From: Natroniella sulfidigena
Lineage (GTDB): Bacteria > Bacillota > Halanaerobiia > Halobacteroidales > Halobacteroidaceae
Assembly (NCBI RefSeq): GCF_023223645.1
Contig: NZ_JALKBY010000001.1
Location: forward strand, 62,001 to 126,000
Length of the DNA stretch: 64,000 nt
Direction: 5' to 3'
The number at the start of each line of letters is the position of its first letter. Position 1 is the stretch's first letter. Shown here piece by piece: positions 1 to 64,000 of this stretch. The translations under genes were made by a program, and so were the position numbers. Below the pieces are notes generated by a model. The model had not been told where the DNA came from, made no database searches, and was given only the letters and a program-made list of their open reading frames with translations.

Positions 1-225
1 CAGGATTCTGAAGCAAGTACAGTTGCATTGCAGGCGACATTGATTGTCCAAGAAGATTTGGAAGAAGATTTGGTTTATGACATCACTGAGGCTATATTTG
101 AGAATCGAGACAGTTTAATTAGTGCTCATGATAGAGCAGAAGAAATTACTGTTGATACAGCTCAAGATGGAATGACTGTTCCTCTTCATTCAGGTGCAGA
201 AAGATACTTTAATGAAGTAGAATAA
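1..225 (+). CDS. TAXI family TRAP transporter solute-binding protein, C-terminal fragment
   Basis: The reading frame is open from the first base, so this is the 3' end of a gene that starts outside the window; only about 74 codons are present. The residues (helical, acidic, with a PLHSGAERYF-like end) resemble the C-terminus of TAXI-type periplasmic or lipoprotein binding subunits of TRAP transporters. The assignment leans on context: the two genes that follow are a DUF1850 protein and a fused TRAP permease, the usual partners of TAXI binding proteins. The family captures a solute outside the membrane and hands it to the permease. The substrate cannot be told from this fragment. Confidence 0.75.
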   Translation, partial: QDSEASTVALQATLIVQEDLEEDLVYDITEAIFENRDSLISAHDRAEEITVDTAQDGMTVPLHSGAERYFNEVE

Positions 226-265
226 GTTCTAAATAGTGAGAGGAGGAATCCGGGCATTAGTTCAA

Positions 266-796
266 ATGTCCGGATATCATTTTATGGACTTCTTTTCTAA
301 AAAATCGGTTGTGATAATAGTAACTATTATGGTTGTAGTTAGTTTCTTTTTATTAGAAGATGAACTATTGGTAATTAAAGATGGAGCAGAGAATATCAGA
401 TGGGAAGTTGCTAGTCAAGATGAGTTGGAATTTGCAATTGGATATCTACATTCAGTAGCTAAAACCCCTGTTTGGGAGTTTTTTAAAATTAAGGATGGAC
501 AGTTATATTTAGTGGCAACTGAGTATCAATCTTATGGAGCTGGCTTGCCTTTTTTAGATCAGAATAATCATAGTATTCAAGATGATAAATTTAAAATTGA
601 GGAGATTGACCAAAGGTTAGATTATATTCCATTGTTAATTGGAAATGAAACTGAACATAAATTTTTAATTGAAGGCCAGGAGTATGAATTATATAAAGTA
701 GTAGAACCAACGAAAAGAGTCAAAATTGACCTTATAACTGATAGAAAATTTAGAATTTGGAAGAGGGAGGTAGTAAGATGGATGACAAGAAATTAA
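266..796 (+). CDS. DUF1850 domain protein of the TAXI-TRAP operon
   Basis: A small protein of about 176 residues with one hydrophobic N-terminal segment (signal anchor), followed by a soluble domain carrying the DUF1850 hallmarks: a YLHSVAKTPVWE stretch and a later YGAGLP motif. DUF1850 genes typically sit between TAXI binding proteins and fused TRAP permeases, as here; their molecular role is not established. The start is uncertain. A good AGGAGG lies at 241-246 but no in-frame ATG or GTG follows at normal spacing; ATG 266 and ATG 284 are the candidates, and GTG 236 lies upstream of the ribosome site. The 3' end overlaps the permease start by 19 bases, which suggests translational coupling. 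Confidence 0.8.
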   Translation: MSGYHFMDFFSKKSVVIIVTIMVVVSFFLLEDELLVIKDGAENIRWEVASQDELEFAIGYLHSVAKTPVWEFFKIKDGQLYLVATEYQSYGAGLPFLDQNNHSIQDDKFKIEEIDQRLDYIPLLIGNETEHKFLIEGQEYELYKVVEPTKRVKIDLITDRKFRIWKREVVRWMTRN

Positions 797-2724
797 GTAT
801 AGAATCTAAGAGTGATGAAGATTTATTAGAAGAAGTTGGTGTTATAGGTGAATTAAAGGAATACAAGGGGAGTATGGCAATTTTTGTTACAGTACTTGCA
901 GTTATGATGTCATTATTTCATCTTTATACAGCAGGGTTTGGAGTTTTATTGGCTTTAAAGCAACGAGCAGTTCATTTAGGTTTTGTTTTAGTTTTAATCT
1001 TTTTGATTTATCCGCTTCGCGGAAAGTTAGCTGACAATAAGCTGTTGAGGAAGGTTGATTATTTATTAGCTACTTTAGGGGTTATCGTCAGTGGTTATTT
1101 AGTCGTTAACTATCAAGAATTAGTTCATAGAGCAGGAGCTTTTACTACCTTAGATCAGGTGATGGCAGTAATTGCAATTGTTTTAGTATTAGAAGCAACA
1201 AGGCGGTCAATCGGTTGGGAGTTGCCTGCAATTTCCGTATTGTTCTTATTGTATGCTTACTTTGGCCCTCAGATGCCAGCTATGTTAGGACATAGAGGTT
1301 ATTCTTTTACTAGAATTGCTAGCCACATGTACTTTACAACTGAAGGGATTTTTGGTATTCCTTTAGGGGTTTCAGCTACATATGTATTCTTATTTTTACT
1401 ATTGGGTGCTTTTGCTAAAAGGACAGGATTGGGTGATTTATTTATTGATTTGGCAATGGCTTTAACAGGTAGAACGACTGGTGGCCCAGCTAAAGCAGCA
1501 ATAATCTCTAGTGGGTTTATGGGTTCAATTTCAGGAAGTTCTGTTGCCAATACAGTAACAACTGGTTCTTTTACAATTCCTCTAATGCAGAATGTAGGTT
1601 ATAAGGGTTATTTTGCAGCAGGAGTAGAGGCAGCTGCTTCTACTGGGGGACAGATAATGCCACCAATTATGGGAGCAGCAGCTTTTATTATGTCTGAGTT
1701 TATTGGAGTACCTTATATGGAGATAGCAAGAGCAGCTATTTTACCAGCTTTGTTATATTATTTAGCAGTTGGTTTTATGGTTCACTTTGAAGCTAAGCGG
1801 TTAGGGCTAAGTGGAATGAGCAAAGAGAACGTTCCTAATGTTATGGAAGTTTTAAAGACAAAGGGCCAAATGATAATTCCTTTAGTAGCTATTTTCTATT
1901 ATTTATTCGCTGGATATACTCCTTTAAGAGCTGCTTTTATTGGGATTGTTTTATCCTTTGTATTATGTTATTTACGAGAGGAAACAAGAATGAGTTGGCA
2001 GGATATAGTTGATACTTTAGAAGAAGGGGCCAAATCTGCTTTAGGTGTAGCAGCTGCTTGTGCTTGTGTTGGTTTTATAGTAGGGGTTACTACATTGACA
2101 GGGTTAGGTCTTAGATTTGCTAACTTAATCATCTCTTTAGCTCAAGGGAATTTATTTTTAGCTTTATTCTATACGATGATTGCTTGTACTATCTTAGGTA
2201 AAGGGTTACCTACAACAGCTACTTATATTGTTTTAGCTTCAATGGCAGCCCCAGCTTTAGTAGAGTTAGGTGTTCCAATTTTAGCAGCACACTTATTTGT
2301 ATTATACTTTGGGGTAGTGGCAGATTTGACGCCACCAGCTGCATTAGCAGCTTACGCTGGAGCAGGAATTGCAGGTTCTAATCCTTTTAAGACTGGAATT
2401 ACGGCGATTAAATTGGCGATTGCTGGTTTTGTAGTTCCGTTTGTCTTTGCCTATTCACCATCCTTGTTATTAATTGATACTACTACTTTAGAAGTTGTTT
2501 TAATTATAGTCACTTCTATTATAAGTGTCTTTGCCTTAGCAGGAGGAATACTGGGCTATTTAAAGCGAGAAGTTAGTATGGTAGAACGACTCTTGTTATT
2601 AGTCGGTGGGTTGGCTCTATTAACGCCTTACTTATTAGCAGATCTTGTTGGTTTAATAATTTTAGGTGTAGTTTGGTTTATGCAGAGTCAACCATTAGGG
2701 CAGGCAGTTGAGAGTGAAGTGTAA
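778..2724 (+). CDS. TRAP transporter permease, fused small and large membrane subunits (DctQM type)
   Basis: A 648-residue polytopic membrane protein with many hydrophobic segments after a short acidic cytoplasmic N-terminus. It matches the TAXI-associated TRAP permeases in which the 4-TM DctQ-like and 12-TM DctM-like parts are fused. Small-residue-rich loops such as SGSSVANTVTTGS (around residues 255-270) and TGGQIMPPIMGAAAF are typical of the large DctM subunit. It would drive secondary, cation-coupled solute uptake with the binding protein. The ATG at 778 is chosen because GGGAGG ends 7 bases before it; an upstream TTG at 757 would extend into the preceding gene. It is the last gene of the operon; an inverted-repeat element follows. 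Confidence 0.9.
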   Translation: MDDKKLSIESKSDEDLLEEVGVIGELKEYKGSMAIFVTVLAVMMSLFHLYTAGFGVLLALKQRAVHLGFVLVLIFLIYPLRGKLADNKLLRKVDYLLATLGVIVSGYLVVNYQELVHRAGAFTTLDQVMAVIAIVLVLEATRRSIGWELPAISVLFLLYAYFGPQMPAMLGHRGYSFTRIASHMYFTTEGIFGIPLGVSATYVFLFLLLGAFAKRTGLGDLFIDLAMALTGRTTGGPAKAAIISSGFMGSISGSSVANTVTTGSFTIPLMQNVGYKGYFAAGVEAAASTGGQIMPPIMGAAAFIMSEFIGVPYMEIARAAILPALLYYLAVGFMVHFEAKRLGLSGMSKENVPNVMEVLKTKGQMIIPLVAIFYYLFAGYTPLRAAFIGIVLSFVLCYLREETRMSWQDIVDTLEEGAKSALGVAAACACVGFIVGVTTLTGLGLRFANLIISLAQGNLFLALFYTMIACTILGKGLPTTATYIVLASMAAPALVELGVPILAAHLFVLYFGVVADLTPPAALAAYAGAGIAGSNPFKTGITAIKLAIAGFVVPFVFAYSPSLLLIDTTTLEVVLIIVTSIISVFALAGGILGYLKREVSMVERLLLLVGGLALLTPYLLADLVGLIILGVVWFMQSQPLGQAVESEV

Positions 2725-2725
2725 G

Positions 2726-2991
2726 GTAATATTGTGCCACTTTCGTGCCACAATATAGTTGACAGTTGACAGTGAACAGTTTACAGTTAAGATCAAAACC
2801 TTAAAAACTTAAGACCTCTGAAATGTCTTATGTTTTCAGCTTTAGAGTGGTTTTGACTTTGAGATTTTAATGGTTTTAACTGTCAACCGTCCCTGCAGGT
2901 CTTTGTCAAGACCTTTCGTGAAACCCATAGAAACCATATCTACTGTAAACTGTACACTGATATTTAGTAGCAAAGTGCCACTAAATATTAA
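2726..2991. repeat. Heptamer inverted-repeat element, copy 1
   Basis: The gap after the TRAP operon starts with a small inverted repeat around 2731-2755. Degenerate 7-bp units (GTTGACA, GTGAACA, GTTTACA) follow at about 2757-2790, then a roughly 90-base middle, complementary heptamers (ACTGTAA, ACTGTAC) at 2879-2890 and 2940-2960, and a hairpin at 2960-2990 built on a TAGTGGCA-type stem. Similar elements occur at 7.8, 14.1, 20.0, 32.4 and 33.8 kb. No gene is seen here. Confidence 0.8.
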
Positions 2992-4184
2992 TAAATCAAC
3001 AACTCAGGATTTTTCAATAAAGAAAGATCTTGAGTTGGATCTCCTTTAACCCCAATTAATTGGGGTTTTTTACTTTTTTGTATACTTCCTAGCTCTGATT
3101 GACCAATTATTTGAGCATTGGAATAAGTAGCAACTTTGATAATCTCTAATGGCGATAAGGAAGTTTGGTTGAATAAATTCAACTCTTGCCACAAGGAGTG
3201 ACCATGCTTAACTTGGTAAGCTCCTGCATCGGTTCCAATCCCTAACTTAACTCCTAAATCAGCTCCTTTATCGATCATTTCAAGCTGGGTGTGGTAGGAT
3301 TTCTTGATTACTTCCTGTTGGTTTGGAGAGTACTCATCTGCTACCAATAACTGATTGGCGACTGGTACTACAGTTGGAATCCAGGGGATTTGAGTTTCAG
3401 CTAGTAGTTTTAGAGATTCTTTAGATATAAAATAACCATGTTCGATACTATCTACTTCAGCTTTGATAGCACGGCGGACTGCTTGATCGGAGCTAGCATG
3501 AGCCATTACTTTTAAACCATATTGCCGGGCCAACGCAACAATCCGCTTTAACTCCTGCTCGCTGAATTGAATCTCTCCTACTTCTCCATAATTGCTGAAG
3601 CTGATGATCCCTGAGACTAGGACTTTTAGCTGGTCGCTACCTGAATTATAAATTTCTTTGATTCTTCGTTTTAGATCTGATTTAGTTTTGACAGCGGTAC
3701 CTAGAAATGAGCCATAGTGATCTTCTTTATAGATTGCTTGACCAGTAGCGATAATCTTCGGAATGAGAGTTGAGCTAGAAGCCACTTTTTGTTGATAATT
3801 GAGGGCGATGTTGGCCCGGTCGCCACCATCTCGGACTGCTACTATTCCTTGCTGTAAGGTAGCTGTTAGCTGCTTAGTGATTCTTTTGTTAGTTTTAACT
3901 GGTGATTTCCACTCTTCGATTGTCTTTTTGAAGTTGGCCCCATCTAATGCTAGGTGGACATGAGCATCAATTAGGCCTGGTAGGATAGTGAAATTATTTA
4001 GAGTAAGTTGTTCGTAAGGTTCAAAGTTTTGGTTGAAATATTTTTCTTGCGCTATGATTTTTTTGATCTTGCCTTCTTCAATAAGTATAGCTTGCTTTTG
4101 TTGTGGTTGATTAGTGATTCCATCAATTAACTTTCCGACCAGAATAGCTACTTTTTCATTAGGATTAATTTGTTTAATCTTCAT
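2988..4184 (-). CDS. Amidohydrolase family metal-dependent hydrolase
   Basis: A 398-residue protein of the amidohydrolase superfamily (TIM-barrel metal-dependent hydrolases related to imidazolonepropionase and prolidase-like peptidases). Metal-binding signatures are visible in order: GLIDAHVHLALDG near residue 70 (HxH), MAHASS and IEHGYF in the middle (His ligands), and GIGTDAGAY near residue 320 (catalytic Asp). It is cytoplasmic with no signal peptide, and the substrate cannot be assigned; hydrolysis of a cyclic amide or an aminoacyl-type bond is the family expectation. The gene stands alone on the minus strand between the TRAP and folate operons. GGAGCATTACTG precedes the ATG at 4184. Confidence 0.85.
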   Translation of the reverse strand: MKIKQINPNEKVAILVGKLIDGITNQPQQKQAILIEEGKIKKIIAQEKYFNQNFEPYEQLTLNNFTILPGLIDAHVHLALDGANFKKTIEEWKSPVKTNKRITKQLTATLQQGIVAVRDGGDRANIALNYQQKVASSSTLIPKIIATGQAIYKEDHYGSFLGTAVKTKSDLKRRIKEIYNSGSDQLKVLVSGIISFSNYGEVGEIQFSEQELKRIVALARQYGLKVMAHASSDQAVRRAIKAEVDSIEHGYFISKESLKLLAETQIPWIPTVVPVANQLLVADEYSPNQQEVIKKSYHTQLEMIDKGADLGVKLGIGTDAGAYQVKHGHSLWQELNLFNQTSLSPLEIIKVATYSNAQIIGQSELGSIQKSKKPQLIGVKGDPTQDLSLLKNPELLIY

Positions 4185-4342
4185 CAGTAATGCTCCTTTA
4201 TTAATTAATTTTATCTAAAATTAAATGGTACAAGGAAAAATCGAGTTAACTGTCGAACTGTTATTGAGGTAGTTGGCCTAGTCCCTATTATAATAAATTT
4301 TTTAGTAGTTTAAAATGATAGTATCTAAATTTTCTAAAAAAT

Positions 4343-4371
4343 TTGTCAAGCTGAGACTATTTTGATATAAT
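4343..4371 (+). promoter_or_regulatory. Sigma-A type promoter of the folate operon
   Basis: TTGTCA at 4343-4348 and TATAAT at 4366-4371 are separated by exactly 17 bases. They lie 40 bases upstream of the pabA start. Confidence 0.6.
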
Positions 4372-4410
4372 TAGGGATGTTGAAAATAAGGCGGGATAGG
4401 AGGAATCCCA

Positions 4411-5007
4411 TTGATTTTAATGATAGATAATTATGATTCATTTACTTATAATTTAGTCCAATTTTTAGAAGAACTAGGAGAGGAACTAGTAGTTAAGAGA
4501 AATGATAAGATTACGATTGAGGAGATAGAAGAGCTAAATCCAGAGTTGATAGTTATTTCGCCTGGTCCTTGTACTCCTTTAGAAGCAGGGATTTCAAGAA
4601 AGGTAGTGACCCATTTTAAAGGGAAGAAGCCTATTTTAGGAATCTGTTTAGGGCATCAAGTTATCGCTTATGTCTTTGGAGGTAAGGTAGTTAAGGCACT
4701 GAAGCCTGTTCATGGCAAAGTACATGCTATTGAACATCAAAACAAAGGTGTCTTCAAAGAACTTAATAATCCTTTAAAGGTGACAAGGTATCACTCTCTA
4801 GTTGTCGAAAGGGATAGCTTACCACAAGAGTTAGAGATTACAGCCGAAACTGAGCAGGGAGAGATTATGGGGCTTAGACATCGAGATTATTTGATAGAAG
4901 GAGTTCAATTCCATCCTGAAGCAATCTTGACAGAGCAAGGACATAATTTATTAGAGAATTTTATTATTGAAGCAAAAGGAGCAAGTAATAATGATCACAG
5001 AAATTAA
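4411..5007 (+). CDS. pabA: Aminodeoxychorismate synthase glutamine amidotransferase (PabA/TrpG)
   Basis: This 198-residue class I glutamine amidotransferase releases ammonia from glutamine for the partner PabB, which uses it to aminate chorismate. The triad is visible: Cys79 in GICLGHQ, His168 and Glu170 in the HPE motif. The MILMIDNYDSFTYNLVQ start is typical of PabA/TrpG. The start is TTG at 4411, supported by AGGAGG at 4398-4403 seven bases before it; a later ATG would cut into the conserved first strand. Its place directly before pabB and pabC marks it as folate-directed, although such subunits can also serve tryptophan synthesis. Confidence 0.93.
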   Translation: MILMIDNYDSFTYNLVQFLEELGEELVVKRNDKITIEEIEELNPELIVISPGPCTPLEAGISRKVVTHFKGKKPILGICLGHQVIAYVFGGKVVKALKPVHGKVHAIEHQNKGVFKELNNPLKVTRYHSLVVERDSLPQELEITAETEQGEIMGLRHRDYLIEGVQFHPEAILTEQGHNLLENFIIEAKGASNNDHRN

Positions 5008-6340
5008 GACAGACCTAGATGTATTTGAAATATATACATTATTTAAGGATGATGATCATAGTTTTATTCTTGATAGTTCATTACATGAAAATAGATTAGG
5101 AAGATATTCGTTTATAAGTGCCAATCCATTTAAGATTTTAAAGTATAAGGATAGTGATTTAAATCCACTAGACGAGTTGCGTAAGGAATTAGCTAACTAT
5201 GAAGTAGAAAATGAGACTCATCTTCCATTTGTTGGGGGGGCAGTAGGTTATTTATCCTATGATCTATGCCATTATATAGAGGGTTTGCCACGGACAGCGG
5301 TAGATGATGTCAAGATACCTGATCTTTATTTTGGTTTATATGATTGGGTAATAGTTGTTGATCACTTTGAAGATGAGACTTATCTAGCTACCCCAGATCT
5401 CGATCCAGTCAAAGAAGAGAAATTAATGACAGAGGTGCTGAGGCGAATTGAATTAGGGGAGCAAGAAGGAATACCAGCTATCTGCTACCAACAGCCGGAT
5501 TACCCTGCGGTTAAAATAGAGTCTAACTTTGCAAGAGATGATTACTTAGCAGCAATCGAAAAGGTGAGAGACTATATTATGGCTGGTGATATTTATCAAG
5601 CCAATTTGACGCAGAGATTTAAAGGTCAGGTAGAGATGTCAAGTTATGAATTATATCGTGATTTAAGAAGGATTAGTCCAGCTCCATTTGGATCTTTTTT
5701 AAATTTTGCTGAGGTAGATATTCTTTCTAATTCACCTGAGCGATTTATTAAGGTTGAGGATCGGGTGGTTGAAACGAGGCCGATTAAAGGGACTAGGCCA
5801 CGTGGTGAAACCCCTGAGGAAGATTTGAGACTTAAAGAGGAGCTATATAATAGTGAAAAAGATCGAGCTGAGTTATTAATGATCGTTGATTTAGAGAGAA
5901 ATGATCTAGGGAGGGTTTCTAAGACAGGAACGGTCAAAGTTCCTGAACTATTTGAGTTAGAAGAGTATGCTAATGTACATCATCTAGTAGCTACAGTAGA
6001 AGGAGAGTTAAAAGAGGATAATGATTTAATTGATCTGATTGAAGCAACCTTTCCAGGGGGTTCGATTACGGGAGCACCTAAGATTAGATCAATGGAGATT
6101 ATAGATGAGTTAGAACCGACCCAAAGAAATGTTTATACAGGTTCGATCGGTTATTTTGGATTTGATGGTAGTCTTGATTTAAATATAGCAATCAGAACTA
6201 TTGTTAAAAAGAATGAAGATATTTATTTTCAAGTTGGTGGTGGAATAACTTGGGATTCTAATCCAGAAGAGGAGTATGATGAAACACTTGATAAAGCCAA
6301 GTCGATAATAAATGCTGTGAGGGGTTATTATGAAGAATAA
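4991..6340 (+). CDS. pabB: Aminodeoxychorismate synthase component I
   Basis: A 449-residue chorismate-utilising enzyme that converts chorismate and ammonia from PabA to 4-amino-4-deoxychorismate. The C-terminal chorismate-binding domain carries PIKGTRPRGE (the Lys at about residue 265 is characteristic of PabB, whereas TrpE has Ala there) and GGSITGAPKIRSMEI. ATG 4991 gives an overlap of 17 bases with pabA and keeps the N-terminal domain intact. The overlaps pabA-pabB-pabC indicate one translationally coupled unit. The PIKGT lysine is the main reason for calling it PabB rather than anthranilate synthase. Confidence 0.94.
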   Translation: MITEIKTDLDVFEIYTLFKDDDHSFILDSSLHENRLGRYSFISANPFKILKYKDSDLNPLDELRKELANYEVENETHLPFVGGAVGYLSYDLCHYIEGLPRTAVDDVKIPDLYFGLYDWVIVVDHFEDETYLATPDLDPVKEEKLMTEVLRRIELGEQEGIPAICYQQPDYPAVKIESNFARDDYLAAIEKVRDYIMAGDIYQANLTQRFKGQVEMSSYELYRDLRRISPAPFGSFLNFAEVDILSNSPERFIKVEDRVVETRPIKGTRPRGETPEEDLRLKEELYNSEKDRAELLMIVDLERNDLGRVSKTGTVKVPELFELEEYANVHHLVATVEGELKEDNDLIDLIEATFPGGSITGAPKIRSMEIIDELEPTQRNVYTGSIGYFGFDGSLDLNIAIRTIVKKNEDIYFQVGGGITWDSNPEEEYDETLDKAKSIINAVRGYYEE

Positions 6341-7091
6341 GCTCTCTTTTAGTAGTGAGTTGGCAAAGTTTGGTGTGGGATTATTTGAAACGATGAAGGT
6401 GATTGGCGGTAGGGTTATATTTTTAGAGGAGCATTTAGATAGGTTGTATGATGGTCTTGCTGATTTGGAAATTCCAATTGAAGTTAGTAAGGAAGAGTTA
6501 GAGCAGGAGATTTTGGATTATGTCGAGGGAATGGAAGATCAAGCATTGCGGGTTACAGTCTGTGATGAAGGATATAATTTTTCTACTCGTGAGATACCTT
6601 ATCAGCCAGAAGATTATCAGCGTGGTTACAAGGTGATGTTGGCCCCGCTTAAGAGAGGGCAGAGTACTTTATATCAGTACAAAACGACCAATTATTTTGC
6701 TAGTCTTTACTCCAAAAGAGCAGCATTGAAAAAGGGATATGACGAAGCATTATTCGTTAATTTAGATGACTTAGTATTAGAAGGCTCGATGACCAATCTC
6801 TTCTTTATTGCAGGAGATAAAGTAGTAACTCCTAAGAGTGATTTGGGTTTGTTACCAGGAATAATTAGGGGGAAGGTAATTGAGATAGTTAAGGAGCTAG
6901 GGGTTGAGCTTGAGTTGACTGAGATTAAGTTAGCTGAATTAGATAGATTTGAAGCTGTATTTGCTACTAATAGTCTGGTGGATTTGATCAAGGTCAAAGA
7001 GATTGAAGATATATCATATGAGGATAATAATCGATTATTTGCTCAGATTAAACAATGCTTTAAGGAACAGGTATATGGTTTTTTAAAATGA
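6330..7091 (+). CDS. pabC: Aminodeoxychorismate lyase (class IV aminotransferase fold)
   Basis: A 253-residue PLP enzyme of the branched-chain-aminotransferase fold. It would split aminodeoxychorismate into p-aminobenzoate and pyruvate. It shows the FGVGLFETMKV opening, Lys118 in YKTTNY as the likely Schiff-base lysine, and EGSMTNLFF, the motif binding the PLP ring edge. D-amino-acid aminotransferases share this fold, but the 11-base overlap with pabB makes PabC much the best call. A GTG-started folE follows after about 40 bases. Confidence 0.9.
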   Translation: MKNKLSFSSELAKFGVGLFETMKVIGGRVIFLEEHLDRLYDGLADLEIPIEVSKEELEQEILDYVEGMEDQALRVTVCDEGYNFSTREIPYQPEDYQRGYKVMLAPLKRGQSTLYQYKTTNYFASLYSKRAALKKGYDEALFVNLDDLVLEGSMTNLFFIAGDKVVTPKSDLGLLPGIIRGKVIEIVKELGVELELTEIKLAELDRFEAVFATNSLVDLIKVKEIEDISYEDNNRLFAQIKQCFKEQVYGFLK

Positions 7092-7133
7092 TCTAAACAA
7101 TCTAACTTAAAATTTAGAAGGGATGAGTGAAGA

Positions 7134-7697
7134 GTGGATACGAAGAAGATAGAGAATGCTGTGAGAGATATTTTAGAAGCGATAGGTGAAGATCCTGAAC
7201 GGGAGGGGTTAAGAAATACTCCAAAAAGGGTAGCTAAGATGTATGGAGAGATCTTTTCTGGAGTCAATAAAGATCCTAAAGAGATGCTTGAGCTTCATTT
7301 TGAAGATGAACGTTATGAAGAGTTGGTATTATTAAAGGATATAAACTTTTATTCAATCTGTGAACATCATTTGATACCCTTTTTTGGGAAGGCACATGTA
7401 GCTTATATCCCTAAAGATGGCAGGGTAACTGGGCTGTCAAGATTGGTTAGTGTTATAGAAACAATAGCTCAAAGGCCGCAACTGCAAGAACGGATGACTA
7501 AGACGGTAGCAGATAATATAATGGAAGTTTTAGAGCCGTATGGTGTAGTGTTAGTGATTGAGGCGGAACATATGTGTATGACGATGAGAGGGGTTAAAAA
7601 GCCTGGAACTAAGACGATAACTTCAGCAGTTAGGGGTAAATTTACTGAAGATACTGCTGCTAGAAATGAAGTAATGTCTTTGATTAATAATAAATAA
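7134..7697 (+). CDS. folE: GTP cyclohydrolase I
   Basis: This 187-residue enzyme makes 7,8-dihydroneopterin triphosphate from GTP, the first step of the pterin branch. Zinc ligands are visible: Cys76 and His79 in [12 protein letters not shown], and Cys148 in HMCMTMRG. The N-terminal helix and the [16 protein letters not shown] motif are standard. Its length matches the short bacterial form. It starts with GTG at 7134, preceded by a weak GGATGAGTGAAGA purine stretch. It lies between pabC and a 390-base repeat-filled gap before folP. Confidence 0.95.
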
Positions 7698-7751
7698 TTG
7701 TCGTAAAAATTAGAAATAAATATAGGTCTCTAACTTTAGAGTGAAGTTTTA

Positions 7752-8060
7752 TTACAATATTGTGTCACTTTCGATATGCTATTAACATGAGGAAAGTTTC
7801 TCGTTCGGAAAGATTTTTTCTGAGTTTCTAAGACTCACCTCCAATCAAACAAGAGCAAGTTAATTTTAAAATAGGAAAATTAACTAATTCATGCTCTGAT
7901 TTGATTTCCGGTTCATCAAGAAACTAAACGAAAAAATCTAGATGTCACTGCGAAACATTCCTCATGATAGTTTGGATTTGTTTTAATGATTTTAACTGTC
8001 AACTGTACACTGTAAACTGTCAACTGATATAAAGTGGCAAAGTGCCACTTTATATCAATT
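7752..8060. repeat. Large palindromic element plus heptamers, copy 1
   Basis: A long imperfect palindrome spans 7786-7967: an outer arm starting CATGAGGAAAGTTTC pairs with an end reading GAAACATTCCTCATG, and an inner arm around AGAGCAAGTTAATTTT pairs with AAAATTAACTAATTCATGCT. Heptamer units follow (about 7990-8030), then a near-perfect hairpin GATATAAAGTGGCA/TGCCACTTTATATC at 8029-8059. A nearly identical copy lies at 33831-34123. The element contains no open reading frame of note and separates folE from folP. Confidence 0.85.
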
Positions 8061-8089
8061 AATAAATAGTGGAAGGATGGAGGGATAGT

Positions 8090-8881
8090 ATGTTTGACTT
8101 TGGTTCTAAAACATATATCATGGGAATCTTAAATTTAACTCCTGATAGTTTTTCAGATGGAGGAGAGTACTTCCAGAAGGATGAAGCGGTAAAGCGGGCC
8201 AAAAAGATGGTAGCTCAAGGTGCAGATATTATAGATGTAGGAGCAGAATCAACTCGTCCTGGATCGGAGAAGGTAAGTGCTGAGGAAGAGTTAAGAAGGC
8301 TGACTCCTGTATTAAATAAACTTGTAGCTGAAATTGATGTTCCTATTTCTGTTGATACATATAAAGCAGAAGTAGCTAAAGAGGTTTTAGAGCTAGGAGT
8401 AGATATTATTAATGATGTGCGAGGGTTACAATGGGATGAAGATATGGCTCAGGTAATTGCAGAGTATGATGTACCAGTTGTAACAATGTATAATGGCCGT
8501 TTTTGTAATCATGAAGGAGATATTATTGAGTCGATTAAGAAGTCTCTGTGCAAGAGTATTAGCCTTGCTAAAGATGCAGGGGTTAAAGAGCAAAATATTA
8601 TCTTAGATCCTGGAATTGGTTTTGGGATTAGTGCAGAAGAAAGTATGGAAATTATGCGAAGATTATCAGAATTAAAAAAGTTAGGACATCCTTTATTGCT
8701 AGGTACTTCTAGAAAGTCAATGTTAGGTGAAATACTAGATTTACCTCCGAAAGAACGGGTTGAAGGAACTCTAGCTACAACTGTAATGGGCATTATGCAG
8801 GGTGTAGATATCGTTAGGGTTCATGATATTAAGGAGAATTTAAGAGGTGCCCAAGTAACTGATGCTATCTTTAGAAAGTAG
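8090..8881 (+). CDS. folP: Dihydropteroate synthase
   Basis: A 263-residue TIM-barrel enzyme that joins p-aminobenzoate to the pterin pyrophosphate, the target of sulfonamides. The signatures MGILNLTPDSFSDGG near the start, DVGAESTRPGS around residues 53-63, LDPGIGFG around 170 and GTSRKSMLG around 205 are all present. ATG 8090 has GGAGGG a few bases upstream; an upstream GTG at 8069 would read through the ribosome site. It is followed eight bases later by folB and so leads the folP-folB-folK unit. Confidence 0.96.
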   Translation: MFDFGSKTYIMGILNLTPDSFSDGGEYFQKDEAVKRAKKMVAQGADIIDVGAESTRPGSEKVSAEEELRRLTPVLNKLVAEIDVPISVDTYKAEVAKEVLELGVDIINDVRGLQWDEDMAQVIAEYDVPVVTMYNGRFCNHEGDIIESIKKSLCKSISLAKDAGVKEQNIILDPGIGFGISAEESMEIMRRLSELKKLGHPLLLGTSRKSMLGEILDLPPKERVEGTLATTVMGIMQGVDIVRVHDIKENLRGAQVTDAIFRK

Positions 8882-8889
8882 GGATAATA

Positions 8890-9258
8890 ATGGATAAAGT
8901 AATCTTGAATAATTTAGCCTTTTATGGTTATCATGGAGCATTGAATGCAGAGAATGAAATTGGTCAGAAATTCTTTATAGATTTGGAGTTGTATTCGGAT
9001 TTAAGAAAAGCTGGTAAGAGTGATCAATTAGATGATGCAATCAACTATGCTGAAGTTTATGAATTAATCAAAGAGATATTTTATGCTCAAGATTATAGCC
9101 TGATTGAAGCTTTAGCGGAAGATATAGCCAGTAGTATTTTAGATGATTTTTTAAAGATTGAAGAAGTGATGGTTAGAGTTAAGAAACCGGAAGCACCAGT
9201 TGATGCTATATTTGATCACTTTGGAGTAGAGATTACCAGAAGTCGAGGGAGTAATTAG
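8890..9258 (+). CDS. folB: Dihydroneopterin aldolase
   Basis: A 122-residue protein that cleaves dihydroneopterin to 6-hydroxymethyl-dihydropterin and glycolaldehyde. It shows the family opening ILNNLAFYGYHGALNAEN with the conserved Tyr-His-Gly, Glu in NAENEIGQ, and the C-terminal VRVKKPEAP stretch carrying the catalytic Lys. Its length is standard. It sits 8 bases after folP and one base before the folK start, so the three are cotranscribed. Confidence 0.95.
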   Translation: MDKVILNNLAFYGYHGALNAENEIGQKFFIDLELYSDLRKAGKSDQLDDAINYAEVYELIKEIFYAQDYSLIEALAEDIASSILDDFLKIEEVMVRVKKPEAPVDAIFDHFGVEITRSRGSN

Positions 9259-9259
9259 A

Positions 9260-9745
9260 ATGGAGTCAGTTTATCTAGGGCTAGGAACAAATTTAGGAGA
9301 TAAAGAGCAGAATTTGAGACAGGCGATAGAGTTGATTGATAAATTTCCTCAAACGGAATTGATCAAGGTCTCTAAGGTTTATGAAACTGAGCCGTGGGGT
9401 TATACTGAGCAGGATAACTTTTTAAATCTTTGCCTAGAAGTTAAGACTGATTTGGCCCCTTATCAATTATTAGCAGAGTGTCAAGGGGTAGAAAAGGATT
9501 TAAAGAGGGAGCGGAAGATTAGGTGGGGGCCAAGGAGTATTGATGTCGATATCTTATTATATGGTGATCTGGTTTTGACTGATCAAAAGTTGACTATCCC
9601 TCATCCTAGAATTCAAGAGCGGGCTTTTGTCTTGAAGCCATTAGCAGATCTGGATCAAGAGTTAGTTATTAAGGGTAAAAGTGTAGTGGAGTGGATCGAA
9701 TTACTTGATGAGCAAGGAATAAAGGAATATGGTGAGTTAGGTTAA
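9260..9745 (+). CDS. folK: 2-amino-4-hydroxy-6-hydroxymethyldihydropteridine pyrophosphokinase
   Basis: A 161-residue HPPK that transfers pyrophosphate from ATP to the pterin alcohol, giving the FolP substrate. The motifs LGLGTNLGDKEQNL, YETEPWGY and RWGPRSIDVDILLYGD (Asp pair binding magnesium) followed by IPHPRIQERAFVLKPL are all complete. It closes the folate operon. Its stop codon runs directly into a hexamer repeat array, and a terminator hairpin follows. Confidence 0.96.
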   Translation: MESVYLGLGTNLGDKEQNLRQAIELIDKFPQTELIKVSKVYETEPWGYTEQDNFLNLCLEVKTDLAPYQLLAECQGVEKDLKRERKIRWGPRSIDVDILLYGDLVLTDQKLTIPHPRIQERAFVLKPLADLDQELVIKGKSVVEWIELLDEQGIKEYGELG

Positions 9746-10053
9746 GGTTAAGGTTGAGTTTAAGTTTAAGTAAAAGCATTAAAACAAAAATAATAAACCA
9801 GAGAAAAGATCAACATTTAAAATGTTGATCTTTTTTTAGTGTTTGGGAAATTATGTTTTTTATAGATTGTAGATAACTTTTATTTTTAATGGTTTACTTA
9901 ACCTTAGACTTAGCCTTAGACTATGACCGTAGGTCATTTTATTTTTGGATGGAAAGAATAATATTTGATTTAGTGGGCAAAAATACTAAGGAATTGACTG
10001 GTTAACGCTTTTGAATTACTTAAACTTAGACTAAGAAGTCATAAGTCATTTTA
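9743..10053. repeat. Hexamer repeat region between folK and the ger operon
   Basis: This gap of about 320 bases holds an array of TTAAGG/TTAAGT-type 6-bp units (9743-9775), inverted units CTTAAC, CTTAGA and CTTAGC at about 9890-9935 ending in a small GACCGTAGGTC hairpin, and a further inverted half array at 10015-10050 ending in GTCATAAGTCAT. It belongs to the hexamer family seen at 16.9, 20.8, 29.7, 30.0 and 35.9 kb. A terminator lies inside the gap. Confidence 0.75.
9804..9837 (+). terminator. Intrinsic terminator after folK
   Basis: AAAGATCAACATT and AATGTTGATCTTT form a 13-bp stem with a 3-base loop, followed by a run of T. Confidence 0.85.
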
Positions 10054-10068
10054 TTTGGAGGTTAAATA

Positions 10069-11661
10069 GTGTTTCAAAAACTGCTCGATAAGGTTAAATG
10101 CTGGTTATTGTTAAGAGATAATCAAGAAGCTCAAGATCAGCTCCCTACTGAAATAGTGGAAGGGAAGAAGATAGCAAAGAAACTAAAGCAGAACCAAATC
10201 TTAATTGAAGATGTCTTTGCTGACAATTATGATATCTGTATCAGAGAATTTTCAGTTAGTAAACATAATATTAAAGATGCCTTTTTAGTCTTTATTGATG
10301 GAATGACTGAAGAGAAGGTTATTAGTGAAAATATTTTAAAGCCATTGATGAATAGTGCCGAAAAGGCAATCGATTTAAACAAAATAACTAAATCAATCAT
10401 CTCCACTCCTAATATAAGTGAAGCATTTACAATAGAAGAAGTGGTTGAAGGGGTGACAGGTGGTAAGGCTGCTCTATTTTTAGATGGAGAGCAGAAGGTG
10501 ATTTTGGTTGATAGTGTTGCATTTGAGAGTAGAGCAGTGGAGAAACCAGAAGTAGAGACGACAATCAGAGGGCCAAAAGAGAGTTTTGTTGAAGATCTGG
10601 CTGTAAATACTTCATTACTAAGACGAAAGCTGAATAATACAAATCTAAAGTTGGAGCAGATTATCTTAGGTCAGCAGACTAAGACAGATGTCTGTTTAGC
10701 CTATGTGAAAGGGGTTGCTAATGAGAAGATTGTCGATGAAGTAAGAAGTAGGGTTAGTGAGATAGAACTTGATGCTATTTTAGAGTCAGGCTATATAGAA
10801 GAGTTTATTGTAGATCATCCCTTGTCAGTCTTCTCTACGGTGGCCAATAGTGAAAAGCCTGATATAGTAGCAGGTAAGCTATTAGAAGGTCGAATTGCAG
10901 TATTTGTCAATGGAACGCCAACTGTATTGACGGTTCCTCATATCTTTGTTGAGAGTTTGATGACAGCAGAAGATTATTATTCAGCTCCTTATTTAGTTTC
11001 GTTAATTAGAATTATTAGATATGCTGCTTTTGTACTTGCACTCTTATTGCCAGCAACATATATTGCAGTCGTTAGCTTTCATCCTGAGTTGTTACCGACA
11101 GAATTGGCTATTTCTGTAGCAATTGCCTCGGAAGGGGTTCCTTTTCCTAAGGCAGTAGAGGTAATAGTTATGGGTTTTTTATTTGAGATTTTACGAGAAG
11201 CAGGAGTTCGGATGCCGCGGGCTGTAGGGCAGGCGATCAGTATTGTAGGAGCACTGATCTTAGGTGATGCAGCGATCAATGCTGGTTTAGTAGGAGCTCC
11301 TGTTGTGATTGTAACTGCTTTGACTGCTATTTCTAGTTTTATCGTTCCTCCATTGACCGATGCGATTACTATATTGAGGCTGGTAGCGATTTCATTTGCA
11401 TCTGTGATGGGTTTGCCAGGAATTTTAACATTTATTATTGGGTTAGTAATCCATTTGTCTTCCTTACGTTCTTTTGGGGTGCCTTATTTATATCCATTAG
11501 CTCCTTTAGATATTAAGAGTTGGAAGGATGTATTCATTAGAGTTCCGTGGTGGTTAATGGTTAGCAGACCTGAGTTGTTGAGCAAAGATAATCGGCAAAG
11601 AGCTAAACTAGGGCAAAGGCCTAGTCCTTATCGGGATGAGCTGGAAAGGGATGATTCTTAA
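10069..11661 (+). CDS. Spore germination receptor A subunit (GerA/SpoVAF family)
   Basis: A 530-residue inner-membrane protein of the GerABKA family. It has a large hydrophilic N-terminal domain (to about residue 300), then about five hydrophobic segments, then a short basic tail. Motifs such as TTIRGPKESFVEDL and EVLREAGVRMPRAVG-like text (here EILREAGVRMPRAVGQ) are family hallmarks. With the B and C subunits it forms a nutrient germinant receptor of the spore inner membrane. Start is GTG 10069 behind GGAGG. It leads an operon of A, C, a small D-like protein and B. The germinant is unknown. Confidence 0.93.
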   Translation: MFQKLLDKVKCWLLLRDNQEAQDQLPTEIVEGKKIAKKLKQNQILIEDVFADNYDICIREFSVSKHNIKDAFLVFIDGMTEEKVISENILKPLMNSAEKAIDLNKITKSIISTPNISEAFTIEEVVEGVTGGKAALFLDGEQKVILVDSVAFESRAVEKPEVETTIRGPKESFVEDLAVNTSLLRRKLNNTNLKLEQIILGQQTKTDVCLAYVKGVANEKIVDEVRSRVSEIELDAILESGYIEEFIVDHPLSVFSTVANSEKPDIVAGKLLEGRIAVFVNGTPTVLTVPHIFVESLMTAEDYYSAPYLVSLIRIIRYAAFVLALLLPATYIAVVSFHPELLPTELAISVAIASEGVPFPKAVEVIVMGFLFEILREAGVRMPRAVGQAISIVGALILGDAAINAGLVGAPVVIVTALTAISSFIVPPLTDAITILRLVAISFASVMGLPGILTFIIGLVIHLSSLRSFGVPYLYPLAPLDIKSWKDVFIRVPWWLMVSRPELLSKDNRQRAKLGQRPSPYRDELERDDS

Positions 11662-11664
11662 AAG

Positions 11665-12810
11665 ATGAGGAAAAAAGTTTTAATTTTAATCTTGCTCAGC
11701 TTGATAATCTTTCTAGTTGGTTGTTGGAACTATACTGAGATGAAGGATCGTACCTTTGTAGTAGGGACTGCTATAGATTTGGCAGATAATGATCTGATAG
11801 AAGTAACGACCCAACTGTTGAAACCACATGAGATCGGGGTTCCTGCAGCAGGAGAACCTGCCCCTGATGTAAATCCAATCTGGGTTGTCAGTAGTCAAGG
11901 GGAGACAATCTTTGATGCGATTCGAAATTTTGTCAGGCAAGCAGGGCGACGGCTATTCTGGCAGTATAATAATTTGATTGTGGTGGGTGAGGAAGCAGCT
12001 AGAGCGGGGATGTTGCCTCTGCTTGAACTCTTTATTAGGGATCATGAGTTGAGATTAGGGCAGAGAGTTGTAATTACTAGAGGAGATGCCAAAGATATTA
12101 TTGGAGCGACACATGATTTAGAACGGATTCCTTCGATGGCAATTGTTGATATGTTAAGAGAACAGGAGGCAATGGGGGGAATTATTGATGTTGATCTATT
12201 TGATTTTTTGGAACAATATAATAGTAGGGCTGGTGCTCCAGTAGTAGGGGTTGTAGAATTGATGAATGGTGAGCAACTACATATAGAAGGAGGAGCAGTC
12301 TTTAAAAAGGATCGATTACAAGGTTTTTTGGATAAAAGAGAGACGCGAGGGTATAATTGGGTTGTAGATGGAATCGGGAGTACAATTATGGTGTTGGAAT
12401 GGGAAGATGAACGGAAGTTGAGTATCGAAATTCAGCGCTCTGAATCAAGTGTAGAGCCAGTTTTTAGAGATGGAAGGTTAGTCATGGAGGTTGAGATCGA
12501 GACAGAAGGGGGCTTGGCTGAACAGCATACTCCAGCCGATTTGACTAGATTAGATAGATGGTTTTTAGTTGAAGAAAAGTTGGTAAGAAATATAGAAAAT
12601 GAAATAGAGGATACTATAGAGTTGGCCCAACGTGAATTTGAAGCTGATATATTCGGTTTTGCTGATGAGGTCTATCGTAAATATCCTGAGGAGTGGAGAA
12701 GGATGGAAGGTGATTGGGAAGATGAATTTGCTACTTTAGAAGTAGAGGTAGATGTAGAGGCTAAGATACGTCGAACATTTGTAACGCGAACATTTCCTAG
12801 TTTAGATTAA
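11665..12810 (+). CDS. Spore germination receptor C subunit (Ger(x)C lipoprotein)
   Basis: A 381-residue lipoprotein of the Ger(x)C family. The N-terminus has a lysine pair, a hydrophobic core and the lipobox LVGC, so Cys20 is the predicted lipid-anchored first residue of the mature protein, followed by the typical WNYTEMKDR. The rest is soluble and acidic, matching the three-domain C subunit, which sits on the outer face of the spore inner membrane. It begins three bases after the A subunit stop. No separate promoter is evident. Confidence 0.92.
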   Translation: MRKKVLILILLSLIIFLVGCWNYTEMKDRTFVVGTAIDLADNDLIEVTTQLLKPHEIGVPAAGEPAPDVNPIWVVSSQGETIFDAIRNFVRQAGRRLFWQYNNLIVVGEEAARAGMLPLLELFIRDHELRLGQRVVITRGDAKDIIGATHDLERIPSMAIVDMLREQEAMGGIIDVDLFDFLEQYNSRAGAPVVGVVELMNGEQLHIEGGAVFKKDRLQGFLDKRETRGYNWVVDGIGSTIMVLEWEDERKLSIEIQRSESSVEPVFRDGRLVMEVEIETEGGLAEQHTPADLTRLDRWFLVEEKLVRNIENEIEDTIELAQREFEADIFGFADEVYRKYPEEWRRMEGDWEDEFATLEVEVDVEAKIRRTFVTRTFPSLD

Positions 12811-12826
12811 AGGGTGGTAAAATTAA

Positions 12827-12976
12827 ATGCAGATAATTGGTCTGTTGTTGGTTGGTTTAGTGATCAGTTTAATTGAAGTACCTAAAATGATTGCTCTGAA
12901 GTTGTGGAAAGAGCTGATTACCTTCTTTATTCTCTTAGGAGGTGGGGTCAGTTTAGCTCTGTATTTGATTTTATAG
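12827..12976 (+). CDS. Small two-helix membrane protein, Ger D-subunit-like
   Basis: An ORF of 49 codons fills the gap between the C and B germination genes. It has an ATG at 12827 with AGGGTGG about 8 bases upstream. The product is two hydrophobic stretches (residues 2-16 and about 30-48) joined by a short charged linker (EVPKMIALKLWKE). Several Bacillus germinant receptor operons encode a small two-helix D subunit that modulates receptor response; position, size and topology match, but sequence identity was not tested. It is certainly a better explanation than empty spacer. Confidence 0.6.
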   Translation: MQIIGLLLVGLVISLIEVPKMIALKLWKELITFFILLGGGVSLALYLIL

Positions 12977-13018
12977 ATTTTAAATGTTGATTGTGTGAAC
13001 TAAGGAAGGGGTGAAATT

Positions 13019-14104
13019 TTGAATAGGGAGATAATATCAAGAGGGCAAGCAGTCTTTTTGCTCTTTGTAGGGTTGTTCAATACTAAATTTTTGATAATTA
13101 ATACTTACTTAGCAGAAGTAGCTGGTAGGGATGGCTGGCTGGCAGTACCTGGTGGTTACTTGGCTGGGTTTTGTTTGAGCTTATTTATAATTAAGCTGGC
13201 TAACCTCTTTCCTGAGCAGACATTTATTGAATACTTACCACAAGTTTTAGGAACAATTTTAGGTAAGTTTTTGGGATTTGTTTATATTATCTCTTTTATT
13301 CTTTATGTTTCACTTATTACGCGGTTAAATACTGAGGTATTGATTATTTTGATGCCGGAAACTCCTCCTCTGGCCTTTAATTTATTAATGGTTGGTTTGA
13401 CTATCTATGTGGTAAAGAAAGGGTTTGAGGTTTATGTTAGGACATGTCAGTTCTTTGTTCCTTTTGTTTTGACTGGATTAATAATTATCTTCTTAGTAGG
13501 GATTGAACGGGGGAGTTTGGAGCGGTTTAGACCATTTTTAGAATTTGGAATGGAACCTGTCTTCATAGGTAGTCTGCGGGTGATTGCTCTGTTAAGTATG
13601 GGAGTAGTATTTATGGCTTTTTGGCTGGCTTATTTGAGGAAATTAGATCTGATGGAACAGATAAGTGGAGGCGGCTTTTTTATTGTTATGGTTCAGATGT
13701 TGATGATTGTTGTTTTGATTATCAGTGTCTTAGGAGTGGAGAGCACTCTATTTCATACATTTCCTATCTTTTCTGTAACTAGATTACTAGAGATTGCTGA
13801 TTTTTTAAAAGGATTTGAAGGGATCTTGACAATTGTTTGGTTTCCAATCGCCTATATGACGATAGCAGGTTATTTCTTTCCCGTAGCAGTAGGAATTGGT
13901 CAATGGCTGAATTTAGAGGATTATAAACCGTTGGTCTTACCGTTGGCTTTGATTGTACTAGGAGTAGCGATGGTACCAGAGAATTTTGAAATGTTGAAGA
14001 ATTCGCTTGAGGATCTGTCAATGTATCTGGTTCTTCCATTAGCTGGGCTCTTTCCGGTCTATTATTTGATTGCAAGGGTGAGAGGCGTCGGGGAAAGCGA
14101 TTAA
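13019..14104 (+). CDS. Spore germination receptor B subunit (GerAB/ArcD/ProY family)
   Basis: A 361-residue protein with about ten hydrophobic segments, related to amino-acid/polyamine/organocation transporters. In Ger receptors the B subunit binds the germinant within the membrane. The opening REIISRGQAVFLLFVG and a PE(T)PP-type loop near residue 120 are familiar from the family. The start is TTG 13019 with AAGGAAGGGG upstream; there is no nearby in-frame ATG. It is the last gene of the receptor operon and is followed by a heptamer inverted repeat. Confidence 0.92.
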   Translation: MNREIISRGQAVFLLFVGLFNTKFLIINTYLAEVAGRDGWLAVPGGYLAGFCLSLFIIKLANLFPEQTFIEYLPQVLGTILGKFLGFVYIISFILYVSLITRLNTEVLIILMPETPPLAFNLLMVGLTIYVVKKGFEVYVRTCQFFVPFVLTGLIIIFLVGIERGSLERFRPFLEFGMEPVFIGSLRVIALLSMGVVFMAFWLAYLRKLDLMEQISGGGFFIVMVQMLMIVVLIISVLGVESTLFHTFPIFSVTRLLEIADFLKGFEGILTIVWFPIAYMTIAGYFFPVAVGIGQWLNLEDYKPLVLPLALIVLGVAMVPENFEMLKNSLEDLSMYLVLPLAGLFPVYYLIARVRGVGESD

Positions 14105-14281
14105 TAGTTGACAGTTAACAGTGAACAGTTTACAGTTAAGATCAAAATCTTAAAAGCTTAAGACTTCTGAAAAGCCTTATATTTACAGATTTAGACTGGT
14201 TTTGAATTTAGGTTTTTAACTGTCAACTGTAAACTGTAAACTGTACACTGATATTTAGTGGCACTTTGCCACTAAATATCA
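14104..14281. repeat. Heptamer inverted-repeat element, copy 2
   Basis: Units GTTGACA, GTTAACA, GTGAACA and GTTTACA at 14106-14138 are followed by a middle similar to the 2.8 kb and 20.0 kb copies, then ACTGTCA, ACTGTAA, ACTGTAA and ACTGTAC at 14217-14248, and a perfect hairpin GATATTTAGTGGCA/TGCCACTAAATATC at 14250-14280. Confidence 0.85.
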
Positions 14282-14288
14282 ATATTGA

Positions 14289-14316
14289 TTGCGAGTCAGG
14301 CAGAGTATGTTATAAT
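14289..14316 (+). promoter_or_regulatory. Candidate promoter of the MBL-fold gene
   Basis: TTGCGA (14289-14294) and TATAAT (14311-14316) are separated by 16 bases, 30 bases before the ATG. Confidence 0.5.
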
Positions 14317-14346
14317 AGAAACTAAAGAGAAAATGGGGTGTTAATC

Positions 14347-15087
14347 ATGAAATTGACTGTCTTAGGTAATCGTTCTCCGTATCCGACTAAGGATGCTGCT
14401 TGTTCAGGTTATTTACTACAATCTGGAGAGCAGAAGATCTTAATTGATGTTGGCCCGGGGACATTGAGTAATTTACAGCAGATAATCCCTTTCTATCAAT
14501 TGGATGCGATCATTATCTCTCATTTACATCAAGACCATTGTTTAGATCTATTGCCGATGCATTATGGGATGGCGAAGAGTATCGAACAAGGAAAGAGAGA
14601 GGAAGCATTAGCAGTCTATCTGCCTTTTGATGGTGGGGATGAGTTGCAATTTATTCAGGCTAAGGTTGGAGATGAGTTTCATTTACAGCAGATTACTCAA
14701 GAGACGGAGCTTAAGCTAGAGAATTTAAAGGTCAGTTTTCAAAGAAGTAATCATCCTAAGGAGTGTTATGCAATCAAGGTTGATGATGGAGCTAAGCAGT
14801 TTGTCTATACTGCGGATACTGGTTGGGATGAGTCATTAGTCGAGTTCGCTATGAATGTAGATTTATTGTTAGCAGAGGCGAGCTTGTTAGAAAAAGATAG
14901 TCAGTATACAAAGGCAGGCCACTTGACTGTCAAGCAGGCTACTCAATTGGGGATTGAAGCTCAAGTTGGGAAGGTATTATTGACCCATTTTTGGCCCGAG
15001 TATGAGCAAAGTCAAGTTGCTGCTGAAATACCAGAAGCTGAAATAGAGGTAGAGTTGGCCCGAGTATTAGAGGAATATTCTTTTTAA
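14347..15087 (+). CDS. MBL-fold metallo-hydrolase (RNase Z-like)
   Basis: A 246-residue metallo-beta-lactamase-fold protein. The HxHxDH motif is in SHLHQDHCLD near residue 62, further metal ligands are the His in FQRSNHPKE, Asp in YTADTGWD and a late His in LLTHFWPEY. The arrangement resembles the RNase Z/ElaC-like and YhfI branches. The substrate is not known; phosphodiesterase or small-ester hydrolysis are family possibilities. ATG 14347 is chosen (GGGGTG 7 bases upstream) over an in-frame GTG at 14338. It is monocistronic, ending in a terminator. Confidence 0.85.
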   Translation: MKLTVLGNRSPYPTKDAACSGYLLQSGEQKILIDVGPGTLSNLQQIIPFYQLDAIIISHLHQDHCLDLLPMHYGMAKSIEQGKREEALAVYLPFDGGDELQFIQAKVGDEFHLQQITQETELKLENLKVSFQRSNHPKECYAIKVDDGAKQFVYTADTGWDESLVEFAMNVDLLLAEASLLEKDSQYTKAGHLTVKQATQLGIEAQVGKVLLTHFWPEYEQSQVAAEIPEAEIEVELARVLEEYSF

Positions 15088-15125
15088 GTGGGTTAATTAC
15101 ATATCTTATAATAGCTAATCTTTAT

Positions 15126-15150
15126 AAACAACCCATTGTTGGGTTGTTTT
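15126..15150 (+). terminator. Intrinsic terminator after the MBL-fold gene
   Basis: AACAACCCA and TGGGTTGTT form a short stem followed by TT and A-rich sequence. Confidence 0.65.
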
Positions 15151-15258
15151 AAAAATTTTAGTTGGTAAACAATGACGAGAATTGATGAAATCAATGGTGA
15201 ATTGGTGCTTGGTATTATTTTTGCATTTGATAATGAGTGAATAATTTTAGATTTTGAT

Positions 15259-15294
15259 TTTAACTGACAATTGTCAACTATCAATTATCAATTT
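15259..15294. repeat. Solo heptamer half-array upstream of mutL
   Basis: Units of the type ACTGACA, ATTGTCA, ACTATCA and ATTATCA run up to the ribosome site of mutL. No opposing left arm is seen nearby. Confidence 0.5.
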
Positions 15295-15314
15295 TTACTA
15301 AGAGGGGTGGAAGT

Positions 15315-16703
15315 ATGGAATTAGCTTTATTAGTTGATATTGGGAGTACATATACTAAAGCTACCGTCTTTAATTTGACAGAGCTTAGTTTAAAAGCGAC
15401 GGTAAAAGCATTTACTACGATTAAAGAAGGGATAGATCAGGGTTTAAAAGAGGTTTTTGATAAGTTAACTGAACAGGGAGTTGAACTTGAAGAGATCGAC
15501 CATAAGTTAGCTTGTAGCAGTGCAGCAGGTGGTTTGAAGATGGTAGCAGTAGGATTGGTACCTGAACTGACTGCGGAAGCTGCTAAACGGGCTGCTTTGG
15601 GAGCAGGGGCCAAAGTTGCTGATGTTTATTCATATGAGCTAACAGCAGATGAGATAGAGGAGATTATTGGAGCTGAACCAGATGTGATATTGTTGGCTGG
15701 AGGAACTGATGGAGGGAATCAAGATATAATTTTAGAGAATGCTAAACGGTTAGCCGAATCTGAATTGGCTGCTCCAGTGATAGTAGCAGGCAATAAAGTA
15801 GTGGCTAAGGAGGTTGAAGAGACCTTAGTGGCTGGAAGAAAAGAGGTTTATCTGACCGATAATGTAATGCCTAAGTTAGAAGAGTTGAATATTGAGCCGG
15901 CTCGTCAAAAGATTCGGGAGGTATTTTTAGAACAGATTATTTATGCTAAAGGGTTAGATCAGGTTGAAGGCTATTTAGAAGGGGTAATCATGCCGACACC
16001 TTCTGCAGTGATGAAAGCAGCAGAGTTGATTGCTGAAGGTACTGCCCATGAAGAAGGATTAGGAGAGTTGATGATTGTCGATATTGGAGGGGCTACCACT
16101 GATATTCATTCAGCGGCTAAGGGCCAACCAACTAAAGGAGGAGTCAACTTAAGAGGATTAGAAGAGCCTTATGTTAAGCGGACTGTTGAAGGGGATTTAG
16201 GGATGCGTTATAGTGCTTCATCTTTAATGGAGAGTGTTGGAGAGGAAGAGGTATTAAGTTTTGTTGAAGAGGAGTTAAAAGATCAGTTATTGGCTTATAT
16301 AGATAAGATTGGAGTAGAGGTTGATTATGTACCTACTGAACAAGAAGAAAAAGAATTTGATTTAGCACTTGCCAAGGCTGCTACTAATGCTGCAATTAAT
16401 AGACACGTGGGACGGATTGAGACGGTCTATAGTCCTTTTGGTCAGCAATATGTTCAGTATGGTAAGGATTTAACCAAGTTAGATTTGATAATTGGGACTG
16501 GTGGGGTAGTGGTTCATAGTGAGAAGCCGGCTGAAATTTTGGAAGAGGGATTATTTAATGAGGAAGAACCACAGATTTTGGCCCCGTTGGAACCTAAGTT
16601 GATGTTAGACCAAGATTATATCTTATCAGCGATTGGATTGCTAGCTGAGATTAAACCAAAAGAAGCTTTACAGTTATCTAAAAATTATTTAACAGAGGTT
16701 TAA
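15315..16703 (+). CDS. glmL: Glutamate mutase reactivating/accessory protein MutL (GlmL)
   Basis: A 462-residue ASKHA-fold ATPase-like protein of the MutL/GlmL family. It has an N-terminal phosphate loop VDIGSTYTKATVF, a middle LAGGTDGGN, a second loop VDIGGATTDIHS (about residue 255) and a late GTGG motif. In Clostridium the homologous gene accompanies glutamate mutase and is thought to protect or reactivate the B12 enzyme. Here it stands about 14 kb upstream of glmS and glmE instead of between them. ATG 15315 follows AGAGGGGTGG. The assignment to glutamate mutase rather than another mutase rests on the presence of glmS/glmE in the same island. Confidence 0.88.
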   Translation: MELALLVDIGSTYTKATVFNLTELSLKATVKAFTTIKEGIDQGLKEVFDKLTEQGVELEEIDHKLACSSAAGGLKMVAVGLVPELTAEAAKRAALGAGAKVADVYSYELTADEIEEIIGAEPDVILLAGGTDGGNQDIILENAKRLAESELAAPVIVAGNKVVAKEVEETLVAGRKEVYLTDNVMPKLEELNIEPARQKIREVFLEQIIYAKGLDQVEGYLEGVIMPTPSAVMKAAELIAEGTAHEEGLGELMIVDIGGATTDIHSAAKGQPTKGGVNLRGLEEPYVKRTVEGDLGMRYSASSLMESVGEEEVLSFVEEELKDQLLAYIDKIGVEVDYVPTEQEEKEFDLALAKAATNAAINRHVGRIETVYSPFGQQYVQYGKDLTKLDLIIGTGGVVVHSEKPAEILEEGLFNEEEPQILAPLEPKLMLDQDYILSAIGLLAEIKPKEALQLSKNYLTEV

Positions 16704-16844
16704 GATCTATTAAACTGAGTCAAAAGGGGAGATTTTATATTTGTGTGACTGTGAGATGTGAATGATTTCTAGCGGTAAAGATAACAGTTATAAGTAGCTT
16801 TAGATAAATATTTAACCTTAAAGAGGAGCTTTATTACAATTTAG

Positions 16845-16930
16845 TTTAAGTTTGAGTCTAAGTCTAAGTAAGAGCTAAGCCCTTATGTTTCTAATGGTTG
16901 ACTTAAACTCAGCCTTAAACTTAAGCTTTA
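16845..16930. repeat. Hexamer inverted-repeat element
   Basis: A left array of AGTTTA, AGTTTG and AGTCTA units (16846-16872) faces inverted CTTAAA and CTTAAG units (about 16901-16926), with a middle similar to those at 20.78 and 30.05 kb. It lies just before the DapF-like gene and argues for that gene's downstream start. Confidence 0.75.
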
Positions 16931-16974
16931 TATCAAGAATACTAATCTTTAGTGAGGGGGAGATTAAAATCAAA

Positions 16975-17790
16975 TTGAACTTTATAAAACTCAGTCCTGC
17001 AGAGAATACTACTATCTTAATCAATAATTATCTTCAAAATAAATTATATCCTGAAGTGGCTAGTAAAGTGATGGATTATACTTATCTTAATGCAGAACAG
17101 GTTGGCTTTATTGAAAAGCCTCAAGATAGAGAATCACTCTTTAGGTTAGAGATGTCTGGAGGGGAGTTTTGTGGTAATGGAGTTTTGGCAGCAGCAGCTT
17201 TAGCCAAACATTTAGAGTTAACTTCTAATAATAATTTCAAGTTGGAATCTTCTGGAGTCAATCATCCTTTAGACTGTTATGCTGAGCAGTCTGAGCAGCA
17301 TAGTTATCAGGTTAGATCAGCAATGCCTGTGGATTATAATTACCGAAACTGGAATTATAAGTTTCAAGGGCTAAAGTTAGCAGGAAGGATGGTTCAGTTT
17401 GAAGGGATCACTCATTTATTGATTGAAGATAGAGAGTTTTTAACTGATCAACTGATAGAGCAGTTACTTAAAGAGTTAGCTTCAGAGATTGATGCAGAAG
17501 CTGTAGGCTTAATTATATATAACAAGCAAGAAGGTTACTCGATTAAACCTTGTGTCTATGTCCAGCAGACTGGAAGTTTGGTCTTTGAACGAGGATGTGG
17601 CTCAGGGACTTTGGCTATGGGGATTCATTTAGCTAGGAAGAGAAAAGAGTCAATCGAAATTGATGTCAAGCAGCCAGGAGGGGTTATTAAAGTGAAGATA
17701 GTTGCTTCTGCTGGCAAGGGATTTATAGTTAAGGAGGCTTTTTTGGAAACAGAAGTCGATGTTACATGTCAAGGTACTATTTTAATTTAA
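16975..17790 (+). CDS. DapF-family cofactor-independent amino acid epimerase/racemase
   Basis: A protein of about 271 residues with the DapF fold. Both catalytic cysteines of the family are present: Cys66 in GGEFCGNG and Cys208 in ERGCGSGTLAMG. The first motif differs from the canonical DapF text (usually a Ser and Met before CGNG), which suggests a different substrate from diaminopimelate. DapF-fold histidine racemases exist (CntK in Staphylococcus, a Fusobacterium enzyme), and this gene lies directly before the histidine utilisation genes, so histidine racemisation is a reasonable inference, not proof. The start is uncertain: TTG 16975 with GAGGGGGAG about 13 bases upstream; upstream codons lie in a repeat. 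Confidence 0.75.
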   Translation: MNFIKLSPAENTTILINNYLQNKLYPEVASKVMDYTYLNAEQVGFIEKPQDRESLFRLEMSGGEFCGNGVLAAAALAKHLELTSNNNFKLESSGVNHPLDCYAEQSEQHSYQVRSAMPVDYNYRNWNYKFQGLKLAGRMVQFEGITHLLIEDREFLTDQLIEQLLKELASEIDAEAVGLIIYNKQEGYSIKPCVYVQQTGSLVFERGCGSGTLAMGIHLARKRKESIEIDVKQPGGVIKVKIVASAGKGFIVKEAFLETEVDVTCQGTILI

Positions 17791-17810
17791 TAGAGTAAAA
17801 ATTAAAGAAA

Positions 17811-17842
17811 TTGACTTTTATTTGACGATGCCCTCATATAAT
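17811..17842 (+). promoter_or_regulatory. SARP-type activator promoter upstream of hutU
   Basis: TTGAC at 17811-17815 and TTGACG at 17822-17827 are 11 bp apart, and TATAAT lies at 17837-17842 after a 9-bp gap. The second box is too close to be a normal -35. The same layout is found at 26290 and 30116. It lies about 90 bases before the hutU ATG. Confidence 0.7.
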
Positions 17843-17928
17843 TAAATTACAACATTCTGATAGAATAGGATATAAAAATTAATTGAGCTAATTGATTTTT
17901 AATTAAATAATTGAAGGGGGATTATAAA

Positions 17929-19953
17929 ATGGAATTTGATGTTTCTAAAGCTATGAAATTTACTTTGTCTGATGAATTGCCAGAAATGCCTGAATTTGAA
18001 GAGGGAATTCGTAGGGCACCTAAAAGGGAACTTAATTTAAATCAAGATGAGATGAAAGTTGCTTTAAAGAATGCTTTAAGGTATATCCCACCTAAGTTGC
18101 ATCACAAGTTGGCTCCGGAATTTATGGAGGAGTTATTGACGCACGGAAGAATTTATGGTTATCGATATCGTCCTAGTGGAAATATTAAGGCTAAGCCTAT
18201 TGATGAATATGAAGGAAGAACGACAGAAGGTAAGGCATTACAATTAATGATCGATAATAATTTGGATTTTGATATTGCACTTTATCCTTATGAGCTAGTG
18301 ACATACGGTGAGTCTGGTCAGGTATGCCAAAACTGGATGCAGTATAGATTGATTATGAAATACTTGCAGGAGATGACTGAGGATCAGACTTTAGTAGTTC
18401 AATCTGGTCATCCATTGGGTTTATTCCCATCTAAACCGGATGCTCCACGGGTAATATCTACTAATGGCTTAATGGTAGGAATGTTCGATAATGATGAAGC
18501 ATTCAATAAAGCAGCAGCTATGGGAGTTGCTAATTATGGACAGATGACTGCTGGTGGTTGGATGTATATTGGCCCGCAGGGAATAGTACATGGTACTTAT
18601 ATTACATTACTTAATGCAGGTCGGAAGTTTTTAGGAAATGACAAAGATGAAGACTTAGCTGGTCAGTTCTATATTACTTCTGGTTTGGGTGGTATGAGTG
18701 GAGCTCAAGCTAAAGCAATAGAGATTGCTGGAGGAGTTGGAGTGATCGCTGAAGTTGATATGTCTAGAATCAAGACACGACATGAACAAGGTTGGTTAAG
18801 TGAGTTTACGGATGATTTAGATGAGATTTTTGACTGGGTAGCAGAATATCAGGAAAAAGGCGAAGCAGTCTCAATTGCTTATCATGGTAATGTAGTTGAC
18901 TTATTAGAGTATGTTGTTGAAAATAATATTAAGGTAGACTTATTATCTGATCAGACTTCTTGCCATGCTGTTTATTCAGGTGGCTATCACCCAGTAGGAT
19001 ATAATTTTGAAGAAGGTAGAGAGTTATTGAATACTGATCCTGCTAAGTTTAGAGAAGAGGTAGATCAGACATTAAGAAAGCATTATGGTTTCATTGAAGA
19101 GTTGGTAGATCGAGGTTCTTACTTCTTTGATTATGGTAATAGCTTTATGAAGGCTGTTTATGATGCTGGGGTCAAAGAGATAGCTAAAAATGAAGCAGAT
19201 CCAAGCCAAGGATTTATCTTCCCATCTTATGTAGAAGATATAATGGGGCCAATCTGTTTTGATTATGGCTATGGGCCATTTCGTTGGGTATGCTTAAGTG
19301 GTAAGGATGAAGACTTAAGAAAGACTGATGAAGCTGCTAAAAGCTGTATTGATCCAGACAGAAGAGCACAAGATTATGATAATTATCAGTGGATTAATGA
19401 TGCTGAAGAGAATGATCTGGTAGTAGGTTCAAAAGCTAGAATCTTGTATGCTGATGGTCAAGGACGGGTTGAGATTGCACTTAAGTTTAATGAATTGGTT
19501 CGTAAAGGTGAGATTGGCCCGGTGATGCTAGGACGTGATCATCATGATGTTAGTGGAACGGATTCTCCATTTAGAGAAACAGCTAATATTAAGGATGGTA
19601 GTAATGTAATGGCTGAGATGTCTGTGCAGTGTTTTGCTGGAAACTGTGCTCGAGGAATGACTTTAGCTGTAGAGAGTAATGGTGGTGGAGTTGGTATTGG
19701 TAAATCATTCAATGGTGGTTTTGGTTTAGTACTTGATGGAAGTAAGAAGGTTGATGAGATTATCAAATCAGCTTTAGATTGGGATGTTCACGGCGGAGTT
19801 GCTAGAAGAGCTTGGGCTAGAAACGAACATGCAATTGAAACTATGCAAGATTGGAATCAAAGAAATGAAGGTAGAGGTCATGTAACAATTCCTTATCGAC
19901 CAGAAGAAGGATTGGTTGAGGGTATCGTTGCTGATTATTTAGATAAAGAGTAA
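17929..19953 (+). CDS. hutU: Urocanate hydratase
   Basis: Urocanase adds water to urocanate to give imidazolonepropionate, using tightly bound NAD as an electrophile. At 674 residues this is the long form, closer in size to the animal enzyme than to the roughly 555-residue proteobacterial form. Recognisable stretches include MTAGGWMYIGPQGIVHGT, TSGLGGMSGAQ around residues 245-255, and MLGRDHHDVSGTDSP and SNGGGVGIGKSFNGG near the end. ATG 17929 follows AAGGGGG; the upstream in-frame ATG or alternative would read through it. It heads the hutU-fchA-ftcD-hutI genes and has the SARP-type promoter. Confidence 0.96.
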   Translation: MEFDVSKAMKFTLSDELPEMPEFEEGIRRAPKRELNLNQDEMKVALKNALRYIPPKLHHKLAPEFMEELLTHGRIYGYRYRPSGNIKAKPIDEYEGRTTEGKALQLMIDNNLDFDIALYPYELVTYGESGQVCQNWMQYRLIMKYLQEMTEDQTLVVQSGHPLGLFPSKPDAPRVISTNGLMVGMFDNDEAFNKAAAMGVANYGQMTAGGWMYIGPQGIVHGTYITLLNAGRKFLGNDKDEDLAGQFYITSGLGGMSGAQAKAIEIAGGVGVIAEVDMSRIKTRHEQGWLSEFTDDLDEIFDWVAEYQEKGEAVSIAYHGNVVDLLEYVVENNIKVDLLSDQTSCHAVYSGGYHPVGYNFEEGRELLNTDPAKFREEVDQTLRKHYGFIEELVDRGSYFFDYGNSFMKAVYDAGVKEIAKNEADPSQGFIFPSYVEDIMGPICFDYGYGPFRWVCLSGKDEDLRKTDEAAKSCIDPDRRAQDYDNYQWINDAEENDLVVGSKARILYADGQGRVEIALKFNELVRKGEIGPVMLGRDHHDVSGTDSPFRETANIKDGSNVMAEMSVQCFAGNCARGMTLAVESNGGGVGIGKSFNGGFGLVLDGSKKVDEIIKSALDWDVHGGVARRAWARNEHAIETMQDWNQRNEGRGHVTIPYRPEEGLVEGIVADYLDKE

Positions 19954-19960
19954 TGATTGA

Positions 19961-20119
19961 GTTGGCAGTTAACAGTGAACAGTTTACAGTTAAAACTCAA
20001 AAGCTAAAAAATAGAGACCTCTAAAAAGCCCTATGCCTACAGGTTTATATGCTTTTTGATTTTAAGGATTTAATGTTCTTAACTGTCAACTGTAAATCGT
20101 AAACTGTACACTGATATAT
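19961..20119. repeat. Heptamer inverted-repeat element, copy 3
   Basis: Left units GTTGGCA, GTTAACA, GTGAACA and GTTTACA (19961-19988) and right units ACTGTCA, ACTGTAA and ACTGTAC (20082-20112) flank a middle related to the copies at 2.8 and 14.1 kb. It sits inside the hut operon, between hutU and fchA. Confidence 0.8.
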
Positions 20120-20134
20120 AAAGGGGGAGAAAAG

Positions 20135-20737
20135 ATGAGTTTTTCTGATTATACTTTAAATGAATTTGTAGAAGAATTAGCTAGCAAATCATCTACGCCA
20201 GGTGGAGGAAGTACTGCGGGATTAGGTGGAGCTTTAGCCTCTGCGTTAGCTTTGATGGTGATTAGGTTGACTAAGGATTCTGAGATAGAGCAATTTACTA
20301 CTGAGTTAGAAGATCTAAAATCCGAAGCATTAAGGTTGATTGATGAAGATTCTGAGAGCTTCGATAAGGTGATGGCTGCTTTTAGATTACCTAAGGAGAC
20401 TGAAGCAGAGCAAGAAGAGCGGAGTAAGCAGATTCAAGAAGCATTAAAGGGAGCTAGTATTACACCACTTAATACAATGAAATTAGGTCTCAAGGTCTTA
20501 GAGATTGCCAGGGAGGTAGCTACGGAAGGAAATCCTAATGCAGCTTCTGATATAGGAGTAGCTGGATTGATGGCTCTAAGTACGGTTAAAGGTGGTAGCT
20601 ATAATGTTTTAATCAATGCTGAGTCGTTAAAAGATGAAAAAGTTGCTACAGAGTTAAAAGATGAAGCTAGTGAGATAATTTCTAAGTCAGAACGATTAGC
20701 TGCTGAGATTGAAGAGATTGTTGAGAGTAAGATTTAA
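20135..20737 (+). CDS. fchA: Formimidoyl-THF cyclodeaminase / methenyl-THF cyclohydrolase
   Basis: A 200-residue helical protein of the cyclodeaminase/cyclohydrolase family. It has the N-terminal STPGGGSTAGLGGALASAL motif and a conserved SDIGVAGLMAL segment. In this setting it should convert 5-formimino-THF to methenyl-THF and ammonia after FtcD, so that the one-carbon unit of histidine enters the folate pool. In animals this activity is fused to FtcD; here the two are separate neighbouring genes. ATG 20135 follows AAAGGGGGAG. Confidence 0.9.
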   Translation: MSFSDYTLNEFVEELASKSSTPGGGSTAGLGGALASALALMVIRLTKDSEIEQFTTELEDLKSEALRLIDEDSESFDKVMAAFRLPKETEAEQEERSKQIQEALKGASITPLNTMKLGLKVLEIAREVATEGNPNAASDIGVAGLMALSTVKGGSYNVLINAESLKDEKVATELKDEASEIISKSERLAAEIEEIVESKI

Positions 20738-20745
20738 TTACAAAA

Positions 20746-20835
20746 TAGCTTAAGTTTAAGGTTGAGGTTAAGTCAATCATTAAAAAAATAAGGGTTTAGC
20801 TCTTACTTAAACTCATACTTAACCTTAAACTTAAT
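20746..20835. repeat. Hexamer inverted-repeat element between fchA and ftcD
   Basis: Left units of the type AGTTTA, AGGTTG and AGGTTA (20751-20773), a middle with ATCATTAAAAA and GGGTTTAGCTCTTA, then right units CTTAAA and CTTAAC (20806-20834). It closely resembles the elements at 30012-30111 and 35887-35990. Confidence 0.8.
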
Positions 20836-20853
20836 TCTAAAGGAGTGTTAATA

Positions 20854-21756
20854 ATGAGTCAGATATTAGAATGTATTCCTAACTTCAGTGAAGGAAGAGA
20901 TGAAGAAAAGATAGAGAAGATTGTAGAACCATTTAAGCAGACTGATGGGGTTAAGTTACTGGACTATTCAGCGGATAAAGATCATAATCGACTTGTAGTT
21001 ACGATGATTGGAAGTCCAGCTGGTTTGAAGAGATCTATGTTAGAGGCAATGGAAATAGCTATTGATCTGATCGATATGAATGAGCATACAGGAGAGCATC
21101 CAAGAATGGGAGCAGTAGATGTAGTACCATTTACTCCAGTTCGGAATGTAAGCATGGAAGAAGCTGTAGAGATATCAAAAGAGGTAGCTCAAGAGGCTGC
21201 TGAAAAGTTTGATCTTCCTATCTATTTCTATGAAGATGCTGCGACAAGTCCTGAACGAAAGAATTTAGCTGACATTCGACGGGGTGAATATGAAGCGATG
21301 GCTGAGAAGGTACAACAACCAGAATGGAAGCCAGATGTTGGCCCGGCTAAAGTTCACCCAACTGCAGGAGCTACCGTGATAGGAGCTCGGATGCCGTTAG
21401 TAGCTTATAATGTCAATCTTGATACAGATGATTTGGAACTTGCAAATAATATTGCTCGCAAGATTCGTCACTCTGGTGGAGGTTTGAGGTATTGTAAGGC
21501 TATCGGTATTGATTTGAGTGAGAGAGGTATTGTTCAGGTGTCTATGAATTTAACAAATTATACTAAAACTTCACTGTATCAAGCATTTGAAATGATCAAA
21601 TTTGAAGCTAAAAGATATGGTGTCAATATTATCGGTAGTGAGCTAATTGGGTTATTACCTGCTCAAGCATTATTTGATGTAGCAGAATATTATTTAGGAG
21701 TTGAAGACTTCTCTCCAGAACAGATAATGGAAAATAGATTATTGGAGGATCTATAA
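20854..21756 (+). CDS. ftcD: Glutamate formimidoyltransferase
   Basis: A 300-residue protein with only the formiminotransferase part of FtcD. It transfers the formimino group of formiminoglutamate to THF, releasing glutamate. The opening ILECIPNFSEGRD, the catalytic-site text EHPRMGAVDVVPFTP and RHSGGGLRYCKAIG are clear. ATG 20854 lies behind AAAGGAGTG, and the ATG at 20854 is preferred to TTG-type codons upstream in the repeat. Its stop codon overlaps the hutI start (TAATG), indicating coupled translation. Confidence 0.95.
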   Translation: MSQILECIPNFSEGRDEEKIEKIVEPFKQTDGVKLLDYSADKDHNRLVVTMIGSPAGLKRSMLEAMEIAIDLIDMNEHTGEHPRMGAVDVVPFTPVRNVSMEEAVEISKEVAQEAAEKFDLPIYFYEDAATSPERKNLADIRRGEYEAMAEKVQQPEWKPDVGPAKVHPTAGATVIGARMPLVAYNVNLDTDDLELANNIARKIRHSGGGLRYCKAIGIDLSERGIVQVSMNLTNYTKTSLYQAFEMIKFEAKRYGVNIIGSELIGLLPAQALFDVAEYYLGVEDFSPEQIMENRLLEDL

Positions 21757-23003
21757 TGAAGAATGTAGTGGTCAAGAATGCTGGAGAACTAATTACCTGT
21801 CAGGGCCAAGCTCCTAAGACTGGTTCTGAGATGAATGAACTAGGGATTATTACTGATGGTGCAGTAGTAATTAAAGGTGGTCTGATTACTCAAGTAGGTA
21901 AGACAGATGAGATTTTAAAAAATATTAATATAGAAGAATTTGAAGTTATTGATGCTGCTGGGAAACCTGTGTTACCAGGGTTTATTGATTCTCACACTCA
22001 TTTTGTATTTGGGGGTTATAGAGCAGATGAGTATAGTTGGAGATTGCAGGGAGTACCTTATACTGAAATTATGGAACGAGGCGGAGGGATTATCAACTCT
22101 GTAGCAGGTACTCGAGAGGCTTCTTTTGAAGAGTTAAAAGAGAGTGCTTGGAAGAGATTAGACTCTATGCTTTCCTTTGGAGTAACTACTACTGAAGGAA
22201 AGAGTGGTTATGGTCTTGAGCTAGAGACTGAATTAAAGCAGTTAAGGGTAATGAAAGAATTACAAGAGGAACATAAGGTAGATATTAGCCCTACTTTTAT
22301 GGGTGCCCATGCTATTCCTTCTGAATATGAAGGGCGGTCTGGAGAATTCATAGATTATTTGATAGAAGAAGTTATGCCTCTAGCAGTTGAAGAAGGTGGA
22401 GCAGAATTTTGTGATATTTTCTGTGATCAGGGAGTATTTACAGTAGATGAAGCTCGTAAACTTTTATTAAAAGGGCAAGAGTTAGGATTGAAGGCAAAGA
22501 TTCATGCTGATGAAATTGCTCAAGTTGGAGGAGCAGAATTGGCAGCAGAGCTAGGAGCAGTCTCAGCTGATCATTTACTTAAAGCTTCTGATGAAGGAAT
22601 AAAGTTGATGGCTGAAGAGGGTGTAATAGGTACTTTGCTACCGATTACTGCTTTTAGTCTTAAAGAGCCTTATGCTCGGGGGAGATATATGATCGATAAT
22701 GGGCTGCCAGTAGCTTTGGCTACAGACTTTAATCCTGGTAGCTGTTATTCAGAATCAATTCCACTGCTAATTGCTCTTTCTACATTACAGATGGAATTGA
22801 CTTTAGAGGAAGTAATAACAGCCTTAACTATTAATGCAGCAGCTGCTATTGATAGAGATGCTAAGATAGGTAGTATTGAGGTAGGAAAAGCAGGGGATTT
22901 AGTAATTCTTGATGCTCCTTCTTATACTCATTTGGCATATCATATCGGAGTTAATATTGTAGATAAGGTTATTAAGAATGGTCAGTTGGTAGTGAACGGT
23001 TAA
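21756..23003 (+). CDS. hutI: Imidazolonepropionase
   Basis: A 415-residue amidohydrolase that opens the imidazolone ring to give N-formimino-glutamate. Metal site residues are seen in DSHTHFVFGG (HxH, near residue 79), HADEIAQVGGAELA (His), ADHLLKASDEG (His) and ATDFNPGSCYSES (Asp). The Tyr/Arg-rich GGYRADEYSWR stretch binds the substrate carboxylate in the family. It begins within the ftcD stop codon and ends the operon at a strong terminator. Confidence 0.96.
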   Translation: MKNVVVKNAGELITCQGQAPKTGSEMNELGIITDGAVVIKGGLITQVGKTDEILKNINIEEFEVIDAAGKPVLPGFIDSHTHFVFGGYRADEYSWRLQGVPYTEIMERGGGIINSVAGTREASFEELKESAWKRLDSMLSFGVTTTEGKSGYGLELETELKQLRVMKELQEEHKVDISPTFMGAHAIPSEYEGRSGEFIDYLIEEVMPLAVEEGGAEFCDIFCDQGVFTVDEARKLLLKGQELGLKAKIHADEIAQVGGAELAAELGAVSADHLLKASDEGIKLMAEEGVIGTLLPITAFSLKEPYARGRYMIDNGLPVALATDFNPGSCYSESIPLLIALSTLQMELTLEEVITALTINAAAAIDRDAKIGSIEVGKAGDLVILDAPSYTHLAYHIGVNIVDKVIKNGQLVVNG

Positions 23004-23026
23004 TTAAATATAAGGTTTATTAATTA

Positions 23027-23078
23027 TAATATGCTAGGTTTGGCAAATCTTTTAGATGAGCAAACCTAGCATATTTTG
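23027..23078 (+). terminator. Intrinsic terminator after hutI
   Basis: AATATGCTAGGTTTG pairs perfectly with CAAACCTAGCATATT across an 18-base loop, followed by TTGTTGTTT. Confidence 0.85.
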
Positions 23079-23109
23079 TTGTTTAGAAATACAATTAGGT
23101 ATTATGAAT

Positions 23110-23148
23110 AAAATAACATCAATTATTATTTGAAATTATGTTATTAAC
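23110..23148. promoter_or_regulatory. Inverted repeat upstream of the BTAD regulator
   Basis: AATAACAT near 23112 and ATGTTATT near 23140 form an 8-bp inverted repeat about 75 bases before the regulator start. It could be an operator for autoregulation; no protein can be assigned. No TTGAC pair is seen here. Confidence 0.35.
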
Positions 23149-23218
23149 AGGATAGAATAAACATGGAACATCCAAAAAACAGAAATAACGACATTTTACA
23201 CAGGAGGGGCTAATAAAG

Positions 23219-26200
23219 ATGTTAAAGGTTGAGCTACTGGGAATACCAAAGGTAAGTTTAAATGGAGAAGTTATCGATTTTCCTTATAAAAAGGTTGAAG
23301 CCCTCTTTTATTATCTGATAGTAAAAAAGAAAGTAATGAGGGAGAAGGTGGCCTCTTTATTGTGGGGGGATATGTTAGATAGTAAGGCTAAAAAGAACCT
23401 TCGTAATGCTCTTTATCAACTTAAAAAGGTTGTAGGAGATGAAATTCTTTTAACTCCAGATCGATTTACTATTGTCGTTAATGATGATTATGATTTGAGT
23501 TTAGATTTAGATGTTTTTGAAACTGGTAGTGCCCAAGAGATTATTCAAGTTTATCAAGGGGAATTCCTGAATAATTTTTTAATTAAAAATGCAGCTACCT
23601 TTACAGATTGGATTTTTGAAGAAAGAAGTTATTATCGACAATTATATATCAGCTCCTTAAAGAATTATATTAATAGTCTCAAAGATCAAGAGAAATTGAG
23701 CGAAGCAATCGATCATGTACAGCTATTAATTAAAATTGATGAATTTGATGAGGCTGCTTATCGTGATTTGATGAAATTACATGCTAAGCAAGGTGCTATA
23801 GCTAAAGCGGTGGATACTTATAAAGATTTAGAGAAGCGGTTAGAGCAAGAATTAGGAATTACCCCTGATAAAAAGACTAGGCAGCTTTTGCAAAAGATTA
23901 GAGAAAACTCACTTAATAAAATTGAGGATTGTGCGATAAAAAGCAATAATTTTATTGCTCGAGAAAAAGAATTAAAGAGGTTGACAGATAACTTATATAG
24001 GTTTTTAAGGGATAAAGAAAGCTATTCTTATTTGGTGACTGGGGAAGCGGGAGTTGGAAAGACTGCTTTAGTTAAGCAAGTATTATCTATGCTTGAAGTA
24101 GATGACTGTTTAGTTTTAAAAGCTAACTGCTTTCAAGCAGAAGAGCGGTATATCTTTAAGCCGTGGCAGAATATCTTACAACAGCTTAAAGGTAAGATCA
24201 ATTTTGAACAGATAAATACTTCTTTGCCTTGGAAGAAGATAATTTCTTTTCTATTCCCTTCGTTTCTAGCTGAAGAGGAGGAGTTATTACCTAAAGAAAT
24301 CTTTAATTTTCAATCCATCCAGAGCCAATCCGCTATAGAGGCCCTTATCTTTCTTTTGAAGGAAGCAGCTAAAGAGAAAAAGTTACTGTTTGTCTTTGAA
24401 GATTTACAGTGGTGTGATGATAAGAGTCTTTTTTTATTAAGGGATTTAATCCAAGAGCAAGAGCAGAATATTTTAGTTATGGCAACATCTCGTAATGAAC
24501 GAAAAGAAAGAGTAGAAAGGATATTTTCAAATTTAAAGAGATATGAACTTATGAAAGAGGTTAAGCTAGGTCGGTTAACTTTATCCGAAACTGAAGAACT
24601 TACCCAAGCTACATTGCCAAATTATAATTTTTCCCAAGAAGTATTAATGAAGATTTATCAAGAGACAGAGGGCAATACTTTCTTTTTAGTTGAAGCTTTA
24701 AATTTATTAGAAGAAGAAGGGGCAGATGCTTTATCCCAGTTACTTACTACTAAGACTAAAGATATTTTAAGAAATAGAGTCCAATCAGTTTCTCAAGAAG
24801 CACAGAAAATCTTAAAGTTAATCTCTGTCTGTTTTGATCAGGTTAGTTATGATTTATTGTCAGCTATTAGCGGTAAAAATGATCTTGAATTAATAGAGTT
24901 ACTTGAAGAATTAGAGAATCATTATTTAATTGAAGAGCTAGCTGGGAAGAAAGGGCAAGGGCCAGCTTATAAGTTTACTCATTCAAAAATACGTCAGTTT
25001 ATTTATAAAGAACAATCTTTTTCCAGGGCCAACTTACTTCACAAAAGGATTGCTCAACTGCTAGAAGAACGGTTGCAGTCTGGAGTTGGAGTACGAGATC
25101 AGTACCTTAAATTAATATATCATTATTCTCGAGCTGGAGATAAGTTAAAGCAGTTAGAATATTTAATTAAAGAAGCAGAGGTCTACTTTCATCATACCCA
25201 TGAACTTTTTCCAGTTAATAATGATAAAAATTTAGAGAAAAGTAGAATTTTATCACTCAATCAAGACGAATCAAGGCGGTATTTGGTTGAGATTGAAGGG
25301 TTGTTACAAGAGGTAGAACAAGAAAAGGGTAGAATACCTTTATTACGAAAGATGGAAGTTAAATTCTTAATGATGAGAGCTTCTTTTTTAATCTGTGAGG
25401 GAGAGTATGAGCAGGCTATTTCTGATGTTAAAGAGATGATTACTGAAGCTAAGTCAGTAGATGACTGGTCAAGTATATTAATGGGGTATCAGAAGTTGGT
25501 TGGAATAGGAATCCAAAAAGAAGATATTTCTTTGTTAGAAGATAATGCAGAAAAGATGTATAACTTAGCTGAAAATATGAAAAATGATGTAAAAATGGGA
25601 CTAGCCTTACGCTTTTTGGGAATCGTTAAAATTTATAAAAAGAATTATAAAGCAGCTGAAAGGTTATTTAATCAATCATTAAGGACTTTTAAGGAAGCCC
25701 AAACGTTGGGAACTAAATATACTTTAAGTATTGCTGCCGTATTTAATTATTTGGGAGAGGTTAAAAGGCATCAAGGGCAATTTACTGAGGCTATTAATTA
25801 TTATGAACGTGGAATTAACCTTTGTGAAGAGCAAGATATTCTCTGTGGCCTTGGAATCTTTTATACCAATGCTGGACAAGTTCTTTATCAGCTTAAAGAT
25901 TATAACAAAGCCCGAGCCTATTTTGAAAAGTCTTTAGATATTTTTGGGCAATTGAAGACAATTTGGGGCTATTCCACGATTACTAATGGTTTTATGGCTT
26001 TACTTTCTATTAGAGCCAATAATTATGAGCAAGCTTATCAGTACTTAAAGACTGCTGATGCTGTTATTAAACAGTATCATAAGAGATATTGGGTTGGAAT
26101 TTTGTATCGGGTCAAGGCTGAAATTGCTAGCAAAATGAGAAAAGATAGTGAGTTAAAAAGGAAGTTTAAAGATTATTTAGATCAAAATTATAGTGACTAT

Positions 26201-26287
26201 GCAGAACAAGCTTCCTTGATTTTAGAAGAAATAGGGGCCAACTATGAGGTCAAGTTAGTACAAGGTGACTTTAATAAGGTTGAATAA
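23219..26287 (+). CDS. BTAD/SARP-type regulator with AAA ATPase and TPR domains
   Basis: A 1022-residue cytoplasmic regulator. Residues 1-95 look like an OmpR-type winged helix (KKNLRNALYQLKKVVGDE). Residues about 100-235 are a bacterial transcriptional activation domain (YRDLMKLHAKQGAIAKAV, LEQELGITPD). An ATPase module follows, with Walker A GEAGVGKT at about 275-282 and Walker B LLFVFEDLQW near 390, then TPR-like repeats from about 700 to 1000. This is the AfsR-like layout. It lies between hutI and the transporter, so control of histidine and glutamate fermentation is inferred, supported by three promoters with SARP-type direct repeats. AGGAGGGG precedes ATG 23219. The TPR region may sense the signal. 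Confidence 0.88.
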   Translation: MLKVELLGIPKVSLNGEVIDFPYKKVEALFYYLIVKKKVMREKVASLLWGDMLDSKAKKNLRNALYQLKKVVGDEILLTPDRFTIVVNDDYDLSLDLDVFETGSAQEIIQVYQGEFLNNFLIKNAATFTDWIFEERSYYRQLYISSLKNYINSLKDQEKLSEAIDHVQLLIKIDEFDEAAYRDLMKLHAKQGAIAKAVDTYKDLEKRLEQELGITPDKKTRQLLQKIRENSLNKIEDCAIKSNNFIAREKELKRLTDNLYRFLRDKESYSYLVTGEAGVGKTALVKQVLSMLEVDDCLVLKANCFQAEERYIFKPWQNILQQLKGKINFEQINTSLPWKKIISFLFPSFLAEEEELLPKEIFNFQSIQSQSAIEALIFLLKEAAKEKKLLFVFEDLQWCDDKSLFLLRDLIQEQEQNILVMATSRNERKERVERIFSNLKRYELMKEVKLGRLTLSETEELTQATLPNYNFSQEVLMKIYQETEGNTFFLVEALNLLEEEGADALSQLLTTKTKDILRNRVQSVSQEAQKILKLISVCFDQVSYDLLSAISGKNDLELIELLEELENHYLIEELAGKKGQGPAYKFTHSKIRQFIYKEQSFSRANLLHKRIAQLLEERLQSGVGVRDQYLKLIYHYSRAGDKLKQLEYLIKEAEVYFHHTHELFPVNNDKNLEKSRILSLNQDESRRYLVEIEGLLQEVEQEKGRIPLLRKMEVKFLMMRASFLICEGEYEQAISDVKEMITEAKSVDDWSSILMGYQKLVGIGIQKEDISLLEDNAEKMYNLAENMKNDVKMGLALRFLGIVKIYKKNYKAAERLFNQSLRTFKEAQTLGTKYTLSIAAVFNYLGEVKRHQGQFTEAINYYERGINLCEEQDILCGLGIFYTNAGQVLYQLKDYNKARAYFEKSLDIFGQLKTIWGYSTITNGFMALLSIRANNYEQAYQYLKTADAVIKQYHKRYWVGILYRVKAEIASKMRKDSELKRKFKDYLDQNYSDYAEQASLILEEIGANYEVKLVQGDFNKVE

Positions 26288-26289
26288 TT

Positions 26290-26321
26290 TTGACGTCTAA
26301 TTGACGATTACTTGTTAATAT
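26290..26321 (+). promoter_or_regulatory. SARP-type activator promoter upstream of the transporter
   Basis: TTGACG at 26290-26295 and again at 26301-26306 (11-bp period), then 9 bases and TAATAT at 26316-26321. This is the same geometry as at 17811 and 30116. Confidence 0.7.
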
Positions 26322-26474
26322 ATAAATGAGCAAATAGTCTAAATCTTTAGCAAAATTACTAATAAGTTTTTGAAACTAGTGGATATATATGAAGAATTTA
26401 AGGTTTTAAAGAGGAGGTGATAATAAAAGCTAGGAGCTAGTCTAAAGAAATAATATCAAAGAGGGGGTATTACT

Positions 26475-27806
26475 TTGTTAACTAATCCTGTTGTTGTTTC
26501 AGTACTTGTAATGACTGTTTTGTGTTTGTTAAAGCTAAATGTAATTTTATCTTTAATAGTAGCTGGTCTTGTTGGTGGAGGATTAGCCGGAATGCCAATC
26601 GATGAAACGATGTCAACTTTAATTGGTGGGATGGGTGGTAATGCTGAAACTGCTTTAAGTTATATTCTGTTAGGTGCTTTAGCTGCTGCTGTTCAAAAGA
26701 CAGGAGTTGCTATGATCTTAGCTAAAAAGATAGCTAGTTGGGTTAAGGGTAAAGGAATGATTTTGGTTGGAATCATTGCATTTATCTCTATGTTCTCTCA
26801 AAATCTGATTCCAGTTCATATTGCTTTTATTCCAATTTTGATTCCGCCTTTGATTGGTGTTATGAATAGATTGAAGATAGATAGAAGGGCTGTTGCTTGT
26901 GCTTTGACATTTGGATTGAAGGCTCCTTATGTAGCTATCCCTGCTGGTTTTGGATTGATTTTCCATAATATTATCAGGGATGAAATGATAGCTAATGGGA
27001 TGGAAGTAGCTACACCTATGATCTGGAGAGTAATGTGGATACCTGGTTTAGGGATGTTATTAGGATTGCTTGTGGCAATCTTCTTTACTTATAGAAAGGA
27101 TAGAGAGTATAGTCCACTACAAGAATCTAACTTAGGAATTCAAGATGATGCTATTGCTGAAATGGCTGCTACAACAGAGGATGTAAAGATGACTGGAGTT
27201 CATTATGCATCATTAGTAGGAGCTGGTGCTGCTTTAGTTATTCAATTACTGACTGATTCTTTACCTTTAGGAGCCATGGTTGGTCTTGGTATTATGCTAG
27301 TTTTTAGAGCAATTAAATGGGAAGATATCGATGAGTTGATACAAAGTGGAATTGGAATGATGGGCTTTGTAGCATTTGTAATGTTAGTAGCTTCTGGTTA
27401 TGGAGAAGTAATTAGAGAGACTGGTGGAGTAGATTTATTGGTGGACACAGCCTCAGGAATGATGGGTGGGAGTCAACTGATCGCAGCAATAATTATGGTT
27501 TTGGTAGGATTAGTAGTCACAATGGGAATTGGAACTTCTTTTGGAACTATTCCTATTTTAGCAGCGATTTATGTTCCTTTAGCATCTGCTACTGGATTCA
27601 GTCCAATGGCTACTATTGCTTTGATCGGTACTGCTGCAGCGTTAGGTGATGCTGGATCTCCTGCTTCAGATAGTACTCTAGGGCCAACGGCCGGTCTGAA
27701 TATAGATGGACAACATGATCACATCTGGGATACTTGTGTTCCTACTTTCTTACACTTTAATATTCCAATTATGATCTTTGGAATTATAGCAGCATTGATA
27801 TTTTAA
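26475..27806 (+). CDS. Na+/H+ antiporter-family permease, probable histidine/amino acid transporter
   Basis: A 443-residue membrane protein with about eleven hydrophobic segments and one charged central loop (about residues 205-240). It belongs to the ion-transporter group containing NhaC-like antiporters and the YuiF-type amino acid permeases. A GDAGSPASDSTLGPT motif near residue 395 matches this family. Because it lies between the regulator and hutH and carries the same activator-type promoter as hutU, uptake of histidine is the likely job; ion antiport cannot be excluded. Start is TTG 26475 with GAGGGGG seven bases upstream. Confidence 0.8.
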   Translation: MLTNPVVVSVLVMTVLCLLKLNVILSLIVAGLVGGGLAGMPIDETMSTLIGGMGGNAETALSYILLGALAAAVQKTGVAMILAKKIASWVKGKGMILVGIIAFISMFSQNLIPVHIAFIPILIPPLIGVMNRLKIDRRAVACALTFGLKAPYVAIPAGFGLIFHNIIRDEMIANGMEVATPMIWRVMWIPGLGMLLGLLVAIFFTYRKDREYSPLQESNLGIQDDAIAEMAATTEDVKMTGVHYASLVGAGAALVIQLLTDSLPLGAMVGLGIMLVFRAIKWEDIDELIQSGIGMMGFVAFVMLVASGYGEVIRETGGVDLLVDTASGMMGGSQLIAAIIMVLVGLVVTMGIGTSFGTIPILAAIYVPLASATGFSPMATIALIGTAAALGDAGSPASDSTLGPTAGLNIDGQHDHIWDTCVPTFLHFNIPIMIFGIIAALIF

Positions 27807-27825
27807 TTATGTCTAATAATCAACT

Positions 27826-27863
27826 AATTTTCAGGGGAGTAATGGACTACTTCCCTGAAATAT
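27826..27863 (+). terminator. Hairpin after the transporter gene
   Basis: TTTCAGGGGAGTA and TACTTCCCTGAAA form an imperfect stem of about 13 bp. A weak T-run follows, so it may be a partial terminator before hutH. Confidence 0.6.
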
Positions 27864-28030
27864 TTAGTTTGTCACTTGATAAAAAGATCCTAAAAATTAA
27901 TAATTTAAAGGTCTGATATACCAACTAATTATTATATTAATAATAACTTATTTCCCAGCATTAATCATTACAATATAAAATAAAAAGATGGTTTTTAATT
28001 TTATCTAAAAAAAATTAAGGAGTAGATAAT

Positions 28031-29560
28031 ATGAATCCTATTTTAATTGATGGTAATAGTTTAACTTTAGAAGATGTAATTAAGGTTGCTAGAGAAGGAG
28101 TAAAGGTCGAACTAACAGATGATGCTGTCAAGAAAGTGAAGGAAGCTAGAGCAGTAGTCGATCATTTCGTTGAACAAGAAGAGGTTGTTTATGGAATTAC
28201 TACTGGCTTTGGAGAACTCAGTAATGTTTATATATCTAAAGATAAGACTGAAGATTTACAGAAGAATTTAATTATTAGCCATTCATGTGCAGTTGGTGAA
28301 GCATTTGAAGAAGAAGTAGCTCGAGCAGTAATGCTTCTAAGGGCCAACGCTCTTGCTAAGGGAGTATCAGGGATTAGATTAAAGACTTTAAATACATTAA
28401 TTGAGATGCTTAATCAAGGGGTACATCCTGTGATTCCTCAACAGGGTTCTTTAGGTGCTAGTGGAGATTTGGCTCCATTATCTCATATGGTATTGGTTAT
28501 GTTTGGTGAAGGAGAAGCATTTTATCAAGGTGAAAGAATCTCTGGAAAAGAAGCAATGGAAAAGGCTGGTATAGAGCCAGTTCAGCTTAAAGCTAAAGAA
28601 GGATTGGCCTTGATTAATGGAACTCAGATTATGACTGCTGTAGGAGCATTGACCGTTTATGATGCTATTAACTTAGCTAAGATAGCAGAGATTTCTTCAG
28701 CTTTAACAGTCGAAGCATTGAATGGAATTACTGATGCGTTTGATGAAAAGGTTCATCAAGCTAGACCACATAAACATCAGATTAATTGTGCTAAAAACTT
28801 ATTGAAGTTGACAGAAGGTAGCGAATCTACAACTAGACAAGGGGAAGTAAGAGTTCAAGATGCATATACCTTAAGATGTCTACCACAGATTCATAGTGCT
28901 AGTAAAGATGCTATTGAATATGTCAAAGAGAAGGTTGAGGTTGAAATCAATTCTGCAACCGATAACCCTTTGATCTTTGCTGAAGAGAATCAAGTTATCT
29001 CTGGTGGTAACTTCCACGGACAGCCGATGGCTTTACCGCTTGATTTTTTAGGGATGGCTTTAGCAGAATTAGCTAATGTTGCAGAAAGAAGGATAGAGCG
29101 GCTTGTAAATCCAACCTTAAGTGGTTTGCCACCATTTTTAATCGATGATGGTGGGGTTAACTCTGGCTTTATGATTACTCAATATTCAGCAGCATCATTG
29201 GTCTCTGAAAATAAGGTGCTGGCCCATCCAGCTAGTGTTGATTCGATTCCATCTTCAGCCAATAAAGAGGATCATGTAAGTATGGGAACTACTGCTGCCA
29301 GACAGACCAAGCAGATTTTAGATAATGCGAAAAATGTCTTAGCAATTGAATTGATGGCAGCAGCTCAAGCAATAGATTTAAGAATTGAAGCTGAGCAGTT
29401 AGGAAAAGGAACCCAAGTTGCTTACAAAAAAATTAGAGAAAGTATAGATAAATTGACTGAAGATAGAATCATGTATCTAGATATTAACCAATCTGCTTCT
29501 TTAATTGAAGAAAATGTTATAGTTGAAGCTGTAGAAGAAGCAGTAGGTCAATTAGATTAA
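28031..29560 (+). CDS. hutH: Histidine ammonia-lyase
   Basis: This 509-residue enzyme removes ammonia from histidine to make urocanate. The MIO prosthetic group should form from Ala143-Ser144-Gly145 within GSLGASGDLAPLSH. YGITTGFGEL near residue 54 (catalytic Tyr), SATDNPLIF and SSANKEDHVSMG are also typical. The length is standard. ATG 28031 follows TAAGGAG. A gap of 224 bases separates it from the transporter; no SARP-type pair is seen in that gap, so it may be read from the transporter promoter or its own. Confidence 0.96.
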   Translation: MNPILIDGNSLTLEDVIKVAREGVKVELTDDAVKKVKEARAVVDHFVEQEEVVYGITTGFGELSNVYISKDKTEDLQKNLIISHSCAVGEAFEEEVARAVMLLRANALAKGVSGIRLKTLNTLIEMLNQGVHPVIPQQGSLGASGDLAPLSHMVLVMFGEGEAFYQGERISGKEAMEKAGIEPVQLKAKEGLALINGTQIMTAVGALTVYDAINLAKIAEISSALTVEALNGITDAFDEKVHQARPHKHQINCAKNLLKLTEGSESTTRQGEVRVQDAYTLRCLPQIHSASKDAIEYVKEKVEVEINSATDNPLIFAEENQVISGGNFHGQPMALPLDFLGMALAELANVAERRIERLVNPTLSGLPPFLIDDGGVNSGFMITQYSAASLVSENKVLAHPASVDSIPSSANKEDHVSMGTTAARQTKQILDNAKNVLAIELMAAAQAIDLRIEAEQLGKGTQVAYKKIRESIDKLTEDRIMYLDINQSASLIEENVIVEAVEEAVGQLD

Positions 29561-29588
29561 AGTATAATAATAAAAAATTTGAAGATAA

Positions 29589-29627
29589 ACTAGAAGCATC
29601 CTTGGGGGAGGGTGCTTCTAGTTTTTT
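29589..29627 (+). terminator. Intrinsic terminator after hutH
   Basis: CTAGAAGCATCC and GGTGCTTCTAG form a stem around a TTGGGGGAG loop, followed by six T. Confidence 0.9.
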
Positions 29628-29641
29628 GTTGATAAGTTTTT

Positions 29642-29692
29642 GAATTACTTAAACTTAGACTTATTCTTAGACTATGGCCGAAGGCCATTTTG
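29642..29692. repeat. Hexamer half-array with GGCCGAAGGCC hairpin
   Basis: Units CTTAAA, CTTAGA, CTTATT and CTTAGA are followed by a small ATGGCCGAAGGCCAT hairpin and TTTGTTT. The same tail form occurs at 9890-9940 and 10015-10050. There is no left arm here. Confidence 0.65.
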
Positions 29693-29693
29693 T

Positions 29694-29867
29694 TTAGCAT
29701 CCATATTGCACAGCACTAAATTTTTTGTTACGTAATAAGTTATAAATCTCAGTATATTTTTTAGAATATTTTTCATCTGTTTTAGAGATGTCAATATTAT
29801 CTAAAATTTCTGTCGTCAATTTATCAATTTTGTAATCTTTAGGAGTAGGTGTTTCTACTTGATTCAT
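29694..29867 (-). CDS. Small hypothetical protein (57 aa) ending in Cys
   Basis: An ORF of 57 codons on the minus strand, with ATG at 29867 and a strong AAAGGAGGG seven bases upstream of it, the best ribosome site in this gap. The product is hydrophilic, rich in Lys, Thr, Asp and Tyr, with no signal peptide or membrane segment, and ends FSAVQYGC. I do not recognise the family. It lies alone in the 900-base gap between hutH and glmS and points away from glmS. The stop codon directly abuts the hexamer half-array. Confidence 0.6.
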   Translation of the reverse strand: MNQVETPTPKDYKIDKLTTEILDNIDISKTDEKYSKKYTEIYNLLRNKKFSAVQYGC

Positions 29868-30011
29868 ATTTGTTCCCTCCTTTCTTTATCCAATTTAGAT
29901 TAGTTTATAGTTTTAAATTTAGATATCTATTTAAATTGCTCTTAACTAATTTATTCGACATGGCTTACAAAAATCCTTTATTGCTTTAAAGAATTATCGT
30001 AAGAAAACAAA

Positions 30012-30111
30012 ATTGAGTCTAAGGTTAAGTTTAAGACTAAGTCAATCATAAAAAAGCATAAAAGTTTAGGGCTCTTACTTAACCTCAACCTTAACCTTAA
30101 ACTTAAATTTA
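30012..30111. repeat. Hexamer inverted-repeat element upstream of glmS
   Basis: Left units AGTCTA, AGGTTA, AGTTTA and AGACTA (30015-30040), a middle with ATCATAAAAAA and TTTAGGGCTCTTA, and right units CTTAAC, CTCAAC, CTTAAC, CTTAAA and CTTAAA (30077-30107). It ends five bases before the SARP-type promoter. Confidence 0.8.
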
Positions 30112-30115
30112 TAAA

Positions 30116-30147
30116 TTGACCTTTATTTGACGTTGATACTTTATGAT
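30116..30147 (+). promoter_or_regulatory. SARP-type activator promoter upstream of glmS
   Basis: TTGAC at 30116-30120 and TTGACG at 30127-30132 (11-bp period), 9 bases, then TATGAT at 30142-30147. An 18-bp perfect palindrome CTTAAAATATATTTTAAG follows at 30151-30168, over the expected transcription start. Confidence 0.7.
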
Positions 30148-30359
30148 TAACTTAAAATATATTTTAAGTAGGGATTGGGTTAATCACTTTAATAAATTAT
30201 TATTTTTCAATCAGATAACCCATTCAATATTGATTTAAACTTATTATAATTGAGTAATTTATTTTGATTATGTTGAAAATATTGAATAAGGAGTCTGCTA
30301 GAAGGTTTAAATGGTTGTTTATTACACAAAATCAGTTAAGTAATTAATTTTTTTAAGAA

Positions 30360-30375
30360 TGGTATCTAACTTGCA
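30360..30375 (+). promoter_or_regulatory. Candidate sigma-54 promoter upstream of glmS
   Basis: TGGTATCTAACTTGCA has the GG and GC dinucleotides of a -24/-12 promoter at the exact family spacing (TGG-N9-TTGCA). It is the only such site noticed in the island, which also encodes a sigma-54 activator at 36.1 kb. It lies about 105 bases before the glmS start. Confidence 0.55.
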
Positions 30376-30411
30376 TTAAGATTTTAGTAGAGGTATGATT
30401 ATGTATAGTGA

Positions 30412-30456
30412 GCTTACAATAAAGATTAAATTTTTGATATTTTTGCTTACAATAAA
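30412..30456 (+). repeat. Direct repeat GCTTACAATAAA, 33 bp apart
   Basis: The 12-mer occurs at 30412-30423 and 30445-30456, a period of 33 bp (about three helix turns), between the candidate sigma-54 promoter and the glmS ribosome site. Confidence 0.6.
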
Positions 30457-30480
30457 ATTAGATTAGAGGTGGGAGAGTCT

Positions 30481-30921
30481 ATGGTAGAAAAGAAGACGGT
30501 TGTAATGGGGGTTATTGGTTCAGATGTTCATGCAGTAGGCAATAGAATTTTAGAAGAAGCGTTTACAAAAGCAGGCTTTGATGTTGTCAATATTGGGGTG
30601 TTGGCCCCGCAAGAAGAGTTTATTAATGCTGCTATTGAAACAGATGCAGATGCTATTTTGGTTTCTTCACTGTATGGTCATGGAGAACTTGATTGCAAAG
30701 GGTTTAGAGCTAAATGTGTTGAAACCGGCTTGGATGATATTATATTATATGTTGGTGGTAATTTAGTAGTTGGTAAGCAGGAGTGGGAACCAACTGAGAA
30801 AAAGTTTTTAGAGATGGGATTTGATAGGGTCTATCCTCCAGGTACATTACCTGAAGAGCCAATTGCTGATTTGAGGCAGGATTTAGGAATAAATAATGAA
30901 ACTAATCAGGAGGGAAAGTAG
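30481..30921 (+). CDS. glmS: Methylaspartate (glutamate) mutase subunit S
   Basis: A 146-residue B12-binding subunit of glutamate mutase. The base-off cobalamin motif DxHxxG is present as Asp15, His17 and Gly20 in [19 protein letters not shown] and GGNLVVGK further fit subunit S of glutamate mutase rather than the methylmalonyl-CoA enzyme. With GlmE it rearranges L-glutamate to 3-methyl-L-aspartate. ATG 30481 is preferred; GGTGGGA lies seven bases before it, while GTG 30469 lies within that ribosome site. The glmE start follows one base after the stop. Confidence 0.94.
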
Positions 30922-30922
30922 A

Positions 30923-32371
30923 ATGGAACTAAAAAATCAGAAGTGGGACTTAGAAAAATTCAACCAAATTAGAGCAGAAGTTTTAGGGCAATGGCCGACA
31001 GGAGACGCAGTAGATTTAGATGAAGCTATTGCTTATCATAAAAATTTAGCACCAGAGAAGGTGATGGCTAATAAATTAGCAACAGCTAAAAAAGAAGGGG
31101 TTTCTTTAATTCAGCCGCGAGCAGGAGTAGCTTTGATTGATCAACATATTGAGCTATTACAGTTTTTAAGGGAAGAAGGAAGAGCGGATGTATTACCGAC
31201 TACGATCGATAGTTATACTAGACAGAATAATTATCAAGAAGCAGCGGATGGGATTGAGGAGAGCCGTAATGAAGGTAGATCATTATTAAATGGATTTCCA
31301 GCGGTTAATCATGGAGTTGACGGTTGTAGACAGCTAGTTGAAGCTTTAGATGCTCCATTGCAGGTTAGACATGGTACTCCAGATGCTAGATTATTAGCTG
31401 AGATTACTTTAGCAGGTGGATTTACTGATTATGAAGGGGGAGGAATCTCTTATAATATCCCTTATGCTAAGGATGTCTCAATAGAACAGACATTATATGA
31501 TTGGCAGTATGTTGATCGTTTGATTGGACTTTATGAAGAGCGGGGAGTCAAGATCAATCGTGAGCCGTTTGGCCCGTTGACTGGAACTTTAGTACCACCT
31601 TCTGTTTCTCATAGTGTAGCAATTATAGAGGCATTATTGGCCGTTGAACAGGGGGTTAAGAATCTAACTTTAGGATATGGTCAGTGTGGTAATTTGATTC
31701 AGGATGTTGCTGCGATTAAGACTTTAGAGGAATTGGCGGAAGAATACTTAGCTGATTATGATGATATAATGTTGACTACAGTCTTTCATCAATGGATGGG
31801 TGGTTTCCCTCAAGATGAAGCACAAGCTTTTGGAGTTATTTCGTGGGGAGCTGCTACAGCTGCTTTAGCTAAAGCAACTAAGGTTATTGTTAAGACACCA
31901 CATGAAGCGTTAGGGATTCCAACTAAAGAAGCAAATGCCCAAGGTTTAAGAACTACTAAGCAGTTGATCAATATGCTTAAAGATCAAGAGTTTGCTTCTA
32001 ATGGCAGATTAGAAAAAGAAAAAGAGATGATTAAAAAAGAGACTAGACAGATTTTAGATCGGGTCTTTGAGTTAGGTGATGGTGATATAGCTCAAGGTAC
32101 GGTTAAAGCTTTTACATCAGGGATTATAGATATACCTTTTGCACCAAGTAGGTATAATGCTGGTAATATCTTGCCTGCTAGAGATAATGAAGGAGCAGTA
32201 AGATATTTAAATCCAGGTAATCTACCTTTCTCAGATGAAGTATTAGAATTTAATCAAGCTAAATTAGAAGAGCGTGGAAAAGAGGAGTTACGAGAGCCTA
32301 ACTTCCAGATGGTAATTGATGATATTTATGCTATCGGTAAGGGTAAACTAGTAGGAAGACCGCGGGAGTAA
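30923..32371 (+). CDS. glmE: Methylaspartate (glutamate) mutase subunit E
   Basis: The 482-residue catalytic TIM-barrel subunit of glutamate mutase, which binds glutamate and forms the radical with the adenosylcobalamin held by GlmS. Its length matches the Clostridium enzyme. Recognisable text includes [34 protein letters not shown] and [12 protein letters not shown] near residue 150, which includes arginines that bind the substrate carboxylates in the family. ATG 30923 follows AGGAGGG and gives a one-base gap from glmS, so the two are coupled. Confidence 0.95.
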
Positions 32372-32490
32372 TAGTTGACGGTTGACAGTTAACGGTTGAC
32401 GGTTAAGAGCAAAATTTTGTTTTATTTGGTCTTGATTTTGAGGTTTTAAAAGGGTTTAACTGTACACTGTAAACTGTACACTGTAAACTA
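32372..32490. repeat. Heptamer inverted-repeat element, copy 4 (short)
   Basis: Left units GTTGACG, GTTGACA, GTTAACG, GTTGACG and GTTAAGA (32374-32408) and right units ACTGTAC and ACTGTAA repeated (32459-32488), with a shorter middle than other copies. It lies between glmE and mal. Confidence 0.8.
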
Positions 32491-32588
32491 GAACGAGAGT
32501 GCAGAAAAATTTAAAGTTATGCTAGAAATTGAGATGATGGAATTAAATTCAGTTAAAAGTAGTGAATAGTAAACAGGGGGGGATTAAG

Positions 32589-33830
32589 ATGAAAATTAAG
32601 CAAGTAATTACTTCTCCAGGAATGACAGGATTTTATTTTGATGATCAGCAAGCGATTAAGGATGGTGCTGAAAATGATGAATTCTCTTATGTAGGTCAAG
32701 CTAAGACTGAAGGATTTAGTTCAATTCGTCAAGCTGGAGAATCAATTTCAGTAATGCTTATTTTAGAAGATGATCAAGTAGCTTATGGTGATTGTGCGGC
32801 AGTTCAGTATTCTGGAGCTGGAGGAAGAGATCCATTATTTTTGGCCCAGGAGTTTATTCCAGTGATTGAAGAAGAGATTGCCCCTCATTTAATTGGAAGA
32901 GAGTTAGATTCTTTTAAGGAATTAGCAGAGGAGATCGAGCAATTTTCTAGAGATGGAGAGAGGTTACACACAGCAATTCGCTATGGTATCACTCAAGCAC
33001 TATTGGATGCAGTGGCTAAAGCTAAGCGAAAGACGATGACAGAGATAGTAGTTGAAGAATATGATTTAGAATTGATTGCTAAGCCTGTACCGATCTTTAC
33101 CCAGACTGGTGATGATAGATATGTTAACGTTGATAAGATGGTGATTAAGCATACAGATGTAATGCCTCATGCGTTGATCAATAATGTTGAAGAGAAGCTA
33201 GGTGAAGACGGGGAGAAGTTATTAGAGTATGTTAGCTGGTTAAAGAAGAGAGTTAGGAAGTTACGACCGAGCTCAGACTATCTACCTATCTTTCATATAG
33301 ATGTCTATGGTACGATCGGTCTAGCATTCGATAATGATCCGCAGCAGATGGCAGATTATTTAGAAGAGTTGGCCCAGGCTGCCAAGCCACATACTCTCAG
33401 AATTGAAGGGCCAATGGATTCTGGTAGCAGAGAACAACAGATTAAGGATATGAAGGCTTTAAGGGAAGAAGTCCAAAACAGAGAGATAGCAGTCGAATTG
33501 GTGGCTGATGAATGGTGTAATACCCTTGAAGATATCAAGATGTTTGTTGATCAAGAGGCAGCAGATGTTGTCCAGATTAAGACACCTGATCTAGGTGGAA
33601 TTAATAATACAATAGAAGCGGTATTATATTGTAAAAAGAATGATGTAGGAGCTTATCAGGGCGGAACCTGTAATGAAACGGATCGTTCTGCTCAAGTCTG
33701 TGTTAATTTAGCCTTGGCAACCAGACCTGATCAGATGTTAGCTAAACCAGGAATGGGTGTTGATGAAGGATTTATGATCGTTAAAAATGAGATGGAGCGA
33801 GTCTTGGCTTTACTTAAAACTAGATCTTAA
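32589..33830 (+). CDS. mal: Methylaspartate ammonia-lyase
   Basis: A 413-residue enolase-superfamily enzyme that eliminates ammonia from 3-methylaspartate to give mesaconate. The opening MKIKQVITSPGMTGFYFDDQ is typical; the barrel shows metal-site residues in FHIDVYGTIG and ELVADEWCN, and the catalytic lysine is expected in VVQIKTPDLGG (about residue 330). GTCNETDRSAQV near residue 360 is conserved. ATG 32589 follows a GGGGGG ribosome site. It directly extends the GlmES step. Confidence 0.96.
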   Translation: MKIKQVITSPGMTGFYFDDQQAIKDGAENDEFSYVGQAKTEGFSSIRQAGESISVMLILEDDQVAYGDCAAVQYSGAGGRDPLFLAQEFIPVIEEEIAPHLIGRELDSFKELAEEIEQFSRDGERLHTAIRYGITQALLDAVAKAKRKTMTEIVVEEYDLELIAKPVPIFTQTGDDRYVNVDKMVIKHTDVMPHALINNVEEKLGEDGEKLLEYVSWLKKRVRKLRPSSDYLPIFHIDVYGTIGLAFDNDPQQMADYLEELAQAAKPHTLRIEGPMDSGSREQQIKDMKALREEVQNREIAVELVADEWCNTLEDIKMFVDQEAADVVQIKTPDLGGINNTIEAVLYCKKNDVGAYQGGTCNETDRSAQVCVNLALATRPDQMLAKPGMGVDEGFMIVKNEMERVLALLKTRS

Positions 33831-34123
33831 TTACAATATTGTGTCACTTTCGATATGTTATTAATATGAGGAAAGTTTCTCGTTCGGAAAGATTTTTTCT
33901 GAGTTTCTAAGACTCACCTTCAATCAAACAAGAGCAAGTTAATTTTAAAATAGGAAAATTAACTAATTCATGCTCTAATTTGATTTTCGGTTCATCAAGA
34001 AACTAAACGAAAAAATCTAGATGTCACTGCGAAACATTCCTCATGATAGTTTGGATTTGTTTTTATGGTTTTAATGATTTTAACTGTCAACTGTACACTG
34101 TACACTGTAAACTGTCAACTGAT
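33831..34123. repeat. Large palindromic element plus heptamers, copy 2
   Basis: This is almost the same sequence as 7752-8030. The palindromic core (33865-34047) differs from the first copy at only about five positions by eye. The right heptamer array has one more ACTGTAC unit than copy 1, and the linker has a 9-base insertion. It lies between mal and the AtuA-like gene and accounts for a spurious upstream extension of that gene. Confidence 0.85.
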
Positions 34124-34145
34124 AAAGAAAGGTGGGATGAATAAT

Positions 34146-35519
34146 ATGAAAGAAATTAGAGTTCTATCCCCAACAGCAATTTTGGGTTATGGATTTCCAG
34201 TTGAATCCTTTGAACGTGGATTAGATAAAGAACCAGATCTGATTGCAGTCGATGCTGGTTCAAGTGACCCTGGCCCTTATTACTTAGGGGCAGGAGTTTC
34301 TTTTACAGATAAGACCGCTGTTAAAAGGGATCTTAAATTAATGATCAAGGCTGGACAAGAAAAGGATATTCCTGTAATTGTAGGAACTGCTGGAGGTGCA
34401 GGAGCTGCTTCTCATTTGGAGTGGTGTACTGAGATTGTAGAGGAGATTGCTCAAGAGGAAGATTTAAGTTTTAAATTAGCGACTATTCAAGCTGAACAGG
34501 AGCAAGAGTTTATCTTAGAGAAGTTTCAAGCAGGACAGATAAGTCCGTTATATCCTGCTCCAGAGCTGACTGAGAAAGAGCTAAAAAGTAGTACTAGAAT
34601 TGTAGGTCAGATGGGAGTAGAGCCTTTTATTGAAGCTTTAGATCAAGAAGCAGAGGTAATTATTGCTGGAAGGGCCTATGATCCGACGGTCTTTGCTAGC
34701 TTCTGTATTAGAGAAGGTTTGCCAGCAGGTTTGGCACTACATATGGGTAAAATTATGGAGTGTGCATCGATAGCAGCAAATCCTGGTAGTGGTAGTGATG
34801 CTATGTTCGGTATCTTGCGTGATGACCATTTTCTGTTAGAACCGTTAAATCCGAAGCGAAGATGTACTACTACTTCAGTAGCAGCTCATACCCTATATGA
34901 AAAGACCAATCCAACTAAACTTCCAGGACCAGGTGGGGTTATTGATTTATCAGAAACTGAATTTGAACAGTATGATGAGCGGACTGTCAAAGTGAGCGGA
35001 AGTAAGTTTGTTGCTGCTGATGAGTATACCATCAAGTTAGAAGGAGCTAAACAGGTTGGTTATCGAACGGTATCGATTGCAGGGACTAGAGATCCAATTA
35101 TGATTGAGCAGCTAGATCATATTATTGAAGTAGTTAAAGAAACAGTTGAAGATAACTTTGTTGACTTAGCTGCTGATGATTATCATTTGCTCTTTAGGAT
35201 TTATGGTCGAGATGGAGTAATGGGTAACCTCGAGCCAGAGCAAGAGGTATCAGGTCATGAGGTAGGAATTATTATTGAGGTTGTAGCTAAGAGCCAAGAA
35301 TTAGCCAATACAATCTGTAGTTTTGCTCGTTCAACGATGTTGCACTATGGTTATCCAGGTCGGGTAGCTACTGCAGGGAATCTAGCTTTTCCTTATTCTC
35401 CATCAGATTTGAAAGCAGGAGAGGTTTATGAATTTAATGTACATCATTTGATTAAGGTCGATGATCCGACAGAATTATTTCCAGTTCAGATAGAAGAGGT
35501 AGGTGAGACAATTGGCTGA
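34146..35519 (+). CDS. AtuA-like (DUF1446) protein
   Basis: A 457-residue protein of the acyclic terpene utilisation AtuA-like family (DUF1446). Glycine-rich text such as DAGSSDPGPYYLGAG near the start, GTAGGAGAASH and IIAGRAYDP is typical. The biochemical role of this family is not settled. It is followed by a DUF4387 protein, with a 17-base overlap or nearly so, a pairing known elsewhere, and both sit between mal and the mesaconase-type hydratase, so a role in the methylaspartate route is inferred. ATG 34146 has GGTGGG nine bases before it; longer starts run into the repeat. Confidence 0.82.
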   Translation: MKEIRVLSPTAILGYGFPVESFERGLDKEPDLIAVDAGSSDPGPYYLGAGVSFTDKTAVKRDLKLMIKAGQEKDIPVIVGTAGGAGAASHLEWCTEIVEEIAQEEDLSFKLATIQAEQEQEFILEKFQAGQISPLYPAPELTEKELKSSTRIVGQMGVEPFIEALDQEAEVIIAGRAYDPTVFASFCIREGLPAGLALHMGKIMECASIAANPGSGSDAMFGILRDDHFLLEPLNPKRRCTTTSVAAHTLYEKTNPTKLPGPGGVIDLSETEFEQYDERTVKVSGSKFVAADEYTIKLEGAKQVGYRTVSIAGTRDPIMIEQLDHIIEVVKETVEDNFVDLAADDYHLLFRIYGRDGVMGNLEPEQEVSGHEVGIIIEVVAKSQELANTICSFARSTMLHYGYPGRVATAGNLAFPYSPSDLKAGEVYEFNVHHLIKVDDPTELFPVQIEEVGETIG

Positions 35520-35838
35520 AGCTAAAAATATCAGAGAATTGGTTGATGTTGTGCGGAGTAAGAATGCTGGCCCGTATGAATTGACTTTTGATCTGATCTT
35601 TAAGAGTTTTGAGATTTATGAACAGGTAAAGAAGTCAGGAGTGATCAATGAAGAGTTGATTGCTCAACTGTATGGTATAGATTTAGAGCAAGTGATTTCA
35701 GTAATTAATTATGATCCAGCTAAAGCGATCAAGGCAACAATTGTTCGACCTTACTCTTCAGGAGCAATTGGAGAGCGGGATGTTTATGGAGCTCAACAAC
35801 ATGCACCTTTGTTGAATATAGAAGTGCCAATTCAATAA
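35512..35838 (+). CDS. DUF4387 family protein
   Basis: A protein of about 108 residues matching the small DUF4387 family: KNIRELVDVVRSKNAGPYELTFDL at its start is characteristic (shown here as the core SKNAGPYELTFD), and IVRPYSSGAIGERDVYGAQQHAP closes it. DUF4387 is often encoded next to, or fused with, AtuA-like proteins, so the two probably act as subunits of one enzyme. The start is TTG 35512 behind AGGTAGGTGA; GTG 35503 is an alternative. A terminator follows. Confidence 0.8.
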   Translation: MAEAKNIRELVDVVRSKNAGPYELTFDLIFKSFEIYEQVKKSGVINEELIAQLYGIDLEQVISVINYDPAKAIKATIVRPYSSGAIGERDVYGAQQHAPLLNIEVPIQ

Positions 35839-35845
35839 TGATAAT

Positions 35846-35884
35846 AATAAAGGCTATATCAGTTTTTTTCTGGTATGGCCTTTA
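35846..35884 (+). terminator. Hairpin after the DUF4387 gene
   Basis: ATAAAGGC and GCCTTTAT form the base of a stem with further pairing inside; the loop holds a T-run. It is followed immediately by a hexamer repeat. Confidence 0.6.
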
Positions 35885-35886
35885 TA

Positions 35887-35990
35887 GCTTAAGTTTAAGG
35901 TTGAGTTTAAGTTTAAGTCTAAGCCAACCGTTAAAAACATAAGGGTTTAGGTTTTACTTGAACTTAGACTTAGCTTTAAACTTAGCATTA
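35887..35990. repeat. Hexamer inverted-repeat element
   Basis: Left units AGTTTA, AGGTTG, AGTTTA, AGTTTA and AGTCTA (35891-35920), a middle ending GGGTTTAGGTTTTA, and right units CTTGAA, CTTAGA, CTTAGC and CTTAGC (35958-35988). It separates the DUF4387 gene from the sigma-54 activator. Confidence 0.8.
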
Positions 35991-36114
35991 AGTGTAACGA
36001 TTATTCTGCTACCTATAAAGATTAAATGATTAGATAAAGGGATTTATTCTACTTTACCGAAATAGGTTTAAGTAGATTAAAGCTTTAATAAATAAGCTAG
36101 AGGTGGCAGAGTAA

Positions 36115-38178
36115 ATGGAACAGAAGTTAGCAATAATTACAATGAGTCAAGCAACTAATCAATTATTCAAAGAGCAATTAGAAGATGTTTTAAAAAACAG
36201 AATAGAGGTAAGAGGATATTCACTTGATGATTCAATAGTTGAGCAGGTTGATGCTGATCTGGTTTTGACGACTAAATCCTTAGGTGCTGAAATAGAGAAT
36301 TATATAGCAGAAGATAGTGAAGTCATCTTTGCTAGAAGGGCTTTGGACTTATCGACACTAGAAAAGCTGATTAAATTACCTACTGCTAAAAAGGCTTTAT
36401 TGATCAATAATACTAAATTAGCAGTTTTAGAGACGCATTCATTATTACAAGAAGTTGGAATTGATCATTTAGAATTGATACCCTTTTATCCAGGTTGCGA
36501 TAAAGAAGAAGTTAAGGAAGTTGAATTAGCAATTAATTTAGGTGAAGAAAAGTATATTCCTGATTCGATAACTAAAGTAATTAATATTGGAAGTCGAATT
36601 CTTGATTTAACTACCATTGTTGAAATTTTAATTAAACTTGATTTATTAGGGGAGAGAGCAAATCTTTTAATATCTGAGCAAGTAAGGCAATTAGTTGAGC
36701 TTAGTAAGCGCTTAAATAGAAAGATTATAGATATGGAACGGGCCAACAAAAAGTTAGATGCGGTGCTTAATCATGTCCATGATGGGATAATATATATTAA
36801 TGAAAATGAAGAAATAGAAGTCTTTAATCGTCGGGCTGAGGAGATTTTTGAGGTTAAAGCTGAGGAAATGTTGGGTCAAAAGATTGGAAATAAGATTGCT
36901 AATACCAATTTGAATCGTGTTTTGAAAAATGGTTTCAAAGAGATCAATGCATTACAAAATGTAGGAGATAAAAAGATAGTTACTACTAGAGTGCCCTTAA
37001 AAAGAGAGGAAGATATTATTGGAGCATTAGCAACTTTTAAGGATGTAACGGAAGTAAAAAAATTAGAAGAAGATCTGCGAAGAAAATTAAAGAATAAAGG
37101 TCATGTGGCCAAGTATAAATTTAGAGATATAATAGGGGAGAGTCGAGAGGTAAAGCAGGTGATTGAGAAAGCAAAGAAGTTGGCTAAAAGTAAATCAACT
37201 GTCTTATTGCAAGGGGAGAGTGGAACAGGAAAAGAGTTATTTGCGGGTGCGATTCATAACCACTCTCAACGGAGCAACAAACCTTTTGTAGCAATCAATT
37301 GTGCTGCATTGCCTGAAAATCTATTGGAAAGTGAGCTGTTTGGTTATGAAGAAGGGGCCTTTACTGGGGCCAAAAAAGGAGGGAAACCTGGGGTCTTTGA
37401 ACAAGCTCATACAGGGAGTATCTTTTTAGATGAAATAGGTGATATTCCGTTAAATATTCAAGCTAGGTTATTGAGAGTCTTACAGGAAAAAGAGGTCATG
37501 AGAATTGGTGCTACGCAAGTAATTCCGATTGATATTAGGATCTTAGCTGCTACCAATAAGGATTTAGAAGAGTTAGTAGCAGCCGGTGAATTTAGGGAAG
37601 ATCTTTATTATAGGTTGAATATTTTATCGTTACAGCTTCCTCCTTTACGGATGAGAAGAGAGGATATTCCAGTCTTGATCGATTATTTTTTAGATAAGTT
37701 TGCTAGAGAAGATTTAAGATTGAGCAAAGAAGCAATCAGTAGGTTATATAATTATGACTGGCAGGGTAATATCAGACAGTTAGAAAATTGTGTTGAATAT
37801 ATTACTCAAGTCTGTGAGAGTGAAGTGAAGCTAGCAGATCTACCATCATATTTAAGGCCTACTAATGGACAAGAAAAGCAACAGGATATCAGAGAGATAG
37901 AAGAGAAGTTAGATGAATTAGGCAAGATAGATCAGTATATTTTTATTTTGAATGAGTTATATTTAGCTAAGCAATTAGGGGAGAAGATAGGAAGAAGAGA
38001 GATTGCTAATAATGCTGAAGCCAATGAATTATACCTTTCGTCACAGATGGTTAGAAGCAGGTTGAAGAAGTTAGAAGAGTATGGGCTAGTCAGTATCGGT
38101 AGAGGTAGGCAAGGAACTGAAATTATTTCTAAAGGGATTAAATTTTTGAAGGCAATGACAAAGAAGGAGGTTAGATAA
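36115..38178 (+). CDS. Sigma-54 dependent transcriptional activator with PAS domain
   Basis: A 687-residue activator. The N-terminal 200 residues look like a sensory domain of the PrpR/phosphotransfer-free type, then a PAS domain (about 215-320), then the AAA+ module with Walker A GESGTGKE at about residue 367 and the GAFTGA loop ([11 protein letters not shown] at about 413) that contacts sigma-54. The C-terminus does not look like the usual Fis-type helix-turn-helix; it ends in a winged-helix-like [19 protein letters not shown]. It lies directly upstream of the hydratase genes, and a matching -24/-12 site lies before glmS. ATG 36115 follows GAGGTGG. Confidence 0.9.
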
Positions 38179-38180
38179 TA

Positions 38181-39023
38181 ATGGCTATTCATGTGGAGCA
38201 AGTAACAGAAGCAGTAGCTAAAATGTGTAAGGAAGCTAATTATATATTAGGAGCAGATATATTGGAGGGTTATCAAGAGGCTTTAGAGCGGGAAGAATCT
38301 GAGGTGGCTCGAGAGGTGTTAGAGACTTTGCTTGAGAATGCAGAGATTGCTAAAGAAGAGAAGATGCCTATCTGTCAGGATACAGGAATGGCAGTTATCT
38401 TTTTAGAGTTGGGTCAGGATGCTGAAATTGAAGGTGGAAGTTTGACTGAGGCAATTAATGAAGGGGTGCGGCAAGGTTATCAAGAGGGTTATTTACGTAA
38501 ATCAGTAGTGGCTGATCCTTTGGAACGCCAGAATACAGGAGATAATACGCCTGCGATAATTCATACTGAATTGGTGCCAGGAGATAAGATTAAGTTGACG
38601 GTAGCTCCTAAGGGCTTTGGTAGTGAGAATATGAGCCAGATTAAGATGTTAAAACCTGCTGATGGAGTAGAAGGGGTCAAAGATTTTGTACTTCAGGTCG
38701 TTGAGGAAGCAGGTTCTAATCCTTGTCCACCAATTGTAGTTGGAGTTGGAATTGGTGGTACTTTTGAAAAGGCAGCTTTATTGGCTAAAAAGGCGATAGT
38801 TAGACCAATTGGTCTTCATAATCAAAAAGAAGAGTTGGCCCAAGTAGAAGAGGAGTTATTGACTGAGATCAATCAATTAGGGATTGGCCCGCAAGGCTTT
38901 GGTGGAGCGACGACGGCTTTAGCAGTTAATATTAATGATTATCCGACCCATATTGCTGGTTTACCAGTGGCAGTTAATATTAATTGCCATGTAACTAGAC
39001 ATAAAGAAATTACTTTAGGTTAA
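38181..39023 (+). CDS. Fumarase-type hydratase alpha subunit (probable mesaconase)
   Basis: A 280-residue protein of the class I fumarate hydratase N-terminal (alpha) family. Three cysteine sites for the 4Fe-4S cluster are visible: [20 protein letters not shown] and INCHVTRH. These two-subunit hydratases act on fumarate, tartrate or mesaconate. Because it follows glmS-glmE-mal in the same island, hydration of mesaconate to citramalate is the likely reaction, although fumarase activity is common in such enzymes. The start is two bases after the regulator stop, with AGGAGG in the end of that gene. Confidence 0.85.
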
Positions 39024-39038
39024 AGGTGGTGTATAATA

Positions 39039-39578
39039 ATGGAAAAAATCAAATTGGAAATGCCAATAACTGAGGCTGAAATTAGAGAATTAAATGCTGG
39101 TGATAAGATAGCTTTATCTGGAGTACTTTATACAGCTCGAGATGCAGCCCATGCTAGGTTAGTAGATGCTTTAGAAAGAGGAGAGGAATTGCCGATGGAG
39201 TTAGAGGGCCAAGGGATTTATTATGTTGGCCCGTGCCCTGCTAAGCCAGGTCAAGTAATAGGCTCAGCCGGGCCAACGACCAGCTATCGGATGGACCCCT
39301 TTGCTCCACGTTTGATCAAGGAAGGTTTACGAGTTATGATCGGTAAGGGTGAAAGAAGCACAGAAGTAATTGAGACAATGAAAGAAGAGGGTGCTGTCTA
39401 TTTAGGAGCAATTGGTGGAGCAGCAGCTTTGATTGCTAAATGTATTAAGCAAGCTGAAGTAATTGCTTATGATGATTTGGGTACGGAAGCGGTAAGAAGG
39501 TTAGAGGTAGAAGATCTACCTTTGATCTGTGTAATAGATAGTAACGGTAATAATCTTTATCATAGAGCAGGTGAATGA
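39039..39578 (+). CDS. Fumarase-type hydratase beta subunit (probable mesaconase)
   Basis: A 179-residue protein of the fumarate hydratase C-terminal (beta) family. YYVGPCPAKPGQVIGSAGPTTS, RMDPFAPRL and KGERSTEVIE are characteristic, and GAVYLGAIGGAAALIAKCI closes the swivel domain. It would complete the active site of the alpha subunit. It begins 15 bases after alpha and its TGA overlaps the ATG of the following P-loop gene. Confidence 0.88.
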   Translation: MEKIKLEMPITEAEIRELNAGDKIALSGVLYTARDAAHARLVDALERGEELPMELEGQGIYYVGPCPAKPGQVIGSAGPTTSYRMDPFAPRLIKEGLRVMIGKGERSTEVIETMKEEGAVYLGAIGGAAALIAKCIKQAEVIAYDDLGTEAVRRLEVEDLPLICVIDSNGNNLYHRAGE

Positions 39579-40477
39579 GTATGAATACAGGTTTTGCCCA
39601 ATCAATCTATTTTGCTCCACGTGGCAAAAAGAGGTTGATGAACTTAGGCAATCAAATTTCACAAAGATATATGGACCCTGAAGATCAATTGATTGGTTTG
39701 ATCGGTGAAGGAGGGGCAGGTAAGTCATTATTAATCCGAGGAATGTTCCCGGGGTTATGTTTGACCAATGATGATCGAGGGATCAATGTTCGTCCGTTGC
39801 CATTACTTGAGGATGTAGAAAATAGTGATTATTCCAGTCATACATATCATCTTGATGCTAGATTTGAAACTGCATTTACTCAGCCTTGGCAGCTAGCTGA
39901 GGCAATTAAAGAGGCACTTAAAGATGAGAAAAAAGTTGTAATTGAACATTTTGACTTACTAGCACAGCATTTAAATTTAAGGGCAGATATGTTGATTGGA
40001 ATTGGAGAGGAAGTATTGGTCACTAGACCTGGATTATTTGGCCCGTATCCTAAAGAGATAGCTGATATCGTCTTTGAATCGATTCGTTATAGGTGGATGG
40101 CCCATACTGCTGAAATCTTGACTGTAGGAATTTTAAAAGAAAAATTAGGACGAAGAATTGACCCTTATTATAGTGATATAAAGAGTGGATTTGTGTTGCA
40201 ATTTAATGAGAAAATTCAATTTGATATTTCTAAAATAGAGCAAGAAGTTAAAGACTGCATAAAACAGGATTTACCGGTTAAATATTATGATGATGAGCAT
40301 ATTAAAATAGGAGAGGAAGTCCATGCATGTAGCGGACCAAGGATTAATGTTACACGAACTGGTCAAATTAAAGGTTTTAAATTAAAAGATTTACAGTATG
40401 ATTCTAAATCAGGGATGTATTTATTAGCTGGATTGGTAGGAGAAGAGAAGAGTCAATTTAAATTAAGTCAAATATAG
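39575..40477 (+). CDS. P-loop protein linked to the methylaspartate cluster, function unknown
   Basis: A 300-residue cytoplasmic protein. A Walker A motif GEGGAGKS lies near residues 45-52. The last 100 residues, with VHACSGPRINVTRTGQIKG, recall a domain that databases associate with alanyl-tRNA synthetase additional domains; I cannot name a function. It overlaps the beta hydratase stop by four bases (ATGA), so it is certainly co-translated with the mesaconase-type enzyme, which suggests a role in maturation, regulation or a following step. It is not a recognised citramalate lyase component. Confidence 0.75.
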   Translation: MSMNTGFAQSIYFAPRGKKRLMNLGNQISQRYMDPEDQLIGLIGEGGAGKSLLIRGMFPGLCLTNDDRGINVRPLPLLEDVENSDYSSHTYHLDARFETAFTQPWQLAEAIKEALKDEKKVVIEHFDLLAQHLNLRADMLIGIGEEVLVTRPGLFGPYPKEIADIVFESIRYRWMAHTAEILTVGILKEKLGRRIDPYYSDIKSGFVLQFNEKIQFDISKIEQEVKDCIKQDLPVKYYDDEHIKIGEEVHACSGPRINVTRTGQIKGFKLKDLQYDSKSGMYLLAGLVGEEKSQFKLSQI

Positions 40478-40487
40478 TAGAGAGATT

Positions 40488-40534
40488 CTCCTTTGATGAA
40501 AACTTACTCATTTAATCAAAGGAGTTTTCTTTTT
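40488..40534 (+). terminator. Intrinsic terminator after the P-loop gene
   Basis: CTCCTTTGAT (40488-40497) pairs with ATCAAAGGAG (40515-40524), followed by TTTTCTTTTT. Confidence 0.85.
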
Positions 40535-40600
40535 AATTTAGGAGGAAAAAGTAAAAAATGATACTTTAATCTTAAAAATAGATGTTAAGGAGTGAAAAGA

Positions 40601-41539
40601 GTGAAGGTTATTGGAAGTAAAAAAGAGTTAACCCAAATATTAGAAGATAGTTTGAAGAATAATCAAAACTATTATAAACAAGGTGAGCTTCCAAATTATA
40701 TACCGACCTTAGCTAAAGCAGATCCTAAAGCAGTAGGGATAAGTATGGTCGATGTTGAAGGTGATTTTTATTCAGCAGGAGATTTTGAAACAAATTTTAC
40801 TATTCAAAGTGTCTCTAAGCCACTTGTTCTAATATTAGCAATTCTGGACAATGGCACAGAATTAGTCTTTGATAAAGTAGGAGTAGAACCTACAGGAGAC
40901 CCTTTCAACTCAATAATTAAATTGACTGGTTTTGCTAAACCATACAATCCAATGATTAATGCAGGAGCTATTGCTGTAACATCGATGATTAAAGGTAAAG
41001 ATAATGAGGAAAAATTTGATAGGATACTTAAATTCTTTAGGAGATTAGCTAAAAATGATGAATTAGAGCTAGATCAAGAGACTTATCTTTCTGAAAAAGA
41101 TACTGGAGATAGAAATAGATCCTTAGCCTATTATATGAGGGATCAAGATATAATCGAAGGAGATATAGAGGAGATAGTAGATTTATACTTTAAGCAATGT
41201 TCAATTAAAGTTAATTGTATAGATCTAGCTAATATGGCAGTTATCTTAGCCAATCAAGGAATAGATCCAGTAACTGAAGAAAGAATTATTCCCAAAAAGA
41301 TTGCAAGAATAGTTAGAACTTTAATGGCTACATGTGGCATGTATGATAAATCAGGTAGTTTTGCAATTGAGGTAGGTTTAGCTGCTAAGAGTGGAGTTGG
41401 AGGAGGAATAATGGCTGAGGTTCCAGAAAGGTTTGGAATAGGTGTTTATGGGCCAACATTAGATGACAAAGGAAATAGTATAGTAGGAATGAGGGTTTTA
41501 AAAGAGTTATCTGAGAAGTTAAACTTAAGTATTTTTTAA
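40601..41539 (+). CDS. glsA: Glutaminase
   Basis: A 312-residue serine-dependent glutaminase of the beta-lactamase-like fold that hydrolyses glutamine to glutamate and ammonia. The SxxK catalytic pair is Ser70-Val-Ser-Lys73 in QSVSKP. FAKPYNPMINAGAIAVTSM and SGVGGGIMAEVP, with conserved Asn, Tyr and Ser positions, are typical. GTG 40601 has AAGGAG at 40587-40592; the GTG at 40592 overlaps that site. It feeds glutamate to the mutase route and has its own transcription unit. Confidence 0.94.
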   Translation: MKVIGSKKELTQILEDSLKNNQNYYKQGELPNYIPTLAKADPKAVGISMVDVEGDFYSAGDFETNFTIQSVSKPLVLILAILDNGTELVFDKVGVEPTGDPFNSIIKLTGFAKPYNPMINAGAIAVTSMIKGKDNEEKFDRILKFFRRLAKNDELELDQETYLSEKDTGDRNRSLAYYMRDQDIIEGDIEEIVDLYFKQCSIKVNCIDLANMAVILANQGIDPVTEERIIPKKIARIVRTLMATCGMYDKSGSFAIEVGLAAKSGVGGGIMAEVPERFGIGVYGPTLDDKGNSIVGMRVLKELSEKLNLSIF

Positions 41540-41838
41540 ACACAATTTCTATATAATTGTTAATTGTAGAAGCTTTTGATATAATAGACATCAGATAATA
41601 GTAACTAGTGACTTGTAACTTGTAATTAGTTAAAAGAAAAGATAAAAAAATTTAGTTTAGGTTGGAGAACTGTGAATTAAAGTAGTATTAGAAGTAAATC
41701 TCTAATATAATTGATTGAAAAGGTAAAAATATTGAAGACAGAAGCTAGTGATTAAATATTATATTAATGAGCATATTAGAATTAAAGATGAAGATTAAGG
41801 GTTAATTTTAATAAGCCAAATTAATGGAGGGAAGTAAT
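41540..41838. other. Gap between glsA and rph
   Basis: This stretch of about 300 bases is AT-rich and holds no convincing gene. At 41601-41636 it carries a short heptamer array of another variant (GTAACTA, GTGACTT, GTAACTT, GTAATTA), related to the complementary half at 56061-56092. No clear terminator is seen directly after glsA. Confidence 0.6.
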
Positions 41839-42585
41839 ATGACAAGACCTGATGGAAGAGAAGCAAATGATCAATTAAGGGAGATTAAGATAACTAGAAA
41901 TTTCACTAAATATGCAGAAGGTTCAGTATTGATCGAGGCAGGAGAGACTAAAGTGATCTGTAATGCTTCAGTAGAAGATAGAGTTCCTTACTTTTTGCGT
42001 GGGCAGAATAAAGGTTGGTTAACAGCAGAGTATTCAATGTTACCTAGAGCAACTGAGGATAGAAATATCAGAGAAGCAGCTAAAAGAAAACTGAGTGGCA
42101 GAACTCAAGAAATTCAACGCTTAATTGGTAGAGCTTTACGTTCAGCAGTTGATTTAGAAGCTTTAGGAGAACGAACTATTTGGGTTGATTGTGATGTTAT
42201 CCAAGCTGATGGTGGAACAAGAACAGCATCTATTACAGGAGCATTTATAGCCTTAATTGATGCACTTGATTATATGATAAAAGAAGAAATGATTGAAAAG
42301 ATACCAGTTAATGGTCTTGTTGCTGCAGTTAGTGTAGGGATTGTAGATGGAGAATTATTATTAGATTTATGTTATGCAGAAGATTCTAATGCTAAAGTTG
42401 ATTTGAATCTTGTGATGACTGGAGAAGGTGAAGTAATAGAAATTCAAGGTACAGGAGAAGAAAGCCCTTTTTCTCGAGAAAATTTAACTGAGTTAGTTGA
42501 ATTAGCTGAGCAAGGAATTAAAGAGCTGGTAAAGTATCAAAGAGAAGCTTTAGGAGAGGTTGCTGATTTTGCTAAGGAGGAATAA
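41839..42585 (+). CDS. rph: Ribonuclease PH
   Basis: A 248-residue phosphorolytic exoribonuclease that trims tRNA 3' ends. The opening [16 protein letters not shown], the [18 protein letters not shown] stretch (here [13 protein letters not shown]), the [14 protein letters not shown]-type helix ([17 protein letters not shown]) and [16 protein letters not shown] are all present. ATG 41839 has GGAGGG nine bases upstream. The two following genes overlap or nearly touch, giving a rph-rdgB-phosphodiesterase operon common in Firmicutes. Confidence 0.96.
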
Positions 42586-42587
42586 GA

Positions 42588-43187
42588 ATGAAACTTTTTT
42601 TAGCTACTGGAAATGAAAATAAGGTTAAAGAAATGAAAGAGATCTTAAGTGATACAGAGATTGAAATTTTGTCTCAGGCTGATATTGGAGAATTACCAGA
42701 GGTAGTAGAAGATGCTACTACCTTTACTGGTAATGCCTTGAAAAAGGCAAGAGAGTTGGGCCAACAGACTCAACTGCCTACAATAGCTGATGACTCTGGT
42801 TTAGTAGTAAAAGCACTAGATGGGCAACCTGGAGTCTATTCAGCTCGTTTTGCTGGAGAGGATGCAACAGATGAAGCAAATAACCAAAAGTTATTGGAAT
42901 CTCTAGCAGAAGTTCCGTTAGAAGAGCGAACAGCTTACTTTGCCTGTGCTATGGCATTTGTGAGCCCAACAGGAGAAGAGAAGGTAGTACAGGGAAGGTG
43001 TGAAGGAAAGATCGCTTTAGAGCCTAAAGGAGAAGCTGGTTTTGGGTATGATCCCTTATTTATTGTAGATGGTTACGAGCGGACTTTTGCTCAGTTAGGA
43101 GCTGAAACTAAGAATCAAGTTAGTCATCGGGCCAAGGCTTTAGAAAAAATGAAGGATTTTTTAGTAGATTGGCAGGTGAATAGATAA
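42588..43187 (+). CDS. rdgB: XTP/dITP pyrophosphatase (RdgB/HAM1 family)
   Basis: A 199-residue house-cleaning enzyme that hydrolyses non-canonical purine nucleoside triphosphates such as dITP and XTP. The opening LFLATGNENKVKEMKE, TIADDSGLVVKALDGQPGVYSAR and EAGFGYDPLFI are the family hallmarks. It starts two bases after rph with AAGGAGG before the ATG, and its TAATGA stop overlaps the next start. Confidence 0.95.
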   Translation: MKLFLATGNENKVKEMKEILSDTEIEILSQADIGELPEVVEDATTFTGNALKKARELGQQTQLPTIADDSGLVVKALDGQPGVYSARFAGEDATDEANNQKLLESLAEVPLEERTAYFACAMAFVSPTGEEKVVQGRCEGKIALEPKGEAGFGYDPLFIVDGYERTFAQLGAETKNQVSHRAKALEKMKDFLVDWQVNR

Positions 43188-43690
43188 TGAAGATTGCTGT
43201 CTTTAGTGATAGTCATGGTCAAGGGTGGAGAATTAATGAAGTATTATCTAAATTAGCCGAGATTGATTGTTTAGTATTTGTAGGAGATAAATTTGCTGAT
43301 TTAAAAGATGTTGATCTAGACGAACTTGGAGTAGTAGCAGTCAGGGGTAATCATACCTTCAATCCTGATTTGCCTAGAGAAAAGCTAGTAGAGATAGCAG
43401 GTCAAAAGATATTTGTAACCCATGGTGATAATTATAGTATTAAGCGTGGTTTGAATTCAATTTATTATCGGGCTCAAGAGTTAGAAGCAGATATAGTTAT
43501 TTTTGGCCATACCCACTCACGATTTATTAAAGAAGAAGAGGGGATTTTGTTTTTTAATCCTGGTAGTATATCTTTACCAAGAGATGGAGCTGCTCCTGCT
43601 TATGGAATAATTGAAATTAGTGATGGAAATATAACGGCTGAGCATTATGATTTCACAAAAGAAGATTTAAAAGTGAGAAAACAAGAGTAA
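43187..43690 (+). CDS. YfcE/MJ0936-type metallophosphoesterase
   Basis: A 167-residue calcineurin-like phosphoesterase. Metal-site motifs are in order: FSDSHGQG (DxH), VFVGD, RGNHTF (GNH), THGD and FGHTHSR (GHTH). Small members of this family hydrolyse phosphodiesters; the physiological substrate is unclear. The ATG at 43187 overlaps the rdgB stop. A conserved partner of rph and rdgB in Firmicutes. Confidence 0.92.
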   Translation: MKIAVFSDSHGQGWRINEVLSKLAEIDCLVFVGDKFADLKDVDLDELGVVAVRGNHTFNPDLPREKLVEIAGQKIFVTHGDNYSIKRGLNSIYYRAQELEADIVIFGHTHSRFIKEEEGILFFNPGSISLPRDGAAPAYGIIEISDGNITAEHYDFTKEDLKVRKQE

Positions 43691-43805
43691 TATAGAGTAA
43701 ATACGATGAGAGATGAGTTAATTATTATTTTTAGTATATTTAGAGCTTTGATATTGATTGCTTTTTTGGTTATACTATTAGATGTTCTAGATAAAAGAGT
43801 AATCA

Positions 43806-43882
43806 GTGCCTGTAGCTCAGCTGGACAGAGCAACGGCCTTCTAAGCCGTGGGTCGGGGGTTCGAATCCTCCCAGGCACGCCA
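43806..43882 (+). tRNA. tRNA-Arg (anticodon TCT)
   Basis: A full cloverleaf: acceptor GTGCCTG/CAGGCAC, D arm GCTC...GAGC, anticodon stem ACGGC/GCCGT around loop CTTCTAA (anticodon TCT), and a GGGGGTTCGAATCCTCC T arm. G73 and an encoded CCA end are present. Confidence 0.96.
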
Positions 43883-43890
43883 TTAAATCA

Positions 43891-43994
43891 GTGAATAGTG
43901 AACAGTGAATAGAGAATAGTTGAAAATCAAGAGCTTAAAAGAATTTGATTTTAAGGTTTTAACTATTCACTATTAATTATTATCTATTAATTGA
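43891..43994. repeat. Heptamer inverted repeat between tRNA-Arg and tRNA-His
   Basis: Left units GTGAATA, GTGAACA, GTGAATA, GAGAATA and GTTGAAA, and right units ACTATTC, ACTATTA, ATTATTA and TCTATTA. The unit sequence is drifted (GTGAATA instead of GTGAACA), but the geometry is the same. Confidence 0.75.
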
Positions 43995-44002
43995 ATTTAT
44001 AT

Positions 44003-44080
44003 GGTGGGTGTAGCTCAGTTGGTTAGAGCGCAGGATTGTGGCTCCTGAGGCCGTGGGTTCAAATCCCATCATCCACCCCA
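44003..44080 (+). tRNA. tRNA-His (anticodon GTG)
   Basis: The acceptor stem is GTGGGTG/CATCCAC with the extra G-1 (44003) opposite C73 that marks tRNA-His. Anticodon loop is TTGTGGC in a CAGGA/TCCTG stem, so the anticodon is GTG. The T arm and an encoded CCA are present. Confidence 0.96.
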
Positions 44081-44089
44081 AAAAAACAG

Positions 44090-44173
44090 ATGATAGTTAA
44101 TAGTTGATAATTGACAGTTGAAATTCAAAAGCTTTTATCTTGTTAACTATAAACTATACACTATCAATTGATA
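44090..44173. repeat. Heptamer inverted repeat between tRNA-His and tRNA-Arg
   Basis: Left units GATAGTT-type (ATAGTTA, ATAGTTG, ATAATTG, ACAGTTG) and right units ACTATAA, ACTATAC and ACTATCA, with a short middle of about 30 bases. Confidence 0.7.
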
Positions 44174-44177
44174 TTAT

Positions 44178-44254
44178 GCGCCTGTAGCTCAACTGGATAG
44201 AGTGACAGACTTCGAATCTGGAGGTTGGGGGTTCGATTCCTCCCGGGCGCGCCA
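44178..44254 (+). tRNA. tRNA-Arg (anticodon TCG)
   Basis: Acceptor GCGCCTG pairs with CGGGCGC; the anticodon loop CTTCGAA in an ACAGA/TCTGG-type stem gives TCG. The T arm GGGGGTTCGATTCCTCC and G73-CCA end are present. Confidence 0.95.
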
Positions 44255-44360
44255 AAAAACAGAGAATAAAGAATAGCTAAATTAATATTTAATAAACTAA
44301 TATCTGAGCAATAAAGAAAATTGAATATCTAAATAAAAACTAATCTCAACTATCATATAA

Positions 44361-44400
44361 CCTCGGAACGACTCTAGTCGTGCCCCGAGGTATTGTTTTT
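44361..44400 (+). terminator. Terminator after the tRNA cluster
   Basis: CCTCGG (44361-44366) pairs with CCGAGG (44385-44390) and an inner ACGACT/AGTCGT stem; TATTGTTTTT follows. Confidence 0.75.
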
Positions 44401-44560
44401 ATTTAGAAATTTTATCATTTGTTAAATATATCTAATATAATAAAATAATATGGAGGAGATATAATATATATCTAGAATTAATTCTTTATAGATGTAGAAA
44501 ATAAATAAAATGAAATAAAAATCATATACATACGCATAATATTATAAGGAGGAAGGATAA
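44401..44560. other. AT-rich leader before tig
   Basis: This very AT-rich stretch presumably holds the trigger factor promoter. A GGAGGAGATATAAT text at about 44452-44465 looks like a second ribosome-like purine run but no ORF follows. AAGGAGGAAGG lies 6 bases before the tig ATG. Confidence 0.4.
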
Positions 44561-45838
44561 ATGAAGGTAACTAAAGAAAAAATTGAGGAAAATAAAGTTG
44601 AATTGAATGTAGAAATTGATGAAAAAAAGGTAGATGAAGCTTTAGAGAAAGCCTATCAGAAGATAGTTAAAGAGGTAGAAATTGATGGTTTTAGAAAAGG
44701 TAAGGTACCAAGAAGTATTTTAGAAAAGAGATTTGGGAAGGAAGTACTACATAAGGATGCCTTAGATGTTTTAATTCCACAAAATTATCATCAAGCAATT
44801 ACAGAAGCAGAAATTGAGCCAATTGATCAACCAGAAATTACTGATGTATTTATTGAAGAAGGAAAACCAGCTACTTTTGTTGCTGAAGTAGAAGTCAAGC
44901 CAGAGGTTGAATTAGGAGATTATACAGGACTTGAAGTTGAAAAAGAGGAAGTTGAAGTAACTGATGAGCAGCTAGAAAATGAATTAGAAACTAAGCGACA
45001 TCAACATTCGCAATTAGTAGCTACTGATAAAGAAGAAGTTGAAGATGGAGATCATGTTTTAATTGACTTTGAAGGTTCTTTGAATGGAGAAGCTTTTGAA
45101 GGTGGTAGTGGAGAAGATTATAATTTAGAAATTGGTTCTGAACAGTTCATTCCAGGTTTTGAAGAGCAATTAATTGGTACTAAAGTTGGAGAAGAGACAA
45201 AGGTTGAAGTTACTTTTCCTGAAGAGTATCAAGCTGCTGAATTAGCTGGGCAAGATGTAGTTTTTGAAGTTGAAGTTAAAGAAATTAAAGAAAAAGAAGT
45301 TCCTGAATTAGATGATGAATTCGCTAAAGATCTAGAATTTGATTCTTTAGCTGACTTAAAAGAGAGTATTAATCAGCAATTAGTTGCTGAAGCTGAAGAA
45401 AAAGCAAAGAGAAAGTATGAAAACAAACTAATTGAAGAGATAGCTGCTAGCTCTAAAGTTAGCATTCCTGAGACAATGATTGAGCAAGAAATTGAAAGCA
45501 TGTTGGATCAATTTAAAGCGCAGATTCAGCAACAAGGAATTGGGTTTGATCAATACTTAGAAATGTCTGGTTTAGATGAAGAAGGAATGAAAGAAGAGTA
45601 TCGAGAACAAGCTGAACAGAGAATTAAAGCTAACTTAACTTTAGAAGCAATTGCAGAAGCAGAAGGAATAGAAGTTAGTGATGAGGAAATAGAGGAACAA
45701 GTAGCTGAAATTGCTGAACAACAAGGTCAGGAACCGGAGATGGTCAAATCATTTTTGCAGATGCAAGGTCAGTTAGATTCTTTGGTAAATAGCTTAAAAA
45801 TGCAAAAAACTGTTGGTTTTTTAGTGGAAAATAATTAA
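44561..45838 (+). CDS. tig: Trigger factor
   Basis: A 425-residue ribosome-associated chaperone and prolyl isomerase. The N-terminal ribosome-binding signature GFRKGKVPRSILEKRFG lies at about residues 44-60, a central FKBP domain follows (GDHVLIDFEGSLNGEAFEGG, about 160-180), then the long helical C-terminal domain. It is very acidic, as expected for a salt-adapted proteome. Full length. It is followed by clpP and clpX, the standard Firmicute order tig-clpP-clpX-lon. Confidence 0.97.
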   Translation: MKVTKEKIEENKVELNVEIDEKKVDEALEKAYQKIVKEVEIDGFRKGKVPRSILEKRFGKEVLHKDALDVLIPQNYHQAITEAEIEPIDQPEITDVFIEEGKPATFVAEVEVKPEVELGDYTGLEVEKEEVEVTDEQLENELETKRHQHSQLVATDKEEVEDGDHVLIDFEGSLNGEAFEGGSGEDYNLEIGSEQFIPGFEEQLIGTKVGEETKVEVTFPEEYQAAELAGQDVVFEVEVKEIKEKEVPELDDEFAKDLEFDSLADLKESINQQLVAEAEEKAKRKYENKLIEEIAASSKVSIPETMIEQEIESMLDQFKAQIQQQGIGFDQYLEMSGLDEEGMKEEYREQAEQRIKANLTLEAIAEAEGIEVSDEEIEEQVAEIAEQQGQEPEMVKSFLQMQGQLDSLVNSLKMQKTVGFLVENN

Positions 45839-45902
45839 ATTAAGATTAATAAGTTTAAAACTTGTTAAAGATGGGTATATATAAGAGGGGGAGGTTGAAA
45901 AT

Positions 45903-46499
45903 ATGAATTTAGTTCCTATGGTGGTAGAACAGACTAATCGTGGAGAACGTTCCTATGATATTTATTCTCGATTATTAAAAGATAGAATCGTTTTTATAGG
46001 GAGACCAATTAATGATGAAGTAGCTAATTCTGTGATTGCTCAGCTATTATTTTTAGAAGCTGAGAATCCTGATAAAGATATCTATATATATATTAATAGT
46101 CCTGGCGGATCGGTAACTTCTGCGTTAGCGATGTATGATACAATTCAGTACATTAAACCAGATGTATCTACGATTTGTATGGGATTAAGTGCTAGTGCTG
46201 CTGCTTTATTATTAGCAAGTGGAACAGATGGTAAGCGCTATGCATTACCATATTCAAGAATTATGATTCATCAGCCGATGGGTGGTGCTAAAGGTCAAGC
46301 TACAGATATTGAAATTCAAGCCCAAGAGATTTTATTATTAAAGAAGAATATTAATGAAATCTTATCTAAGCATACTGGGCAATCAGTTGAAAAGATTGAA
46401 GAAGATGTAGAACGTGATTACTTTATGTCAGCTCAAGAGGCTAAAGAATATGGTGTTATTGATGAGGTTATCTCTCGACAGAGTGAGTTGGAAGCATAG
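45903..46499 (+). CDS. clpP: ATP-dependent Clp protease proteolytic subunit
   Basis: A 198-residue serine peptidase. Catalytic Ser98 is in [13 protein letters not shown] and His123 in MIHQPMGG; the Asp is expected near residue 172. The opening [25 protein letters not shown] is shared by the family (core text [14 protein letters not shown]). It forms the tetradecameric chamber fed by ClpX, encoded next. RBS GAGGGGGAGG lies upstream of ATG 45903. Confidence 0.97.
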
Positions 46500-46519
46500 A
46501 CTACTAAAGAGGTGATAAA

Positions 46520-47773
46520 ATGTTCAAGTTTGGTGATGAGAAAGGACAACTGAAGTGTTCTTTCTGTGGGAAGGTTCAAGACCAAGTGCAGAAACTTGTA
46601 GCTGGCCCTGGAGTTTACATTTGTGATGAATGTATTGAACTATGCAATGAGATAATAGAAGAAGAACTAAATGAAGAAGTTGAATTAAACTTAGATACTG
46701 TACCTAAACCTAAAGAGATAAAATCAATTTTAGATGAGTATGTGATTGGGCAAGGTCGTGCTAAAAAAGCTTTAGCCGTAGCTGTTTACAATCATTATAA
46801 GCGTGTTAATTCAGGAATGAAAGTTGATGATATTGAATTAGAAAAGAGTAATATCTGTATGATTGGGCCAACAGGTTGTGGAAAAACTTTATTAGCTCGA
46901 ACTTTAGCTAGAATATTGGATGTACCATTTGCAATTGCTGATGCTACTTCTTTGACTGAAGCAGGTTATGTTGGAGAAGATGTAGAGAATATTCTATTAA
47001 AGTTAATTCAAGCTGCTGATTATGATATTGAAAAGGCAGAAAAAGGAATTATTTATATTGATGAGATAGATAAGGTAGCTCGTAAATCTGAGAATCCGTC
47101 TATTACTCGTGATGTATCAGGTGAAGGAGTCCAACAATCCTTGTTAAAGATTCTAGAAGGAACCGAAGCAAGTGTTCCACCACAAGGAGGAAGAAAGCAT
47201 CCTCATCAAGAGTTTATTCAAATTGATACTTCAAATATTCTCTTTATCTGTGGAGGAGCTTTTGATGGGTTAGATAAGGTAGTTAAATCTAGAATAGATG
47301 AAAAGGTACTTGGATTTGGTGCAGATATTAAGAGTAAAGAGGAAGAAGAGATTGGTGAGATCTTGAAGCATGTTATGTCACAGGATCTATTAAAGTATGG
47401 TTTGATTCCTGAATTTGCAGGGAGAATTCCAGTAACTGTTACCTTAAATAAATTAAATGAAGAAGAATTAGTCAGAATTTTAACTGAGCCACGTAATGCA
47501 CTAGTAAAGCAATATACTAAATTCTTTGAGTTGGATAATGTTGAATTAGAGTTTACTGAAGAAGCTTTAAGTGCAATTGCTGATCAAGCTATAGCTCAAG
47601 AGACTGGAGCTAGAGGATTGCGTTCGGTAGTTGAAGAAGCTATCTTGGATATCATGTATGATATTCCTTCTCAAGAGGATGTTGCTAAATGCATTATTAA
47701 TGAAGAGGTAATTGATAATGATGCTACCCCGCAATTAATCAAAATAGATGATCCTAAAGAAGAAACTGCTTAA
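46520..47773 (+). CDS. clpX: ATP-dependent Clp protease ATP-binding subunit ClpX
   Basis: A 417-residue AAA+ unfoldase. An N-terminal zinc finger is present (CSFCGK near residue 14 and CDECIELC near 38), then Walker A GPTGCGKT near residue 117, Walker [10 protein letters not shown], and the RLR... sensor region with TGARGLR near the end. It unfolds substrates into ClpP. A terminator hairpin overlaps its stop codon. Confidence 0.97.
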
Positions 47774-47795
47774 ATTTAAGCAGTTTCTTCTTTAT
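47759..47795 (+). terminator. Intrinsic terminator overlapping the clpX stop
   Basis: GAAGAAACTGCTTA (47759-47772) pairs with TAAGCAGTTTCTTC (47777-47790), followed by TTTATT. The clpX stop codon lies inside the hairpin. Confidence 0.8.
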
Positions 47796-47867
47796 TATAA
47801 GGATAAAAACTTCTCCTGAAGTTAATACTAAATATTGATAAATTAAACTTTTCAAGGAGGAGTTTTT

Positions 47868-49556
47868 ATGAATTTTGCTTTAAATGCTTTTAGTTTAATT
47901 CAATTTTTCTTTGCAATTGTAATTGGGATGTATTTTTGGAATATGTTACAAAAACAACGTAGTAACAAAAAAGCTATTAATAGAGAATCTAAAAAAGAAA
48001 TGGAAAAATTACATAGAATGAGAAGTAGATCATTAACTGAGCCTTTATCGGAGAAGATAAGACCTAGTAATTTTTCTGAAATAATTGGACAGAAAGAAGG
48101 ATTGAAATCTTTGCGAGCTGCTTTATGCGGGCCAAACCCTCAACATGTCATTATTTATGGGCCACCGGGAGTAGGTAAGACTGCAGCTGCTAGATTGGTA
48201 CTAGAGGAAGCAAAGAAGAATCCTGGTTCTCCATTTGATAGTGAATCTAAATTTATAGAATTAGATGCTACAACGGCCCGTTTTGATGAACGAGGTATTG
48301 CCGATCCATTAATTGGAACTGTTCATGATCCAATCTACCAAGGAGCAGGTGCAATGGGGACAGCTGGAATTCCTCAACCTAAACCAGGTGCAGTGACTAA
48401 AGCTCATGGTGGTATGTTATTTATAGATGAAATTGGAGAACTACATCATATTCAAATTAATAAGTTATTGAAAGTTTTGGAGGATAGAAAGGTCTTTTTA
48501 GAAAGCTCATATTATAGTGAAGAAGATAATAATATTCCTCGTCATATTCATGAAATTTTTCAGAATGGTTTACCAGCAGATTTTAGATTGGTAGCTGCTA
48601 CAACAAGAAGACCGGAGACTATACCACCTGCTATTCGTTCACGTTGTCTGGAGATATTCTTTAGTCTATTAACGCCTTCTGATATCGAAAAGATTGCTCG
48701 AACAGCAATAGATAAGATAGATTTTGAAGTCAATCCAGAAGTAATTGAGATTATTAAAAAATATGCTGTTAATGGTAGACAAGCGGTTAATATGATTCAG
48801 ACAGCAGGAGGAATTGCTTTAACTTATGATCGCCAGAAAATTATTGTAGAGGATATAGAGCGAGTAGTGATGAATGGACAATATAGACCCCGGCCGACTG
48901 ATGAGATTCCTGAAGGGCCTAGAGTTGGTGTTGTTAATGGTTTAGCAGTTATGGGTGCTAATATTGGAACTGTTGATCAATTAGAAGTAGTAGTGACTAA
49001 AGTAGGTGCTGGAGCTGGAAAATTAAATATTACAGGAGTAGCTGAAGAAGAAGAGCAAGGTAATCGCCACAAAAAGATCAGAAGAAAGAGTATGGTTAAA
49101 GGTTCTGCTGAAAATGTAATTACTGTCTTAAAAAAGGTAATAGATATTGATTTAAAAGATTATGATATTCACATTGACTTTACAAGTGATGCTGTTGTTG
49201 ATGGTCCATCTGCAGGAGTAACAATGGCAGTAGCTTTGTATTCAGCGTTGACAGGGAAAGCAATTGATAATAAGGTAGCTATGACAGGTAAGATTTCTAT
49301 TAATGGTGTTATTAGACCAATAGGTGGAATTATTCCTAAAGTAAAAGCTGCTATTAGGGCAGGAGTAGATAAAATTTTAATTCCTACAGAAAATTGGCAA
49401 GAAATATTTAAAGAAGATGACTTTTCTGGAGTTGAGATTATAAAGATTGGAACTTTAACTGAAGCTTTAGATCAAGCAATAACGGAGCAAGAAGAAATTG
49501 ACGATGAACTAGAGCTTGAATTAGATCCAGAAGCTTATTCTGCCCCTTTGGTTTAA
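47868..49556 (+). CDS. lonB: ATP-dependent protease LonB
   Basis: A 562-residue membrane-associated Lon-type protease of the Firmicute LonB form. A hydrophobic N-terminal segment (residues about 8-25) is followed by an AAA+ domain with [14 protein letters not shown] near residue 103, and a C-terminal S16 peptidase domain with the Ser448/Lys491 dyad (DGPSAGV and PKVKAA). In sporulating Firmicutes LonB acts in the forespore or under stress. The start is ATG 47868 behind AAGGAGGAG. It is followed by lon. Confidence 0.93.
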   Translation: MNFALNAFSLIQFFFAIVIGMYFWNMLQKQRSNKKAINRESKKEMEKLHRMRSRSLTEPLSEKIRPSNFSEIIGQKEGLKSLRAALCGPNPQHVIIYGPPGVGKTAAARLVLEEAKKNPGSPFDSESKFIELDATTARFDERGIADPLIGTVHDPIYQGAGAMGTAGIPQPKPGAVTKAHGGMLFIDEIGELHHIQINKLLKVLEDRKVFLESSYYSEEDNNIPRHIHEIFQNGLPADFRLVAATTRRPETIPPAIRSRCLEIFFSLLTPSDIEKIARTAIDKIDFEVNPEVIEIIKKYAVNGRQAVNMIQTAGGIALTYDRQKIIVEDIERVVMNGQYRPRPTDEIPEGPRVGVVNGLAVMGANIGTVDQLEVVVTKVGAGAGKLNITGVAEEEEQGNRHKKIRRKSMVKGSAENVITVLKKVIDIDLKDYDIHIDFTSDAVVDGPSAGVTMAVALYSALTGKAIDNKVAMTGKISINGVIRPIGGIIPKVKAAIRAGVDKILIPTENWQEIFKEDDFSGVEIIKIGTLTEALDQAITEQEEIDDELELELDPEAYSAPLV

Positions 49557-49578
49557 GATTAATTAATCTTAAACCAAA
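49547..49578 (+). terminator. Palindrome overlapping the lonB stop
   Basis: TTTGGTTTAAGATT and AATCTTAAACCAAA form a perfect 14-bp stem with a 4-base loop that contains AATT, covering the lonB stop codon. No long T-run follows, so the terminator strength is uncertain. Confidence 0.55.
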
Positions 49579-49668
49579 TTAATAAGTATGATATTTTTAA
49601 AGCAATGTGCAGGAGATTAAGCAAAGTAATAGAATAATAATGTGTAGATTATCAATGGAGGTGTAGTT

Positions 49669-52020
49669 ATGGCTGAAGAAAGTAAAAAAGAAGAAGTTGA
49701 AAATAAAAATAGTAAACCCCTGTTAGCATTACGGGGGATAGTAGTTTTTCCAAATATGATGATTCCACTACTAGTAGGAAGAGATAAATCAATCAAAGCG
49801 TTAGAAGAAGCTATGGTTGAGGATAAAAAGATATTATTAGCTGCTCAACATGATGAAGCAGTAGAAGAACCGGGTACAGATGACATATATAGTTTGGGAA
49901 CACTTTCTGAAATTAAGCAGCTAATGAGATTACCAGATGGGACGATCAAAATCTTAGTTGAGGGGTTAAAAAGAGCTAAAATTGAAAGCTTTTCACAAGA
50001 AAAGCCTTATTTCAGGGTAGATATAACTGAAGTAGAAAGTGAGGAAGAAAAGGATACAGAGATAGAAGCTTTGATGAGGAGTGTAATTAATAAATTTGAA
50101 AGATATGTCAAATTGAATAAGCAGATTCCATCAGAAACGATGATGACTATCACAAATTTAGAAGACCCTGGGCGTTTAGTAGATATCATCACTTCTCATA
50201 TGTCACTGAAAGTTAAGCAAGAACAAGATATTTTAGAGGCAATTTCTTATCGAAAACGCTTAGAAAAGTTATATAATATTTTAGAAAAAGAATTAGAGAT
50301 TTTAAAAGTTAAGAATAAAATTAACAGTGAAGTTAAAAAACAGGTTGAAAAAAGGCAAAAAGAGTATTATTTAAAAGAGCAGATGAAAGCAATCAAAAAA
50401 GAATTAGGAGAAGATGGTGGCAATCAAGAAAGTAAAGAATATAAGGAAAAAATAGAAGAAGCAGATTTACCTGAAAATGTTGAAGAAAAGGCATTAGAAG
50501 AAGTAGATAGATTAAAGAAGATGCCTTCTAGAGCCAATGAGGCTGTTGTAGTTAGGAATTATTTAGATTGTATTTTAGATTTGCCGTGGAATGATTATAG
50601 TGAAGATAGATTAATTATTGATCAAGTAGAAGAGCGGTTGAATCAAGATCATTATGGACTTACTGATGTCAAAGAAAGAATTTTAGAATATTTAGCTGTT
50701 AGAAAATTAAGTGATCAAATGAAGACTCCGATTTTATGCCTTTTTGGCCCGCCGGGAGTAGGTAAAACTTCTTTAGGTAGATCAATTGCAGAATCAATCG
50801 GAAGAGAATTTGTTAGGTTATCTCTAGGAGGGCTACGTGATGAAGCAGAGATTAGAGGACATAGAAGAACTTATGTAGGTGCTCGACCGGGTAGAATAAT
50901 TAACGCCATGCGTGATACTGGTACTAAAAATCCAGTCTTTTTATTAGATGAAGTGGATAAAATTAATAGAGATTTTAGAGGGGATCCAGCTTCTGCTTTA
51001 TTAGAAGTATTAGACCCAGAGCAAAATGATGAATTCAGTGATCATTATTTAGAGCTTCCTTTTGATTTATCAGATGTAATCTTTATTACAACGGCCAATG
51101 TTACAGATACTATTCCAGCACCATTATTAGATAGAATGGAAGTAATCAATATTTCAGGCTATACTGAAGAAGATAAAGTAAAGATAGCCCAACGACACCT
51201 GTTGCCAGAGACTCTTAAAGATCATGGATTGACAGAAGAACAGATTAATATTTCTGAAAATGCTTTAAGAAAACTTATCAGACGATATACTCGGGAAGCT
51301 GGAGTTAGAACATTAGAAAGAAAATTAGCTACTATCTGTCGTAAAGTAGCTAAGGAAGTTGTAGATGGTAAAGAAAAGCTAAGTCGAGTAACTGTCAGAA
51401 ATTTAAAAAAGTATTTGGGAATTCCCAAGTATAAGTATGGAACAATAGAAGATGAACAGAGGGTAGGTGTGGTAACTGGTTTAGCTTGGACTCAAGCTGG
51501 GGGAAATATCTTGAATATAGAAGTATCAATAAGCCCAGGTGATGGAGAATTAATCTTAACAGGGAAACTAGGAGATGTAATGAAAGAATCAGCTCAAATA
51601 GCAATGAGTTATGTGCGAACTAAGACTGAAGAGTTTAATTTCATCGAAGATTTTTATAAAAAGTATGATATTCATGTTCATATTCCAGAGGGTGCTATTC
51701 CTAAGGATGGGCCATCAGCAGGGATAACATTAGCTACAGCATTAGTATCTGCTTTAAGTAATAAGCCAGTCAGTGGAAGAGTGGCTATGAGTGGAGAGAT
51801 AACCTTACGTGGTAGAGTATTGCCTGTAGGAGGAATTAAGAGTAAGGTTTTAGCAGCTCATCGGGCAGGTAATGATAAAATAATCTTATGTAAGCAGAAT
51901 AAAAAAGATTTAGAAGATGTTCCTGATAATATCAAGCGGGATTTAGAGTTTATTTTTGTAGAAGATATGGATCAAGTCCTTGAAGCAGCTATTATAGGGG
52001 AGGAAGAAGATGAAGATTAA
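49669..52020 (+). CDS. lon: ATP-dependent protease La (LonA)
   Basis: A 783-residue cytoplasmic Lon protease. It has the N-terminal substrate domain ([18 protein letters not shown]), a coiled-coil linker, the AAA+ domain with [15 protein letters not shown] near residue 362, and the S16 protease domain with catalytic Ser683 (KDGPSAGIT) and Lys726 ([10 protein letters not shown]). It degrades damaged and regulatory proteins. ATG 49669 follows GGAGGTG. The end overlaps engB by 11 bases, as is usual in Firmicutes. Confidence 0.97.
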
Positions 52021-52594
52021 TAATCCTGAATATGTATCTAGTGCTGCTAAGTTTGAAGATTATCCAAGACATCATCTTCCTGAAATAGCTTTAGCTGGTC
52101 GTTCTAATGTAGGAAAGTCATCATTGGTTAATAATATTGTTAATCGACGTAAGATGGCTTTTACCAGTTCTAAGCCAGGTAAGACACAGACAATCAATTT
52201 TTATAAAGTGGATAATTATTTTTACTTTGTTGATTTGCCAGGGTATGGTTTTGCTAGAGTTCCCCAAGAGGTCAAAGATGAATGGGGGAGTATGATTGAA
52301 AGTTATCTGTTTAATCGCAGAAATTTAGAGAGTGTATTATTGGTAATCGATGCTAGACATAAACCAACTGATGATGATTTAATGATGTATAACTGGTTAT
52401 TAGAGATGAATATGCCTACTTTAGTAGTAGCTACTAAGGTAGATAAAGTCAAAAATAGTCAACGAAATAAGCAGGAAAAATTGATTAAAAATAAATTGAA
52501 TTTAACTGAATTTACTCCTTTCACCTTCTTTTCAGCTAAAACTGGAGAAGGTAAAGGTCAGATCATGGAATTTATTAGTCAGTTTTTGGATTAA
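52010..52594 (+). CDS. engB: Ribosome biogenesis GTP-binding protein YsxC/EngB
   Basis: A 194-residue circularly ordinary small GTPase for 50S subunit assembly. G1 GRSNVGKSSLVN near residue 31, G2/G3 with SKPGKTQTINFY and DLPGYGFA, and G4 ATKVDKV near residue 145 are intact. It is coupled to lon by an 11-base overlap; AGGGGAGGAAG within the lon end provides the ribosome site. Confidence 0.95.
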   Translation: MKINNPEYVSSAAKFEDYPRHHLPEIALAGRSNVGKSSLVNNIVNRRKMAFTSSKPGKTQTINFYKVDNYFYFVDLPGYGFARVPQEVKDEWGSMIESYLFNRRNLESVLLVIDARHKPTDDDLMMYNWLLEMNMPTLVVATKVDKVKNSQRNKQEKLIKNKLNLTEFTPFTFFSAKTGEGKGQIMEFISQFLD

Positions 52595-52610
52595 AAAATT
52601 AATAAAATTT

Positions 52611-52657
52611 GAAAAGTTAGGTAATAATATGCTATGTAATATTGCCTAACTTTTTTA
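52611..52657 (+). terminator. Intrinsic terminator after engB
   Basis: AAAAGTTAGG and CCTAACTTTTTT bracket a partly paired inner region (AATAATAT...AATATTG). Confidence 0.8.
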
Positions 52658-52721
52658 TTCTTTTATATTTTGGAAATTAAAGCTAGCAATGAATTGTTTA
52701 GGATAAATTTGATGATAAATA

Positions 52722-52750
52722 TTGACAAGCAGTCTAAATAGTTATATTAT
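52722..52750 (+). promoter_or_regulatory. Promoter of the valS leader
   Basis: TTGACA (52722-52727) and TATTAT (52745-52750) with a 17-base spacer, just upstream of the T-box. Confidence 0.7.
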
Positions 52751-52769
52751 ATATTTGCAATAGAATAAT

Positions 52770-53021
52770 TGTTGAAAGGTGTTGAAGGAGAGTAGTAAGT
52801 TAATAACTTTCTTGCTAGAGAGGAGTGTTTTTAAGCTGGAAGGCACTCTAGGAAAGGTTGACTAAAGTCGCTCTGGAGCTGTTAAGCTGAAATTAAAGTA
52901 GGTTAAACCGGTATCTGACCGTTAGCAGAAGTTGAGTGGAGTCTTGTGATCAATTAAGGTGGTACCGCGGAAATTAATTTCTCTTTCGTCCTTAGCAATT
53001 AGGGTGAGAGGGATTTTTTAT
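52770..53021 (+). ncRNA. T-box leader of valS
   Basis: A tRNA-sensing T-box riboswitch. The conserved T-box AAGGTGGTACCGCG is at 52956-52969. A terminator with an ATTAGGGTGAGAGGG descending arm and a T-run closes it (about 52979-53020), and the purine-rich AGAGAGTAGTAAG-like start is at about 52790. A GTC at 52867-52869 in the expected stem I area could be the valine specifier, but I did not fold it. Uncharged tRNA-Val would stabilise the antiterminator and allow valS transcription. Confidence 0.9.
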
Positions 53022-53042
53022 TTTATCATATTACAAAATAGC

Positions 53043-53270
53043 TTAACTTCAATTTACAATGTACAATTTACAAAATTGACAATTAAAACCTTTAAATCTT
53101 ATAAGCAAAATCAAACAAAGCTTATTATTACAGGGTTTCTCAGAGAACTTAAGTTTTTAAGAACTTGATCTTATCCTTCGGGTTCTTTGAACCCTTCGTG
53201 ATGAAAAAATCATCTCTTAGATTTTTTTCTATCCATTGTAAATTGTACATTCCGTCAATTGTCAATTGTG
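53043..53270. repeat. Heptamer-type inverted repeat between the T-box and valS
   Basis: Degenerate units built on ACAATTT, ACAATGT and GACAATT (53048-53085) face ATTGTAA, ATTGTAC and ATTGTCA units (53235-53268). The roughly 145-base middle has smaller hairpins (for example a CTTCGGGTTCTTTGAACCCTTCG stretch at about 53176-53200). It is read as leader RNA between the T-box terminator and the valS start. Confidence 0.65.
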
Positions 53271-53329
53271 AAGCTTTATATCAACATTGTTTCATTTTAA
53301 AGAAAATTATAAAAGGGAGGAATAAAAAG

Positions 53330-55990
53330 ATGGGTGAACAAAAAAATCTATCAACAACATATGATCCAGCTCAAGTAGAAGACAAATGGTATAGCCATTG
53401 GAAGGAGAAAGAATATTTTAAAGCAGAGGTTAATGAGGATAAAGAATCGTTTACGATTATGATGCCACCACCTAATGTTACTGGGCAGCTACATATTGGG
53501 CATGCTTTAACGATGACCTTTCAAGATATCTTGACGCGCTGGAAAAGAATGCAAGGTTATGAGGCTTTATGGATGCCTGGAACTGATCATGCTAGTATTG
53601 CAACTGAAGTTAAAGTTGTTAATAAAATGCGTGAAGAAGAAGGGCTGACTAAAGATGATATTACTCGTGAAGAGTTCTTAGATAGGGCATGGGATTGGAC
53701 AGAGGAGTATGGAGGTACAATTACGAAGCAATTGCAGAAGTTGGGGGTTTCTTGTGATTGGGATCGGGAACGATTTACGATGGATGAAGGTTGTAATCAA
53801 TCAGTTAAAGAAGCTTTTGTGCAACTGTATGAAGAAGGATTAATTTATCGTGGGGACTATATTGTAAATTGGTGTCCAGACTGTTTAACGACTTTATCTG
53901 ATATTGAAGTTGAACATGAGGACCAGCCAGGAAAGTTATATCATATTAAATATCAAGTTAAGAATAGTGATGAATATATTGTCGTTGCTACTACAAGGCC
54001 TGAGACATTGTTAGGAGATACTGCTATAGCTGTCAACCCAGATGATGAGCGTTATCAAGATTTAGTAGGAGAAAAGGTGATTGTACCTATTGTTGAGCGT
54101 GAGATTGAAGTGGTAGCAGATGAATATGTAGACTCTGAATTTGGTACTGGATTAGTTAAGGTTACTCCAGGTCATGATCCTAATGATTTTGAGATTGGTG
54201 AACGTCATGATTTAGAAATTATTAAGGTGATTGATGATCAGGCTAATATGACTGCTGCAGCTGGAAAGTATGAAGGGTTAGATCGTTATCAATGTAGAAA
54301 AGAGTTGATTGCAGATTTAGATGAAGTTGGGTTGTTAGAAGAGATAGAAGAGCATGAACATTCTGTAGGGCAATGTTATCGCTGTGATACTACAGTTGAA
54401 CCTTTAGTTTCTAAACAATGGTATGTAGCTATGGAAGAGCTTGCTAAACCTGCAATTGAGGCAGTTAGAAGTGGAGATACAAACTTTGTTCCTGAACGCT
54501 TTGACAAAGTTTACTTTAATTGGATGGAGAATATTAGAGACTGGTGTATTTCTAGACAGTTATGGTGGGGACATCGCATACCAGCTTGGTATTGTCAAGA
54601 TTGTGAGCAGGTAATAGTTGCAAGAGAAGAGCCTGAAGTTTGCTCTGCTTGTGGAAGTAGTGATCTAAAGCAGGATGAAGATGTATTGGATACATGGTTT
54701 AGTTCTGGATTGTGGCCTTTTTCTACCTTGAATTGGCCTGCAGAAAACCCAGATTTAGATTATTTTTATCCGACCGATGTACTAGTAACTGGGCGAGATA
54801 TTATCTTTTTTTGGGTAGCAAGAATGATCTTTATGGCGTTGAAGTTTACAGATGAAACTCCATTTGATGATGTCTATATTCATGGTTTGGTCAGAGATGC
54901 TGAAGGAAGAAAGATGAGTAAGTCATTAGGTAATGGAGTTGACCCATTAGAGGTGATTGAAGAGGTTGGATGTGATACGTTACGAATGACTTTAATTACG
55001 GGTAATACACCTGGTAATGATATTAGATATCGTCCTGAAAGGGTAGAAGCAAGTCGTAACTTTGCTAATAAATTATGGAATGCTTCTCGTTTTGTATTGA
55101 TGAATCTAGAGGATTTTGATCTAGATAATTTAGATACTAATCAGTTAGATTATACTTTAGCAGATCAGTGGATCTTAAGTAGATTAAATAGAAAGATTAA
55201 GAGGGTAACTGAGCTGTTTGAAGAATATCAATTTGGACAAGTATCACAAGAATTATATGATTTTGTTTGGCGAGAGTTTTGTGATTGGTATATTGAATTA
55301 ATCAAGCCGAGATTATATCAAGATGGTGATAGTTTACAGCGACAGACTGCTCAATATGTTGCTTATTATACTTTAGAGAATATTTTACGGTTATTACATC
55401 CGATTATGCCTTTTATTACTGAGGAAATTTGGCAGTATCTACCTGGTGATGGTGAGAGTATCATGGTAGCTCAGTGGCCTGAAGCTGATAAGTCAGCTAT
55501 TGCTGAGCAGGCAGAAGAGAAGATGGAAGTAATTATGGAGGTTATCAGAAATATCAGAAACATTAGAAATGAAATGAAAGTTAATCCAGGAAGAGAGATT
55601 ACTGCTATCTTAACCTCTGATGTTGCTGAAAAGTTAGAGATTGTTAAAGAGGGCCAAGCTTATATTGCTGATTTAGCGAAAGTAAGTCAGTTAGAGATTA
55701 AAGATAAGCTAGAGAGCAGACCTGAGCAAGCTTCAACAGCAATTACAGAGAAGATAGAGATTATCTTACCGCTAGCTGGAATGGTTGATCTTGATAAAGA
55801 GATAGTCCGTTTAGAAGAAGAGATTGAAGAGATGGAGTTTGAGATTAAGCGAGCTGAAGGGAAATTGAATAATGATGGGTTTGTTAACAATGCACCTGAG
55901 CATTTAGTAGAAGAAGAACGGCAGAAGAAAGAAGAGTATACTGCTAAAAAGAAGCAACTTGAGAAGAGATTAGAGGGTTTAAAAGCTTAA
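53330..55990 (+). CDS. valS: Valine--tRNA ligase
   Basis: An 886-residue class I synthetase that charges tRNA-Val. HIGH appears in PPPNVTGQLHIGHAL at about residue 55, the editing domain and zinc-type cysteines (CPDC, CQDC, CSAC) are in the middle, KMSKS is in RKMSKSLGNG at about 527, and the C-terminal coiled coil is complete. ATG 53330 has AAGGGAGG nine bases upstream; an apparent extension of 55 codons runs through the repeat and is not credible. It is controlled by the T-box upstream. The length is standard. Confidence 0.97.
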   Translation: MGEQKNLSTTYDPAQVEDKWYSHWKEKEYFKAEVNEDKESFTIMMPPPNVTGQLHIGHALTMTFQDILTRWKRMQGYEALWMPGTDHASIATEVKVVNKMREEEGLTKDDITREEFLDRAWDWTEEYGGTITKQLQKLGVSCDWDRERFTMDEGCNQSVKEAFVQLYEEGLIYRGDYIVNWCPDCLTTLSDIEVEHEDQPGKLYHIKYQVKNSDEYIVVATTRPETLLGDTAIAVNPDDERYQDLVGEKVIVPIVEREIEVVADEYVDSEFGTGLVKVTPGHDPNDFEIGERHDLEIIKVIDDQANMTAAAGKYEGLDRYQCRKELIADLDEVGLLEEIEEHEHSVGQCYRCDTTVEPLVSKQWYVAMEELAKPAIEAVRSGDTNFVPERFDKVYFNWMENIRDWCISRQLWWGHRIPAWYCQDCEQVIVAREEPEVCSACGSSDLKQDEDVLDTWFSSGLWPFSTLNWPAENPDLDYFYPTDVLVTGRDIIFFWVARMIFMALKFTDETPFDDVYIHGLVRDAEGRKMSKSLGNGVDPLEVIEEVGCDTLRMTLITGNTPGNDIRYRPERVEASRNFANKLWNASRFVLMNLEDFDLDNLDTNQLDYTLADQWILSRLNRKIKRVTELFEEYQFGQVSQELYDFVWREFCDWYIELIKPRLYQDGDSLQRQTAQYVAYYTLENILRLLHPIMPFITEEIWQYLPGDGESIMVAQWPEADKSAIAEQAEEKMEVIMEVIRNIRNIRNEMKVNPGREITAILTSDVAEKLEIVKEGQAYIADLAKVSQLEIKDKLESRPEQASTAITEKIEIILPLAGMVDLDKEIVRLEEEIEEMEFEIKRAEGKLNNDGFVNNAPEHLVEEERQKKEEYTAKKKQLEKRLEGLKA

Positions 55991-56037
55991 CTATAAAAGG
56001 CCAACGTAATTAATTACGTTGGCCTTTTATAGTTTTT
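55991..56037 (+). terminator. Intrinsic terminator after valS
   Basis: A perfect palindrome of about 20 bp per arm (CTATAAAAGGCCAACGTAAT on the left) is followed by TTTTTT. It may serve both strands. Confidence 0.9.
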
Positions 56038-56060
56038 TGATATTGTTTGGTTTCTCTAAT

Positions 56061-56092
56061 CACTAGTGACCAGTTACTAATTACTAATAATT
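56061..56092. repeat. Short heptamer half-array (ACTAATT variant)
   Basis: Units such as ACTAGTG, ACCAGTT, ACTAATT and ACTAATA run into the 3' end of the minus-strand reductase gene. The complementary variant is at 41601-41636. Confidence 0.5.
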
Positions 56093-56672
56093 ACAATTGC
56101 TCTGCTAAATCTTTACCCCACTTTTCAGCATCTTGTAAGACATTAGACTGTTCAGTGACCGATTTATTATCTATGTTAGGAACGAAGAAGTTATCATAAT
56201 ATTCAGTGTCAGCTCCTTTAAAGAATAGATCGAGAGTACCTACTACATATTTAAAACTATCTTCTGATAATGGTTCTCCAGCAGTCGAGATAAAGGCACC
56301 AATTCTTTTCTTTTCAGTATCAATCAGTGGGTCTTTGAGAATAAATTTGTTGGCCCATAATGCCTGACAACGATCGATTAAAGCTTTTAATTGAGCAGTA
56401 ACTGTATTGAAATAAATTGGGGAAGCAAGTATGATTAAATCGGCTTGATCAAGCTTAGAATAAATCTCTATCATATCATCATCAATAACACAGCCTTGCT
56501 TTTTTTTACAATTATAACAAGCAACACAGGGTTGAATTTCAAGATCTTTAATCTGTAAATACTCTAGCTCAATTTCTGATTTTTCTTCTTTGAGTGAGTC
56601 AATTACTCTTTTTAAAATTTTAGCATTATTTCCGTTATTATGTGGACTTCCTAAGATAGCTAACCCTTTCAT
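56091..56672 (-). CDS. NAD(P)H-dependent FMN reductase-like flavoprotein
   Basis: A 193-residue flavodoxin-fold protein of the NADPH-dependent FMN reductase / iron-sulfur flavoprotein group. The phosphate-binding loop is GSPHNNGNNAKI near residue 9, and a cysteine cluster CVACYNCKKKQGC lies near residues 53-65, which in the iron-sulfur flavoproteins binds a cluster. ASPIYFNTVTAQLKALIDR is typical of the flavin-binding half. A role in redox balance is likely but unspecific. RBS AGGAGGAAA precedes ATG 56672. It is transcribed toward the valS terminator. Confidence 0.85.
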   Translation of the reverse strand: MKGLAILGSPHNNGNNAKILKRVIDSLKEEKSEIELEYLQIKDLEIQPCVACYNCKKKQGCVIDDDMIEIYSKLDQADLIILASPIYFNTVTAQLKALIDRCQALWANKFILKDPLIDTEKKRIGAFISTAGEPLSEDSFKYVVGTLDLFFKGADTEYYDNFFVPNIDNKSVTEQSNVLQDAEKWGKDLAEQL

Positions 56673-56768
56673 TTGAGATTTCCTCCTATTTTTTAGTTTC
56701 TATTTCTATAATTAATGATTACTATTTAAAACCCTGCTTCTTTTTTATTTTTTATTTAGGGATTAGAT

Positions 56769-57350
56769 TTAATTGATGGTTAGATACAGATTGATTGGTA
56801 GTTCTTTAAGTTCAGGAGTTGACTTCACTGTTAATGAAGGGTTAATCACTGTTCCTTCTGCTGTATTATTTCGTTGAACTTTACAAGTTGGGATTAACTG
56901 ATTATTTCCTAAATATGTTAGGTCTAATTGGTCAGTTTTGTTATTTTTATTGAGGTTATAGGTTTTAGTAAGTTTTAAGTTGAAATTGTTGAAAATATTA
57001 GATTTAAGCAGAGTTAATGAAAGATATATGTCTTGTTGATAGTATAAATTTAAATGACAAGTTATCTTATCTGAAAGCGAAAACTGACCTCCTAACAAAT
57101 AGAGTCCGTTTTCAGATTGGAAAGGTTCAAGATTCAAGCTTCCTTGTAAGTCTAAATCTTTTAAAATACTTTTTAAAACAGTAATTTCTAAGCTTAATTG
57201 ATTATTATTTGCTTGTTGATGGCTTTGTAAGTATGATAGCAGAATTGAATACTCTGCAGTTAAAACAGAGTTTAGGTTAATCCAGCTATTAGTTAACTTG
57301 AACTTTTCCTTGTTTAGAGTTGTACCTAATGATAGACTATAATTGGCCAT
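56769..57350 (-). CDS. Hypothetical protein, Asn/Leu-rich, probably beta-structured
   Basis: A 193-residue protein I do not recognise. It has no signal peptide or membrane segment, and it is rich in Asn, Leu, Ser and Thr with alternating hydrophobic/polar residues that suggest beta strands. It is much less acidic than its neighbours. AGGAGG lies 7 bases before ATG 57350, so it is very probably translated. It sits divergently from folC and 96 bases upstream of the flavin reductase, possibly in one transcript with it. Confidence 0.65.
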   Translation of the reverse strand: MANYSLSLGTTLNKEKFKLTNSWINLNSVLTAEYSILLSYLQSHQQANNNQLSLEITVLKSILKDLDLQGSLNLEPFQSENGLYLLGGQFSLSDKITCHLNLYYQQDIYLSLTLLKSNIFNNFNLKLTKTYNLNKNNKTDQLDLTYLGNNQLIPTCKVQRNNTAEGTVINPSLTVKSTPELKELPINLYLTIN

Positions 57351-57664
57351 TAACTTTCCTCCTAAGATAAGTTATTTTAAAGACTATTAGATAGTATCTT
57401 TAGTATAAATTTATTCTTCTGTTAGATATTATGTGTTTTATATAAGTTGAATTTAAATTTTTTACGCAAGTACTTCGTGCTTAAAAGAATTTAGGTTAAT
57501 TAAATTGAAGAAAATTATTAATTCAATTTATATATTCAGAAAAATAGAAATAGATAAAATCTAAAATAATGATTAAAATATCTTTTATTTATGGTATAAT
57601 AAAGAATGGTTTGTAGCTTAAAAAGATGTTGGGTAATGGAAATTTAAACAAGTAAGGAGTGGTA
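57351..57664. other. Divergent intergenic region before folC
   Basis: AT-rich DNA of about 310 bases between the divergent hypothetical gene and folC. TATAAT at 57595-57600 is a likely -10 for folC with no good -35 seen. No gene, RNA or repeat array is recognised. Confidence 0.5.
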
Positions 57665-58948
57665 ATGATGAAAGAAATGGATTATTTAGAGAGTTTAGAC
57701 AAATATGATATTAAACCTGGTTTAGAAAGAATAGAGCTGTTATTAGAGTATTTAGGAAATCCTCAAGATAAATTAAATGTAATACATATTGCAGGAACTA
57801 ATGGTAAAGGTTCAACATCTGCAATATTGACTTCAATTTATAAAGAGGCTGGTTATAAAGTTGGAACTTATAATTCACCTGAAATTGTTGAGTTTAATGA
57901 ACGGATGAGAATTAATGGAGTTAATATTAGTGATCGTGATTTGAAAGAAGGAATTCAAAAGATTAAGCCATTAGTAAGTAAGGTAGAGCAGGAGTTAGAA
58001 AGACCTAGTTTTTTTGAAGTAGTTACCGCTTTGGCAATAGATTATTTTGCTCAACAGGAACTTGATTTAACAATTTTAGAAGTAGGATTGGGAGGAAGGT
58101 TAGATGCTACTAATGTAGTAGGTAGTTTGGTATCTGTGATTACAAATGTCAGTTTAGATCATACAGAGTTTTTAGGTGATACAATAGAAGAGATTGCTTT
58201 TGAAAAAGGAGGAATCATCAAAGAAGGCCAGCAGGTAATTACTGCTACTGATGATCAAGAGGTGCTTGCTGTATTACAAAAAATCTGTGCTGAAAAAGAT
58301 GCTAAATTGGTAAATGTGTTACAAGAATATGAGTGGCAATCAAAGGAAGGAACATTGGCTTATCAGAATTTCGACTTACAAGGGCCAACAAGGGATTATT
58401 TAGACCTTAGGCTATCTTTACTAGGAGAACATCAAATTATCAATACAGCTACTGCTATGGGTGTTATAGAGGCTTTAGCGGAGGAGTATCCAGTTGCTAT
58501 TGAAGCTATTAGAGCTGGAGTTTCAGATGTTAAATGGCCAGGACGATTAGAAGTAGTTAATTCTGAACCAGTAATTATTCTTGATGGTGCTCATAATCAA
58601 GCTGGTGCTAGTAGATTAAAATCAGCAATTGAGGATTTAGAGTTTAAGGATTTGACTCTAGTCTTGAGTATCTTAGGTGATAAAGATTTAGGAGCGATGA
58701 TTGAGCAGATAGCTCCTTTAGCTAATAAGGTAATTTTGACTAAAAATAAGAATAAACGTGTGGCAGAAATTAATATACTGAAAGAAGAAGTTGTTAAATA
58801 TAATTCAAATGTAGAGATGAAAGAGGATTTAGTTGAAGTTTTAGATGATATTACAGCTCAAGCAACTGCTGAAGATATTATTTTAATTAGTGGTTCTTTA
58901 TATACAGTAGCTGAGGCAAGGAAGATTATTCTCGACTATACAAAATAA
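57665..58948 (+). CDS. folC: Folylpolyglutamate synthase / dihydrofolate synthase
   Basis: A 427-residue Mur-ligase-type enzyme that adds glutamate to dihydropteroate and folates. The P-loop HIAGTNGKGSTSA lies near residue 44, the NSPEIVEFNERMRING omega-loop region and LEVGLGGRLDATNVV follow, and the C-terminal domain has the ILDGAHNQAGA motif. ATG 57665 follows AAGGAG (57654-57659); ATG 57668 is equally possible. It completes the folate pathway that is otherwise clustered at 4.4-9.7 kb. Confidence 0.95.
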   Translation: MMKEMDYLESLDKYDIKPGLERIELLLEYLGNPQDKLNVIHIAGTNGKGSTSAILTSIYKEAGYKVGTYNSPEIVEFNERMRINGVNISDRDLKEGIQKIKPLVSKVEQELERPSFFEVVTALAIDYFAQQELDLTILEVGLGGRLDATNVVGSLVSVITNVSLDHTEFLGDTIEEIAFEKGGIIKEGQQVITATDDQEVLAVLQKICAEKDAKLVNVLQEYEWQSKEGTLAYQNFDLQGPTRDYLDLRLSLLGEHQIINTATAMGVIEALAEEYPVAIEAIRAGVSDVKWPGRLEVVNSEPVIILDGAHNQAGASRLKSAIEDLEFKDLTLVLSILGDKDLGAMIEQIAPLANKVILTKNKNKRVAEINILKEEVVKYNSNVEMKEDLVEVLDDITAQATAEDIILISGSLYTVAEARKIILDYTK

Positions 58949-59040
58949 TTCTCAATTACTTTAAAAATTAATCTGTATAAACTAGAATAGAGTATAATAT
59001 AGATTAAGTAAGTTTATGAGAATTTATATGGAAGGAGGGA

Positions 59041-59077
59041 GGTCACCTAGTACCTTGATCAAAGTTGATAGGTGACA
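59041..59077 (+). promoter_or_regulatory. Hairpin between a strong SD and the SPOR-gene start
   Basis: GTCACCTA (59042-59049) pairs with TAGGTGAC (59069-59076). A strong GGAAGGAGGGA (59031-59041) lies just upstream, and the likely GTG start (59083) six bases downstream. Folding would bring the ribosome site next to the start codon. Confidence 0.45.
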
Positions 59078-59082
59078 AGGTT

Positions 59083-59625
59083 GTGAAGCGAAATAATCGT
59101 AAGATTAAATCGGGGCTTTCCTTAGTAGTGATGTTAGGTTGTATGGCTGTAATAGCGAGTGTTTTTGGATATTTTATCAGTAGTTGGTTTTTAGATTATG
59201 TTACTGCACCTCAAGAAGAGATTGAACCTACTACTGAAGAAAGAATTGTAGTTGATGAAGAGGAAATGCCAGATAATCGTGAATTAGAAGAGGAATCTGA
59301 GATGACCATAGGAGGGGATGAGGATAAGGATGATTCTGAAGGGTTGACTGAAGATCCTGAAGAGCTGACCGAAGAGATGGATGAAGAGACTATGGAACAG
59401 ACAATAGCTGAAGAAGGTTTGTATACTGTTCAGGTTGGAGCTTTTGCTGAAGAAGAGAATGCTCAAGGTTTAGTAGCGGATTTAGAGAGTAATGGTTTTA
59501 CAGCTTACATTACAAGTGAATCTCCTTATCGAGTTCAAGTAGGTGCATTTAGAGAGAGGGAGGCAGCAGAACAATTGGGAGTTGAACTTGAAAGATCTGG
59601 TTTTTCCGCTTTTATTAGTAACTAA
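59083..59625 (+). CDS. SPOR-domain membrane protein
   Basis: A protein of about 180 residues: a basic N-terminus, one transmembrane segment (about 15-38), a long very acidic linker full of Glu and Asp (about 45-105), and a C-terminal SPOR domain with two YTVQVGAF/YRVQVGAF repeats that binds denuded peptidoglycan. Such proteins localise to septa or the spore cortex. The start is not certain: GTG 59083 is favoured, with TTG 59065 as alternative. It follows folC in the same direction. Confidence 0.82.
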   Translation: MKRNNRKIKSGLSLVVMLGCMAVIASVFGYFISSWFLDYVTAPQEEIEPTTEERIVVDEEEMPDNRELEEESEMTIGGDEDKDDSEGLTEDPEELTEEMDEETMEQTIAEEGLYTVQVGAFAEEENAQGLVADLESNGFTAYITSESPYRVQVGAFREREAAEQLGVELERSGFSAFISN

Positions 59626-59657
59626 AAGAGGGTCCACATCTTGAGTGGGCCTTTCTT
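59624..59657 (+). terminator. Terminator after the SPOR gene
   Basis: AGAGGGTCCAC and GTGGGCCTTTCTT form an imperfect stem followed by a short T-rich end. Confidence 0.65.
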
Positions 59658-59756
59658 AATGTAAAGTTATAGAAAATAAGAAATTAATCCCAGAATTATT
59701 ATAAAATGTAGTTTGTATAATAATTTGAAAATTTAAGCATTTTCACTATAAATCAC

Positions 59757-59785
59757 TTGACTTCTGTTATTGTAAATTATAAAAT
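59757..59785 (+). promoter_or_regulatory. Promoter of the rnf operon
   Basis: TTGACT (59757-59762), 17 bases, TAAAAT (59780-59785). Confidence 0.6.
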
Positions 59786-59826
59786 TAAATTGTAATTATT
59801 TATGCAAAATCTATTATTAGGTGTCT

Positions 59827-59859
59827 AAATAACTTGATTTAGATTAAATCAAGTTATTT
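59827..59859. promoter_or_regulatory. Perfect 15-bp inverted repeat in the rnfC leader
   Basis: AAATAACTTGATTTA and TAAATCAAGTTATTT are perfect complements separated by GAT. They lie about 40 bases after the -10 box and 46 bases before the rnfC ATG, followed by a T and TAATG. This could be an operator or an attenuator stem. Confidence 0.6.
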
Positions 59860-59905
59860 TAATGTAAGATTTTATATTATTAATATTAATAAGAGGGGTG
59901 AGAAG

Positions 59906-61204
59906 ATGGAAGCTAAAACTTTTGATCATGGGATTCATCCTAGGTATAATAAAGACTTATCTAAAGACAAAGCTTTAAAAGAAGCTGCTGTACCTGATGA
60001 AGTTGTAATTTCTTTACAACAGCATATTGGTGCACCTGCTAAGCCGATTGTTGAAGTTGGTGATACAGTTGACTTTGGGGAGAAGATTGCTGAAGCAGCA
60101 GGTTTTGTTTCTGCTAATGTCCACGCCAGTGTTTCAGGAGAGGTTGTTGCCATAGAAGATATGGCAATTAGAATTAAAAATGATGGCGAAGATAGGTTAG
60201 CAGAAGGAATTGAATCCCAGGGTGAGATTGAAGATTTATCAGTTGAAGAGTTAAGAGAAATTGTTGGTGAAGCAGGAATTGTAGGACTAGGAGGTGCTAC
60301 CTTTCCAACTCATGTGAAGGTATCAATTCCTGATGATAAAAATGTAGAAGCAGTTATTTTAAATGGGGCAGAATGTGAGCCTTATTTAACTGTTGATCAT
60401 CGAACGATGGTTGAATTGACTGAAGAGATGATCTATGGCTTGAAAGCAATAATGAAGATGTGTGAGGCTGAAAAAGGCTATATTGGAATTGAGGTTAATA
60501 AGCCTGATGCTATTAAGAGGACAGAAGAGTTAATTGCTGATGAGCCAAATATTGAAGTTGTTCCGCTAGAAGTTAAGTATCCACAAGGTGGAGAGAAGCA
60601 ACTAATTGATGCTGTGTTAGGCAAAGAGGTTCCTTCTGGTGGATTACCGTTAGATGTTGGTGTAGTAGTGAATAATGTCAGTACTGCTGTGGTGATTGCT
60701 GAAGCTATTCGAGAAGGCAGACCATTGGTTGGAAGAGGAGTTACTATTACTGGAGATGTTAAGGAGCCTCAAAACTTAGTCGTCAGAATAGGAACACCTA
60801 TCGAAGAGATATTAGAAGCATGTGGAGGCTTTAAAGGCGAGCCAGGTAAAGTTATTTTAGGCGGACCAATGATGGGACAGGCACAAGTTGACTTAACTGC
60901 CCCAGTAACTAAAGGAACTTCTGGTATCTTAGTTTTAAGTAAAGCAGAGGTTGCTCAATATCAAGAAGCAAAGCCATGTATTCGTTGTGCTCGTTGTGTT
61001 GATGTTTGTCCAGTTAAATTAATACCTACTGCTTTAATGAATCTAACAAAAGGTGATAAAGTATTAAAGTTACAAGATTATAATGTATTGGATTGTATTG
61101 AGTGTGGTTCTTGTAGCTATACCTGTCCTTCTAAGATTGAAATTTTAGATTGGATTAAGTTAGGAAAAGGAAAAGTTCAAGCTCATATTAGAGAAAATGA
61201 ATGA
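59906..61204 (+). CDS. rnfC: Rnf complex subunit RnfC
   Basis: The 432-residue NADH-facing subunit of the ion-translocating ferredoxin:NAD+ oxidoreductase. It has the nucleotide-binding GLGGATFPTHVK near residue 130, and two 4Fe-4S motifs near residues 358 and 397: CIRCARCVDVCP and CIECGSCSYTCP. Short form without the long C-terminal extension of some Proteobacteria. ATG 59906 follows AGAGGGGTGAG. It leads rnfC-D-G-E-A, the order typical of Firmicutes. Confidence 0.97.
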   Translation: MEAKTFDHGIHPRYNKDLSKDKALKEAAVPDEVVISLQQHIGAPAKPIVEVGDTVDFGEKIAEAAGFVSANVHASVSGEVVAIEDMAIRIKNDGEDRLAEGIESQGEIEDLSVEELREIVGEAGIVGLGGATFPTHVKVSIPDDKNVEAVILNGAECEPYLTVDHRTMVELTEEMIYGLKAIMKMCEAEKGYIGIEVNKPDAIKRTEELIADEPNIEVVPLEVKYPQGGEKQLIDAVLGKEVPSGGLPLDVGVVVNNVSTAVVIAEAIREGRPLVGRGVTITGDVKEPQNLVVRIGTPIEEILEACGGFKGEPGKVILGGPMMGQAQVDLTAPVTKGTSGILVLSKAEVAQYQEAKPCIRCARCVDVCPVKLIPTALMNLTKGDKVLKLQDYNVLDCIECGSCSYTCPSKIEILDWIKLGKGKVQAHIRENE

Positions 61205-61218
61205 TAGGAGGGAATAAT

Positions 61219-62142
61219 ATGGATAACACATTAGATTTAACCGTTTCATCAGCACCGCATGTTAAAAGTGAAGAGACGACTTCTAATATTATGTATCAAG
61301 TTATCTTAGCATTAGTACCAGTAATGTTTGCTTCTTTTTACTTCTTTGGTCCAGGTGCTATTTATTTATTGTTAACTTGTGGTATAACTGCTATGTTATC
61401 AGAAGTTGCTGTACAGAAGTTAAGAGGTAAGCCAGTAACAATCAATGATGGTAGTGCGTTGCTAACCGGACTAATTTTAGCATTGACCTTACCACCTGAT
61501 TTACCACTTTGGATGGCTGTTTTTGGTAGTGTAGTAGCTATTGTTTTAGGTAAGCATATCTTTGGTGGGTTGGGATATAATGTTTTCAATCCTGCTTTGA
61601 TGGGGCGTGCCTTTTTGACCCTTTCGTATGTAGTTTCAATGACAGAATGGACGGCTCCTAATGGAGGAGTTGACACTTTATCAACTGCGACTCCATTAGA
61701 AGGAGAAGCAGAAGTGATAAACTTATTTATAGGTCGAGTTGGAGGTTCTTTAGGAGAGACATCTGCACTTGCAATTTTACTAGGTGGATTATATTTGCTG
61801 TATAAAGGATATATCGACTGGAGAATTCCAGTAGGTTATTTGGGTACTGTAGCAGTACTGACTACACTTGTTGGTGAGCAAGGAGCATCCTTCCACCTTT
61901 TTGCTGGAGGACTTATGTTTGGAGCAATTTTTATGGCTACAGATATGGTAACCAGCCCAGTAACTAAGAAAGGAAGATGGATTTTTGCAATTGGTTGTGG
62001 ATTTATAACAGTTATTATACGTGTCTTTGGAAATTATCCTGAAGGAGTATTATTCTCTATTTTATTAATGAATATGTGTGTGCCATTGATTGACCAGTAT
62101 ACGCTACCACAGATTTATGGCGAGGTGAAAGCAAATGGCTAA
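61219..62142 (+). CDS. rnfD: Rnf complex subunit RnfD
   Basis: A 307-residue membrane protein with about nine hydrophobic segments, homologous to NqrB. The FMN attachment site is expected at Thr158 in LSTATPLEG. PDLPLWMAVFGSVVAIVLGKHIFGGLGYN and MATDMVTSPVTKKG are characteristic (cores LGKHIFGGLG and ATDMVTSPVT). ATG 61219 follows AGGAGGG. The end overlaps rnfG by 8 bases. Confidence 0.96.
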   Translation: MDNTLDLTVSSAPHVKSEETTSNIMYQVILALVPVMFASFYFFGPGAIYLLLTCGITAMLSEVAVQKLRGKPVTINDGSALLTGLILALTLPPDLPLWMAVFGSVVAIVLGKHIFGGLGYNVFNPALMGRAFLTLSYVVSMTEWTAPNGGVDTLSTATPLEGEAEVINLFIGRVGGSLGETSALAILLGGLYLLYKGYIDWRIPVGYLGTVAVLTTLVGEQGASFHLFAGGLMFGAIFMATDMVTSPVTKKGRWIFAIGCGFITVIIRVFGNYPEGVLFSILLMNMCVPLIDQYTLPQIYGEVKANG

Positions 62143-62794
62143 CGATAAAATACAACCACGGTTGATTTTGGTTTTGACATTAATTACTATTGCATCTGCA
62201 ATTGTATTGACTTTTATTGATGATTTGACTGCTCCTTTAATTGCTGAGCAAGCTGAGAAGAGAGTGCAAGAGGCTGTTTTATCTGTTGTACCAGAGGCAG
62301 TAGATTTCGAAGAAGTTGAAAGTGAGAATTTTGAATTGTTTCAGGGTTTAGATGAGTCAGAAGAAGTTGTCGGAATAGCTGTTCAACATCAAACCCAAGG
62401 TTATACAGGGCCTATTGATGTAATGGTTGGATTAGATGTGGATACTAGGCAGGTAACTGCTGTAGAGGTCTTATCTCATACAGAGACACCAGGTCTAGGA
62501 GCTAGAATAGTGGAAGAGCAGTTTAGAGGTCAATTTGAAGGAAGAAAATCTATTGAGGAAGAAATCGAGATAATAGCTGGAGCAACGATTTCTAGTGAGG
62601 CTGTTGAGGAAATAGTAGATGATGTTATTAAAGGAGCACAAGATTTTGAAGACGAGATGCCAGGGTTAGAAACTATAATAGCTGATGAAGATGATCTTGG
62701 AGCAAGAGATTTTTCTGAGCAAGAAGTTGTTGACGCGGAGCAAGGGATTCAAAGTTTAGCTAAAATAGTAACAGATTATAGTGGAGGTGAGTAA
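62135..62794 (+). CDS. rnfG: Rnf complex subunit RnfG
   Basis: A 219-residue protein with one N-terminal membrane helix and an extracytoplasmic domain that carries covalent FMN; the attachment residue is Thr151 in AGATISSEAV. GYTGPIDVMVGLD and HTETPGLGARI are family text. The C-terminal tail is unusually acidic. It overlaps rnfD and sits directly before rnfE. Confidence 0.95.
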   Translation: MANDKIQPRLILVLTLITIASAIVLTFIDDLTAPLIAEQAEKRVQEAVLSVVPEAVDFEEVESENFELFQGLDESEEVVGIAVQHQTQGYTGPIDVMVGLDVDTRQVTAVEVLSHTETPGLGARIVEEQFRGQFEGRKSIEEEIEIIAGATISSEAVEEIVDDVIKGAQDFEDEMPGLETIIADEDDLGARDFSEQEVVDAEQGIQSLAKIVTDYSGGE

Positions 62795-62795
62795 T

Positions 62796-63461
62796 GTGGC
62801 TGAAAAAAATCGAGATTTTGTAAAGGGTCTGTGGGAAGAAAATCCTGTCTTTGTCATGTTATTGGGTATGTGTCCTGTATTAGCTGTTACTAGTACGGCA
62901 ACGAACGGTTTATTTATGGGACTTGCAACAAGTTTTGTTCTGTTTGGAGCAGGAATTGTAAACTCTTTATTGCAAAATATAATTCCTGATGAGGTTCGGA
63001 TTCCAAGTTTTATCGTTGTAATTGCTACTTTTGTAACGATAGTTGATTTAGTTTCAAGAGCCTATTTTCCTGGAATCGCTGAACAGTTAGCATTATTTAT
63101 TCCTTTGATTATTGTTAACTGTTTAATTTTGAACCGTTCAGAGGCTTTCGCTTCTAATGTAAATGTTCTACGAGCTATAATAGATGCTTTAGGTAGAGGA
63201 TTAGGTTTTACCTGGGCTTTGACATTTTTAGGTGGTATTAGAGAAATTCTTGGCTTTGGAACTTTATTTAGAGGAACTGAGAGTGTCATTCAAGTTTTAG
63301 GTGAGTGGTACCAACCAATGTTGATTGCTATCTTACCAGCAGGAGCGTTTATTACTTTAGGAATAGTTGTTGCTTTATTTAATGTGATTATGGATGAATC
63401 ATTCAGTATTAAAGATTTATTTGGCGGAACTGCTGCTGTTGAAAAAGAACAGACAGCTTAA
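62796..63461 (+). CDS. rnfE: Rnf complex subunit RnfE
   Basis: A 221-residue protein with six hydrophobic segments, homologous to NqrD. GLWEENPVFVMLLGMCPVLAVT and ILNRSEAFAS are signature text (core NPVFVMLLGMCP). The start is GTG 62796, eight bases after GGAGGTGA; the ATG at 62794 is out of frame. Confidence 0.95.
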   Translation: MAEKNRDFVKGLWEENPVFVMLLGMCPVLAVTSTATNGLFMGLATSFVLFGAGIVNSLLQNIIPDEVRIPSFIVVIATFVTIVDLVSRAYFPGIAEQLALFIPLIIVNCLILNRSEAFASNVNVLRAIIDALGRGLGFTWALTFLGGIREILGFGTLFRGTESVIQVLGEWYQPMLIAILPAGAFITLGIVVALFNVIMDESFSIKDLFGGTAAVEKEQTA

Positions 63462-63486
63462 TATTGAGAAATAAGGAGGGGAAGTT

Positions 63487-64000
63487 ATGCAAGAATTATT
63501 CTTATTATTTATGGCTGCATCTATAACAAACAACTTTGTTTTGATGCAATTTTTAGGGATTTGTCCTTTTTTAGGAGTTTCTAAAGAGGTTCCAACAGCT
63601 TTTAGTATGGGGTTAGCGACTACTTTTGTAATGGTTACATCAGCAGTGGTAACTTGGCTTGTTGAAACTGTTATTTTAGTCCCGCTAGGAATTGAATATT
63701 TACAATACATTGCTTTTATTTTGGTAATTTCTTCATTCGTACAACTAACTGAATTATTTGTTAAAAAAGTTAGTCCGCCTTTATATAAAGCATTAGGTAT
63801 CTTTTTACCATTAATTACAACTAACTGTGCTATTTTAGGATTGGCCCTTTTGATTTCAATGGAAGGTTATGGTTTTATTCAGAGTGCTGTCTTTGGTTTA
63901 GGAGCAGGAGTCGGTTTTACGATAGCAATTGTATTGATGGCTGGAATAAGAGAACGGTTAGAATTTGCTGATGTTCCTAAGCCTTTAAAAGGAGCACCAA
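63487..64000 (+). CDS. rnfA: Rnf complex subunit RnfA, partial at the window edge
   Basis: The gene starts at ATG 63487 after AAGGAGGGG and runs out of the window after about 171 codons; the full protein is usually about 190 residues. It is a six-helix membrane protein homologous to NqrE with opposite topology to RnfE. NNFVLMQFLGICPFLGVS and LPLITTNCAILG carry the conserved cysteines that bind the Fe-S centre between RnfA and RnfE (cores FLGICPFLGVS, TTNCAILG). rnfB is expected just outside. Confidence 0.95.
   Translation, partial: MQELFLLFMAASITNNFVLMQFLGICPFLGVSKEVPTAFSMGLATTFVMVTSAVVTWLVETVILVPLGIEYLQYIAFILVISSFVQLTELFVKKVSPPLYKALGIFLPLITTNCAILGLALLISMEGYGFIQSAVFGLGAGVGFTIAIVLMAGIRERLEFADVPKPLKGAP

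Follow-up and report, generated by a model that had tools for sequence, protein, structure and literature searches.

A gene pair of the AtuA and DUF4387 families as the probable two-subunit citramalate lyase of a methylaspartate cluster

Introduction

A counterpart of the locus analysed here is the methylaspartate gene cluster of E. coli O157:H7. Kronen and Berg reported that in Enterobacteriaceae and Dictyoglomus a DUF1446 gene follows downstream of mal; citrate lyase, isocitrate lyase and methylisocitrate lyase were tested and activity was not found, and the fate of citramalate was unclear (PMC4682846). In E. coli O157:H7 Sakai, the gene order is glmS-glmL-glmE-mal-A-B-transporter-fumD, where fumD encodes a fumarase and A and B are the counterparts of the gene pair discussed below. 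These two Sakai genes, cmlA and cmlB (positions 11934-13618 of neighbourhood L055), are misleadingly annotated, ECs_0760 as a 3-methylaspartate ammonia-lyase and ECs_0759 as an acyl-CoA synthetase. The pair was found in 1,084 of 5,426 complete E. coli genomes, with 1,080 of the matches covering at least 80% of the query.

A name for this pair comes from two entries in the PDB. The chains of 9ERQ and 9EVF are called Citramalate lyase subunit A (cmlA) and subunit B (cmlB), and 9EVF, released 2025-10-08, is titled “Citramalate lyase - ADP - pyruvate complex”. The Sakai A and B proteins matched the crystallised 9erq chains from end to end with few differences, indicating that the solved enzyme is of the enterobacterial type. 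A search of the available literature library covering 9ERQ/9EVF, DUF1446/DUF4387 and citramalate lyase since 2016 found no CmlAB paper, and the function of the reference CmlAB rests on the PDB names and titles. The AtuA protein of the terpene pathway has been tentatively assigned as an acetate-releasing lyase acting on 3-hydroxy-3-isohexenylglutaryl-CoA (PMC4847356, PMC9973270). The citramalate-cleaving enzyme has already been deposited by others; what is new here is the assignment of a distant gene pair to it, the pattern by which the pair replaces CitF, and the limits of the inference.

The probable cmlA-cmlB gene pair

The window, meaning the whole 64,000-nucleotide stretch of DNA that was analysed, had been predicted to carry an AtuA-like/DUF4387 pair at 34146-35838, and matches to PF07287 and PF14330 bear out both the pair and its coordinates. 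The first gene, cmlA (34146..35519, + strand), encodes a 457-aa protein of the AtuA family, the proposed large subunit of citramalate lyase, which matches PF07287 (AtuA) with an E-value of 4.7e-20 and 72.2 bits. While the longest mechanical open reading frame begins at 34065, the ATG at 34146 is the better start; a ribosome-binding-like sequence, AAAGGTGGG, lies at 34128-34136, and the stop is at 35519. The second gene, cmlB (35503..35838, + strand), encodes a DUF4387 protein, the proposed small subunit, which matches PF14330 (E 1.6e-40) and no other Pfam family. None of the NCBIfam models matches CmlA or CmlB.

The cmlB frame is open from a GTG at 35503, giving 111 aa, and a TTG at 35512 would give 108 aa. 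The TTG is preceded by AGGTGA and fits relatives that begin M-A-E-x-K-N-I-R-E-L, and is an equally good or better start. The start of cmlB overlaps the end of cmlA, which suggests that the two genes are translationally coupled. The adjacency of A and B is not due to chance: they lie side by side on the same strand in 104 neighbourhoods of at least 5 kb in which both genes are present, and B adjoins A in every neighbourhood of that size, the one exception being a short contig (L160).

The window also holds two kinds of repeat. A long imperfect inverted repeat (35890-35984), with 38-base arms that are 76% complementary, is found between cmlB and the gene for a sigma-54 activator. In addition, arrays with a 7-base period (AACTGTN) occur at 2755-2960, 7994-8027, 14104-14251, 19965-20107, 32371-32491 and 34082-34122, the last of these immediately upstream of cmlA. 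Several of the arrays consist of two inverted arms with approximately 50-170 bases between them. The window holds 27 matches with up to 2 mismatches, against 0.04 expected, and across the genome there are 70 exact matches to the pattern and 6 to the reversed pattern. The arrays are probably a dispersed intergenic element.

Genomic context

The assigned genes around cmlA and cmlB, all on the + strand, belong largely to the methylaspartate pathway and to routes that lead into it. Upstream are glmS (30469..30921; TIGR01501, NF002612) and glmE (30923..32371, with a mechanical open reading frame from 30896; TIGR01503), which encode glutamate mutase subunits S and E, and mal (32562..33830; TIGR01502, PF07476/PF05034), which encodes methylaspartate ammonia-lyase. 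Downstream are a sigma-54 dependent activator gene (36115..38178; PF00158 with PAS), the product of which is the likely regulator of the cluster, and genes for the alpha subunit (38181..39023; PF05681, NF004885) and the beta subunit (39039..39578; PF05683, NF005310) of a class I fumarase/mesaconase. We infer the mesaconase role of the alpha subunit from the cluster and from previous work (PMC4682846). The original prediction set the pair between mal and the hydratase genes, and it was right about glmS, glmE, mal and the two fumarase genes as neighbours, but the sigma-54 activator gene also intervenes.

The gene for the glutamate mutase accessory protein, glmL (15315..16703; NF040745, PF13941), lies approximately 14 kb upstream, beside the hut genes. 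In most relatives it lies between glmS and glmE, and Natroniella acetigena (L116) likewise has no glmL between these two genes. The A protein of N. acetigena is 92% identical to the window CmlA. This species uses glutamate, with acetate as the main product (PMC9476925).

Histidine and glutamine can feed the pathway, since the window contains hutH (28031..29560; TIGR01225), for histidine ammonia-lyase, hutU (17911..19953; TIGR01228), for urocanate hydratase, hutI (21756..23003; TIGR01224), for imidazolonepropionase, and genes for a glutamate formiminotransferase (20845..21756; PF07837, PF02971), for the cyclodeaminase part of a formiminotransferase-cyclodeaminase type protein (20135..20737; PF04961) and for a glutaminase (40592..41539; TIGR03814). 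Together with the hut genes, the window is predicted to encode a route from histidine through glutamate to pyruvate and acetate. A glutaminase gene is also part of the E. coli cluster (PMC4682846). A promoter scan of the cluster returned matches no more numerous than in shuffled sequence.

A P-loop protein with the motif GEGGAGKS is encoded at 39575-40477 and matched no Pfam or NCBIfam model. It recurs in 12 neighbourhoods with A and B, 11 of them mal-linked, and is a possible accessory protein of the methylaspartate pathway.

Sequence and structure match to citramalate lyase

Evidence for the function of the pair came from a search of solved structures, in which A and B each had exactly one strong relative, chains A and B of 9ERQ/9EVF. 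CmlA residues 4-452 matched 9erq_A/9evf_A with an E-value of 2.4e-163, and CmlB residues 10-108 matched 9erq_B/9evf_B with an E-value of 1.6e-27; identity to the solved protein is approximately 55% for A and 48-50% for B. Most invariant polar positions of A are common to E. coli A, the exceptions being C240 and D267. Invariant residues include R176, D179, H199, K202, E205, H248, K297, E299, R315 and D316 in A, and R18-S19-K20-N21, K77, R82, D93 and Q98-Q99 in B.

Structure models of CmlA and CmlB, built solely from window and genome-contig sequences, gave the same relationship. The predicted CmlA model (mean pLDDT 89.6) aligned to 9evf_A with TM scores of 0.94/0.95 and a Z-score of 49.2, and the predicted CmlB model (mean pLDDT 86.9) aligned to 9evf_B with TM scores of 0.86/0.91. 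Nothing else was close in the comparison of either model, the next matches being unrelated and partial. For CmlA, these cover approximately residues 304-427 with Z-scores of 7-9.5 and reflect a common ferredoxin-like alpha/beta arrangement rather than kinship; for CmlB, matches to TAL effectors were discounted as low-scoring and limited to approximately 30 residues.

These data argue strongly for identifying the pair as CmlAB, the two-subunit enzyme that cleaves citramalate and completes the methylaspartate route, and we hold this reading with high confidence. The homology, fold, clade, gene order and CitF replacement are computed, and the activity is taken from the deposited name of the homologue. 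Citramalate lyase had been noted as missing from the window; given the sequence and fold matches to 9ERQ/9EVF, the leading candidate for it is the pair itself. The suggestion of a step or shunt on C5 branched acids holds as far as the step is concerned, the substrate being a C5 branched acid of the methylaspartate pathway, but the pair would not form a shunt.

Phylogeny of the large subunit

A tree of 111 A proteins, made with a quick method without bootstrap and containing some long branches, placed the window A, the E. coli A and all 33 mal-linked proteins in one 44-member group (SH-aLRT 94). The other 11 members of this group are not next to mal, and several come from genomes with mal elsewhere. 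A second group, 43-52% identical, comprises 42 proteins, mostly from Proteobacteria, plus Synergistota and some Firmicutes. Its neighbours, as read from the sequences and not from profile matches, resemble MmgE/PrpD, aconitase, PrpF and tripartite tricarboxylate transporters. A third group, 35-40% identical, occurs in other contexts. Five A/B pairs (L120, L155, L122, L134 and L062) adjoin genes resembling tripartite tricarboxylate transporters and aconitase, with a PrpF-like gene in L122 and L134 and a CitF relative near the pair in L062. Judged by these neighbours, the five pairs are possibly lyases for other branched hydroxy acids.

The other branches bear on an alternative in which the window pair is a lyase from this family whose substrate is a neighbouring C5 or C6 hydroxy acid, such as an isomer of citramalate or methylmalate or the CoA esters, and not free (S)-citramalate. 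The different neighbours and unrelated contexts of those branches do imply that substrates probably differ within the family. However, the window protein groups with E. coli A among the mal-linked proteins, the products of the adjacent genes yield free (S)-citramalate, and the neighbours scanned included no CoA-transferase gene. We therefore consider this alternative improbable.

Distribution of the pair and of the classical lyase

Additional evidence for a citramalate lyase function came from a survey of 398 genomes of the phylum, in which true mal genes were defined by an E-value below 1e-30. There were 78 mal loci in 74 genomes; DUF4387 was present in 93 genomes, 61 of which had both (Fisher p 4e-35). 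DUF4387 lay within 10 kb of mal in 51 of the 78 loci, always downstream and on the same strand, mostly at a spacing of approximately 1.4-1.7 kb, which leaves room for cmlA. No other arrangement in the sample is as common as the mal-cmlA-cmlB order, which E. coli O157:H7 also has, so the pair is not the odd insertion it had been taken for. Nor do the data bear out that such pairs are absent from other mal clusters, or occur mainly with terpene pathways. DUF4387 genes away from mal account for 50 of the 101 matches in the sample. Since approximately half of the genes are not near mal, finding the pair is not enough to identify the pathway, and the family is not confined to a citramalate substrate.

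The survey also separates the pair from the classical CitDEF lyase. CitF (PF04223), the alpha subunit of that lyase, was found 1.3-1.7 kb downstream of mal in five other loci, and no locus had both CitF and DUF4387 (probability of no overlap 0.004); in this sample, CitF next to mal and DUF4387 next to mal are mutually exclusive. At the level of whole genomes, CitF was present in 8 of the 13 mal genomes that lack DUF4387, against 5 of the 61 that have it (p 8e-5). While the direction of the association is clear, these survey p-values overstate the case because related genomes are not independent.

This pattern weighs against the idea of the pair as an accessory or regulatory complex, with citramalate being cut by a CitDEF-type lyase or a citramalyl-CoA lyase encoded elsewhere in the genome. 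Such an arrangement has some precedent, in that the clusters of C. tetanomorphum and several other Clostridia hold a CitDEF-like lyase (PMC4682846). However, the window's own genome, which is 98.7% complete, has no match to CitF, and its only match to the CitE-type lyase family (PF03328) scores 22.3 bits, under the 25-bit cut-off. We regard an accessory role as very improbable. Hardly credible at all is the idea that a terpene-type (Atu) protein lies here by chance. The large subunit takes its name from AtuA in both Pfam and RefSeq, but CmlA lacks the fused C-terminal AtuA_ferredoxin domain, no atu genes were seen nearby, and the link to mal is repeated in 51 loci.

Proposed reaction and its wider meaning

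With the pair read as CmlAB, the cluster would encode a complete path from glutamate. GlmSEL would convert glutamate to 3-methylaspartate, Mal would convert 3-methylaspartate to mesaconate, and the class I fumarase subunits, acting as a mesaconase, would hydrate mesaconate to (S)-citramalate. CmlAB would then cleave (S)-citramalate, giving pyruvate together with an acetyl unit of two carbons. An acetate kinase gene is present in the genome, but its presence does not discriminate because most such anaerobes have one.

Because free acetate leaves poorly as a carbanion, the known lyases of this kind use acetate in the activated form of a thioester. The cmlA/cmlB pair includes no acyl carrier protein, and the title of the deposited complex names ADP and pyruvate. 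From these two observations we infer, with less certainty than the assignment itself, that CmlAB cleaves an acyl phosphate made with ATP. ATP would phosphorylate the CH2-COOH carboxylate of citramalate, the resulting acyl phosphate would split in a retro-aldol step at the tertiary carbon that bears the hydroxyl group, and pyruvate would be released with acetyl phosphate (or acetate). The ADP in the 9EVF crystal may instead be an additive or a stand-in for part of CoA.

A broader proposal unites CmlAB, AtuA and the other AtuA/DUF4387 pairs in a single superfamily of carbon-carbon lyases driven by nucleotides. The substrates would be tertiary beta-hydroxy acids, phosphorylated by ATP on the carboxylate at the acetate end. 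Breakdown of the acyl phosphate would then give acetyl phosphate together with a keto acid or a keto acyl-CoA; no acyl carrier protein would take part, and the leaving unit would carry no thioester. We put this forward as a tentative idea that is somewhat more apt to fail than to hold. If true, glutamate fermentation by the methylaspartate route makes acetyl phosphate directly. The link between CmlAB and AtuA is testable: in each of the assigned reactions, a tertiary beta-hydroxy acid loses a two-carbon unit.

For a second and very distant group of bacteria, the assignment of CmlAB itself would answer the 2015 puzzle of what becomes of citramalate in clusters of the O157:H7 type. It would also give a function to genes annotated as acyclic terpene utilisation or DUF4387 in many anaerobes of the phylum and in approximately a fifth of complete E. 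coli genomes.

Comparison with known systems

The classical acyl-carrier-protein lyase CitDEF, of the C. tetanomorphum type, catalyses the same net reaction at the same place in the pathway. However, CmlAB is unrelated to this citramalate/citrate lyase: the small subunit in the window matches DUF4387 only, and the genome is without CitF or a CitE-type lyase above the cut-off. (S)-Citramalyl-CoA lyase (Ccl) is a CitE-like (PF03328) enzyme. In itaconate degradation it breaks the citramalate skeleton down to pyruvate and a fragment of two carbons (PMC12290011), as proposed for CmlAB, but its substrate is a CoA ester, and the window's own genome has no PF03328 match above the cut-off.

AtuA is closer in family. 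It shares PF07287 with CmlA, together with core residues such as AGG 82-84, G175-R176, D179, E205-C206, Y251-E252 and K297, whereas H199, K202, H248, E299 and R315-D316 of CmlA are replaced; a shared core with replaced polar residues is what would be expected for one fold with different substrates. The AtuA substrate, like citramalate, has a -CH2-COOH group on a tertiary carbinol, and the two reactions may be read as the same kind of bond cleavage. One difference is that AtuA is a single chain of approximately 600 aa with a C-terminal AtuA_ferredoxin domain (PF23544), and genomes with AtuA proper have frames of approximately 600 aa, whereas the CmlA chain stops once the PF07287 region is complete and gave no PF23544 match. 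DUF4387 might be this AtuA domain split off as a separate subunit. Both begin with a similar RS-x-x-x-G stretch, which is not evidence of kinship; an hhalign comparison of DUF4387 with AtuA_ferredoxin gave a probability of 0.7%, with both alignments shallow.

The closest parallel is the crystallised CmlAB itself. The window pair comes from an anaerobe related to the haloalkaliphile Natroniella, its cluster is joined to histidine degradation with glmL displaced, and the sigma-54 activator stands in contrast to a putative LysR-type regulator in the E. coli cluster (PMC4682846). Nevertheless, both systems have two subunits of similar lengths and the same folds with near full-length homology, and in the window as in E. 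coli O157:H7 the adjacent genes, A then B, lie downstream of mal in a cluster with glutamate mutase and mesaconase.
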